From Coriaria nepalensis (lineage: Eukaryota > Streptophyta > Magnoliopsida > Cucurbitales > Coriariaceae): a stretch of DNA of 64,000 nucleotides. A model generated the notes under the pieces. The model had not been told where the DNA came from. It saw only the letters and a list, made by a program, of their open reading frames with translations, and ran no database searches. The stretch spans positions 2,673,501-2,737,500 of the forward strand of contig CP114492.1 in assembly GCA_027186245.1 (NCBI GenBank). Direction: 5' to 3'. The position numbers and the translations under genes were made by a program. This document shows positions 1 through 64,000 of the stretch, piece by piece; the first letter of the stretch is position 1; each line of letters begins with the position of its first letter.

Positions 1-154
1 GAATCCAGCCTTCTAAATTTTTCCAAAACACAGAATCAGAAACTCAACTTAAAAAATCACCTACTAGACAGAAAAAAGAAAGAAAGAAAAATCTCATGAT
101 TCACCATAAACCTAACGTTACATACAAATTATAACGCAATCTCAATCAATTTAC

Positions 155-347
155 AGATTGTAGAAAGAGAAGCAGAATAGAGGCGCGAGGAGGTGGGGAG
201 AGAGAGAGAGAGTGCTTGTGCATGAGAGGTTTGCTGCATAAGGTGGAGGAGATTGGAAGTAGACTGAACAGCCTGAGAAATTTGATCACCAACCGTGGAT
301 TTGGCCGTACCTCCCCTGCTACTTCCACCTGATGCGGAGGTCGCCAT
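155..347 (-). CDS. First coding exon of a TOM2B-like gene (partial, continues off the left edge)
   Basis: The minus strand opens with a Met at 347 and reads a Ser/Gly-rich N-terminus, followed by the segment VGDQISQAVQSTSNLLHLMQ. From memory this resembles the N-terminus of plant tobamovirus multiplication protein 2B (TOM2B), a small host protein. A likely splice donor (CT|GTAAAT read on the minus strand) lies at 154-153, so I end the exon at 155; read through, the frame meets a stop at 129. The remaining exons would lie left of base 1 and cannot be seen. The tail of the exon is Ser/Leu-rich (CT-repeat DNA) and is less convincing than the first 45 residues. The family name rests on recall, not on an alignment. 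Confidence 0.5.
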
Positions 348-1344
348 ATTTCACGATCAGTAATTCTGGAAAAGAAGGAAAAGAGAAATACTATTATACA
401 GTCTAACACCGGCCCAAAATCAACAAACAAACTGCTAGAAATAATGGTAGCTATATATCAACATGGGCCAGACCCGATCTGAAGCCTAAATTCGGCCCAC
501 GTTTAGCTTCTTAAGGCCCAAGATATTATTAAACTTTGATAGTTAACAAAATTGCTTTTGTGGGGTTAGATTGAGAGGTTCTTTTGACAGGATCGTTTTA
601 TCCTTTTTGTGTATTATACTTTTAAAATAATAATAATAAATAAATAAATAGAAAAAAATAAATTTAGATAATTATATATATCAATTATTTAATAAATAAT
701 TAAGTAATTAATATAAATAGTTATTATATATTTTTTTTAATTTTATTTCTTAACTTAAAAAAAAAAAAAATTCTTCGTACAATTAAATCCGAGATTTTTT
801 AAATTCTAAAAAAAAAAAAATATTCTAATTTTGTTATCGCTTAAAAATAATTTTATGAATATTTTCTCTAAAATTTTAAGAAATTAATTTAGTGATAAAA
901 GACACGAATCTAAGTAAGATCATTTTCTAGATTTTGGATTTGAAATCAATCCACTATTGCTATCACCACAACTTCCAATGCCCTCAGACAACATCTTTGC
1001 AATTTCTACTAGCTAGTTTTGCTATCACTATATCGACTGCTGATCATTTTTTTGAGACAACTTGAAACATGTAGTGATATATAACTTAATTTCTCAAATG
1101 TCATATTTTCACGTTTTCAATATTGTTTTTACTTTTATATAGTTATCATTACTCTTATATAGTTTCATGATTAATCGTATTTATATGAATTCTACCACTT
1201 CATTCCCAATAACATGAACTCCTTTAAAGAAGTAACTGATCTTTTAATGGTTTCATTAATATATGTTTTAACTTCTTCATTAATTACTCATAACTTTACT
1301 TTCACTATTAATAAACCCATATTCAACAAGAAGAAGATCAACCA
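348..1344. other. Intergenic, AT-rich
   Basis: This interval separates the divergent TOM2B-like and ECA1-like genes, so it holds both promoters. It has poly-A/T runs near 640-820 and no long open frame. I see no recognisable element apart from the TATA box at its right end. Confidence 0.6.
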
Positions 1345-1350
1345 TATAAA
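1345..1350 (+). promoter_or_regulatory. TATA box of the ECA1-like gene
   Basis: TATAAA lies 79 bases before the ATG at 1429, with an AAACCCTA telo-box-like motif directly after it. The spacing fits a short 5' UTR beginning near 1375-1385. Inferred from motif and distance only. Confidence 0.55.
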
Positions 1351-1428
1351 AACCCTAGATTAGTAAAACATTCATACACATCTTCATAGAAAAAGAAGCT
1401 AAGAAGCTAAGCCGAATCAATCACCATC

Positions 1429-1797
1429 ATGAGGTTAATCCAAATCACCTTCTTTCTATTAATCATGGCATCATTTGGGAAAACCCTACATCTCCCTAGG
1501 GTTTCAGCTGATGATGAAAATGAGATGACAGGCATGGAATGCAGTAACATATTAAGCATGGTCGAAGGGTGCAAGAACGAGATTTCGGAATCCATTAAGA
1601 CTAACGAGATTGAGGTTGGGCGTGACTGCTGCAAAGTTATTTTGCATTTTCTTCCACCGGGTTGTTTAGATTTCATTTCTTCCGGAGGAGAGCAGTTTAA
1701 TAGTGCTATTAAGGAGTATTGTGATGGAATGGGAATTACTCCGCCTGTGTTTGAACAAGTTGACAATCTATCGACATATATGACCGACAAGGTTTAA
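1429..1797 (+). CDS. Secreted Cys-rich prolamin-like protein (ECA1 / egg-cell-secreted type)
   Basis: Single-exon gene of 122 codons. Residues 1-27 form a hydrophobic signal peptide, with a plausible cleavage after VSA27. The mature part carries six cysteines at C38, C48, C67, C68, C79 and C98, spaced C-x9-C-x18-CC-x10-C-x18-C. This is the disulfide scaffold of the plant prolamin-like family (PF05617, formerly DUF1278/DUF784), which includes ECA1 gametogenesis-related and egg-cell-secreted EC1 proteins. Members are small apoplastic proteins, several made in the egg cell or synergids and acting at gamete fusion; this is family knowledge, not shown here. Size, lack of introns and a TATA box 79 bases upstream all fit. 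I cannot place it within a subfamily, and a generic lipid-transfer-like protein is the main alternative. Confidence 0.8.
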   Translation: MRLIQITFFLLIMASFGKTLHLPRVSADDENEMTGMECSNILSMVEGCKNEISESIKTNEIEVGRDCCKVILHFLPPGCLDFISSGGEQFNSAIKEYCDGMGITPPVFEQVDNLSTYMTDKV

Positions 1798-3357
1798 TTT
1801 TCTAAATATGATGTCAATTTGTAGTTTTTTTTTTTTTGGTTTTCAAGAAATGAAATATTTGCTCTTAATTAGATCATGATCAAATTGGCTTGATCGATGT
1901 GTATGACTTATGTCTATAATAAATAAGAAAAAGCAGTGAACAGTAAATATGAACATAATATAGTAAATAGTGATGTTATAAAATTAGAAATATAATGTAT
2001 AAGCAGTAAAAACAATTAATATAATAGTAACAATTAACAGTAATATAAATAATAGAAATACAAACTATAAATAACAAAGCAGGAAAGAGAACATAAAATT
2101 TAAACAATAAATAGAAATGTTATATGTAAATAGTCAGCATAATAACAATTAAAATGATTAGAGACGTAAGAAACTGAGAATTAAACTGAGACCTGTTATG
2201 TAATAGTTTTCTTAAAATAGATTCGTTCTCTCAAGTCGGTGTAAAACGTTGAACGACGTCTATCTCACATGATACAACGGAGACGAACAATAACAGCAGA
2301 AGGATAATGAGAATTAATCTGAAAATTCTATTCATACATATTTATTTTTCTCATTTCTTTCTATTCAGACATATTTTTGTAAGTTACCTTCATTTAAAAT
2401 CATTTTTTAAGAAAATTCAGCATTATAACGATTAAGAATATCATTTTACCTTAATATTATAATCAAAACAATATTTAAATATATCATAAATTCATAATCC
2501 ATCAACTCAAAATCATCCAAATGAGCATAAAGCAGGTCAAATAATTTTTGGTACTAAACATAGAAAATAATCCACTTACACATATCAATTTGTAAATTAT
2601 TTTGCTTAAACAAGAGTTCTTAAGTTTATACAAACATGATAAATACTAAGATATAAATTGGAGTTGGGGTTAGAGTTAAAATTATAATTAAAAATAAAAA
2701 ATCGATATTTTGGTCGGTGCACAGAAACCGACCGAAATACCAACAACCGATTTAATCAAAATCTTTTCGATCGGTGCACCAAGTGAAATAGAAATTTAAC
2801 CGAATAAGTTGATTGAAAATTATCGGTTTCGGTTGATTGTAGTCGGTACAGTTTTTTTCGCTCACGCCTACTGGGATCAAGTAAAGCTGTCACATAATCA
2901 ATGACGTCATCTTCAACCTCATCGTCGAACATGTCAATATTGGCCGTATATGGAGCACATTCTTTCCTCCTTGACAGGCGTAAGATTCCATGCAATCTAG
3001 CATATATCATTAAAAGAAATTTACATAAGTCAGTTAATTAAATAATTATAATATAAATAATTATAATATAAATAATTATTGATCACAATAAAAACTAACC
3101 TCTCAGTTACTCAAAATTTTAAGGATTTTCTTGAGCATTGATTTACTAGAATACATGACTCAATTTAAGATCTATGGTTAATGGGTTTTTTCTAAACGCT
3201 CCCCAAAAGTCTCTCCAATACTTGAAATTGCTTCAAACACCCATATCTACAATAATTTTTTTTTTAAAATTATTAAGAATTATTAAGTAATAAAAACTAA
3301 CTATGAATCAATATTAAGACTAATTACCTGGAAGGCGAGAGGAAAACAGAGTAAGTC
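1798..3357. other. Intergenic with repeat copy and low-complexity DNA
   Basis: After the ECA1-like gene come a dispersed repeat (listed separately), AT-rich DNA, and at about 2700-2880 a patch with short inverted motifs of the type TCGGT/ACCGA. A weak minus-strand open frame at 2756-3010 has an acidic stretch (FDDEVEDDVIDYV). It may be the distal part of the DUF1985 relic that follows, but I cannot support that. Confidence 0.5.
1935..2310 (+). repeat. Dispersed repeat R1, copy 1
   Basis: About 375 bp shares its order of motifs with 37505-37850 in the same orientation. Shared pieces include AATATAGTAAATAG, GATTAGAGA.GTAAGAAACT, a TTTTCTTAAAA/TTTCCTTAAAA core followed by CAGATTCG or TAGATTCG, and GAACGACGTCTAT. 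No coding capacity is visible. It may be part of an LTR or of a non-autonomous element; termini were not resolved. Confidence 0.6.
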
Positions 3358-4020
3358 TCACTTAACAACCGTTTTTTCTCTATTTGCAGCTCTTACGGAC
3401 TTCTCCACAAGGTCATCCCTCTTAATACTTTGTATAGTTCTCTGATGAACTATTTTATCCCAAAAATAATTATTGAAGAACTTCATATCCGAGACTATAT
3501 ATAAATATTGACGTGATATTTTATGCGACTCCCTTAAACCTAAGAGTGCAACCACCAAAAAATAAAAAAGCCCTAACTTCATATGTAGATTATCCATATT
3601 TATCGTTTCATCAGCATTTCAATCATGTCGTTTCTTAGTTATACTCTCTAGATTATCAAAAATCTCTATAAGGTAACCACATGTAATATTATCATTTCCT
3701 TTGAACTAGTAATTTAAGAATTCAATATTTTTTTTTATTTCGACTGGTAAAGAGGCCGATATCTTATGACATCTCAATCTAGTAATAAAAGCGAACTCTT
3801 TCATTGAGTAACAAAGAGGTTTCCATTTATAATATATCATGCCTTATACATTTTTTTAATGGAGTTCGACGGACAATAAAAAAAATTAACTGTTTGAGCG
3901 AATAACGTAAACCTCTCATAAACTTTCAAGAAATGTCTGAAGTATGATTTACTAAATATTATAACTCTATGTAATTAAAATTTCTCTTAATCATACCAAA
4001 AACATAGTACAACTTCGAAT
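3358..4020 (-). pseudogene. DUF1985 domain relic of a plant transposon ORF
   Basis: Read on the minus strand from about 4000 down, the pieces appear in the right order but in shifting frames. First comes SYFRHFLKVYERFTLFAQTV, then MKEFAFITRLRCHKISASLP, then SDMKFFNNYFWDKIVH followed by a TIQSIKR segment. These match, from memory, the conserved stretches of DUF1985, a domain found N-terminal to Ulp1-type proteases in many plant transposon proteins: an FGHFLDL-like start, an EFALITGLKCG-like core and an LEEFNxYPWGR-like end. At least two frameshifts and several stops break it. No Ulp1 catalytic region is recognisable downstream. A fossil with no product. Confidence 0.6.
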
Positions 4021-5237
4021 GAACGGTAATTGATGATAAAAAATAATCCTCAGATTTAAGTACGCGAAAATGTCTAACCGATAGATCACCCTGAAAATAA
4101 TAAATAAAAAAATAATTTCATTTTTATATTTATACAAATTTGCAATTAGAATTTCAGATTTCAGATTTCGATTTGAGTTGCAATCATAATTTCACATTTC
4201 AGATTCAGGCCGAAAATGTGAGATGTCGGTCTGAGATGCACTCAGACCAAGATGTGATGCTGGTCTGTGCATGTCAGACTACCTACACCCATAGATCAAG
4301 CTCAAACTTAACCTTAAACTCCAAACATATAATAATTTCTTTAAATTCAAAATATATCGTCTGATTTTCATATTCTTTGGACTAATTATTTTCCATACTA
4401 CAGAGTGAGTGAGTGAGAAAAGAGAATGAAAGCGCTTGTGCCGAGTGTGAAGAGCAAGAGAGCATAAGAAGATTTCGATTTTGGAAAGTTTGGGAGGGGA
4501 GGGGGGGGGGGGGTTAAGGTGAAATGAAAAGAAAAGGAAGGTATCGGATAGAAATGAAAGAGAGAGTAAGTTATCCGAATGAGAGGTATCAGGCTAAGAA
4601 GGAGGAAGGAGAAAATGAGTTTTAAGAGTGTTAATTGGTAATTTTAAATTTTTTAAATTTTTTAATATTTCTTTTTTCTATCTTTTAAAAAAAGTTTGAC
4701 ATATCAGCAATCGAATTCTATATACATATATATATATATATATATAAGAGTATCTCCTCAGGAGATTAAAAGCCGGTAAAATGTTTACTGGTCACTAAAG
4801 AATTCCAACTATTTGTAACTAAATCCTTTTTTTTTTTAATCACGAAGCTTCCAATGACCCTTGCGATATATTTGTAAATGTTTTAAATATTCCACTTTTT
4901 TTTTTTTTTAAGCGGAAAGAACACAATTACTCGAAACTCTGTTTCTACCATATTTGCCTCGAAGAAAATCTCAGGCACCGAGTCCGTCCGTCAGTTTTCC
5001 AGTCAGACTGTCACAAACTCGGAACTCAAAAGAGTGGCCCGGCCTCACTCTTGTTTCTAACGATTTTCCTTCTCATCCTCGCATTTCTTCTCTCTCCTCC
5101 CTTTCTCTCGTAAATAACCACCAACGCGCTCCCTCTCTCTCTCTCTCTGTACCTTGTCTTTGCTTCCAAAATCTCCGCCACTTTCACCTCCTCTTTCTTC
5201 TTCTTATTCTTCTTCTCAAGGGAGGCTGCTCTCCTTA
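4021..5237. other. Intergenic upstream of PKP2, with a G-rich tract and CT-rich leader
   Basis: It contains a G-run at 4492-4513, a GA-rich zone at 4400-4610, a (TA)n tract near 4725-4745, and a CT-rich segment at 5080-5220 that is probably promoter and 5' UTR of the pyruvate kinase gene. A reading frame enters from 4954 in the leader but is not that of the PKP2 start. Confidence 0.5.
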
Positions 5238-8200
5238 ATGGCGTCCATGAACCTTTCAACTAGAATGCCCTTGCTGAAATCGAATCCCTCAAAGGTCTCT
5301 GTTCGCCTCGCCTCTTCTAGAAATCTCTGCGACGATTTTCACTGTCAATCAATGCTCAGAAGAAGGAAATGTGTGCAGAGAAGGCAGACGATTGCTGTTA
5401 GATCCATGAGGATCACCGAAGATAGCCAGAAGGACCAGCTCGCTACTCAGAACGGTCCTCTTGGCTCTGTGAGTTTTTTTTTCTTCTCTGATTTCTTTAG
5501 TTTTGCTCTTTAATCTCGGCTTATATAGTTGTTTCTGAGGCTCTTTAGCTCTTTTACTTGGTTGTTCAGAAGGTTTGAAGAATATGGAATGAATTTCATA
5601 TTTTGAATGACTGTGTGCAGAAAGTTAATGACTGTTTTCTAGTTGGTTCAGCTCTTGAAACTTCAGTTTGGATCAAGAATCCAGTTTGAACTTGCAAAAC
5701 CCAAGTTTGTTGCTCATCCAAACACAAAATACAGTTTTGACTTGCAATCTAACTAAAATACAGTTTTTATGAACTACAATTTACCTCAAGTTCAGTTTTA
5801 TGACCAACGAGTATGTGATTCATGATTCACTGCTTTGGCTTTTTCAACCCCCTCCCTGTTTCTTTTGATGACTATAATTTTGATTAGTAGCTGGGAAGAT
5901 CTAAGAAATTGTATAATTGCAAAAAAAATATTTTGTAATTCAGGATACTGACTTCAGCTCAGTTGGGTTAAAATGAAAAGTGAAAGTTTTTAGTCTATTC
6001 TTTCTTGCTTTCTTAGATTGCGAACTATATTTAGGAACATGAGGCTTATCATATGTTGTAATTCTCAATTGATGGGTTTTTGTCTTAATGTTGATATGTG
6101 AAATGGTATGTTTGCTATGGCTATCTGAACTTCCTGCATACTTGAGTATCGAGTTCATTGAAAATCTATGTTCTTTACTGGATTACATAAGTTTTGGATA
6201 TAATTTTAAGTTTTTTAAATAATAATCAGGTTCTTATATCACAGAAAAGGTTTTAACACTTGGTTTATTATTCTTGTTGTTCCTAGAAGGCTCACAATCA
6301 ATATAAAGCTTGAACTATTCATTTTCCTCAGGATCAGCTGAACTCTCCTACTGGGCTTCAGTTTTCTGAGTATGCTCGGAACCAGCAAAGGATAACTTCA
6401 AACACTCAAAGAAAAACTAAGATAGTTTGCACCATTGGTCCTTCAACAAGCAGTCGTGAAATGATTTGGAAGTTGGCTGAAACTGGAATGAATGTGGCAC
6501 GCTTAAATATGTCTCATGGTGATCATGCTTCCCACCAGAAAACCATTGATCTGGTTAAGGAATATAATGCTCAATTTGAAGAGAAGGTTATTGCTGTAAT
6601 GCTCGACACCAAGGTATGATAAGCATACTCAGATAGGTTGATGCAATAATATGACTGACCTTTCTGGATGAACTGAAATCAAGCTTGATGCGAAGTTCAA
6701 TTCTTTTTCTTTTATCTATTTCTCTATATTTTTGGTCAACAAACTCCGATAGGTTGGGGAAAGCCCAACCACCCACCCACCTGAATCACTTTCACTCCCA
6801 ATCAACCTATATGCAAACACATAATACTTGCTTTTATATTTCCCTACTTACTTTTGTCTGATACTAATGGAGATTTGTTGTGGAAACATATGGTTGAAAT
6901 CCTGCTTTAAGAGCTTAGTGACTCCATTTACTGGTCTAATGGAGGGGCATCACCCTCTGCCATGATAAATATGGGATCTTCATGCAACCAAATTCATTCT
7001 TTATTATGTCGTGTAGGGTCCCGAGGTTAGAAGTGGAGATGTGCCTCAACCAATCCTACTCAAGGAGGGGCAAGAATTTAACTTCACCATTGAAAGTGGA
7101 ATCAGCTCAGAAGACACTGTTAGTGTAAACTATGATGACTTTGTGAATGATGTAGAGCCTGGGGACATTTTACTTGTTGATGGTGAGCAGATATTTCCTT
7201 GGTGGAAATTTTCCTCACACAGAAAACAAAACAGCATTACAGTTGTTGTCCCACTTATTTTCCAATTTGGTATCGTAGACCTTTAACAATGAGGGAAGCT
7301 TTTTTAATCCAACAAGAGGTGAAAAAGTGATTTTTTTATTCACGTTATGCTAAATTATCTGGACTCATTTTCATATTCAAACCGTGAGTAGTGAGGGAGA
7401 GTGTAAAAAGAAACTGTTGTTTGAAACATATGACCTTGCAAATTAGTTATTTCTGTAGTCAGAAAGTTTATCAGAGAAGGCTTCTTTTATCTCCTTTTCG
7501 CCGAATATAGGATTTGCAGATATTTTCTTCAAATCTTTTAATTTGGACAGAGGTGTAAAATTAAGTTTTCATATTGGATCTCGACACTTAAGTGGGTTAT
7601 AACTTATATTGTGCCTTGTACTAGGTGGAATGATGTCTTTAGCTGTTAAGTCAAAGACAAAGACTATGGTTAAATGTGAAGTAGTTGATGGTGGCGAACT
7701 AAAATCAAGGCGTCATTTGAATGTCCGTGGAAAAAGTGCAACTCTGCCTTCAATAACAGGTATATAAATTTGAAGTGTTGGTATGAAATTGTCTCTTTTT
7801 TGTACTTATAAGGTCATCACTTTAATCTTTGCACATATTCTCCTATCTACAGACAAGGACTGGGATGATATAAAGTTTGGAGTGGATAACCAAGTTGATT
7901 TTTATGCCGTCTCCTTTGTAAAAGATGCTAGAGTAGTTCATGAGCTGAAAGACTATCTGAAAGGTACATCTTTTTATTTGGTAATCAATCAGATTCTATT
8001 TTCTTGTTTCAACTTACTTGCGCCGTTTTCCTTTTTTGTGATTGATCTTCTAATTGCAAATATCTTTTGTAGGTTGTAATGCAGATATTTATGTGATTGT
8101 AAAGATTGAAAGTGCGGACTCTATACCAAATCTTCATTCAATACTTTCAGCAGCTGATGGGGTTAGTTTCTAAGTTTCTTGTTCTCTAAATAATTCTAAT

Positions 8201-10418
8201 TTCATGTAGTTTATATGTTGCACGAGAATGTAAGAAGGGATTATTGTCTGATAAATCTCATTGGTAATTTATTTAATCTACATGACATTTGTCTCCAGCA
8301 AGTGAGAAAGTAAAGAAACTCAATATGCTATTACATGTTACTGCTGTATCGTTTACATGTCACTGCTGAAGTTACATATGCTGCCTGTCTCTATTAGAAT
8401 AATGGTTTACATGTCACTGCTGTATCCTTTTGTGGTACTGCTGTTTGGCGTTGTGGTGATTTGGGCTAAAAGATCACTTCTTTATTAGGCACCAACTAAG
8501 ATGAAAATAATTAATCTCCCTTACGCTGAACATGGGCTTCCGTGTTCAATGGATGCCTGATTACTAAAATTATTTGCTGTATTGTGTTAAACTTGACTAT
8601 AACTAGCTTTTATGATTCACCTAGGCCATGGTTGCTCGAGGAGACCTTGGAGCTGAGCTGCCAATTGAGGATGTTCCTTTATTACAGGTAAAAATTGATA
8701 TATACTAAAATCTATCATATCTTTCCCACCTTATACCCTCTCAAAATACCATGTGGTGTAGAAATTTAAGTAAACTTCAGAAATTTATTTCAATTACACA
8801 GCTGTATTGATCTCTCAGCTTCTTACATTATGGCATATAATCTAATCTAATCATAATAGCTGTGTAGTACATATCCTGCACATAATAAACCTTATGAATA
8901 TATCTTACACGCTACCTTAGTTAGATAAATAGTCTAAGACTTCTAACTTTCTCTGTGGGAAGTTGATAATGTGCAATTTTATTGTGCAACATGACTTCAT
9001 ACTTCTTATTTTTTGACAGGAGGACATCATTAGAAGGTGTCGTTCTATGAAGAAACCAGTTATTGTAGCAACAAACATGCTGGAAAGCATGATTGATCAT
9101 CCCACCCCAACAAGGGCTGAGGTATCTGACATTGCGATTGCAGTTAGAGAAGGTGCTGATGCAGTTATGCTCTCTGGAGAAACTGCCCATGGAAAGTAAG
9201 TGTACTGGTAATTACCTCACTTCGGGTTTGAAATCCACTTTGAATCCAGAAAAATTCACTGTCTCAAATGCAAAAGCAAATCCATTTTGTCTTCCGATCC
9301 AAGCAAAAAACAGTTTATCCAACCTCCAGGACTCTATTTGTAACTCTAACCTGAATGAACGCTACGTTTAGATTGTTCTTTGGACTCCTTAAATTTTTTA
9401 TTTAAGTAAATAAAATAAAAATTTATCTTAGTTTTGGTGTTTAATTTCCAAGTTTTTTGGCTCTTTGATACTTCAAACCCCCACACAATCTTTTGTTGAA
9501 CTTTGACAGATTATAAAGATGTTCTTATACTTTTTCGGTGTTGTATGTTATTATTCTAAATTCTCTTCTAGATCATTTCCCTTCGTCACAAATATATTCA
9601 GAAGTAGATCATTAATCACTGCCATTATGATAATTATGACGTTAGGTTTCCTCTGAAAGCTGTTAAAGTAATGCATACTGTGGCACTAAGGACTGAGTCA
9701 AGCCTACCAATCAGTATTAATCCTCCTAATGAGTTAAGCACCTACAAGGTTTGCGTTGTTACGATTCCAATTCATTACCTTCATTTCGATTCATCATTTC
9801 CTCTACGAATCCATTCAAAATCTGATTCTATTGTGACATCCTTGACAGAGTCACATGGGAGAAATGTTTGCCTATCATTCCACGACTATGGCCAACACTC
9901 TTGATACTCCAATCATTGTTTTCACGAGAACAGGTTCCATGGCTGTACTTCTAAGCCATTATAGGCCTTCCTCAACTATCTTTGCCTTCACAAATGAGTA
10001 AGTTCTAGATCAGCATACCCTAGAATACTCCTTTCAGGTCATTTTTTTCTTGATATACTTACAAGGCAAATGGATATATAATTCTGAACTGTGTAATTCA
10101 TTGCTGCAGAGAAAGGATTAAGCAGAGGTTGGTACTTTATAACGGAGTCATGCCAATATACATGAAGTTTTCAACTGATGCAGAAGAGACTTTCTCCAGA
10201 GCAGTCAAGCTACTATTGGTTAGTTCTTTTCTCCCAAGTTTCTTTCATCTCTTTCTTGTTTTTCCTGGAAAACGCTCAAGAAAATGTTTACATTCATTTT
10301 ACAGGAGAAGGGTTTCTTGAAGGAGGGACAGTATGTTACTCTTGTCCAAAGTGGAGCTCAACCAATCTGGCGTTTGGATTCTACTCATCACATCCAAGTC
10401 CGTAACGTTCTCGGTTAG
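5238..10418 (+). CDS. PKP2: Plastidial pyruvate kinase, beta-type subunit (12 coding exons)
   Basis: Converts phosphoenolpyruvate plus ADP to pyruvate plus ATP in plastids, feeding acetyl-CoA and fatty-acid synthesis (family knowledge). Coding exons: 5238-5468, 6332-6613, 7017-7182, 7625-7759, 7853-7963, 8073-8161, 8625-8687, 9020-9195, 9646-9748, 9849-9997, 10110-10218, 10305-10418. All borders are GT/AG and phases join without a stop, giving 575 aa, close to the roughly 579 aa of Arabidopsis PKp2. Residues 1-70 are Ser/Arg-rich, as in a plastid transit peptide. The catalytic barrel shows ARLNMSHGD at 133-141, the VKIES box with K319 and E321, and the Mg ligand D345 in ARGDLG. The NMLESM and [10 protein letters not shown] boxes follow, and the protein ends QVRNVLG. 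I chose the Met at 5238 over the upstream frame because it begins the transit peptide. It converges with NPF7.3. PKp3 is the alternative paralogue. Confidence 0.93.
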
Positions 10419-11067
10419 TTTCTACTCATCCTAGAAAGTTAATAGGCATTTGTTTTCCAATAGAGGTGGCTTTTTAATTCAAATTACTATGCAGCCATCT
10501 TTAAGTATTCTGTTCCAAGAATGAGTTGGTTCTTTTTATACTCTGTTTAGACAGCTTTTGTTATTTGAGAGAATGAAAAATAAAGAGGAAGGAAAAAGGG
10601 GGTGGGGTAATTTTATTGATATCCAGGAATACTATTTCACAATTCATACATACATTTTATTTTTTGTTTTTTGTGGCTGAAAAGTAAATCGAGAACTCAG
10701 TTACTGAAGAATTGAGTCCTTACAGAAAAGAACCAGTTAATTCCATGTTCAATTTGAACCCGAAAAAGGTAGAATGAAGTGGGAAAGAGCTTCATCAAAT
10801 CACAAGTTCCCAATTACCACTTCAAACGTAGCTTCTATTCTTCACTCCTTGCTCTTAGAATTAGCATGCCAAGAAAATCCTTTCAACTTGGAAGAGTCAG
10901 AAAAATGGGTTTGAAATAGTGTTAGAGCCGAACAGAGATTATGAGCCTTTACTATAAAACCCATTTACTTCATTTCTATTATTTTACTATATAGACCTTA
11001 ATTTCATCCTCCTGAGGGGTAATCCTCTGAACTACATGGGCCCCACCCCATACTGATCTTGTCGAAA
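10419..11067. other. Convergent 3' regions of PKP2 and NPF7.3
   Basis: Tail-to-tail spacer of about 650 bp that must hold both 3' UTRs and polyadenylation sites. No other open frame or element is seen. Confidence 0.6.
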
Positions 11068-14000
11068 TCAGACTTCGTTTCCATCGTTTCTCGATTTTGC
11101 CTCTAGTTTGATACACTTGTACCATCTAGCAGTTGCAATGTAAACAACCAAATCAACAGTTGTCAATGCAGCTAAGAGGAAGAAAAACCTGTCAAGATGA
11201 CCCCTATTGAGATTTCCCGGAATCCATCCCGACATGTGATCCTCAGTCGATATCTTCATAACCATGGAGACAAGCAAACTGCTCACATAATTTCCCAAAG
11301 AGATTGATGTCATACAAAGAGCACTTCCAAAGCTCTTCAACCCATCTGGTGCTTGTGCATTGAAGAATTCTAATTGACCCACGTACATAAAAACCTCGGA
11401 AGCACCGATAAATGCATATTGAGGCACCTGCCAGAATATGCTCAAGGTGCTTGATCCATCACAATTTAAGCATTCTATTTTCGCATACCTTAGTCTATAG
11501 CACTCTACTATTCCAGCCGAAATCATTGCCAAAACAGCTATGATGAGTCCTATTCCCATCCTTTGAAGTTCGGTGAGCCCTTTAGAGCTTGATTTTCTCA
11601 ATTTCCCAATGATAGGGTCGACAACTTGGCGGTGAAGGAAAGTGAAGATCACGACGCTAGTGATGTCGAAGGTAGACATGCTTGCGGGTGGGATACGGAA
11701 GTGGGAAATCGTGGTTTTCATGGCGGCACCTTGCTCAACGAAGAGGGAGGCCATTTGGGTGAAGACAACAGAGTAGAGTATGGTGCATAGCCAGATTGGG
11801 AGTAGTCTTAAGATGCATTTGACTTCTTCTACTTGTGTGATCGGGCAGAGACGCCATGAGTTGTGTGGGCCCTGCTTTTGGTCGTCAATATCACGTGACG
11901 AAATGTAGGCTGCCCTGTCCAAGAACCTAAACATAAACAAATAAATTATAAGCATGGGCGTAAACTATTTCTCTTCAACCTCAACAAAATTATAATAAAA
12001 AGATGCCTAAGAAAAATAAGTACATAAGATAAAAGTATTAAGAGAACAATTTCCTTACTTAAATCCATGTGTGTAGAGTATCTTTCGATTTCCATTCATT
12101 GAGCTATCATCGCGATGAACATTGTATAACTCCTCTTCGTCCGTTGGCATTTCGACCTTCCATTTCTTAAATGCGGCAATGATGACTTGGCAGAACCGGG
12201 AAAGAGGGTTGCCACTAGATTTGAAATGTCGGAATCTTGGGGTGCAAGCAACAAACAAGACCAATCCCGCAAGAGCCGAGGCCGTTGAGACCCAAAAACC
12301 AAGCGCCCACTTTCCTTCATCTTCATAGTACACCAACACAGTGTTGGAGAAGAGTTCCCCAAGGTTCAAAGCTAAGTAGAAGTAGCTGAAGAAGTTAATT
12401 TTTGCCATTCCCTCGTTTATGTCTTCGCTATCGAATTGATCAGCTCCAAATGTGGCAATGTTTGGTTGATATCCTCCATATCCTAGGGCAACTAGGTAGA
12501 TAGAGAGGTAGAATAACCCGATCTCCATGTTTGAATGTGTCCCACATGGAGTTACTTGGTCACCACAACCTCTAGGTCTTATGAGAAAAAGGTATGATGA
12601 CAGAGAGAGTAACCCTGAGCCCTGTGATAGAGAAATAAATAATGAGTACCCTGTAATGATTGAGGATCAAGGAATCGAGAAATAATTATATGTAACATAT
12701 ACACCATGTGATATCGTATAGTTACGTCTCGTTGTTTGGTTTCTTAAATGGACCTAGATGACTTAACATTTTCACTTTCCTAGAGCCGTAAGAATATTAA
12801 GGAAGAAAATCTATCAAATGGTTTTAGTAAACTTACAATTACAAAGATGAGTTGAAAGATGGCACAAGTCTTAAACCTTCCCCAGTAGGAGTCGCTGAGG
12901 AAAGCCCCAACAAGAGAGAAAATGTAGACTGTCCCGGTCCATTTGCTCACACTGTTAGCGGCATCAGCATTGTTTTCTTGTAAAACCCGCGTCAGAAACA
13001 ACACCAAGTTCACTCCAACACCAAAGAATGCGAGGGTTGCCAAACCTTGATTCACTGATCATACAGATTAAATTAGAATGAAGTAAAGCATTAAACATGG
13101 AAAGTTAGGATTAGTATGCTATAATATTATCGGACATCGGTCGTCCCAAATCACACCCAAGCAAATGACAAGTGCTTTTCTTTTGGGGAAATTGGTAAGT
13201 TACACAAAATTCCCATTTCAATCATACATATACTTTATTCCTAGACTTCAATTAACGATAGGAATCCGGGTAAGGGACGTTTCTCAAATCATCGATTGTC
13301 ATTCTCCTATATATATAAATATACATATCACATGCTTTGTATCAATAAAGTTAGAAATTGAAAACGATCTTCACCTTAGATCTATGTGTCGTGTGTAAAT
13401 GATGAACATAATTCACTATGCATGTGCACTCAAAATATATGTTTGGCAACTTGATAAGTGCATGTAGGGATACAAATAGTAGGGGACTCTCTTCTTATGG
13501 TAGTGCCAAGAAGCACCATAAAATTTGTGTTCTCGCCAAAGTGATAAAGCATATCCAACATTACTTTGCAATAATGGATCTTAATAGCTAATAGTGTGGG
13601 TTAAAAATAAAAGGTTCCCTTTTAGCTTTTTCCCACTAAAACTATGCCTTTTCTTGCTAGGACTTTTCTCTTAATGGGTTTATTAGCCAACTAGTGACAT
13701 ATTCGTTTAGTGACTCGTTAAGTCATGCATCAAACTATATATGTCATTTCTTGGAGGATTAACACATGTTCATTTTAATAAACTTTAGGGAATAGTCACA
13801 TCGGAATGAAAAAAAAAAATGTACTAAAACATTCTTGGGCCAAATAAAACCCTACTTACTGTTACCACATGCTTAAACATATACTTATAATTTTGTTCTT
13901 TCCTATCTCTTAAACTATATCTACCAGATATGATATATAATTTTGAGCCAAAACAATAGGAATCAATTACGTTTTTTTCCCCCTCTAAATCATCACTAAT

Positions 14001-15614
14001 TTTTATTAATCTGATCCACATTTTAATATATATCAATTAAGTTTTTACTAATTTTTATTGATCACGTTTTATAAGTGTGTTAAATCTATCCAAAAACTTC
14101 TTTTTGGCCGAATAATGCAATAGACCTACAAAATCGTTCTTCTCCCTCTGTCTTTTCCATTAGATATTATTTCCATTCATGTAGGCCGAGTTATTTTTTC
14201 TTCCTTAAAAAAAGGGTTAAAAAAAGAACATGACAAAAAGAGTGATATAAAAGGTGAGGAAAAGACGAGTAAGTGAAACTAATACAATGGACAAGACGCA
14301 TAAACTAATGGAAAAGTGAGGCAAACGTTGCCAAAAAACACGTGGCAGTGAAGTGGGGCCGTAAATATATAGGTCCCATCTCAAATTAAATTAAAAATAA
14401 ATAAATAAATAAATTTTCCTTTAGTTTCCTCCTCGTCCTATTCTCTTCCTATGTCCCATGTCGTCTACTAGACTACTACTCTTCAATGCACGTACTAACT
14501 ACTAAGTAGTAAAACCACTAAAATCCAAACCCTAATTACTTCACCTCTCCGTTCCTCCCCTCTCTCCCTCCATAAGCTCGTCACGATTCATGCAACAAGA
14601 CTTCAAGAGTGGCTCAAAATAGAGTCTCTCCTCTATTTGAAAGGAAAAAAATTTATATGAATATGACTTATATACTATTCTCTATTAATCTAATAAGATA
14701 TTATACGCTTTTAGGGGTTATAAACTAAGATATTAATGAGTAATACAGCTTGCATGCATTTCGCGAAAAGAAAAAGCGAGTAACTTATGTGGCAGGACCT
14801 TAATTGCTGGACTGCCTTAAGACAATAAACGTGATCTTTATACGTGCAAGTAGGTGTTGTTCCAGATTCAAGGGATGAATACAGACTGGATTTTGGTTGA
14901 GTCTTAATCTCTCTCTTCAGTTAAGGTGGAGGAGAAGTATGGAGCAAGAGAACTAACACTTGGGAGTTTTAAGGGTTGCCAAATGTACACTCTCGGTCGC
15001 ATGCAGTTCCAGAATTTTTTTTGTTTTTTTTACTGAAACCCAAGATTTTTGAAACGCTCATTCACAGCTCAGGCCGGTTATTGTATGTATCTGCTTCTAC
15101 TTATCTTATCTCTCTCTGAAAATCTCACTCACAGTTCACAAGAAAACACACTCTCTCTTTCTTTCTGAACTCTTTTGTTTTCTCTGAAAAGTAGAAACTT
15201 CCCCCCACCCAGAAAAGGAAACATGATAAATATAACTAAAATCAATGGATTTGAACACTAACAAGAATAAGAGAGTTTGATTATTATTTACTTACGGAGA
15301 ATGATATTTCCAGCAAGCCATGTCCCGGATTTTGATCGGATAGCAGGGCGGCCATGCAAATCAACGCTCCCATCAAGGGTAGTGCAAAATTCTTGCTCAT
15401 TTTCATGCATCTTCTTCCCCTTCTACAAAAATTTTAAAACCCAAAAAAAAAAGCAATGATTTGTCGATCAGAACGGAAAGAACTAGCTAGAAACGTTGAG
15501 AAATATATAGAAAAATGAAAAGTAAGGGAAAGGATTGATCTGAATAGGGAAAATGAGATCAATGATATTGACGAGAGCTCCACTCACCTCTCTGCACGCC
15601 TCTAAGCACGCCAT
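11068..15614 (-). CDS. NPF7.3: NRT1/PTR family transporter, NPF7.3 (NRT1.5) type (5 coding exons)
   Basis: A 12-helix major-facilitator protein of the plasma membrane. Arabidopsis NPF7.3 loads nitrate and potassium into root xylem (family knowledge). Minus-strand exons: 15614-15588, 15422-15296, 13054-12837, 12621-12059, 11926-11068. All introns are GT-AG and phases agree, giving 597 aa against 614 in Arabidopsis. The first exon codes only MACLEACRE; the second intron is 2.24 kb. Recognisable blocks are NQGLATLAFFGVGVNLV in helix 1, GAFLSDSYWGR, ALGYGGYQPNIATFGADQFD, FFSYFYLALNLG, then TQVEEVKCILRLLPIW and FTQMASLFVEQGAAM. The C-terminal half has PQYAFIGASEVFMYVGQLEF, NAQAPDGLKSFGSALCM and GHLDRFFFLLAAL. 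The ExxE[K/R] motif of most NPF proteins is replaced by NQGLA at residues 53-57, as I recall for NPF7 members. NPF7.2 is the alternative paralogue. Confidence 0.93.
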
Positions 15615-15764
15615 TGATGATGTTAAGAACAGGCTTATTGATTTACTTTGGTAAGGGAGTGAAGTGCTTAAGATGATCAGGGAAAGCTAAGGTGGTGAGT
15701 TTGAGGTGCTTGGTGTAGACAATAGAAAGATGTTTGGGACTTGACAGAGATCAGGGGGAAGATG

Positions 15765-15773
15765 GTATAAATA
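15765..15773 (-). promoter_or_regulatory. Possible TATA element of the NPF7.3 gene
   Basis: The plus strand reads GTATAAATAG; on the gene's strand this is CTATTTATAC, about 155 bp before the ATG. It is a weak match to the plant TATA consensus, so position is the main support. Confidence 0.3.
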
Positions 15774-15799
15774 GAGGAAAAAGAAGAGAAGGGTATTGT

Positions 15800-17440
15800 C
15801 TTGGAAATTAAAGATTGGAGAAAGAAAAAGTGTGACCATCCAAATGGCCATATCCAAAATTAAATTAGGAAAAAAAAAAAAAAAAAAAAGACGAAGAGAA
15901 AATATGTAAAATGCAATGTTTGGACATGGAAAGCGATTGGTAGACCTCTCTTTTCATCCTTTATTTATTTATATTTTTCTTTGATGTCATAATTTTCATT
16001 TTATATGAATCAAATACTTGGCTATTTTCTGTTCATAACAAATAAGCTATTTATTTAATTTTAGTAATAATCTCTTAAGATTTTTATATAATATAGTATG
16101 AAGTTCGGTTATCCGCATTTTTTTTACATAGATAATTATGGTCCAACTTTAAGGAGCTGGTCTAGAGGTTTAAAGCGTAAAATTCTAATTGAGATCTTTT
16201 TAAATTTATAGAGTCATGATATCTTATTAAGTAAAAAATAATCAAATATTAATAATTAAGAATATTTTATACTACTAATTTAAATATGTCTAAGAATTAA
16301 AAAAAAAAAAAAAATTTCGGTCCGTTACATCTTCTTCATATATTACACATACTTAATATTATATGTCTAGAATTTAAATTAAGTCGCAATGATAAAGATG
16401 GATCATAATATTATTTCATATAAAAAATGATTATCCAAAAAAGGTAATATATGAATTATTTAGATCTTTTCTATCGTTATTGATATATTTTTTGAGTTGG
16501 TAATAACGGTCGATATATCCAAAATTTAATCTCACTTAGCACCTACAATATTGTATCAAATCATTTATTACTTATTGCACCAAGTTACATCTTATGTTAT
16601 ACATTATATTGATCAAAATGTATGAATGATAGATCATATAATTAAATTTATTTTTTATAATTCAAAATTTTAAAATAATCAGTAATTTAATATCGTATTA
16701 GAACTGATAACAGTTATTCCTTATTTATTATTTTTTTATATTTATTTGTCATCTATTTACACATGTAAAACTTCTATCGTTGTGAATTTACATGTGAATG
16801 AAACATTAAAAATATTAGTAATAAATAACATAGCTAAATTCATTTTTTAATTATCGAATTTTTAGAATAATCGATAGCTCGTGAAAATACAGTACGTGAT
16901 GCAATATATATAAAGTAGAAGGATTCCGTAAAAAAATAAAAAAGAATTTTCCTACCATTTTATTTGTAAGTGACGTCTTTTTTTTCAGTGTGTGTGATTT
17001 CAGCATTTAGTGGGTTACGTGTGGGTGGTATGTACACATTTTTCAATAGCAACGGTGATTAGGAGTGTCTTATAATGGAATTTAGTGATAATCCACATCC
17101 ATTGATTAGGTTAGAGCGACAATTTGCATTTTAGGTAGTCATTTGCGTCTTTACAGTTTCTTTTTATTTATTTATTTATTTAAAAGTTTCATAAAAAAAG
17201 AATAAATTTATTAATTTTCTTTATTTTTTATTTTATTATTATTATTATTCTTTTTAACGAGACCATATTGGTTATAAATTAAAAATGAAAGGATTTCTCA
17301 CGGTCCTCTCTATTTAAGAAAATTCTATCATAAGAAGAGAAACATTTTAGAATTGTAAACAAATGAGATTACAACCATTAATATTGGTAAGAACATTTGT
17401 CATAAAATTACTTTCATAAAAAATATGCGAGATCTTAATA
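15800..17440. other. Intergenic, AT-rich, no gene seen
   Basis: A poly-A tract lies at 15870-15890. The rest is low-complexity AT-rich DNA with short TTTA and TTA repeats near 17160-17250. Segments around 16140-16260 resemble generic plant intergenic repeat DNA, but no terminal structure is visible. Confidence 0.5.
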
Positions 17441-17800
17441 TCAAAAGAGAGAATCCAAAACCAGATCATGTTCCAACCATTGGGAGATAGACCAGTATGG
17501 GCACTCTTTTTCGAGGGATTGAACAAGGCTAGGCGAATCACATTCAACCAAAAGCAGATTATAACCATAAAGCAGCGCCATTTGGATACCATGAAATAGA
17601 CCATGTAATTCCGCTAAGAAGCTACTATAGGCAACATTAAGAGGGGAGTAAAAAGCCCAAACCACCAAGCCTCTATGATCCCGAATAACCCCACTGCATG
17701 ACGTCCTCATAGAGGACCTTTTTTAAGCGCCGTCAATGTTTAATTTATATAATACCCAACCGGCGTACGAGTCCAAGAGCAAACGATTGGCTGTTTCACT
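17441..17800 (-). pseudogene. RNase H domain relic of a LINE-type (non-LTR) retroelement
   Basis: The minus strand reads CSWTRTPVGYYIKLNIDGAL at about 17790-17730, then after a frame break GVIRDHRGLVVWAFYSPLN, AELHGLFHGIQMALLYGY and LLLVECDSPSLVQSLEKE. This is the RNase H fold of plant LINE reverse transcriptases and related RVT_3 proteins (PF13456). The first catalytic Asp sits in NIDGA, the Glu in AELHGL and the next Asp in VECDS. A stop after KKGPL and the frame break make it non-functional. No reverse transcriptase is visible beside it, so it is a small stranded 3' piece. Confidence 0.72.
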
Positions 17801-20800
17801 GGATGGGAGTAAACTTGTTACTTATGCTTTATAAACGAACTTCTTCTCTCCTAGCATGCAAGACATGTTCCAACACGGATTATTACCTCTCTTTTTTTTT
17901 TTTTGAGAGCCTTTTCTTCGGGCAAGTATATATGCATCAATGCCGACACAATTCTCGTACGATCAACAAACCTGGAAATTCGGACATTGCAAACCTAACA
18001 AAAGAGATCAGAAAGTAAAAAAGGAAAATAGAATAGCATTCCATTTTACTGCAGCAAAGGAATAAGAAGACGATTCTTGAAAATTTTTGTTTTTGTTTTT
18101 GTTTGTTTTTTTGATGAGTAAGTTAGTAGAATAAATGACGATGTTTTCTATCTGGAGTTTAACTTTACAGCTAAATAATTGAACAAGATAATATTCCCAT
18201 CCATAGTTAATGGTGATATCCCTCATTTCACATAAAGGTCATGACCTGAACTGAAGTTTCAGCTAGACCTTAATGGAAACATACATTATTTAGCTTATGG
18301 GCATATCTTTTGTTGTCTCTGATCTCTCTTTTAGCTGAATATTTCTCAATTATGATCAAATAATACTCTTCTTTAAGTAGTGATTATACCACAACTTGCT
18401 CAATTACCAGATTCTCATCATTATTAGTCCACATATATTTATCCAAATATATTTATCATCTCATGTTGTAGTTTAATTATTTTTCGTTTCATTCCACGAT
18501 ATCCTAAGAATCAAATCATACCTAATTGTTTCTATTCTTTTGGTTTAAGACAAATCTCCACAATTTCTTGTGTATTTCTCTCTCTTTGTTTTTTTTAGTG
18601 GATTTCTCTTTTGTGGTTCACCAATGAACGTAGGCTAAAAGCTGAACAACATATATTTATATGTTGGTTCCACATTTCTGTATATCTTTGCTTTACTTTC
18701 ATTATTTCTTGTTTTCTAATTGTAATATCATACGCATACATAGAATCCTAATGAATTACTATCATAGTTAAGTCTATTTTGTTAACATAAAATCATGTAT
18801 AGTAGTGTACTATGAGAATTTTGAAAAGCGATATGTATAAGAATATTATAGTAGTACTATAAGAATATTTTTTGCACATCTATAATTATAAGTATATTTT
18901 TTAAGCACTCTCAAACGATCTCTAAGTATTTGAGAATTTTAAATGTACACTATTTAGAAAAGAATGTGGAGTTTCCCTCCTTTGTTTTGTTGGGCAGTCG
19001 CTATTTTTTTAGTCTCTTATGATAAGTCACAAACTTATTATACGAGAGTAAAAAAAAATTTTGTATAGGTATAACTCATATACAATTCTAAGTAGTCTAA
19101 CAATTGAAACCGTGTCATTTAGTACACTAAGATATACATAACAATTTTATTTATTGAAATAATAAAAATAATGCACGAATCATAATTATATAAAAAATTA
19201 TCGCAAAAGGGTCACTTATTATCGGTTTAATTTAGGTGGTTAAGAGTAGATCGAAGAATTTAGTCTCATTTGATGGCTGTTCATTGAGAGTTTTGTAGAG
19301 ACGAAAATCTTGCAACGTTGGAATGAAAGTATGTAGACGTAAATTTGACTTTCTAACAATAATGATGAACTCGTAAAGTAATAAGTTGTTCGACAAGTAG
19401 GTATGAAAGAAAGTGGTTGGCAGCTTTCTAACAATGGTGAGAGAACGTAGTCATATGTTTCGTGTAAGGCTTTCGAAGATTCAAAATTTGTTCGAGAGTT
19501 TTTAAAATTCAAGCCAATGTCGAAATTTGTTGTACTCATGGCTAGAAGAAGTGTAATTGAGTAGTTTTCTATCTTCTATGCAATTATTGTTTAGCCTAAC
19601 TGTTTTATTGAAAAGTGCAAGTCTCTAGGGTTTTGATATATTAGGAAAGAGTTAGCATTAAGGTTGGATTAGAGCAAACATGATCACAAAAAGGGTTGAT
19701 TATGGGAGGAAAAGTTGTGTAATCAATCATTCTTTTCGATTCATATCCTTACAATCTTTTCTAATTCTTTTTTTTTTTTTTTTTAGTTGTAAACGTAAGC
19801 TAAAAATCAAATAATGTATATCGTTTGCATCTTAATTTTTCTATATCTTTATTTTGTTTACATTATTTCTCAATTCGCTCTATTACTTTATAGGTCTCAT
19901 GAACCTATAAATTTTTTGTAGATTTTATTATTATTTATTATTAATATTATGGTTGTTATTATATATCATTATTACTATTACTATTATTAGTATCTATTAT
20001 TATTACTATTATTACTGTAGTTATTATTGATATCATTATTTTCTTATTATTGTTATTATTATTATGATTTAAAAAAAAATAGATTAATAAAATTTATAAA
20101 TTTTGAAGTGAAATTAAATATTGTTTATGCTTTTCTTCCCTATTTTTTCCCCTCCATGAATTTTTCTTCCTCCTAATACTCCTTCCCCCCGCCCCGTATA
20201 CACCCATTCCCGACAGCCCCATCGTCACCGGACTTCTCTAACTCTATGAACTCCCAGCGCTGCAACTCCCTTAATGCCGCGATGTTGGGATAACCAACCT
20301 CACATTGAAAAAAGAAAAATACAAAAACAAAATATCCTAAATTTACTTTGGTAATGAGTCCCCACCCTAATACAAATACTACTAGATACGCCAGGCAGAT
20401 ACCAATCAATTATTATACTCTTAAGCACTAAAACTTTTTAAGATTAAAGCCTTTAAATTATTAGATTTTTGGCTGACTATAAGAAACAACTCCCATGTAT
20501 TTTGAATACAAAATTTCGAGACGTATTATTTTAATCATAAAACTCTTGAGTCTATAGTTTATTTATTTATTTATTATTATTATTTTTCTACGAACACTCA
20601 AAAGTCTATAGTGACTCAGGTCGGCTCTGCCTATAGTTTAGGTTCTTAAATAATTGTAATATATATATATATATAATTATTAAAATTTGAGAATATATTA
20701 AAAAAGTTTGTTTATTATATTCATGGGAAATATGAAAAAAATAAAAAAAAAGATGAATAAAATGTCAATAAGGATTGAACTAATCAAATAATATTTGCAT

Positions 20801-21500
20801 AATTAAGGGTTAGAGTTAGACAAAAACTGTAAAGATATAAAATACATTATACATAAGTTAAGCCTTATAAAAATATATTTTTAATCTAAATATTAAGGAT
20901 TTATTTTAAAAAAAATTAAAATTTTAAGTTAAAATTTTAATTTTAATAAAGATGAAAATGGGCAATAATGCCCCTTGTCCACCCTGTAGACGCCGCAGCA
21001 CAACAATAACCACCTTACTCATTTATATTTTGATGATGCAAAAGGGTTCATAGTAATGGAAGAACAGTAAAACTTCTGTGACCATTCTCATGCATGAGAT
21101 AACAAGTTCTTAAACAGTACCGAAAGGATCTCCCAATAGTACTGATATATAAGGGAACATGGAATAAAAAAATGTTTTTTTTTTTTTGGCCAAAAGTGCA
21201 AGAACTTGTTGAATCTGTCATTATATATGCGGGAATTGAAGATTTTTCTCTTCCTTAATAATTTCAAATGATGCCTTCTGTTGATTTGATTTTAGGCTCT
21301 TGATCAACCACGAAATGTTGTATTATAATTATTGCACACCAAAGTGAAAATGGTTCTTGGGGATTAATGCATGCACTTATATAACTACACTTTTAGAAGA
21401 GCATAAGTTTGTTTATTGTACAGTTTGTCGCACTTTGATTTGTTCTTAAGATTCCAAAATCTTGCCTCCCTAATACGTATGATTTAGTTAATGTATTTGC
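17801..21500. other. Gene-poor, low-complexity intergenic DNA
   Basis: No supported gene. It holds imperfect ATT/TTA repeats at 19921-20070, an AT-dinucleotide tract near 20660-20675, and a GC-richer patch at 20180-20280 with a short minus-strand frame (20173-20409) that I do not recognise. Confidence 0.5.
19921..20070. repeat. Imperfect trinucleotide (ATT/TTA) tract
   Basis: About 150 bp made mainly of ATT, ATC and ATG triplets, seen directly. A simple-sequence repeat with interruptions. Confidence 0.85.
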
Positions 21501-22620
21501 TATGACATAACTAGCATAGATCAAAATCCTCTTTTTACTATGATACCAGTTTGTTATAACAAATACTTACGTATCAAATGATAGTCTCAAATGATAGTCA
21601 GTGAAATAAATTGAAAGAAAAAAAGATAGGAAACAAATAATATAGTGATTTACAATTTACATGGTTTGGACGAACTAACCAACAATGACAGGTGAAAAAC
21701 GGTAGAGAATTCGAGTATAACGAGAATTAGGGGGGTGCATTGATCGAATGATTTGGATTTGAGCGATTTCCGTGATCAACTCAACTATGACCGGTTTCTT
21801 ATGTCTTCATCTATAGCCAATCTAATTAACTTAAAAACCCGACCAAATCTTTGGGTTGGATTAGGTATAAACTCATGGATGATCGACTTTTTCATTAAAA
21901 AAAAAAAAGAAAACGTAAAACAAAATAAACTAATTTCTTATTCAATTTCATACAAGAAAATCATCAACTGAAGCAACAAAAATATTATTTTTTGAGTTAA
22001 AAAAGGATTGAAAGATATTATTTAAGCTCCTAATATTTTCTTTCGTGCCCTTATTATAAGTGAAATTTAATTGGGATGAGCACACTTAAATAAATATCTA
22101 ATTGGATTTGAGTAAATTCTAAATAATAAAAGTATATGTAGAAGTACATTCAATTGAATTTCTTCATGAAACTTTTATTACGTAGTATGATATATTATTA
22201 CATACTTTATATCGAGCTCTGATATATGGTATTACATTTTTAAGGATACAATAATTGTATTTAAAAGTGACACATTACAATTAAAAAAATAAGTATGAAG
22301 TTAAGTTATTTTGAGAATAATCAAGTAATTTTATAAAAATATATAATATATATATAAAATATAAAATATAAAATATAAACTATTTAATCTATATATCTAT
22401 CTATATATATTAATAATTTGATCTAGCCGTATTTGGCCATTTTTTTTAAAATTTATTTTCCGGCCAAATTGTTCGGGTTGAGTTTAGACTAAATCCGTAG
22501 CCAACCAAGTATACATTACACCCGTGAGTTTCGGATGATCGGTTCAGTTTTCGGCATGGTGAATTGGATGACCGGTTTACTGCACGACCCTAATCCGATC
22601 ACAAAATAGTTGCCCAAATA
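21501..22620. other. Probable repetitive intergenic DNA
   Basis: Phrases such as TGATTTACAATTTACATGGTTT at 21647-21668 and GG(T/A)TGATCGGTT-like stretches around 22480-22600 are common in plant dispersed repeats. No coding match and no clear ends. Named from style only. Confidence 0.3.
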
Positions 22621-25600
22621 ATAAAATCGCTCTATAACAAATTTTAAATTCAGATCTTCCTAAATTTCTTGCCATATTACATAAGATCATTTCCCTTGAC
22701 CCAGATGCTTTTCTTTTAAAAGATTAAGAGGGTAAAAAACCCCACCTTTTGTGATTGCATTCACTAAATTGATTAACAATACATCTAGTACTGATCAAAC
22801 TAAAAGGATTAATTGCATATAAACAAATTTTATAATTGGGCTTATGCTTAATGTGGCCATGCCTAAAATGTAGACTTTGTAGTGGGAAAGACAAATGGCA
22901 TTTATGAGTGTGAAGAAGGAAAATTAATTGGATTATTATAGTCATGAGAAAAGAAAAACACTTGGTACCTACAAATTTTCGTCAAATTATTTTATCTTAG
23001 CATGAAACATGCTTATGTAATTAATTAATCGGAAGAACTATCCTTCTCCTATGTAATAAATCAATAGCTGAGAATCGTTGAATTTCCTTTTAAAAAAATG
23101 GAGGGAATTTGTCTAAGAAATTAATGGTGATTGAAAGATCAAGTACTTCTTTTTGGCCGAAAACCAAATTGAAAAGAAGACCTAATTGAAACACTAGTGA
23201 CAGACTTCGGAGTCGGTTGATTCCGATGATCGGATGGCACCCCGACTCGGTTGGTTTACCGTATTGTCTCCAACTTTCGCTAATCCTTAATATCACTAGC
23301 GGTATTTGAGATATATTGTTAAACTTTTCGCGCTGCAACAAAGCTACTACGTCAATAAACCATGTATATATATATAATTTGAGGTCAAGTTTAGTGAAGG
23401 ATCACAGTTTTAGTATTCGACCGATCAACTCTTAGTTTTGTTTTTGGCCGAAGATCAACTCTTAGATGACGTTCATCATCTACTATATAAGAATTTAATG
23501 TCATACGTTTTACACCTAACATTTAGTCAAAAACGATTTCATATATTGCTATCTCAATTTATTGAATTAAACGATTATAATATATATAAATCTAGATTTG
23601 ACACATCTTTGATGCCACGAGGGCATTACAAATCTCAGGTTTTCTACGGCCTTTCCTCAACTAATTAATTAGGTAGAACTTAAGAAAAAAAAGTCATATT
23701 CATTTAAGTTTATACGAGTATATTTTATGGGGAAAAATTAAACTCATCACAATTATATATATAATTTGATATTATAAAATAAATATTTATAATTATAATA
23801 AAATTTAATTTTATATATAATTAAAGAAACAAAAAATAATCTATAAAAGTAAAACAAAGCAAACAAGATCTAAAAATCAAATAAAAAATAATACAACTGT
23901 TATGCATTACCTAAAAATCTTCTTCCATACAGAAATAAAAAGTTGTAGCAAGAGTGAAATAAAATCTACAAAAAAAAAAAAAAAATCTACCAACTAGTGA
24001 CAAAGACAAAAGAGCCAGGCTAGTTAGTAGATGAATCAATTACTTAATAGAATCGAAAACCAAATTTTATATTAAACTAAGGAACTTTGATAGTGAAATG
24101 CAATCGTTCTTATAGATCTGTCCCATATGGTGCCTTATCATCCTTACAAATTGCATGATTTCCTTACGCATGCATTCACTTATATATTTTCCTGTTCTCT
24201 TTAACTTTAAAAAGAAGTGGTCGTAATTTTAATATGCAAAGGGTTAATTGGCTATTCATTTGCACCCATATCTTCTTTTTTTTTTTTTTCTGTCAGATCC
24301 CACTTATTTTTCTTCATGTGTCAGCATCAAAACCGAATTCTAATCACAATGTCCAATTGATCAGCAGTCCAAATTTACTTGATTTTAGCATCATCAACTA
24401 GATAGAGTAATGAGGCAAATATGACATTACTAAATTTATAAGTAATTAGCTAGTGATATCGTATGTTTATGTTGAACCCGTTACTTAGGTTTCCACAAGG
24501 CCAACAGAAAGAAGAAAAAAAGAGAGAAACCATTAAGACATTAATAGTTACACGTTCAGCGTCATGTTGGAAGAGGTGATGTTTTTGACCTAAGAAATAT
24601 TGTGTAGTGATGAACTTGAAATCTTAAATCTCACGTAGAATCTACCTTAAACCTTGACCAGTCGATCAATTTTAGCTTTAACCTTTCGCCAAACTATTAT
24701 ATTTTATTTAGTAAAGATTAAAAAGATGCAGAACAGCTGGCCATTAAGATTTTCGTCCGACAATATAAATATTAATTCATTATATAGTTAGGTTCCCTTA
24801 TCACTCACGGGTCACGAGTACAGTAGTGTCATATCATAATCTTATTATATATAAATCAACATGGATCAGCATGTCGTTTGTGATGAATGATAATGGTGCA
24901 CGAAATTAATGAATGAACATGGGAGTAATTATGATTGAGAATTGGGATTAGACTTTCAATCTTTAATCCTTTATCCATGTTTTTAGTTAATTAAGTGCAG
25001 TGCTGTATATAGTTGGGGTTATGCCGACCGTTCGAAGCATTATTGGAAACATGATGATTAAGATATGGTGCATAGTTTATGTATGCACCTGAGGATAGTG
25101 GTACCAATCACTTCAGTTAGGTTATGAAATAAATTACTGAAAATAATTAGTAGTCAGCTTAATCAATCGTTTTAAACAATGATATATATTTATATATGTA
25201 CATTGTCTTTATCAGCTAGCCAGATCGAATGCTATATCTTATTTCGGGTGAAAGTGAAAAGAGAGAAAATTTTGTGCGAAATCTTAATAAGAGTGTAGTT
25301 TGCTTTCACTTCTTTGACTTGATACTCAACATAATCGATTTGTTGGGTAAATTATGTTATAATGTTAAAATTTATGAAAAAATTTATTTCAAAAAACTAA
25401 TTTAATGGAGAAAATAATTTTAAGATTATAAGAAATTTCATCAATTTCTTTATATAAGTAATATGAGATTAATATATCAACTTATCAAAAAGTGATCGAT
25501 AGTGAATTAGACTGTTTGAAGAACCATTTTAGCATACTAAGAAATATTGGTTAAGAAAATAAAATAGTCAATATGATATAACACATCAAAAAATATAATA

Positions 25601-27530
25601 TATTAATTAAAATTAAATTAAATTAAAAAAAAAATAGAAGCAATAAGATCTAAATACACTCTTACTTATTGCGTTCGGAGACCAGCTTGTGACATAGAGT
25701 GACATAGATTCAAAGATTCCCTCTAATCCAAATTAGTATTCCATTTTATGATCATATGGGTGGACAAAATTTTTATTTTTAATCTTGAATTTAATATCGA
25801 TATTAGGTAATAAATAAATTTCAGTATTGATATTGATTATGGTATTAAAATGAGATTAATTTTAAAATTAATATTAATTCTAAATACTTAATTAAAAATA
25901 AATAAATAAAAAAACGAGAAAAAAAAAATTAACTTCTTATTTTTCTTTTTTCTTCCCCTCATTTTCACATTCTTTTTATTCAATTTTCTAATACCGATAG
26001 CAATACCACATTAATGATTTCAATCTTAATACCATGATAATCGGACTCTGACAACGACATAAAGTAATTGTTCCTAAAACCTTAGAAAATCAAGTGGAGG
26101 AAGGTTTTACATTTAGTGTTCAATTGACAATACTTAGGAAACGTACTAGGCTACTATCCTAGCAACTAGTTAGCTAGAATCAAGTGGATGGCCCTGACTT
26201 TTTCTCTTGCCCCAAGATCCGGGTGTATACGTAGTCCGATAACTTAACCTGTTTTATTGTCACACCTAGGTCATCATCCCACAAACACATTCATCATTGC
26301 GTTAAATATATGTCCTGACATATATTTTATATGTATAATACGAACAACATGCACTGAATTTAGAACTTAACAAGGATTTTCTTCTTCGATATATATCATG
26401 TTTGTGTTTTGGATACGTCATATAAAGAAGCGACAATTGAACGAATGATATCATATAGTACACTACTTTTACAATATGTTAACTTAAGAGTTATTTGAGA
26501 TTAGTTGGGTATTACTGATTAGGAATATTTAGATTAGTATTCAATCTCAAAGAATTGTAAAAAAACAAAGCTTTGTCAATTGAGTGATCTTCACTTAGCT
26601 TATTTCATTAATTTAAATTTATTTTTATATAAATATTTTTATTTTCATTAATTTTAATCCTTATATAATTTAATTTTTATAAATTTGTTTATATATAATG
26701 TCTGATAATTTTTTTAATTATTATATGATTCAAATTAAAATATTTTAAGACATAAAATAAAATCATAAATAAAAATAAAAATAAAAAAAACTTTCATACA
26801 AAGAGGTATGCTCGAAGACCTCCACGTCCACACATGGAAAGAGATGGAGGTCAAATCTCCTTCCGTGGAGGTAGAAGTCTAGTTCAACCGGACATCTTTC
26901 CATAAAGGTTAAGGTTAGCTTTGACTTTTTATGAATTTTTATATTTTTATTTTGGGATCTCAAATTATCTTAACGAAGAAGATGAGTTAGATTTAATTCT
27001 TCACAAAAAAAAAAAAAAAATGAAATCGATTTAGTTAGGTCTATAATGAAAATTCTATTCTATTTAAATATTTCGTGAACAAAATTAGAAAGTTTCAATA
27101 GATTTTTATTGCAAAAGAATCAAATTATTTGAAAGAAAATAATTATTAATAGGAGAGATACTAAAAAAATAATAAATAATTATTTTTAATAACATGACAT
27201 GTGACGCTTGATACATCAATGCCAGTGGTTTCAATTCTGTTCATAAACACTAAAAAAATCACTTAAACTGTAAAGAGACTAAAAAATTGAACGAAGACTA
27301 CATATAGACAAATTTATAAAAAATAAACTACATGAGGACTCAAAATTAAATTAACCCATAAAAATAAACACCAATTGTTAAACTAATTAATTATTTATTT
27401 ACTTTAAATAATGTGACATACTCTTATTAATAGACTAAATTTAATATCATGTTAACTATTTTTGAAATATCAAAAGCACCCCCACACTTACTCACCAAAT
27501 ATCTACGTATTATTAAATGCATGTAGCATC
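22621..27530. other. Gene-poor, AT-rich intergenic DNA
   Basis: No supported gene over almost 5 kb. Scattered poly-A/T tracts (23965-23985, 24270-24290, 27005-27020) and short frames without family resemblance. A weak inverted motif around GACCTCCACG and CGTGGAGGT lies at about 26815-26870, but the pairing is too poor to call a hairpin gene. Confidence 0.5.
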
Positions 27531-28299
27531 TAAATATGTTGAAGTCGGGAAAATTTGCGGCCAAAAAATCCAAAAAATTAATGTTAGTTAAAGATTGGGA
27601 TCAAAATCGAGTGGATTTAACCTTCGGCAAAAGTCTATTAAACATGCGAGTAATGTGAGCGTGTCAGAAAGTTAAATAGCTTTGACATTGTAAAGTCAGA
27701 AGAAATAAAAGAAATACATGCTAAGTAAATTAAAATTGTCTACTAAGTAGGCAAAATGATTAAAATTAATCTAGACCCAACTTTATTTTCGACGAATCTA
27801 CTGACGAGCAGACTGAACTAATGCTAATAAATTAAAATGATAATAAATGAAAGTAGAATTAGAGATTGAAAGACGAAAATAAATGAATGACTAAAAAATA
27901 CTTTAATGAAATGACAAAATTAAAAGCGATAGATATAATCCACGATAAGAAATTAACTTCAAATTAACTATACTCCTATGAAACCAACAACTGAAAAGTT
28001 AAATGGACAAAGAAAGAGACAGAGGTGTCCAATCCACGACCAATTGATTGAAACTATCACTCGGATAAGAAATCGATGCTCTAATTTACTCATTCCGAAG
28101 AGCATATCTAGGGAAAGACATAATTTTCAGAGGAATAGAATAAAGAAAAGAGTAGGACTTGAGAAAATAATTTCGCCGCAACATAAAGAGGATTTACGAG
28201 TATTACTCGATTATTTAATGATCATGGATCATGATTTTTGCATTGACCAAACCTTTTTATTTATTGGCAAATGAGCTAATGACATCTTCATAAATAACT

Positions 28300-29750
28300 C
28301 AAAATCGATCTGCCACTCCCCCATTTCCTATGCCCTTATCCCACTTTGTGGGCCCTAGCTTCCTTTTTTGATGGATGGTTGATTGAGTAAACTTTCAGTG
28401 GAATCCGGTCGAGAATGAGTCTATGTTCATTAAAACTAATTTTTCCTTACTTTCCTTGAAATTCAGCCACTTTTCTCTCACATTCCTTGAATTTCGGCCA
28501 CTTTATTTTTTGGTTGAGGGTGGGTTAAAATGGGCCCCACTTTTGGAAAAAAGTAGGTCAACTTTTGATCGAAACAACTTTTGGTTAAAACTTTTTCTCT
28601 CTCTCTCACTCTACATTTCAGCAGAAAAAACAAGTCTTTTAAATTAATTGATTAAAATTTGATTTTAATTGAATAATTATGATTTGATATATTTTTTATG
28701 ATAATGCATGATTATACTAATTATTTATGTTTATTTTGTATTTATCAAACTTTGAAAGTTAAAATTACCTTAAATAGTATTTGGCAAAGTTAATCAGAGA
28801 ATTACTTTTGCATGTTTCCTTCAGTTTAGAAGAAGATCTAAAATTGAAAACTTTCAAAAATAATAATTATCGTTTTGGAAACCTAGTGAGAAACTTTTCA
28901 AATTTGGAAAGTTGACATTTTTGACAAGGATCCTTAAACAATTAAGGAAAAGAAATTGAATGATTAAAATGAACTAAACACGAGTTGATTAGTTTGAATT
29001 ACATGAACATGCATCAAGAGATAAAATAAGAAATAATGTATGAATAATTGAAATTGTTTTAACATATTCATACACTAGATGTATGTAATTTAAGGTATTA
29101 AATGTACATGCATCATGATATATGTATATGCTTAGTTAAATATATTATCACATCGTGTTTAAAAACTATGAGATAGAGCATGATATATATATGTTTGTTA
29201 TGATGAGACTGTTTAGTAAAATCATTCAATTAATTATATTGAGCTGAAATTTGTTGTGAAATTGTTTCATGACTTTCCTTTCAAACATTATAATATATGT
29301 GATATTTGCATGAATATAGGAAGGTCACGGACACGTGAGGACTTATATTTGTGTTAGTCTGCATGTATATTATTATTGCATAAGATGCGTGACTGAGTAA
29401 AGATGTCATTCTAGACATGAACATAGATACATGCATGTACTGGTTTAACACATTTTATATTTTACAAGAATATTTGGGTTAAGCTCAACTAAGTAAATAT
29501 AATTAGTTGCGAGCATGTGAAATTATATTTGCTAAGAGGTAATATAAAAGAATTATAGGAGATGAATTGCAAAAGTATTTGCTACTTTTCATTTTATTAT
29601 AATTGGTTATAGACACGTAATTAAAATAATGTGATTGGATCATTTTCCCACTGAGTAATGTGATTGGTTATATGACTTTTAAAATTGTTGGTAGCTAATA
29701 TTGTATGTATATTTTCTTATGTTGTATTTTATTTCTATGTATTTTCTAGC
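28300..29750. repeat. Probable LTR-retrotransposon debris (possibly Gypsy LTR)
   Basis: Non-coding stretch in front of Copia A. It has an imperfect duplication of TTCCTTGAAATTCAGCCACT and TTCCTTGAATTTCGGCCACT around 28454-28505, and phrases such as ACACGTGAGGACTTA (about 29331) and TTTTCCCACTGAGTAATG (about 29642), which I associate with plant Gypsy LTRs. No paired LTR, primer-binding site or domain is visible, so the assignment is tentative. Confidence 0.3.
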
Positions 29751-29886
29751 ATGTAATGCCTGAAAAACTGAAGTTGATTATTGAACAAAATAAATTTTGG
29801 TTGAAGCCAATTTTAGAGATTGATATAGAAACTTGAAAATTGTTCTCAAGTATAAACGTTTGTCTAATGTATTGAATTAGCAAGTT

Positions 29887-32800
29887 ATGGGGATCCCGCC
29901 TGAAGGATCGGATCCCAAAACAATAGCCACATGGAACAGGTGGCTGGAGCAAGATAACGAGATATAATACATTATTCTTGCATCTATGAGTAACGAGCTC
30001 CGAAAGTATTATGAAAAGTTCAATGATCGTGAGATTGTTGATAAACTTAAATTTGTTTATGGTGAGGATATTTGAAACGATAGCTATGAGATATCTAAAG
30101 CATTATTTCAGATTAAGATGACTGAGGGTACCTCTGTTAGTGAACATGTGGTGAAGATGATCACCTATATTGAACAACTTGAGAGTCTTAGACTTGTTGC
30201 GGATTGTAAGTTGATCAATAACTTGGTGCTGTAATCTCTTCCTGATTCATTCTCGCCGTTTGTGCTAAACTTCCTTAGGAATAAGATAGAACCCGAGCTA
30301 TATGATTTGCATAAGATGCTGAAAAATACTGAGAAATACATCAAAAAGGATAAACCCATATTGCTTACGGGAGGTTCTTCCAAAAGGGAGGACAGTGCCA
30401 AGCTAAAGAAGCGAGGCAAGAAAGGGACCCTTAAAGCAAGGAAGGGAGATGGAAATATAAAGAAGGGAAAATATGGAAAGTATTTCCACTATGGCGAAAG
30501 TAAACATTGGAAGCGAAGTTGTAAGGTTTATCTTGCAACTCTGAAAAATATGGTGATATTGCTTCAGGTATATTCATGATTAAGGTTAATATTTCTTGCA
30601 ATGATTGATCTACTTGGGTATTAGATACCAATTGTGGTGCTTATATTTTTAATAATGTGTAGAATCTAAGAGATAGAAAAATTCTAGAGAAAGGTAAAGT
30701 GGACCTACGAGCTGGAAGTGAAGCAACAAATACTGCTTTAGTTATGGGCACTTATAGTTTAGTTTTGCCTTCGGGCTTAGTTTTAAATTTAAGACAATGT
30801 TATTATGCACTTTGATTCAAAATAGTGTTTCTATTTATAGACTTGATGAGGTAGGGTTTGTCTTCTCTATCAAGGATAATATTTTAAGTTTGTTTATGAA
30901 TGATTTTATTTTATGGAAGTGGTTCCTTAAATAGTGGTGTGTATAACTTAAATTTGAAAAATGAAACTTGCTTCAATATTGAATAGGTCAAGAAAAAAAA
31001 AGTTTGATATGAATCAAACATACTTATGGCATTGTCGATTAAGTAATGCTAATGAAACAATGATTCAAAAGTTATATAATAATAGATATTTAGATCCATT
31101 TAATTTGGAATCAATGCCAACTAGTGAATCTTGTTTATTAGGCCAGATGATCAAATCTTCTTTTAGTGGATTGGAGAGAGACAAATTGAGTTGATAAGAC
31201 TAGTATATACTGATGTATGTAGGCATATATGTCAACACTAGCTAGATGTAGTTCTTCATACTTCGTCACAATCACCGATGATCTCTTTTAATTCGGTTAT
31301 ATTTATCTTATGAAGCGTAAATCCGAATCATTTTAGAAATTTAAGGAATACAAGAGTGAAGTAGAAAAACAAATAGGTAAAAGTATAAAGGTACTTTGAT
31401 TTGATCGAGGTGGTGAATACTTGAGTCACAATGGAACCCTCGCAATGGATATAATCACGCAATGGACCCCTCGTCGAACACCATAGTTGAATGGCATGTC
31501 TGAGAGGATAAATCAAACACTCTTGGAGATGTTTCGGTTCATGATGAGCTTTACCGATCTACCTCTATCATTTTGAGGATATGCCATGAAAACCTCCACT
31601 TACATAATTAACATGATACCTTCAAAATTTATTTTTTCAATACCATATGAGATATAAAAGGGTAGAAGAGCATGCTTTAAACATATTCACGTATGGGGTT
31701 GTCATTCTTATGTCAAGAAGTAAGAAGTAGAAAAGTTAGTGGCAAGATACGAAAAATATTATTTTATGGGGTATCCAAAGGAAAATTTAGGATACTACTT
31801 TTACCATTCCACTAAGTATAAAATGTTTATTGCTAAATATGATGTCTTCTTAGAGAAGGAATTCCTTTCTAAACAGAATAGTGGGAGCAAAATTGAACTT
31901 GATGAAGTTCATAATACATAAAATGACGTTCAGATCGATGATCATATTACCCTACTAGTTTTGGATGAGGTACCTCTAAGAAGGGATGATGTGATACCTC
32001 AGAGTACATAAATTGTTCATAGATCTAGTAGATCATAGAAGATGATCCTACGACTTATTCCGAGGCTATTACTAGTTTGTATTATGAGAGATATCTAGGT
32101 GTCATGAGATCATAGATGGATTCCATATATGCCAACTAAGTACGAGACTTGTGGATGCACCTGAAGGAATAGTTCCTTTAGGATGCAAATGAGTTTTCAA
32201 GAAGAAAAGTGAGGTAGATGGAAATATCAAAACCAATAGGGCTAAACTAGTTGTAAATGATTACAAACAAAGAGAAGGAATCGATTATGAAGAAAATTTA
32301 TTGCCCATAGTAATGACTAAATCCATTCAGAGATTGCTTGCCATTGTAGCATATCACGGTTATGAAATCTGAAAAATGAATGTGAAAACAACCATCCTAA
32401 ATGGGTACCTCGAGAAGGATGTGTATATGATACAACCTGAGGGCTCCATGAATAAGAAATACATAAAAAAATTATGTAAGTTGCAATGGTCTATATGTGG
32501 CCTTAAACAAACATCTCGGAGTTAGAACATTCATTTTAATGAAATGGTCAAATCATTTGACTTCATATATAATGAAATACTACTTATTGGGAATGATGTA
32601 GGTATATTACATTATATTAAGTTATGACTATCAAAGAACTTCTCTATGAAAGATTTGAACGAAGCTGCCTATATTCTAGGAATAAAGATTTATAGAGATA
32701 GATCTAGGCTTGACCCAATTGACATACATAGACAAAGTGCTAATGAGATTTAGCATGAAATATTTTAAGAGAGGATTTCTGCCAATGAGTCATAGAATCT

Positions 32801-33555
32801 ACCTCTACAATAATATGTCTCTCAAGATAAAATCGGAGAGGGATGAGATAAGTAAAATCCCTTATGCCTCGACAATGGGATCCATCATGTATGTTATATT
32901 ACATACGAGGCCGGATGTTGCCTATACTCTTAAGTATTATAAGCAGATTTCAAGGCAATCTGGGTAAGAAGCATCAGACTATTGTTAAGAACATTCTTAA
33001 GTACTTGAGAAGGACTAATGACATGTTCTTGGTTTATGGAGGATTAGACTTGAAAATTAAAGGTTTCAGAGTCTTTCGTTTCCAGTCAGATGTTGACGAT
33101 ATTAAATCAATTTTAGGATTCGTCTTTACACTAAATGGTGGAGCGGTCAGTTGGAAGAGTTTCAAACAAGAAACGACCATAGATTCCACAACTAAAGTTG
33201 AATACATTGAAGCTTCAGAAGAAGCAAATGAAACGTTATGGATGAAAAAGGTCATACCTGAACTTGGTGCGGCTTGGAGCATCTTTAATCTCGTAGTAGT
33301 GTACTGCGATAATAACGATGCAATAGCAAAAACAAAGGAATATAGGTCTCATCAGAAATCCAAACATGTGCTACGACATTATCACCTCATCCGAGAGATA
33401 ATTGGAAGTTGAAATGTCAACATAGAGAGGGTAGACACATATGACAATATAACAGATCCATTCACTAAGGCGATTTCCCAACAAAACTTTGATCGCCATT
33501 TTGACATGATGAGAATTAGATTCAGAAATGATTGACTTTAGTGCAAGTGAGAGAT
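29887..33555 (+). mobile_element. Copia A: decayed Ty1/copia retrotransposon internal region
   Basis: Domains run in copia order on the plus strand. The gag region starts with MGIPPEGSDP at 29887 and ends in a zinc knuckle at about 30480-30520, whose first Cys positions are changed to Tyr. A protease-like WVLDTNCGA lies near 30610 and a GAG-pre-integrase segment (YLWHCRLSNANETMIQKLYN) at about 31020. Integrase remnants span 31190-31560. Reverse transcriptase (LVVNDYKQREGIDYEE, then NGYLEKDVYMIQPEG) occupies 32200-32700. RNase H follows at 32860-33412. Integrase precedes reverse transcriptase, which defines copia rather than Gypsy. Many stops and frame breaks occur. The segment that should carry the catalytic YVDD box is deleted, leaving only its following LLIGNDVG. 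A polypurine tract, GCAAGTGAGAGA, precedes the LTR. Dead; any movement would need another copy's enzymes. Confidence 0.9.
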
Positions 33556-33915
33556 TGAAAGTATATGCTTGTCAAGCTAATCGGATTTGACCTGATGAGA
33601 CAAATATTTTATGTGATACTATCTTTATGTAGATACTAATAAGACATAATTTATAATCATTAATAAAAGCCAGTTATTATTTATCTGTTTATTAATTTTG
33701 TTGGAATTGATATTATATATTCTATACATGCATATTATGATAAAATTCATTATCTTGAGTTATGCACTCTAGAGAACATGATAGAAATCATGATAGTAGA
33801 GACTTGAGTAGTTAAAAACTCTAAGGATACAATTGGTTTATTTTCATAGGATCTTGTGAATGAATATTAATTGATACATATAGACAATCATGAAATTCAT
33901 TAATCTTAAATCAAT
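33556..33915 (+). repeat. 3' LTR of Copia A (decayed, partial)
   Basis: Starts with TG directly after the polypurine tract. From 33577 it aligns by eye with the satellite unit at 41832. Shared motifs in order are TAATCGGAT, ATGTAGATACTA, TTATTATTTAT, GATAAAATTCATTATCTTGA followed by GTTATG, CTAGTAGA or ATAGTAGAGACT, AAAAACTCT, and ATAGACAATCAT. Similarity fades after about 33915, so the right end of the LTR is lost or diverged. This copy identifies where the satellite came from. Confidence 0.8.
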
Positions 33916-34832
33916 GTTTAGGGAAAATAAATACCTCTTTTGATTTATAAAACTCTTCTTGAATAAGATAGGGATGTATTCACATGTTCGCACTTTAACC
34001 GTTATTTACACAATTCGTTTCATATGGTTAAGTTTCCACTTACGATTTCAACACGTGAGATAATAAGCTTGGGAAAAAGGAATGGAAAAAGAGATTTTGG
34101 ATATACTATGGAAGGGTTAATTGATTGGCTATTTTGGTAACAATTTTTTGTGATGGATGAGTGAATTGATTGATTTTTTTGTGGCTCATTTAGAGGGTCG
34201 TTAGGAGCTTTTACAATCTTGGTTTTTTGTGGGGGGTTTGTTTTTTTTTTTTTTTTTTGCCGTTGGTGGTTGTTGTACTAAAGAAGATTTATGGTTAAGT
34301 AGTTCATGATGTGTGAGCAGATTGATTTATGGGTAAGCAGATGTGTAAGGTTTCGTTTATGATTGATTGTTTGATATGTCTTATATACATATGTAATGTT
34401 TCGTTTACTGTTTGCTGTCTAAGTGAAATTTGTTGTTTGCTGTTCGATGCATATTGTGCCTTTAAGCATATATACTCATTTCTGATCATCCTAACCTAGA
34501 GGCAAAATGTGTCTCTCCCATGTATAGTGTTGGTGAAAAAACTACATATAGATGAGTGATACGTATATAAATTTATGATGTAATTCTTAGAACTAACATA
34601 GACACTTTTGTGTTTGAAGAATCAGCAACATAAAAATCAAATAAGATGAAATCACATAACATATATGCAATTTGAAAAGGGATGATGTAATTACATCCAA
34701 ATATATAAATCACATAACATACTTGCAATCTCTAACTACATATAGTTTTCACCTTAAAAAAATACATACAAACAATAGTATGTTAATATTGAATTTCTCT
34801 ACTACAAAAGTTAGATAAATATCCAAATTCAA
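33916..34832. other. Intergenic, no gene seen
   Basis: Contains a T-rich and G-rich patch at 34220-34260 and otherwise ordinary AT-rich DNA. It may include diverged remnants of the Copia A LTR at the left end. Confidence 0.45.
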
Positions 34833-35240
34833 CTACATTTTTAGGGAAATAAGAAAAAAAATAATAAGTACAATAATAAATATGTTTCTTATGGTATTCA
34901 ACCCTGTCCTAATATCATTACTTTGAATAACCCCGCTAGAAGAACATGGCCCATTCATCGCTGCACTCTTTGCCACAATCATTGATGTGCTTGCTTCGTC
35001 ATCATCAGAAGGGGTCGCCAACTCAATCCAAGTATAGAAGTCACAATGGTTCTGAAAAAGGATCTTTCATATCAGATTCCAAGCATAGGTCATCTAATTA
35101 ATGTAAATCATATATTACATAAATAATGTACATACCTTACTGCAACGATGAAATATTCGTCTTGATTCATGTTTCTTATTTCTTGTGCTCTAAAAATTGT
35201 GGTCGTCGGACCACAAAAGCACATTCGATGCTTAATCCTA
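34833..35240 (-). pseudogene. GRF-type zinc finger gene relic with one intron
   Basis: The minus strand shows CFCG near 35220-35209. After a frame slip comes SRRIFHRCSK ending at 35136, then a GT-AG intron 35135-35052. The second exon from 35051 reads NHCDFYTWIELATPSDDDEA, followed by a Ser-rich linker and the hydrophobic tail IRNIFIIVLIIFFLISLKM, with the stop at 34833. The pattern CxCG, then GRRF-x-C, then xxHCDFFxW is the GRF zinc finger (PF06839). Plant members are short proteins that often end in a membrane-like tail, as here (recalled, not searched). The canonical GRRF is SRRI, and the frame slip between CFCG and the second block argues for a pseudogene. An undetected extra intron (TTTTTAG|AGC) could rescue it. 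Confidence 0.55.
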
Positions 35241-36537
35241 ACATCACAGAAATACATCTTTCTTCAACCTGAGTACATAATCAAATTCAAGAGTACATAA
35301 TCAAATTAAACACACATCATACAGACACATTGTTTAGACACATCTAATTAGTCAACTTAAACACACATCGTACAAACACATATAATTAATCAAATTTCCA
35401 CCATTCTCTGATTAATCAAAGTTCCAAACAATTCCAAACAATTGCAAAGATAACAAAAATGTTTCCACCATTAATCAAATTTCCAAGAAATGCTAAACAA
35501 TTTGAAACAAAATAAAATAGTTCCCACCATTTTTAGGTTTCAAACAAAAGAATTTCCATAATTTTCAAGTTTCACACATACAGATTTCAAACAAAACATA
35601 CCACCACATTTTCATTCACACACAAATATGTATGTTTTGTTGATTCACACATGACAGAATGAACAAAACATTCATATTTTATGCAGGTATTCCTATCTTC
35701 AAAAAATGGGTCTATACTACGAAAATAGAGAAATCAAAATGAAAAAGCACGTATTCCCTTCTTCAAAAAATGGGTCTATGCTACGAAAATAGAGAAATCA
35801 GAATGAAGAAGAGTAAGGAGTGGTGAAATCATAGATTAGATCGTATATGATGAAGGCAGAAGTTGACAATTCATGAAAACTCAACGTTGTTTATGGCTGT
35901 TGAGGTTCATCTTCCTTTCGTGCTAGCCCCTCGTCTGGATGAAGGAGCAAAGAAGAAGGGTTTGGTTTGAAAATTGGTAAAGGAGATCGAAGAAATCTGA
36001 ATGAAGGGGTAATGAAGAAATTGAAATTTAATAGGGTTAAAAAAGTAAAATAACAGTCAAAAGTGAGGCTAAAATGATTATGAAAAATCATTTTTGAAAA
36101 AGAGTTTCACTTACTAAACGGTGAAATTGTTGAAAAAAAAAAAGAATCAAATGTGTTATTCTTGAGGATAACCAAACGATGAAATGATAATACAACTATT
36201 CTAACTGATTGCTTAAAAGTATCATTTATTATCATTCATCCATAGTAATGCAACTAGTTTTAGGAAACCAACCATGCCTTTGCCGAAAATGTTTGAAAAT
36301 AGTTTTTTTTTTTTTTGAGAAGTGTAAAAGAAAAGAAAAAAAAAGAGAAAACAAAGGTTGGAGTTATTAAAGACGTTATGCATGTATCCTCCATTAAAAC
36401 ATGAATTACTAACCCACATATGACCACCTTTGTCTTCCCACTATTGTTTTAGTGTTATGCTTTCTATAGTCTTTTCAAGACCTAAAAAGCAAGATTATAC
36501 ATCCACTTTCTCTCTCTCTTTTATTTTTATTTATTTA
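35241..36537. other. Intergenic with a small tandem duplication
   Basis: Low-complexity, with scattered CACACAT and CCAAACA motifs around 35280-35600 and the 64-bp duplication listed separately. No supported gene. A minus-strand frame at 35891-36091 is unrecognised. Confidence 0.45.
35687..35812. repeat. Two-copy tandem repeat, 64-bp period
   Basis: GTATTCC begins at 35687 and again at 35751. Both copies contain TTCTTCAAAAAATGGGTCTA or TCTTCAAAAAATGGGTCTA, then CTACGAAAATAGAGAAATCA. The differences are a few substitutions, so the duplication is fairly recent. Confidence 0.9.
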
Positions 36538-36628
36538 TTTATTTATTATTATTATTATTGTTATGATGATGATGATTATTATTATGATGATTATGATTAT
36601 TATTATGATTATGATTATTATTATTATT
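36538..36628. repeat. Trinucleotide microsatellite (ATT/ATG)
   Basis: About 90 bp of ATT and ATG triplets, seen directly, followed by a poly-A run near 36643-36662. Confidence 0.9.
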
Positions 36629-37504
36629 TGAGAATGCTAGACAAAAAAAAAAAAAAAAAAAAGAGAAAAACTACAACGTTTGATATATCATATGAACTCT
36701 ACAATATTTTATACATCTAGAATTAGTCTATTTTTAAGAAACAATATTATGAAAATTTAAACTTAATGAATATAAGACATATCCAAACAAGTTATTAAGT
36801 ATTAATTTCAAACTATTTATTTATTGAAATTAATGAGGATAGAACAAAAAAAAAATTTAATTGATTATAAAGGTGAAAGTATAATTTTAAAGTTAGGGGT
36901 GCGATTACCCACCAGCCTATGTATTATTTTAAAAAAGAAAAGGACAAAATGTATGCGACAGAATTAGCACAATGATCCAGGTTACAAAATCATGCTTCTT
37001 TCCGATAGAATTAGAGTAACTCAAATGAGAATTTTTCACATTTATTGTGTTTGTATTTATTATATATATTTTAATTGTATAAATTAATTTTATATTCTTA
37101 TATTATATATTATATTAATTTTTTATATGATTAATAAGTGGAGAGATCAGTTTACTAATCGCACCGAAATTCTCTAGACAAATCATTATTATTATTATTA
37201 TTTTCTTAAAAACCCACCACCAGTTATACAAACAAAATTTCAAGTGAAGAAAAGACATGAATCATATCCCCGTTCAAAATGTTCTTTTCATACTTCCTTT
37301 TTGTTCTATTTGTTAGAGGGTGGATTCCCTGTGCTGGATTCCAATATTCCGATTAGAAGATCCTGATCTAGGACCACTAGCAAGTAAAAGATTGAGTAGG
37401 AGTAATGCAACTAACTATTATTACTATTACTTTATTTTCATTTTCATATATATATATATATATATTTACATTTATATATAGCAAATAGGAACTTAAATAA
37501 TCCA

Positions 37505-37850
37505 TAAATAATAAACAGTAAGTAAAAAATAGAAATTGAATGAAGTAAACTGTATATAGTAGGACAATAATATAGTAAATAGTAAACAAAGAAAACATAA
37601 ATATAATTTATAAAACCAAAATTTTAGAATAGCATATATAAATAATTTATAAAATATAATATTAAATAGATCATAATCTGAATAAATAATTAAACATAAG
37701 ATTAAGATTAGAGAGGTAAGAAACTAAGATTCAATCCGAGATTTGTTACACAATAATTTCCTTAAAACAGATTCGCTCTCTCATGTTGGTGTCGAAGGTG
37801 GAACGACGTCTATTTTTCATTATATAATAAAGATGAATAGCAACAGTGCA
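37505..37850 (+). repeat. Dispersed repeat R1, copy 2
   Basis: Second copy of the repeat at 1935-2310, same orientation. The best-kept part is 37698-37850, with GATTAGAGAGGTAAGAAACT, ACAGATTCGCTCTCTCATGT and GAACGACGTCTAT. Confidence 0.6.
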
Positions 37851-40675
37851 TCACCAATAATATTCCAGCAAACTTAAAAAATGATCGGAACTCTATCACA
37901 CTGGAAACTTAAAACTCTAGAGGGAAGAAAAACTGAGAGAGATTTCATTTTTTTTGGTGTGTTTCCAAATGAGGGAAAGCTGTCAATTTACAGACTCATG
38001 AGGGGAGATATAAATAATTAAAATTTTAATCTAGTTTAATATAAACTTAAATATGATGAAATCAAATATTAAACTCTACATTTTCATCTTCATACATTTT
38101 GCATGAGAAAAAAAGTTATTCAAGAGAGAAGAAAAAAAAAGTTGGGACAAGACGAATCAGGGTGTTTTCGAGTCGACATTCGGCGCGTTTAGATGCAGGC
38201 GGACACACATTAGCTAAGTCTGATTCAGATTTGCACCCCTATAGGTGTGTGTAAGAAGAAATATTTTAGCTTATATTTTATTATCCATTAAAAAATATGC
38301 AATTCTATATAAATATTCTATCACTTGTTCTCTTTTTTAATATAAGACAATTTTTCTCCTTCATTTTTAACTCTTACCAAGGATACCATATACCGATTCG
38401 AAATTCTTACTGAAGAAAATCTGATTCAATTTTAACTTTTTATTTATATAAAATAAGCTCACCAAAAATTAAGTAAAAATATAACATGTTGAAATATCAA
38501 ATTATATATATATATACATATAGGTCTCTTTAGGCGGGCAAGTTCATGAAACTAACTCCTGGTAAATATACTCTGTACAAATTTTTACTTGATGTTAAAT
38601 GTTTTGTATCTGACTTTTATTATTTATTATTTAATTTTTTTTTAAGTTTTCAAAATTTTAAAAAGATTACTATAGTGAAAAAAAAAAAAAAAAAACTAAA
38701 TGAAGGGCTAAAATTATCTATTGCGATCTTAAAATTAACATGTAAAAATGAAAAGTGTACTGCACATGTAAGCTGTCATGTTCTTATAATGTAGGCCTGC
38801 CACTTGTTTATATTCATCTCAACTAGTACGATAAAAATGAAGAGGCACAAGGGATTTTGGAGGGAATGTTAACTATTTTAACAATTTTTTTTATCCAAAT
38901 TAGAATGAGGTGATTATTTGAAAGTGTGAGACTAAACTCAGGTTTAAAGTATGTTGTAATCCAAGAGTCTTACTGATGTAATGAACAATATAAAGATAAA
39001 CTAAAACAAAAAATAAGAAAAGTAACTATACATAAGTCTCAAGTTTGACATAAAAAAAGTCTCATGTGTTAATATGAGTTGTCTCAAATGTTTGTCGATA
39101 ATTTGATCTCTCCGATTGTGAGAGGAGTTCTCTTCCTGGGAGGAGATGTTTTTGAAGTTTGATTTCAGATCTATAACAAGTTTTGTCTTTTTGATTTCTC
39201 CGAGTGCTTTAGCTACTCCTCGTTCTTGATCGAAGATTGATCTTTGGTTCATTTACTCCGTTTGAAGTTCTTATTCGTTTTTTTTTCCGATTGTTTTCAT
39301 AGGTTTTTCTAAGTGTTTGGGATTGGAGGAGCTTGGCGGGTTGATTAAGGATGAGAAGTCAGATGGTGCTTCATGATTTGGGAAGCCAAATGGTGACTTC
39401 AGTGCAATATCTAGTTTATTCAGGCTGTAATATTGTATAATACTAATATTTTTCCAATTTAATCTCCGTTTGTGTCTAATAATTATATGGATTATAAAAT
39501 TACTTTGATACTTAAACTTGTAATCTTTCCTAATTCTTAATAAAAGTTATTTCTTTCCACCAAAAAAAATAAAAACCTATCCAATGCCTATTTACTTATA
39601 TAAACTATATTTTTTAAAATTCAAGACCTCCCGATTATATCTCATATTTCTTAGAGCTAATCTCAATAGACATGTTGTTTAGTAATTAATCTATTTTTTC
39701 TTTGCATGCCTTGTTACACGGAGTCCCCCAATTTCACTCGGGCACGTACAATAATTTTGGGTTTCTTCTCTTCTTTCTTGCCAATCTTTATATACCAATC
39801 CAATCCAATAAAATCCAATCAAATTTAGTCATAAGGCTGTCTAGGATCTAGGTCTTTTTTGGCTAAATTATCATTCTCCTCTTTTATTTATTATAATAAT
39901 ATTATTATTAATCTTTAGATTTTCAGATTATTAAAAATTTTAAATGAAATTAAAATGATATCTAAATCTATTATACTAAAATTAAAACATATTTTCTCAT
40001 TAAAAAAAATGTTAATATCCTTCAAAGTTATTAGCTTTAAAAAAAAAATTAATAATTTTTATTATTATTTAATTCACAAATTTTAACTCCATTTTTTATT
40101 TATCAATTTTTTATTTTCATTATTTTACCATCTTAAATCTCAATGAAAATCACTTTAACAATTATTTTAAGAATACTAATAATATTTTTTAAAATTTTAA
40201 AAATAAAATTAAACTATTTAAAAGTTTAAGGAGAAATTGACAAATGATAATTTAGCAGTTTTTCTTTGAAAAAGTTCAATGTTCTCCAAAATTTAATTTC
40301 ACAGTTATAAAAAGTGATAAGAAAATGGAAAAAACGAGTAAATATGGGGTGGTACACGTGGTGCTAAAAAAGACTTCTACTGCTATTCAACAATATCATT
40401 ATCTTAAAAGAAAAAAAGAAAAAAAAGAAAAAAATAAATAAATAGCAATAAGATCAAGTAGAAGTTCTGTGTTTCTCGGTATTTTTAGGTTTTGAGATGA
40501 GGCTTTGAGTTTCCACCATTCATCCTAGATATAATAGCAATTCCTCTTTGGTAGAGATATAATAACAATTCCATCTCTACCATTTCCTTTGATATTTTGC
40601 TTTATTCCTTTTTTTTTTTTTGGGGTCCTAACCCAAAGAAAAAGTGAGAAGAAAGAAAGCTAAGACTAAGATAGA
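37851..40675. other. Intergenic, AT-rich, upstream of the H-protein gene
   Basis: Poly-A tract at 38679-38696, long AT-rich stretch 39880-40240, and a pyrimidine/purine-rich zone from 40390 that probably contains the promoter and 5' UTR of the downstream gene. No supported gene. The frame at 39001-39252 is unrecognised. Confidence 0.5.
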
Positions 40676-41697
40676 ATGGCACTCAGAATGTGGGCTTCTT
40701 CTACTGCCAATACACTTAGAGTCTCCTGTGCTTCAAAATCTCATCTCTCCGCCACATTTTCTCTCTCCAGATGCTTCTCTTCTGGTATGAAAATCAATCT
40801 TCTTTAATGGGTTTTCCTCTTTGGTGGTAGTAATTAATTAATGTAATTACAGTTTTGGATGGGCTCAAGTATTCACCTTCACATGAATGGGTCAAGCATG
40901 AAGGCCCGGTGGCTACTGTTGGCATAACTGATCATGCTCAGGTCTCTGATCTCTCTCTCTCTCTCTCTTAAGAACTGGAATTTGGATAAACTGCACTTTA
41001 GGAACTTGTACTTGACTAGATCTGTAGATAATGAAGCAACTACATTTTTATGTTTAAAATGTTGGTTAGGCGTTAAAAGTTCTGTTCTGAAATACTTAAG
41101 ACAAACTGGCTTTGAATGTTTATAATTTGTAAAACAACGGTTACTTCCAATCAACCATTGGCATACAAAACTTTGAAGCCAAAATTATTGAACTGTATGA
41201 TAAACTTTTTAAGTAGTCTTGTGTTCTTGTAATTAGCATAAGTTAAGGGTACATATTATTACTAGATTGTTTGAAATGGGCAAAAATTATTAATTATAGG
41301 ATGAAATAATGACAGGACCATCTAGGAGAAGTGGTGTTTGTGGAGCTGCCGGAGCCAGGGAAGTCGGTGAGTAAAGGAGGAAGCTTTGGAGCAGTTGAGA
41401 GTGTGAAAGCAACAAGTGATGTTAACTCCCCAATCTCCGGTGAGATTGTTGAAGTTAATACAAAGCTCACTGAAACTCCTGGTTTGGTAATACCTTCTCC
41501 TCACTCATATTCTCATGCATTCATCAAAACGCACATCGATATTTACTTTTGTTCTTTATGAAATGAAGATCAATTCTAGCCCATATGAAGGTGGCTGGAT
41601 GATCAAAGTGAAGCCCAGCGATCCATCCGAATTAGGATCTCTACTCGGCCCAAAGGAGTACACAAAATTCTGCGAAGAAGAAGATGCGGCCCACTAA
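40676..41697 (+). CDS. GDCH: Glycine cleavage system H protein, mitochondrial (4 exons)
   Basis: Lipoyl-bearing carrier of the glycine decarboxylase complex. It shuttles the aminomethyl group between the P and T proteins and is reoxidised by the L protein, in photorespiration and one-carbon metabolism in the mitochondrial matrix (family knowledge). Exons: 40676-40784, 40853-40941, 41316-41486, 41569-41697; all introns are GT-AG and phases agree. The product is 165 aa, the usual plant length. Residues 1-36 are Ser/Arg-rich, a mitochondrial presequence ending near RCFSS. The mature protein starts [14 protein letters not shown]. The lipoylated lysine is K97 in [16 protein letters not shown], matching Lys63 of the mature pea protein. 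The end, [13 protein letters not shown], is typical. Intron 2 contains a (CT)n tract. An LTR-derived satellite begins 115 bases after the stop. Confidence 0.96.
40951..40967. repeat. (CT)n microsatellite in intron 2 of the H-protein gene
   Basis: Uninterrupted CT dinucleotides, seen directly, starting ten bases after the splice donor. Confidence 0.9.
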
Positions 41698-41779
41698 AGA
41701 GAGAGAGATGAATAAGAACGAATGGGCTTTATTCCGAAATTGATATAATGGACTAAATTCTTTATAGCTCTGTGGACTT

Positions 41780-41785
41780 AATAAA
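41780..41785 (+). terminator. Polyadenylation signal of the H-protein gene
   Basis: AATAAA, 83 bases after the stop codon. The LTR-like block starts 27 bases downstream of its first T-G, so the cleavage site must lie at or inside the insertion boundary. Confidence 0.6.
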
Positions 41786-43572
41786 AATATTAGCTTTTGG
41801 CAAGCTGATTTTGAAAATGGATATCTGTCAAATTAATCGGATCTTGACATGGGATAAATATTTTATTTGATATGATATTTATGTAGATACTAGTATAATA
41901 TTATTTATTATCATTAATTAAGTTAATTATTATTTATTAATTTTATTAAAATTAATATTATATATATCATGATAAAATTCAGTATCTTGAGTTATGTGCT
42001 CTGAATATTATGATAAAGATCGTGCTAGTAGATACTCGAGTCGCTAAAAACTCTTAAGATACAACCAGTTCATTGTTATAAGATCGCGAGAATAGACATC
42101 GATAGATCCGGATAGACAATCATATAGTTCATAATCTAATCTTAGGGTGATCAATTTCACAATCAGTGGTGTTAGTAGAATACTATAATGGTGTTGAACT
42201 TGATACATCGATAATTTTTAATGGTATTTAATACTTATGTTAATGAGAATTATATAATGACTATTTGATATGTGATCCTCCGACTTGAGAGACCATGGTT
42301 TTCTTAGTATCGGACTTCATACTTTGACATCATTCCTATTAGCCCTAGCCATAGATGAGCACGGGGTGAACCATTGAGTATCGAGTGTTGTGTGAGAAAA
42401 ATTAATCGGATTTCAACATGGGATAAATTATTTATTTGATATGATATTAATGTAGATATTAGTAAAATATTATTTATTGTTATTAATTAAAGTCAATTAT
42501 TATTTATTATATTTATTGATTTTATTGAAATTAATATTATATATTATATATATCTTGATAAAATTCATTATCTTGAGTTATGTACTCTGAATATTATGAT
42601 AAAGATCGTGCTAGTAGATACTCGAGTCGCTAAAAACTCTTAAGATACAAATAGTTCATTATTATAAGATCTTGAGAATAGATATCGATAGATCCGGATA
42701 GACAATCATATAATTCATAATCTAATTTTAGGGTGATCAATTTCACAGTTAGTGGTGTTAGTAGAATATTATAATGGTGTTGAACTTGATACTTCGACAA
42801 TTTTTAATGGTATTTAATACTTATGTAAATGAGAATTATATAATGACTATTTGATATGTGATCCTCCGATTTGAGAGACCATGGTTTTCTTAGTATCGGA
42901 CTTCATACTTTGACATCATTCCTATTAGCCGTAGCTATAGATGAACACGGGGTGAACCATTGAGTATCGAGTGTTGTGCGAGAAAAATTAATAGGATTTC
43001 CACATGGGATAAATTATTTATTTGATATGATATTAATGTAGATATTAGTAAAATATTATTTATTGTTATTAATTAAAGTCAATTATTATTTATTATATTT
43101 ATTGATTTTATTGAAATTAATATTATATATTATATATATCTTGATAAAATTCATTATCTTGAGTTATGTACTCTGAATATTATGATAAAGATCGTGCTAG
43201 TAGATACTCGAGTCGCTAAAAACTCTTAAGATACAAATAGTTCATTGTTATAAGATCTTGAGAATAGATATCAATAGATCCAGATAGACAATCATATAAT
43301 TCATAATCTAATTTTAGGGTGATCAATTTCACAATTAGTAGTGTTAGTAGAATATTATAATGGTGTTGAACTTGATACTTCGACAATTTTTAAGGGTATT
43401 TAATACTTATGTAAATGAGAATTCTATAATGACTATTTGATATGTGATCCTCCGACTTGAGAGACCATGGTTTTCTTAGTATCGGACTTCATACTTTGAC
43501 ATCATTCCTATTAGCCCTAGCCATAGATGAGCACGGGGTGAACCATTGAGTATCGAGTGTTGTGCGAGAAAA

Positions 43573-45914
43573 ATTAATCGGATTTCAACATGGGATAAAT
43601 TATTTATTTGATATGATATTAATGTAGATATTAGTAAAATATTATTTATTGTTATTAATTAAAGTCAATTATTATTTATTATATTTATTGATTTTATTGA
43701 AATTAATATTATATATTATATATATCTTGATAAAATTCATTATCTTGAGTTATGTACTCTGAATATTATGATAAAGATCGTGCTAGTAGATACTCGAGTC
43801 GCTAAAAACTCTTAAGATACAAACAGTTCATTGTTATAAGATCTCGAGAATAGATATCGATAGATCCGGATAGACAATCATATAATTCATAATCTAATTT
43901 TAGGACGATCAATTTCACAGTTAGTGGTGTTAGTAGAATATTATAATGGTGTTGAACTTGATACTTCGACAATTTTTAATGGTATTTAATACTTATGTAA
44001 ATGAGAATTATATAATGACTATTTGATATGTGATCCTCCGACTTGAGAGACCATGGTTTTCTTAGTATCGGACTTCATACTTTGACATCATTCCTATTAG
44101 CCCTAGCTATAGATGAACACGGGGTGAACCATTGAGTATCGAGTGTTGTGCGAGAAAAATTAATCGAATTTCAACATGGGATAAATTATTTATTTGATAT
44201 GATATTAATGTAGATATTAGTAAAATATTATTTATTGCTATTAATTAAAGTCAATTATTATTTATTATATTTATTGATTTTATTGAAATTAATATTATAT
44301 ATTATATATATCTTGATAAAATTCATTATCTTGAGTTATGTACTCTGAATATTATGATAAAGATCGGGCTAGTAGATACTCGAGTCGCTAAAAACTATTA
44401 AGATACAAACAGTTCATTGTTATAAGATCTCGAGAATAGATATCGATAAATACGGATAGACAATCATATAATTCATAATCTAATTTTAGGGCGATCAATT
44501 TCACAGTTAGTGGTGTTAGTAGAATATTATAATGGTGTTGAACTTGATACTTCGACAATTTTTAATGATATTAATACTTATGCAAATGAGAATTATATAA
44601 TGACTATTTGATATGTGATCCTCCGACTTGAGAGACCATGGTTTTCTTAGTATCCGACTTCATACTTTGACATCATTCCTATTAGCCCTAGCTATAGATG
44701 AACACGGGGTGAACCATTGAGTATCGAGTGTTGTGCGAGAAAAATTAATCGGATTTCAACATGGGATAAATTATTTATTTGATATGATATTAATGTAGAT
44801 ATTAGTAAAATATTATTTATTGTTATTAATTAAAGTCAATTATTATTTATTATATTTATTGATTTTATTGAAATTAATATTATATATTATATATATCTTG
44901 ATAAAATTCATTATCTTGAGTTATGTACTCTGAATATTATGATAAAGATCGTGCTAGTAGATACTCGAGTCGCTAAAAACTCTTAAGATACAAACAGTTC
45001 ATTGTTATAAGATCTCGAGAATAGATATCGATGGATCCGGATAGACAATCATATAATTCATAATCTAATTTTAGGGCGATCAATTTCACAGTTAGTGGTG
45101 TTAGTAGAATATTATAATGGTGTTGAACTTGATACTTCGACAATTTTTAATGGTATTTAATACTTATGTAAATGAGAATTATATAATGACTATTTGATAT
45201 GTGATCCTCCGACTTGAGAGACCATGGTTTTCTTAGTATCGGACTTCATACTTTGACATCATTCCTATTAGCCCTAGCTATAGATGAACACGGGGTGAAC
45301 CATTGAGTATCGAGTGTTGTGCGAGAAAAATTAATCGAATTTCAACATGGGATAAATTATTTATTTGATATGATATTAATGTAGATATTAGTAAAATATT
45401 ATTTATTGCTATTAATTAAAGTCAATTATTATTTATTATATTTATTGATTTTATTGAAATTAATATTATATATTATATATATCTTGATAAAATTCATTAT
45501 CTTGAGTTATGTACTCTGAATATTATGATAAAGATCGGGCTAGTAGATACTCGAGTCGCTAAAAACTCTTAAGATACAAACAGTTCATTGTTATAAGATC
45601 TCGAGAATAGATATCGATAAATACGGATAGACAATCATATAATTCATAATCTAATTTTAGGGCGATCAATTTCACAGTTAGTGGTGTTAGTAGAATATTA
45701 TAATGGTGTTGAACTTGATACTTCGACAATTTTTAATGATATTAATACTTATGCAAATGAGAATTATATAATGACTATTTGATATGTGATCCTCCGACTT
45801 GAGAGACCATGGTTTTCTTAGTATCCGACTTCATACTTTGACATCATTCCTATTAGCCCTAGCTATAGATGAACACGGGGTGAACCATTGAGTATCGAGT
45901 GTTGTGCGAGAAAA
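43573..45914 (+). repeat. Two-unit higher-order repeat, 1171-bp period
   Basis: Units at 44159 and 45330 share private changes: TAATCGAATTT at the start, TTATTGCTATT, GATCGGGCTAG, GATAAATACGGATAG, AATGATATTAATACTTATGC and GTATCCGACTTC. Units at 43573 and 44744 instead share the standard forms. The pair was therefore duplicated as a block. Confidence 0.85.
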
Positions 45915-47086
45915 ATTAATCGGATTTCAAGATGGGATAAATTATTTATTTGATATGATATTAATGCAGATATTAGTAAAATATTATTTATTGTTATTAA
46001 TTAAAGTCAATTATTATTTATTATCTTTATTGATTTTATTGAAATTAATATTATATATTATATATATCTTGATAAAATTCATTATCTTGAGTTATGTACT
46101 CTGAATATTATGATAAAGATCGGGCTAGTAGATACTCGAGTCGCTAAAAACTTTTAAGATACAAACAGTTCATTGTTATAAGATCTCGAGAATAGATATC
46201 GATAGATCCGGATAGACAATCATATAATTCATAATCTAATCTTAGGGTGATCAATTTCACAGTCAGTGGTGTTAGTAGAATATTATAATGGTGTTGAACT
46301 TGATACTTCGATAATTTTTAATGGTAATTAATACTTATGTTAATGAGAATTATATAATGACTATTTGATATGTGATCCTCCGACTTGAGAGACCATGGTT
46401 TTCTTAGTATCAGATTTCATACTTTGACATCATTCCTATTAGCCCTAGCCATAGATGAACACAGGGTGAACCATTGAGTATCGAGTGTTGTGCGAGAAAA
46501 ATTAATCGGATTTCGACATGGGATAAATTATTTATTTGATATGATATTAATGCAGATATTAGTAAAATATTATTTATTGTTATTAATTAAAGTCAATTAT
46601 TATTTATTATATTTATTGAATTTATTGAAATTAATATTATATATTATATATATCATGATAAAATTCAGTATCTTGAGTTATGTACTCTGAATATTATGAT
46701 AAAGATCGTGCTAGTAAATACTCGAGTCGCTAAAAACTCTTAAGATACAAACAATTCATTGTTATAAGATCTCGAGAATAGACATCGATAGATCTGGATA
46801 AACATTCATATAGTTCATAAACTATTCTTAGGGTGATCAATTTCACAGTTAGTGGTGTTAGTAGAATACTATAATGGTGTTGAACTTGATACTTCGATAA
46901 TTTTTAATGGTAATTAATACTTATGTTAATGAGAATTATATAATGACTATTTGATATGTGATCCTCCGACTTGAGAGACCATGGTTTTCTTAGTATCGGA
47001 CTTCATGCTTTGACATCATTCCTATTAGCCTTAGCCATAGGTGAACACGGGGTAAACCATTGAGTATCGAGTATTGTGCGAGAAAA

Positions 47087-50000
47087 ATTAATCGGATTTC
47101 AACATGGGATACATTATTTATTTGATATGATATTAATGTAGATAATAGTAAAATATTATTTATTGTTATTAATTAAAGTCAATTATTATTTATTGATTTT
47201 ATTGAAATTATTATTATATATTATATATATCATGATAAAATTCAGTATCTTGAGTTATGTACTCTGAATATTTTGATAAAGATCGTGCTAGTAGATACTC
47301 GAGTCGCTAAAAACTCTTAAGATACAAACAGTTCATTGTTATAAGATCTCGAGAATAGACATCGATAGATCTAGATAGACAATCATATAGTTCATAATCT
47401 AATCTTAGGGTGATCAATTTCACAGTCAGTGGTGTTAGTAGAATACTATAATGGTGTTGAACTTGATACTTCGATAATTTTTAATGGTAATTAATACTTA
47501 TGTTAATGAGAATTATATAATGACTATTTGATATGTGATCCTCCGACTTGAGAGACCATGGTTTTCTTAGTATCGGACTTCATACTTTGACATCATTCCT
47601 ATTAGCCCTAGCCATAGATGAACACGGGGTGAACCATTGAGTATCGAGTGTTGTGCGAGAAAAATTTATCGGATTTCGACATGGGATAAATTATATATAT
47701 GATATGATATTAATGTAGATATTAGTAAAATATTATTTATTGTTATTAATTAAAGTCAATTATTATTTATTATATTTATTGATTTTATTGAAATTAATAT
47801 ATATCATGATAAAATTCATTATCTTGAGTTATGTACTCTGAATATTATAATAAAGATCGTGCTAGTAGATACTCGAGTCGTTAAAAACTCTTAAGATACA
47901 AACGGTTCATTGTTATAAGATCTCAAGAATAGATATCGATAGATCCGGATAGACAATCATATAATTCATAATCTAATCTTAGGGTGATCAATTTCACAGT
48001 CAGTGGTGTTAGTAGAATACTATAATGGTGTTGAACTTGATACTTCGATAATTTTTAATGGTAATTAATACTTATGTTAATGAGAATTATATAATGACTA
48101 TTTGATATGTGATCCTCCGACTTGAGAGACCATGGTTTTCTTAGTATCGGACTTCATACTTTGACATCATTCCTATTAGCCTTAGCCATAGGTGAACACG
48201 GGGTAAACCATTGAGTATCGAGTATTGTGCGAGAAAAATTAATCGGATTTCAACATGGGATACATTATTTATTTGATATGATATTAATGTAGATAATAGT
48301 AAAATATTATTTATTGTTATTAATTAAAGTCAATTATTATTTATTGATTTTATTGAAATTATTATTATATATTATATATATCATGATAAAATTCAGTATC
48401 TTGAGTTATGTACTCTGAATATTTTGATAAAGATCGTGCTAGTAGATACTCGAGTCGCTAAAAACTCTTAAGATACAAACAGTTCATTGTTATAAGATCT
48501 CGAGAATAGACATCGATAGATCTAGATAGACAATCATATAGTTCATAATCTAATCTTAGGGTGATCAATTTCACAGTCAGTGGTGTTAGTAGAATACTAT
48601 AATGGTGTTGAACTTGATACTTCGATAATTTTTAATGGTAATTAATACTTATGTTAATGAGAATTATATAATGACTATTTGATATGTGATCCTCCGACTT
48701 GAGAGACCATGGTTTTCTTAGTATCGGACTTCATACTTTGACATCATTCCTATTAGCCCTAGCCATAGATGAACACGGGGTGAACCATTGAGTATCGAGT
48801 GTTGTGCGAGAAAAATTTATCGGATTTCGACATGGGATAAATTATATATATGATATGATATTAATGTAGATATTAGTAAAATATTATTTATTGTTATTAA
48901 TTAAAGTCAATTATTATTTATTATATTTATTGATTTTATTGAAATTAATATATATCATGATAAAATTCATTATCTTGAGTTATGTACTCTGAATATTATA
49001 ATAAAGATCGTGCTAGTAGATACTCGAGTCGTTAAAAACTCTTAAGATACAAACGGTTCATTGTTATAAGATCTCAAGAATAGATATCGATAGATCCGGA
49101 TAGACAATCATATAATTCATAATCTAATCTTAGGGTGATCAATTTCACAGTCAGTGGTGTTAGTAGAATACTATAATGGTGTTGAACTTGATACTTCGAT
49201 AATTTTTAATGGTAATTAATACTTATGTTAATGAGAATTATATAATGACTATTTGATATGTGATCCTCCGACTTGAGAGACCATGGTTTTCTTAGTATCG
49301 GACTTCATACTTTGACATCATTCCTATTAGCCTTAGCCATAGGTGAACACGGGGTAAACCATTGAGTATCGAGTATTGTGCGAGAAAAATTAATCGGATT
49401 TCAACATGGGATACATTATTTATTTGATATGATATTAATGTAGATAATAGTAAAATATTATTTATTGTTATTAATTAAAGTCAATTATTATTTATTGATT
49501 TTATTGAAATTATTATTATATATTATATATATCATGATAAAATTCAGTATCTTGAGTTATGTACTCTGAATATTTTGATAAAGATCGTGCTAGTAGATAC
49601 TCGAGTCGCTAAAAACTCTTAAGATACAAACAGTTCATTGTTATAAGATCTCGAGAATAGACATCGATAGATCTAGATAGACAATCATATAGTTCATAAT
49701 CTAATCTTAGGGTGATCAATTTCACAGTCAGTGGTGTTAGTAGAATACTATAATGGTGTTGAACTTGATACTTCGATAATTTTTAATGGTAATTAATACT
49801 TATGTTAATGAGAATTATATAATGACTATTTGATATGTGATCCTCCGACTTGAGAGACCATGGTTTTCTTAGTATCGGACTTCATACTTTGACATCATTC
49901 CTATTAGCCCTAGCCATAGATGAACACGGGGTGAACCATTGAGTATCGAGTGTTGTGCGAGAAAAATTAATCGGATTTCGACATGGGATAAATTATATAT

Positions 50001-50539
50001 ATGATATGATATTAATGTAGATATTAGTAAAATATTATTTATTGTTATTAATTAAAGTCAATTATTATTTATTATATTTATTGATTTTATTGAAATTAAT
50101 ATATATCATGATAAAATTCATTATCTTGAGTTATGTACTCTGAATATTATAATAAAGATCGTGCTAGTAGATACTCGAGTCGTTAAAAACTCTTAAGATA
50201 CAAACGGTTCATTGTTATAAGATCTCAAGAATAGATATCGATAGATCCGGATAGACAATCATATAATTCATAATCTAATCTTAGGGTGATCAATTTCACA
50301 GTCAGTGGTGTTAGTAGAATACTATAATGGTGTTGAACTTGATACTTCGATAATTTTTAATGGTAATTAATACTTATGTTAATGAGAATTATATAATGAC
50401 TATTTGATATGTGATCCTCCGACTTGAGAGACCATGGTTTTCTTAGTATCGGACTTCATACTTTGACATCATTCCTATTAGCCCTAGCCATAGATGAACA
50501 CGGGGTGAACCATTGAGTATCGAGTGTTGTGCGAGAAAA
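47087..50539 (+). repeat. Two-unit higher-order repeat, three copies, 1151-bp period
   Basis: Type-a units (47087, 48238, 49389) carry GGGATACATTATT, GTAGATAATAG and GAATATTTTGATAAAG. Type-b units (47664, 48815, 49966) carry ATTATATATATGATATG, a shortened AATTAATATATATCATG and AAACGGTTC. The a-b pair repeats exactly every 1151 bp. By eye the three pairs are almost identical; one visible difference is ATTAATC versus ATTTATC at 49966. An extra b unit follows at 50540 and an extra a unit ends the array at 51700. Confidence 0.9.
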
Positions 50540-53510
50540 ATTTATCGGATTTCGACATGGGATAAATTATATATATGATATGATATTAATGTAGATATTA
50601 GTAAAATATTATTTATTGTTATTAATTAAAGTCAATTATTATTTATTATATTTATTGATTTTATTGAAATTAATATATATCATGATAAAATTCATTATCT
50701 TGAGTTATGTACTCTGAATATTATAATAAAGATCGTGCTAGTAGATACTCGAGTCGTTAAAAACTCTTAAGATACAAACGGTTCATTGTTATAAGATCTC
50801 AAGAATAGATATCGATAGATCCGGATAGACAATCATATAATTCATAATCTAATCTTAGGGTGATCAATTTCACAGTCAGTGGTGTTAGTAGAATACTATA
50901 ATGGTGTTGAACTTGATACTTCGATAATTTTTAATGGTAATTAATACTTATGTTAATGAGAATTATATAATGACTATTTGATATGTGATCCTCCGACTTG
51001 AGAGACCATGGTTTTCTTAGTATCGGACTTCATACTTTGACATCATTCCTATTAGCCGTAGCCATAGATGAACACGGGGTGAACCATTGAGTATCGAGTG
51101 TTGTGCGAGAAAAATTAATCGGATTTCGACATGGGATAAATTATTTATATGATATGATATTAATGTAGATATTAGTAAAATATTATTTATTATTATTAAC
51201 TAAAGTCAATTATTATTTATTATATTTATTGATTTTATTGAAATTAATATTATATATTATATATATAATGATAAAATTCAGTATCTTGAGTTATGTACTC
51301 TGAATATTATGATAAAGATCGTGCTAGTAGATACTCGAGTCGCTAAAAACTCTTAAGATACAAATAGTTCATTGTTATAAGATCTCGAGAATAGACATCG
51401 ATAGATCCGGATAGACAATCATATAGTTCATAATCTAATCTTAGGGTGATCAATTTCACAGTCAGTGGTGTTAGTAGAATACTATAATGGTGTTGAACTT
51501 GATACTTCGATAATTTTTAATGGTAATTAATACTTATGTTAATGAGAATTATATAATGACTATTTGATATGTGATCCTCCGACTTGAGAGACCATGGTTT
51601 TCTTAGTATCGGACTTCATGCTTTGACATCATTCCTATTAGCCTTAGCCATAGGTGAACACGGGGTAAACCATTGAGTATCGAGTATTGTGCGAGAAAAA
51701 TTAATCGGATTTCAACATGGGATACATTATTTATTTGATATGATATTAATGTAGATAATAGTAAAATATTATTTATTGTTATTAATTAAAGTCAATTATT
51801 ATTTATTGATTTTATTGAAATTATTATTATATATTATATATATCATGATAAAATTCAGTATCTTGAGTTATGTACTCTGAATATTTTGATAAAGATCGTG
51901 CTAGTAGATACTCGAGTCGCTAAAAACTCTTAAGATACAAACAGTTCATTGTTATAAGATCTCGAGAATAGACATCGATAGATCTAGATAGACAATCATA
52001 TAGTTCATAATCTAATCTTAGGGTGATCAATTTCACAGTCAGTGGTGTTAGTAGAATACTATAATGGTGTTGAACTTGATACTTCGATAATTTTTAATGG
52101 TAATTAATACTTATGTTAATGAGAATTATATAATAACTATTTGATATGTAATCCTCCGACTTGAGAGACCGTGGTTTTCTTAGTATCGGACTTCATGCTT
52201 TGATATCATTCCTATTAGCCCTAGCCATAGGTGAACACGGGGTGAACCGTTGAATATTGAGTATTGTGCGAGAAAATTATGAGTGGTCAAGAGAGAAACC
52301 ATTGTTTCCAGTATTGGGAATAAGGTTTTATAGATTATATATGTTACTGAATATAGAATCTTTACAAAGTAATATGATTTGAAAAGAATTTATATAAATT
52401 TGTTGTCGATGTTCAATAAATGTATGGTAATTCATATGATTTATCTATTAGAGTTTAATAGTTAAATCATGTCCTATGACGAATCAGGATATTAGAGAGA
52501 TGACATGATTGTTATTATAAATATATGATGGTCACAATAGGTTTTTTCAAAAGATTGTACTTCTCATCTCCCAAGTAGTTTTGACACTTTTCTAGAAATT
52601 AATCTTAACTTGAAGGTTTAAGGTTATTTGATCATGATATGATTAAATTAAATATTTAATTTAAAAGGTTATTTTAAATTAGAATTAAATAAAATCATAA
52701 ATGTGTTTATGAAATCCTTCTATCAGCATGATATAGAATCTAATCGGTTATACAGATAAAATTTATAGTAACTCAGTTTAAGTTTGGTCGCAGAAAAAGG
52801 AAAAATGAACTAAAATTATTTTAAAGGTAAAATAGTAATTTGACTTATAGTTTGACTATAATGGCAAAATAATTATTATTAATTTGTTAATTTAATGTCA
52901 TGTAGCTTGGCTAGCACAACTAAGTGTGATATTAATTTATGAATTGTTATTTAATTATAAAAGTGCCCTAAATATTTATATTAATAATTAGATATTAATG
53001 AGTTAATGGATCTGATTATTAATTTGTATTTTGTATGCCAAATTAATCAAAAGGTTGATTAAGTATCCATGAGTTATACCTATTATAGTAGCTGGCCATA
53101 TCAGGATGGATTTGACCGAATTTAATCTCTTAAGAGTTTTAAGATATAAGTACACCAAATGCATTAGCCGAAATAAATTCTCATCTCTAAGCCTCTTGGC
53201 CAAAAATTAAAGAGAGAAAATAATCTCTTATGATTTGAGATCTTAAGTAGAAACTTAATGGTGCAAAATGAATTGTATAGATAACGGTTAGAGGGAAAAC
53301 ACGTGAGCGTTTTCCCATTTTTATAAGAAGAGTTCTATAACTAAGAAGGCAATGTATTCCTCTTCCTTAATCTTGATTTAAATTTGAGACGATTTACGGT
53401 ACTTTCTGTAAAATAAATTATATGTGATATAATTATTATATGATCGATTTAGATAAAAACTATGCATGATAAGATATAATCCGAATAAAATTTTAAATAT
53501 TTTTTCTGCA

Positions 53511-53789
53511 GCATTTTTTTATTTTATTTTGTACACTCACGTTTCTTAACATTTTTCGTTACCAAAAGAAGAAAAATAAAAAAGTTCGTCACTTGATTAT
53601 TGATACACTGCAATATTAGCCTTCTTGTCGACCAAACTGGGCTCTCTCCCCCTTTCACTTTCCTCTCCTTTGTATATTTGAAATGGTCTATTTTTTAATC
53701 CAGACTCATTTACTTCATTTAATATGTATTGTTATAACTATCAAAACAAAGTGTAAGAAAGTTAAAAACCACATCTTAAAACAAAATCC
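53511..53789. other. Short spacer between the solo LTR and the RPC6 relic
   Basis: AT-rich DNA with a CT-rich patch (CTCTCTCCCCCTTTC at about 53641). No feature recognised. Confidence 0.5.
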
Positions 53790-54180
53790 TAAACATCCAG
53801 CCGCCGAGCACCGTAACCGCAAGTGCTCGGACAAACCCCCCAAGGAATGGATGCCATAGCACCTGCTTTTACTTCTCCTCCTCTGTTATTATCGCATTTG
53901 TAGCAAACTTTCCAACAGGAATACAATCAAATTCACCCAGCCCATTATTCTTCACCTCCATCACCACATTATCCAAGACCAAAGAATTCACTATCTCCTC
54001 TACTTGCTGCCTTGAAAACTCCAGCTTAAAGGACCCTTTCCTTCTAATAGCATCCGCAATTACTTCCAATGTAGCAAGCAATCTTCTAGACTCTCATAAC
54101 CGCCTCAAATTGTTGTTTGACTGCGTTTATATGGTCATGGATAAGGCTTCCATCTGAGTACCAATCCCCATCCAGGTAAT
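53790..54180 (-). pseudogene. Truncated RNA polymerase III subunit RPC6 (RPC34/C34) pseudogene
   Basis: The minus strand reads GDWYSDGSLIHDHINAVKQQ, then after a stop and frame change LATLEVIADAIRRKGSFKLE, SRQQVEEIVNSLVLDNVVME and GLGEFDCIPVGK. After another slip comes GAMASIPWGVCPS, followed by a shortened tail ending RRLDV. These are, in order, the C-terminal winged-helix and zinc-site blocks of plant RPC6, the Pol III subunit that helps recruit TFIIIB during tRNA and 5S transcription (family knowledge). The usual GAMASIPCGVC has its first Cys changed to Trp, and the final Cys-rich stretch is deleted. No introns are visible in the kept part. Only the last third of the gene is present, wedged between two LTR pieces. 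Confidence 0.72.
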
Positions 54181-54189
54181 CCCTATTAG

Positions 54190-54851
54190 AATTTCGAAGT
54201 TGAGAGCAAAACAAAACAAAACACTTGAGTTTGTAAATTTTGCTTACTTGCCAAAATACAAGTTTTTCATTTCATTAATACTTAACAAGGAGATAATTAC
54301 AAATCAGAATAAGTACTAAAGTTAAAGTAAACTAAGATATCTCTAATCAACTAGGATTAGAAGTTACAATATTAGATTAGACATTACAAAAGTGCTAAGT
54401 GCAATCAAGCACACAAAAACAGCAAAAAAGCTGTTTCTGTAAAAACAGCAAAGGCAAAAAGCTATTACTACAAAAACAGCTTTTGGCTTTGTGCTAAAAC
54501 ATCAAAAGTGAGATGATAGACTTTGACATACTTGATCTCGAAGTTTGAGGTCCAACCAAATTAAACAAACTTGCTTGAGATTAGAGCAGCTCCATTTGAA
54601 ATAAAAAATGCACTAAAACAGAAAATTTCATAAGACCAAAATCAATAAAATAGTAAAAGCAAGATTAGGCCTCAAGTTGAGTTTTAATGATCTGATCACC
54701 TTCAAACCAATTGCAACAAGTCATAAATGATGAGAGGAAGCTAATGGAATTGGAGTCAATGCATTTGGATTAGAGAGTCAAAAAGTCAATATTTTTGGCT
54801 AATTTCCAATTGTGAAATCACTAACCAAACAACCAATCTTCAAACAATCTC
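54190..54851 (-). repeat. Possible LTR of another copia-type element, reverse orientation
   Basis: Read on the minus strand, GATAGGTGGAGA then TTGTTTGAAGATTGG at 54868-54840 looks like a copia polypurine tract followed by the LTR start. The other end, near 54190-54240, is rich in CAAGTGTTTTG and TTTTGTTTTGC repeats. No coding domain is attached and the right terminus is uncertain. Confidence 0.35.
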
Positions 54852-54892
54852 CACCTATCATTTCCTTTGATGGTTCGATTCTGAAGCCATAA

Positions 54893-55701
54893 GGGCAGTT
54901 TAACTTATGGTTTGACTGTAAGGACAAAATGATAATTATTAATTTGTTAATTTAATATCATGCAGCTCGACTAGCATAACTTAGTATAACATTAATTTAA
55001 TTAGAAATTAATAAGTATACAAACTGCTATTTAATTATAAAAGTATCCTAAATATTTGTATTAATAATCGAATATTAAAGAGTTAATGAACCGAATTATT
55101 AATTAGATTTTTGTGTGTCAAATTAATTAAAGGGTTAATTAAGTATCCATGGGTTATACCCATTATAGTGATCAGCCATATAAGGAAGAGTTTGACCCAA
55201 TTTTATCTTGTAATAGTTTTAAGATAAAATATAATTTAAGATAACAAGCGTTTTAAGGCAATTAGAAAACCTAATGTTATTATGAAATTATAACCTAATT
55301 GTGCCTATAAGTACACCAAAGACCTTAGCTGAAATAAATTCTCCTCCAAAAGCTTCTTGACAAAAAATCAGAGAAAGAAAATAGTTTTTTTCATTTATTT
55401 TTCCCAAGCTTATTATCTCATGATTTGTGATCTTAAGTAGAAATTTAATAGTGGAAAATGAATTGTATGGATAACAGTTAGTAAGCAAACACGTGAGCTT
55501 TTCCCCATCTTTATAAGAAGAGTTTTATAACTAAGAAGGAAATGTATTCCTCTTCCTTCATCTTGATTTAAATTTGATAGGATTTGTTGTACTTTATGTA
55601 AAATAAATTATATGTAATATAATTATTATATAATCGGTTTGGATAAAAACTGTGCATAATAAGATATGATCCGAATAAAATTTTAAATATTTTTTCTGCA
55701 A
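54893..55701 (+). repeat. Partial LTR of the Copia A family (tail portion only)
   Basis: Aligns by eye with 52835-53510. Shared pieces include AATTATTATTAATTTGTTAA or AATAATTATTAATTTGTTAA, TATAAGTACACCAAA, AAAACACGTGAG or CAAACACGTGAG, TTATAAGAAGAGTT and the end TAAATATTTTTTCTGCA. It lacks the satellite part altogether. It contains about 85 bp near 55220-55305 that the other copy has lost, so the two copies are independent insertions or old duplicates. Confidence 0.8.
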
Positions 55702-55722
55702 CGTTTATTCTTTTATTGTGTA

Positions 55723-56799
55723 TGGTTTGATCGATTCAATGAGTTTCTTCTCTCTTATGGTTTTTTATGTAGCAGTGTAGACCTTTCTTTGTTTATCTAT
55801 AATCACAATGGTCATACTTCGCTGCTTTTATTATATGTTGACGACATTGTGCTTACGGGAAATTCAAAATGCTTAATTAACTCGTTGATAAATGAGTTAA
55901 AGGGTGAATTTCTTATGAAGGATTTAGGACCTTTACATTATTTTTTGGGTATAGAAGTTGTTAACATGCCTGGTGGTTTATTCTTAACTCAAAGTCGGTA
56001 TGCTTCCGAGATTTTGACAAAAGCTCGTATGGAACACTCAAAACCTGTTAGTATGACTCTACCACTTAAAATTCATGATGTTTCTAGTTATGATTTGGAA
56101 CCCTTTCACAATCCAACCTTGTTTCGTAGTATTGTTGGTGTTTTGTAATATTTAATCCTTCCTCAGCCGGATCTTAGCTTTGCAGTTAATACTTTATGTC
56201 AGCATATGCATTTGCCCACAAATGGCCACTTCAAATGATTGTCTCGGGTTCTTCGCTACATCCAAGGTTCTCAAGGTTTGGGTATATAGATTTGGAAGCA
56301 TAGTACTTTAAGCTTATTTGGGTTTAGTGATGCCGATTGAGCTGGATGTTGTGATACTTGACGGTCAACTCTGAGCTATTGTATGTTTCTTGGCTCTAAT
56401 ATTATTTCTTGGAGTGCTAAAATGCAATCTACTGTTGCCCATTCTTCAGCTAAAGCAGAGTGCCGAGCACTTGATTCCGCTACAGTTAACATGACTTATA
56501 TTTGTTCTGCGCGATATTGGTGTTATTCTTCTGCGTCCAACCCACATCCAACTAGGTTATATTGTGATAATCTTTTTGCTCTTCATCTCACTGCAAATCT
56601 AGTGTTTCATGTTCGGGCTAAGCATATTGAGTTAGACTATCATTTTGTTTGGGAAAAGGTTGCCTTAGGTCATCTTATCACACAATATGTTCCTGGCAGC
56701 TTGCAACTCGTAGACGTCTTCACAAAGTCCTTATCTCGCTCACTATTTCTCTCTTTACCAACCAAACGGGATCTTTGTTTATTACCGAATACCGGGGGT
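55723..56799 (+). mobile_element. Copia B: 5'-truncated Ty1/copia element (RT end and RNase H)
   Basis: One continuous reading frame from 55723 to the stop at 56814 with five internal stops and no frameshift. It begins inside reverse transcriptase (WFDRFNEFLLSYGFL) and has an intact LLYVDDIVLTG box at about 55834-55866. It continues MKDLGPLHYFLGIEV and LTQSRYASEIL, then the RNase H region (FSDAD, ISWSAKMQSTVAHSSAKAE, KHIELDYHFVWEKV) and ends in DVFTKSLSRSLF. Gag, protease, integrase and the first part of RT are absent; the element is cut where the Copia A-family LTR piece ends. The element's LTR follows directly. Confidence 0.9.
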
Positions 56800-57082
56800 T
56801 GTGAAATCATGTGAAATATTTCTAGCAAAAATGACACATCTCACATCGTCAACAAGAGCACGCGAAGGAGATTAAGAAAACAAAGGAGACCAAATACCTC
56901 TCTATCCAGCAGCCCAACAGTATTCTAAATATCAGAGAGATTTCATGAGAGATTTGTGAGATTATATGAGAGAGAGAGGAAATTAGGCGTTGTATTTCCC
57001 TATTTAAGCTCTCTCTCATTTATGAATAAAATAAGACAAATTTCAACTCTGTTGCATCTCTAATTCTCTGTTTGTTCTCACA
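56800..57082 (+). repeat. 3' LTR of Copia B (283 bp)
   Basis: Begins TGTGAAATC after the polypurine run ACCGGGGGT and ends TTCTCACA, so the ends form the short inverted pair TGTGA/TCACA. A TATA-like TATTTAAG lies at 57001-57008 and AATAAA at 57025-57030. The last codons of the element's ORF overlap its first bases. Confidence 0.75.
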
Positions 57083-57330
57083 GGCAAATCGGATAAATTG
57101 GAAATGGAATCAACCACATGACCATCAATAAAAGATAAATTGGGTAATTGGGTTTCTGAAATTAGGGAAGATAGAGATGAGGATTGAGATGGAGATGGAA
57201 TTGGATAAATTCCTGACTTTTTTATGAAGGAAATGTCTGTGAATCGAAAGGTCGTCTCTGCGAGTGGGCCACGGGGTGGAGAGGAGGGTTTGGGATGAAG
57301 AGTCTCTTATTGTCCAAAATAAGTAAATCT
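57083..57330 (-). other. Open, exon-like sequence beside the Copia B LTR
   Basis: The minus strand reads without a stop for about 80 codons, with Pro/Ser-rich pieces such as HPKPSSPPRGPLAETTFRF, SGIYPIPSPSQSSSLSSLIS and NLSFIDGHVVDSISNLSD, and runs straight into the LTR. It has no in-frame ATG and lies in a locally GC-richer patch. It could be a gene exon split by the element, or chance. I do not recognise it. Confidence 0.25.
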
Positions 57331-57758
57331 TTCTCTCTTTTTTTTTTCCTTTTGTGGATTGGACGGAGTCGGGTATCTAGTAGATATTATTGTAAGATAT
57401 TCGATGGTATAAAATTCATCCTACAATTTCATCTTAATATTTTTTTCTCACAAGAAGTCTAATTACCATTCACTAAGTATACTTTCAAAAAATAAATGAT
57501 TCTTACACGAGCCAAATAAGTTAACTAATTTGGAAACGAGGTTGTTGGAATTAGAAGATAGTGAATTGACAAACGCTCGTTTGCCAAAAATATAAAGACG
57601 TTGATGAGTTCAAAGCACTAATTTAAAAATAATATAAGTCAAACACGGGATAATTAAAATAATTAATTAATAATATCATCATATCTTCCGCATGGTAAAT
57701 TCAATAAGTTGGATTATTCTTGATTTATAGCCTAATAGAAACAAGACAACATAATTAC

Positions 57759-58180
57759 TTAGCTTAGGAGCACTCCACATGAGAGGCCACACATGGCAAA
57801 GTGGACAATGAATTGTGCTTTATTGATTTGACTAATATACAATACAACAATCGTTGCTTTTGTAAAACTTGAATCATCCCAATATTTTAGAAAAGTCAAC
57901 AATCCTTCCATATTAAACTTGTATAGGAAAGGAAACAAATACATGGTATAAAGAAAGGATACAAATTTGGAAAGAGAGATTCTAATTCGATAATTATAAG
58001 TGAGATCTCTAAATCTAGTAGAATGAAGTGTTTTGGTAAAAACATTAGTCGGTTTATCCTTCAAACGAACATAGATCAATGATTTAATCGGATCGTATCC
58101 CGAACAATTTATATAAAACTTGGCGATCATCAATATTTGATAAAATAACGGACTCTATCATTTAGGACAAAGTGATCGGT
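57759..58180 (-). mobile_element. 3' end relic of a third copia element, reverse orientation
   Basis: The minus-strand frame carries IYVRLKDKPTNVFTKTLHST followed by RFRDLTYNYRI. This matches the C-terminal end of copia RNase H (DQLADIFTKAL..xRF..L). Downstream sequence reads into a likely LTR. Nothing else of the element is recognisable. Confidence 0.6.
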
Positions 58181-59926
58181 TTCCGGACATCGGAATTTTT
58201 ATTAGAAAAGGCAAGAGAGACCAAATCACTAATAAGCCAAATCATTAATGTTAAATGATAATATGTATAGATTGCTTGATAAGACGACCGTACATACAAT
58301 GAAAGGTTTCTGATTTGTTATGGCGTATTAGACATGTAAAGAGCAAATCCTAACATATATACTAACAGATGCACATCCTAGACTAAGATGGTAGAGTTGG
58401 GATGCAAGAGTATTATCCTATGGATAAGGGTATATAATACTTGTGAGAGAGCTGACGTGGGGACCAGCATTCTCTATCATAAAGGTTGCATACACTCCAT
58501 GATAGTTTCTCGAAGCGTAAGACATGCAAGGAAAATAGCCGCGACATGTCGGATGTTGATATGATTGACAAATAATGTTACAAATAATGTTGTTTTACCA
58601 GTAAACTGCATTAGTAGTAAATTAAGGTAGTCTCTTTGATGCTGCTGAGGTTATTATGGGTGTGGTGGTGTGGGACTAAATTTCTATTCAAGTCATTAAG
58701 AACTTGCATATTAGACGAAATGTCGATTATACACGTAAGACAAGTTCATTTCCTAACCAGATTTTTTCAAGTTATATAACTAAAAGCCTTGGCTCAATTT
58801 TGAAAATAGAAACATTATAATTCTTAATCCCCTGAGTTCATTCTCTATCATATAGAGAATTGTTTCGATCTCGTAGAATGCTCAAATCAAGAAGTATTCC
58901 TTACTTTACGAATAAGAATAGTGTGGAATGGAAAAAAAAAAAATATATATATATATATACCAATTGAGATGCATTTCCTCAAGCTCTTTATCAAAGATGT
59001 TCCAAAAATATTTGTAATCGAGTAAATAGCCCTACAAACGAATGAATCAAATCAAATTATAAATAGATCCATTTATTTTTTATTTTTACCGGACGGTTGC
59101 CCAATACTTTAGGAGATTGACTAATCCTAGGGAACTATGAAGCTTCATAAGATCTTTTTTAACCTTACAAACCGAGTGGATGAAATGGATAAAACATGAA
59201 TATTATTACATATTTCTCGACATAACCATATAAACATTATTAGTTGACTCAATTTATTCCCATTCTTATTTGGAAAAAATTAGACCAAGCGAACCCTAAC
59301 AGTTTTAACTAGCTAATCAAATGATGTCGTTTCGCCACATAGATGTCGGGAACATGTCTGGTACAAAAATATTGGTATGTATCACGCTTGATTCCAGTTA
59401 GCTTTAAGCATAAGAACGATAGTTGTTTGAGTGAGACAACTAAGGATAAATATTTTGTCTTTCCATCTTTTTTTGGATAATAGTACTGTTAGGAGGGGCA
59501 GCCAGCCAGCCACCTTTACATTTTTCCAAATGATCAAATTAATTATTAATTAAAGATTCATTATGTCTTCGTAATTATTACATTATGAATTGATTTGGTA
59601 TATAGTAGCAACTAGCAAGCAGCCAAAAACTAAAAGCACTTTCCCTTGTCATTGTAGGGGGGGCTCCAATGTGGAAGATGAAGCCAATATGACTTTAAGC
59701 TTTCACCTTTTCAGTCATCAAATCTTTCACAATCTCACCCACAGACCCACTTATGTTGGAAAGCTACTTGCCACTCTCTTTAATTTTCTCAACAGCACAT
59801 AAAAGGGGAAACTCTCGATTCGTATATAAATTGAGAGAAGACCAAGTTTACTTATGTAGAATATTAGTAAAAAAATTATAGATCATTAATTGTATTAACA
59901 TTATAAAACTTAATCCAACTTTTTTC

Positions 59927-59968
<42 letters not shown>
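59927..59968. repeat. (CA)n(TA)n compound microsatellite
   Basis: Seven CA dinucleotides followed by about fourteen TA dinucleotides, seen directly. Confidence 0.95.
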
Positions 59969-59971
<3 letters not shown>

Positions 59972-61785
59972 ACTTGTACTCATCTTACTTCAAATATTAC
60001 TTGAGAGGAACTCCTCCATTATCTTATTTACTTTTCTAAGCTAGACAGTTCTACATGAGTCAATAATATTCGCATTTAGTAATATATGTATATATATATA
60101 TGTGTGTGTATAGATATAGGAGTGTGTAGAGCTTTCAGTTCTTTTGGCTGAGAATTTTTATTTTTATTTTTTTATTATTTTTAGTATACATATAATATCT
60201 CGTCCATTTTTCATTAAAAAACATATTTTTTTTTGGTAGATAATGAATTTTAATAAGTTAAAGCTCAAAATTTTACTATCAGGAGGGAAGTGTTTATTTT
60301 TGGTCAAAATACTTATTTTCATAAGTATTAAGTTGATATTGATAAAAATAAGCACATTTTAAGTATTCTATTTATAAGCCATTTATCAATTATAATCATA
60401 TTTTTTTAGCATTCCCAAACGAGGTAAACATGATTATCTTTCTTATAATACACTGAATTCTCAAGGCTTCTATTTTATATGTAAGTATGTACATATTCAT
60501 TACACTCTCACTCGTATATGATATTATTTTAAGTCTATATATTAATTGATTTGTATGAGTGATGTGAATCATGCATAGCAGTTAGTCCAACATCTGTTGG
60601 ACCTAACTCTAATTCCATAAAAAAATTTGAGCTTGCAATTCAAAATCCTTCTTATTAAGTGTTTTCTTAAACTTTTGTTTCCGATATAAGAAGATATTTT
60701 CAACACGGCCCATCACATTATTAAACAAACCTTAATATGAAATCAATGAATTATATATTAACTAAAGATTAGAAAAGGGATAACCCTATTGTATTCAAAT
60801 TAAGAATCATTAAAGTTAATATATATTGAAGAATTAGTGACGATCGTACTAATGTGAATAGGCTGACTTCGCTATAATACATAAAATTAATCAGTTGTAT
60901 ATGAATTACAAGGATTCATCAAGAAGGCAAGTAACAAGAATAGTAAGAACAAGAAACTTACATTGAACACAATTATTTTATGTGGATGTCCTTATACTTA
61001 TAATTATATGTTGTACAACTTAAACTCAAAATGCCAAAAAGTTGCCAAATGGGTCGGTTTGTTGGATAGATCAGTGATTGGGCATTAATAAGAAGGTGAA
61101 GAGGCCATCTAAATTCTAATCATAATTATTTTAGTAGAACTTAAGTTAAAGATGAATCCATTACTCATTGGTTATGATCAAGAGTGTGTCACACAGAACC
61201 GCTGATATAATACATAGGCACCAAGGGACAAGGCTGCCGAAAGCAGAAGACAAACGGGGACAAGGATAAGGTGGTTTTTTTTCTTTCTTTCCCCTCGCAT
61301 TTTCCAGTTCCCCATACATATATATCTTGTTCCATTTTCCTCCGTTAATGTTATATTCATTGGACACTGATCATTATATCAAGTAATCAAGATGGAGACC
61401 CCATCTTTTTCCAATTCATTTCTTTTCACACCTACTCTGTTGAGTTAAATTTGGCTGAATTGATTAATCTTTCTTATATATTAGTTTTTTCAGAATCCCT
61501 TTTTAAATATGAGATATTATATTTTCAATATGTCCGCTCACATAAAATGTTATTTTGAGTGTATATATGTATTTTTTTTATATAAATAACATGGAGTATA
61601 TGTAACAGTTAGTTCAATTATATATTGAGGTTAACTTTCATACCATATTAAATCTGAACTTGCATCTCAAAATTAATTGATTATAAAAAAAGTTGAGATA
61701 TATTTATATTTCTTTTGTATATTGATTTCTTAAGAGTTCAATTTCAAATATGGAATAAATATATTTTTAATATACTGATCCTCAA

Positions 61786-61853
61786 GAAATTTTTGGATAT
61801 AGTCAATATACCATAGATTGAAATTTTTGGATATAGTCAATATACCATAGATT
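61786..61853. repeat. Perfect two-copy tandem duplication, 34-bp period
   Basis: GAAATTTTTGGATATAGTCA begins at 61786 and again at 61820, and the copies are identical through CCATAGATT. A very recent slip duplication. Confidence 0.9.
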
Positions 61854-62610
61854 GATTAGTTTTATCATATATATAGTATCTACTGTGATAAATAATATGA
61901 TAATTTCGATTATGATTGATCTTTCTATTATAGATTGAATTTACTGAAAAATTTATCCTGAACATCAATAATACCACATTGTAATGAATCTATCTCAATT
62001 ATGTATGAATGTTTCACCCTTTTCTTTTCCCTTTAACAATTGAATTTATCTTTTTTGTTTTTACCATGATCTCTCTCTCTCTTATCATTATTATTTGCTT
62101 CGATTTATAAGAGTTGCTGATTTGGTAATTAGAATTTAAGAAATTTTTGGCAAAAGGGTTTGTCTTCTCTTAATCACACACACATATATATATATATATC
62201 TGACAATTCAAATAATAGCCATTTGTTTATTTTACAGTCAACAAAGTTTACACCAAATAATTAGTGCTACTGTTTGATTTCATGTAGGCCCTTGAGTGAG
62301 AAACAGGCAGAAACGGCAAGAAAGACAGAGAGTAAACAGAGAAATTTTATGAATCAAATATGTGAGAGCTAAAAGCTAATTTCCTCAGAACTGTATTCAA
62401 ACATTAAGCGGTGAATAGTTTGAATATCTTCGGCCAAAAAGAAAAGAAGCCTGAATATGGGTTTTGGGGCGGAAGATATTATCTTCAACCTCAATAACAT
62501 GTCTTCTGACCAGAATACATGCAAAAACATGAAGATATATCCGTGGTTATCCCCGGCTATATCCTTCCGATAATCAAGTCAGAATGGTATGAGAGAGAGA
62601 GAGTGTATGT

Positions 62611-63785
62611 ATGCCTTACTCTGATCATCCATTCGCAACATTGATGTTGCATGTAATTAATCCGCTTATCGAGGTACCATCACGGTTCACAGTTGCACGT
62701 GAAGTGATCAAATTGCATGACGAAATGAAGGTGATAATGCATTAGGTTTTGAGGGGGTTCAATAGCCCACTATACTCATCATCGACACATGGACATCAGT
62801 TCAGAATATGAACTACATATATGTGATGACACACTTTATTGACAAGAATTGGTGCCTCAACAAGAAGGTGATTGCTTTTCGGGTCATTGACAACCACACA
62901 AGGGTGTCGATTGGTAGTATGGTTGACAGAATTATTCGTGAATGGGGAATAGATTGTATTTGTTGCGTGACAGTTAACACCTCGTCAAATAATGTAGTAA
63001 TTGAGTATTTCAGGAACATGCTTGCAGAGAGACAAATGTTACTCAAGGGGACTTCATACATTTTATGTATTTGCTCTATTATGTATATATTTTTATTTCG
63101 TAACTTCATTTTACAATTTAGATATATTACTAATTGATATTTTGTTTAATTACAGGTGTGTTTGTCATATCATGAACCTTGTTGCCAAATAAGGTTTGAA
63201 AATCTTGAACGATTTAATTGAGAAGGTTTATAGAGTGGTGAAGTGGATCCGCTTGTCCCCTGCACGAAGCAGATCTTTCAGAGATGCTGTGAAAGAGAAG
63301 GTCTCAATTTTGATAAGAAGATGTGGATGGAACAATGACCCAATGAAACTCAATATACCTAATGATTGAGAAGGCAACTCTATATCGTACGACAATTTCA
63401 AAGTAAGCTCGTTTACATTTTCATTGCTAAGTAGCTGTAAAATATATATTTTTTCTTATACCATCTGTAATGTGGTGCAGGATGTAAAAAGATTATCCAT
63501 CATTCAAGGATTTTCCGAAGGAGCATGATTGGGATATGGTAGATTTATATAGAGAGAGTTATTGGAAACCTTTTCTATTGCATGAAAAAGTTATCTGCCA
63601 TAGATAATCCTATGGCCCACCTATATTGTCTGCAGATGTTTCTTGTCCAAAATTTGATTACATGTGATCTCATTGAAGGAAAGAGTCATACGGGAGATGT
63701 GGCAAGAAATATGAGGGAAAAGGTAGAGAAGTATTGGATTGACCGCCAACATATGAACTTGCTTGCTTGTAACATTCTTTTTTGA
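62611..63785 (+). pseudogene. hAT-family transposase relic (RICESLEEPER/DAYSLEEPER type)
   Basis: Pieces appear in transposase order. MPYSDHPFATLMLHVINPLI with VPSRFTVAREVIKLHDEMK starts at 62611 and ends in a stop near 62743. Then come IIDTWTSVQNMNYIYVMTHF, IDKNWCLNKKVIAF and REWGIDCICCVTVNTSSNN at 62780-63000. After an inserted stretch of about 85 bases follow CVCHIMNLVAK at about 63155-63190, SPARSRSFRDAVKEK at about 63257-63300, and MREKVEKYWIDRQHMNLLA near 63711-63770. These match the DTWTS/NYxxxTAHFID core, the CxxHIxNLxV block and the MxxKxxKYW..NxLL block of plant hAT proteins. The BED zinc finger and the C-terminal dimerisation domain are not seen. At least three stops or frame breaks. 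Confidence 0.8.
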
Positions 63786-64000
63786 ATTTCACCATGTAAA
63801 GTCTTCATCTTTCTTAATTTTTTTTTTCATGTTAAAAAGTGATAATGACCAACGATATTAGGATTAAGTATCAAAGGTGTTGGTGTGGACATTCAACTTA
63901 TATATTTAGAACCCAAACAAATGGAAACGAGAATCATGGTCGCATATATTTCATCATTGTCAAAGAGTATGTTGACCAGACTGACTTATAAATTTATTAT
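63786..64000. other. Right edge, nothing recognised
   Basis: AT-rich DNA after the hAT relic; further hAT sequence was looked for but not found before the window ends. Confidence 0.4.

Follow-up and report, generated by a model that had tools for sequence, protein, structure and literature searches.

Satellite DNAs born from transposons have been reviewed (PMC12628747; further reviews are PMC10794571 and PMC12477314), and repeats in Hydrangea have been treated separately (PMC11897596). The closest described systems include the maize repeats CRM1TR and CRM4TR, which are tandem repeats derived from the LTR region of one retrotransposon family and for which illegitimate recombination has been suggested as the starting event and gene conversion as the means of growth (PMC3648361). 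Those repeats belong to the Gypsy family CRM, are (peri)centromeric, and have a unit that spans LTR and UTR; no single direct-repeat step was found for their start (PMC3648361). By comparison, the array described in this study belongs to a Copia element, its unit falls wholly inside the LTR, and both LTR ends are kept.

Other systems share individual features with this locus. The Sobo satellite of wild potato also has a monomer similar to retrotransposon LTRs, but this monomer is a 4.7 kb composite that forms an array of ~360 kb and is related to a Gypsy element (cited through PMC3648361). SaazCEN of hop is likewise a repeat within a retrotransposon LTR, although it is the centromeric repeat of a centromeric Gypsy family, whereas the array here is, so far as seen, one copy (PMC12371157). 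The 3'UTR repeats of Ogre/Tat elements and the Lathyrus satellites resemble our array in that an LTR retrotransposon contains a short tandem array with the capacity to expand into a satellite (PMC7004042). However, the Ogre/Tat repeats reside in the 3'UTR of Gypsy Tat elements, where they separate the coding region from the 3' LTR, and are carried by many copies, whereas the array here lies inside the LTR, between the head and the tail of a Copia LTR, and the 39 other copies examined are single-unit (PMC7004042 for Ogre/Tat).

LTR-derived satellites are therefore already known, and the array is a clean, unusually readable early case of a known kind. No in-place array inside a Copia LTR is described in the titles and abstract openings surveyed, which does not by itself demonstrate that none exists in the literature. 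The start of many satellites can no longer be seen, because they are too old or too uniform. Here, 39 places in the same genome still show the one-copy precursor, the amplified copy has kept both of its flanks intact, and the array itself lets one read the founding junction as well as two duplication blocks that came later. Because all of these parts are readable, the first steps of satellite formation can be tested by examining alleles and related species.

An 18-unit array between the ends of a Copia LTR

We analyzed a stretch of 64,000 nucleotides from Coriaria nepalensis (G000:C12:2673501-2737500), hereafter called the window. A direct scan of the window shows that 18 head-to-tail units of 569-586 bp fill positions 41833-52276 on the forward strand (unit starts 41833 to 51701), giving an array length of 10,444 bp. 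The initial annotation had proposed 18 units of 574-586 bp. This count is correct, as are the lengths for 17 of the units, but the first unit measures 569 bp. Pairwise identity between units ranges from 93.1 to 100% with a mean of 96.3%, and autocorrelation peaks at 586 and 1151 bp. Classical satellites form arrays of tens of kb or more, or occupy many loci, and they lie in heterochromatin or at centromeres. The present array spans 10,444 bp, in a window that also holds ordinary gene fragments.

The array is carried by a whole Copia LTR on the forward strand (41812..53551), which is 11,740 bp long, or 1,865 bp if only one unit is counted. The LTR head (41812..41832, forward strand) begins with TG and is present once. 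Its left end was established by alignment: the 21 bases that run from this TG up to the first unit match, from base one, the start of the LTR that a decayed copia element has at 33556. The last unit ends at 52276 and is followed by a single-copy LTR tail (52277..53551, forward strand), which lies outside the array. A right LTR end at 53510 was considered, since identity to a fragment at 54878-55722 drops there, and this was replaced by ~53551 because the 3' ends of other genomic copies are TTTCCTAACA-like, and in five copies a primer-binding-site-like sequence follows immediately. Thus, the earlier view that the block is bounded by two Copia LTR ends was accurate for the left end (TG at 41812), but placed the right end ~41 bp too early.

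These head-to-tail units are homologous to an LTR over their whole length, as in an LTR-derived satellite. An Rfam scan of the window returned no family at the gathering score, and neither the hammerhead ribozyme nor the 5S sequence of retrozyme- or Cassandra-type elements was found by it. Searches of virus, bacterial and archaeal genome, and plasmid collections gave no match, which is expected because this is a plant repeat and is no evidence of rarity. The array is selfish or neutral DNA, for which no function is needed or seen.

Family LTRs elsewhere in the genome hold the segment once

Using 1.2 kb of the array as the query, we searched the window's own assembly (316 Mb in 20 contigs). The search skips common words, and the window's own array is absent from its list. 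Among 1030 first-look candidates, 39 places were scored, and all 39 were examined. These exhibit 73-77% identity to the array query, with no other listed place above 77%. Units were counted by a main criterion of alignments of at least 250 bp with E <=1e-12, by which exactly one unit is present in every one of the 39 places. The LTR head alignment begins from position 3 or earlier in 32 of them, and the sequence that follows the array in the window lies directly after the unit in 35 (the exceptions are L018, L019, L031, and L039). Therefore, a normal family LTR holds the segment once, and the array copy holds it 18 times. The initial annotation had named family LTRs without the unit as the finding that would count against it, and none of the 39 is of this kind. 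Its core inference, that an LTR segment was amplified in place with both LTR ends still attached, is thus supported.

At a looser threshold (E <=1e-6), extra weak unit-like matches appear at 12 of the 39 loci, and most of them fall within the first ~200 bp, which are AT-rich. At this threshold, L008 and L009 each carry a second unit-like stretch that is nearly full length, with 60% identity, just upstream of their LTR. These two loci (G000:C7:6564457 and 6553868) are 10.6 kb apart and share their flanks and ends over the stretches compared, and the pair looks like a local duplication.

LTR ends were analyzed in the same set of copies. A start was located in 33 copies (6 of the 39 were without one), and 7 more were without a usable 3' match, leaving 26 copies. 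Perfect 5-bp target duplications are found in 2 of these 26 (L001 and L006), whose LTRs accordingly measure 2029 and 2063 bp. A primer-site pattern follows the LTR directly in 5 of the 26 copies with a 3'-end match, and a polypurine-tract (PPT) pattern precedes the LTR in 6 of the 33 copies with a located start. These are the features of a plant Copia LTR, whose TG start comes after a PPT and whose end is followed by a tRNA primer site; the TG of the array LTR is at 41812.

A decayed copia element upstream of the array

Coding remnants of the decayed copia element occupy positions 30076..33532 on the forward strand. Seven pieces were scanned against Pfam, of which three score above the cut-off (RVT_2, gag_pre-integrs, and SH3_retrovirus), two score below it, and two are without a match. 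A Copia-type coding region is therefore present next to an LTR copy of the family, with its domains located before the LTR at 33556. The start of this element's 3' LTR (33556..33906, forward strand) shares homology with the LTR head and with positions 1 to ~322 of the unit. The broken LTR is joined there to an inverted LTR-tail piece (33906..34098, reverse strand), indicating that the 3' LTR of the decayed element was rearranged.

Comparison of the unit with the decayed LTR yields a score of 178, versus a maximum of 47 in 200 dinucleotide shuffles, and this homology covers only about half of the unit. In a low-stringency search with the second half of the unit, none of the four window stretches tested scored higher than the shuffles, and the other weak matches are AT-rich. 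Because the second half has no counterpart there, the window alone shows only half of the LTR origin. The proposed homology of the unit to the decayed element's 3' LTR 8 kb upstream consequently holds for positions 1 to ~322 and fails for the remainder.

The same annotation had also presented ancestor and product as lying in one window, and this part was not upheld. Mean identity to the units is 77.7% for the decayed copia element and 80.2% for the other genomic LTRs, which are 80.9% identical to each other. Other copies are thus at least as close to the units as the decayed LTR at 33556 is, and that LTR stops at unit position ~322; it was rejected as the ancestor. The decayed copia element is a family cousin. 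Another piece of the same family is located beyond the array, where a second LTR tail fragment (54878..55722, forward strand) is 70% identical over 846 columns to the tail of the array LTR. Within 54878-56811, this tail fragment adjoins a fragment of reverse transcriptase (RVT_2 at 55687-56145) that resembles a different copia lineage.

A probable founding duplication and later growth

All 17 internal junctions of the array have an identical form, reading GAGAAAAA before the unit boundary and TT after it. The head of the array LTR reads CAAATTAATCGG and the array-to-tail junction reads GAGAAAATTATGAG, and from these it can be seen that the two breakpoints have AAATTA in common. At least 6 bp are common to the breakpoints in 0.4% of 200,000 random breakpoint pairs. 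However, the junctions hold one A more than simple exchange within AAATTA would yield, and copy-by-copy comparison shows that the left breakpoint sequence differs in most other copies. For these two reasons, we can only infer the founding step.

A tree was built from the 18 units, the 39 LTR segments, and the decayed copy in the window, with no clock applied. The 18 units form one clade versus the 39 LTR segments, with support of 1.0. The stem of the units is 0.132 and their mean crown depth is 0.044, and LTR terminal branches average 0.142. Given the difference between crown and stem, the units coalesced well after the array copy diverged, with the caveat that homogenization can make arrays appear younger than their age. 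Since all 17 junctions have the same form and the units form one clade, we favor one founding duplication that was followed by growth.

We assign a probability of roughly 0.92 to the reading that one old Copia LTR had an internal segment tandemly duplicated once in place, and that this grew to 18 units with both LTR ends attached. The starting state would have been an old Copia LTR in which the segment (LTR positions 22 to ~590) was present once. Founding would have been a single in-place tandem duplication by an illegitimate event at the short common stretch AAATTA. Later growth may reflect unequal exchange, gene conversion, or slippage during replication, with two units added at once in some of the steps.

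The caveat of homogenization, by which the array could look younger than it truly is, bears on a different reading in which the first tandem duplication took place during reverse transcription by strand transfer and arrived with the element, such that only later growth occurred in place. An origin of this type has been proposed for the Ogre/Tat tandem repeats (PMC7004042). We consider it unlikely for this locus because, by the main criterion, two units are seen in none of the 39 copies examined, and because the tree depths place the coalescence of the units well after the split of this copy from its relatives.

Evidence for growth after an in-place founding duplication is visible in two blocks on the forward strand. 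Block A (43425..46248) is a two-unit duplication of u04-u05 to u06-u07, with a distance of 1171 and 99.15% identity. Block B (46822..50526) is a two-unit repeat with a distance of 1151 and 99.7% identity that includes an exact run of 1810 bp. In block B, u10, u12, and u14 are exactly identical, as are u11 and u13, where the number of exact copies is as assembled. Unit identity at lag 2 is greater than in all 10,000 shuffled unit orders, but its margin over lag-1 identity does not reach significance (881/10,000 shuffles), and so the two-unit growth steps are regarded as local events. Mean identity to the other units is lowest for u01 and u18 (94.5% and 95.5%, respectively), which sit at the two array edges, as expected where exchange is weaker.

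The exact copies in block B and its 1810 bp exact repeat are also what would be seen if the copy number, mainly in this block, were an assembly artefact. This is quite improbable, since most units are several percent apart and carry their own substitutions and indels, which are not invented by an assembler, and thus only the number of exact copies would be affected. Even with a genome search that skips common words and omits the window's own array, there is very little chance that a dispersed satellite family from elsewhere was captured by, or inserted into, the array LTR, because 35 of 39 copies contain the unit as a native part of their LTR, single-copy and contiguous with the rest, such that nothing had to be captured, and because no other listed place passes the 77% identity noted above.

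A more tentative proposal, which we regard as somewhat doubtful, is that this satellite has been caught at birth and is still growing. The front segment of one LTR copy would then be an expansion site that often gains two units, the unit number would probably vary between individuals, and one-unit alleles might survive.

Target site and surroundings of the array LTR

The initial description of the array LTR as a solo LTR is unproven. Its two flanking 5-mers, GATTT and TTTTT, have 3 of their 5 bases in common and hence do not form an intact target-site duplication. Decay of target duplications is common in this family, given that they are perfect in only 2 of the 26 other copies. The left flank of the array LTR is PPT-like, which offers only a hint that this is the 3' LTR of a truncated element. 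Among 500 shuffles, 8 score as well as this flank, as do 14 of 5000 sites chosen at random, and it was not recovered by a profile search. When the internal flanks of six copies were compared with the sequence upstream of the array LTR, four gave no match, and L035 and L036 gave short matches of 60-72%.

Several gene fragments are present in the window. These include a Prolamin_like fragment above the cut-off (1411-1797, forward strand), a pyruvate kinase fragment with one piece above the cut-off and one below it (6314-8079, forward strand), and a POT/PTR2 transporter fragment (11068-12666, reverse strand). The array therefore lies within ~30 kb of genes. Two-copy tandem duplications are also found in the window at 61786-61855 (34 bp, 100% matches) and at 35683-35811 (64 bp, 90%).
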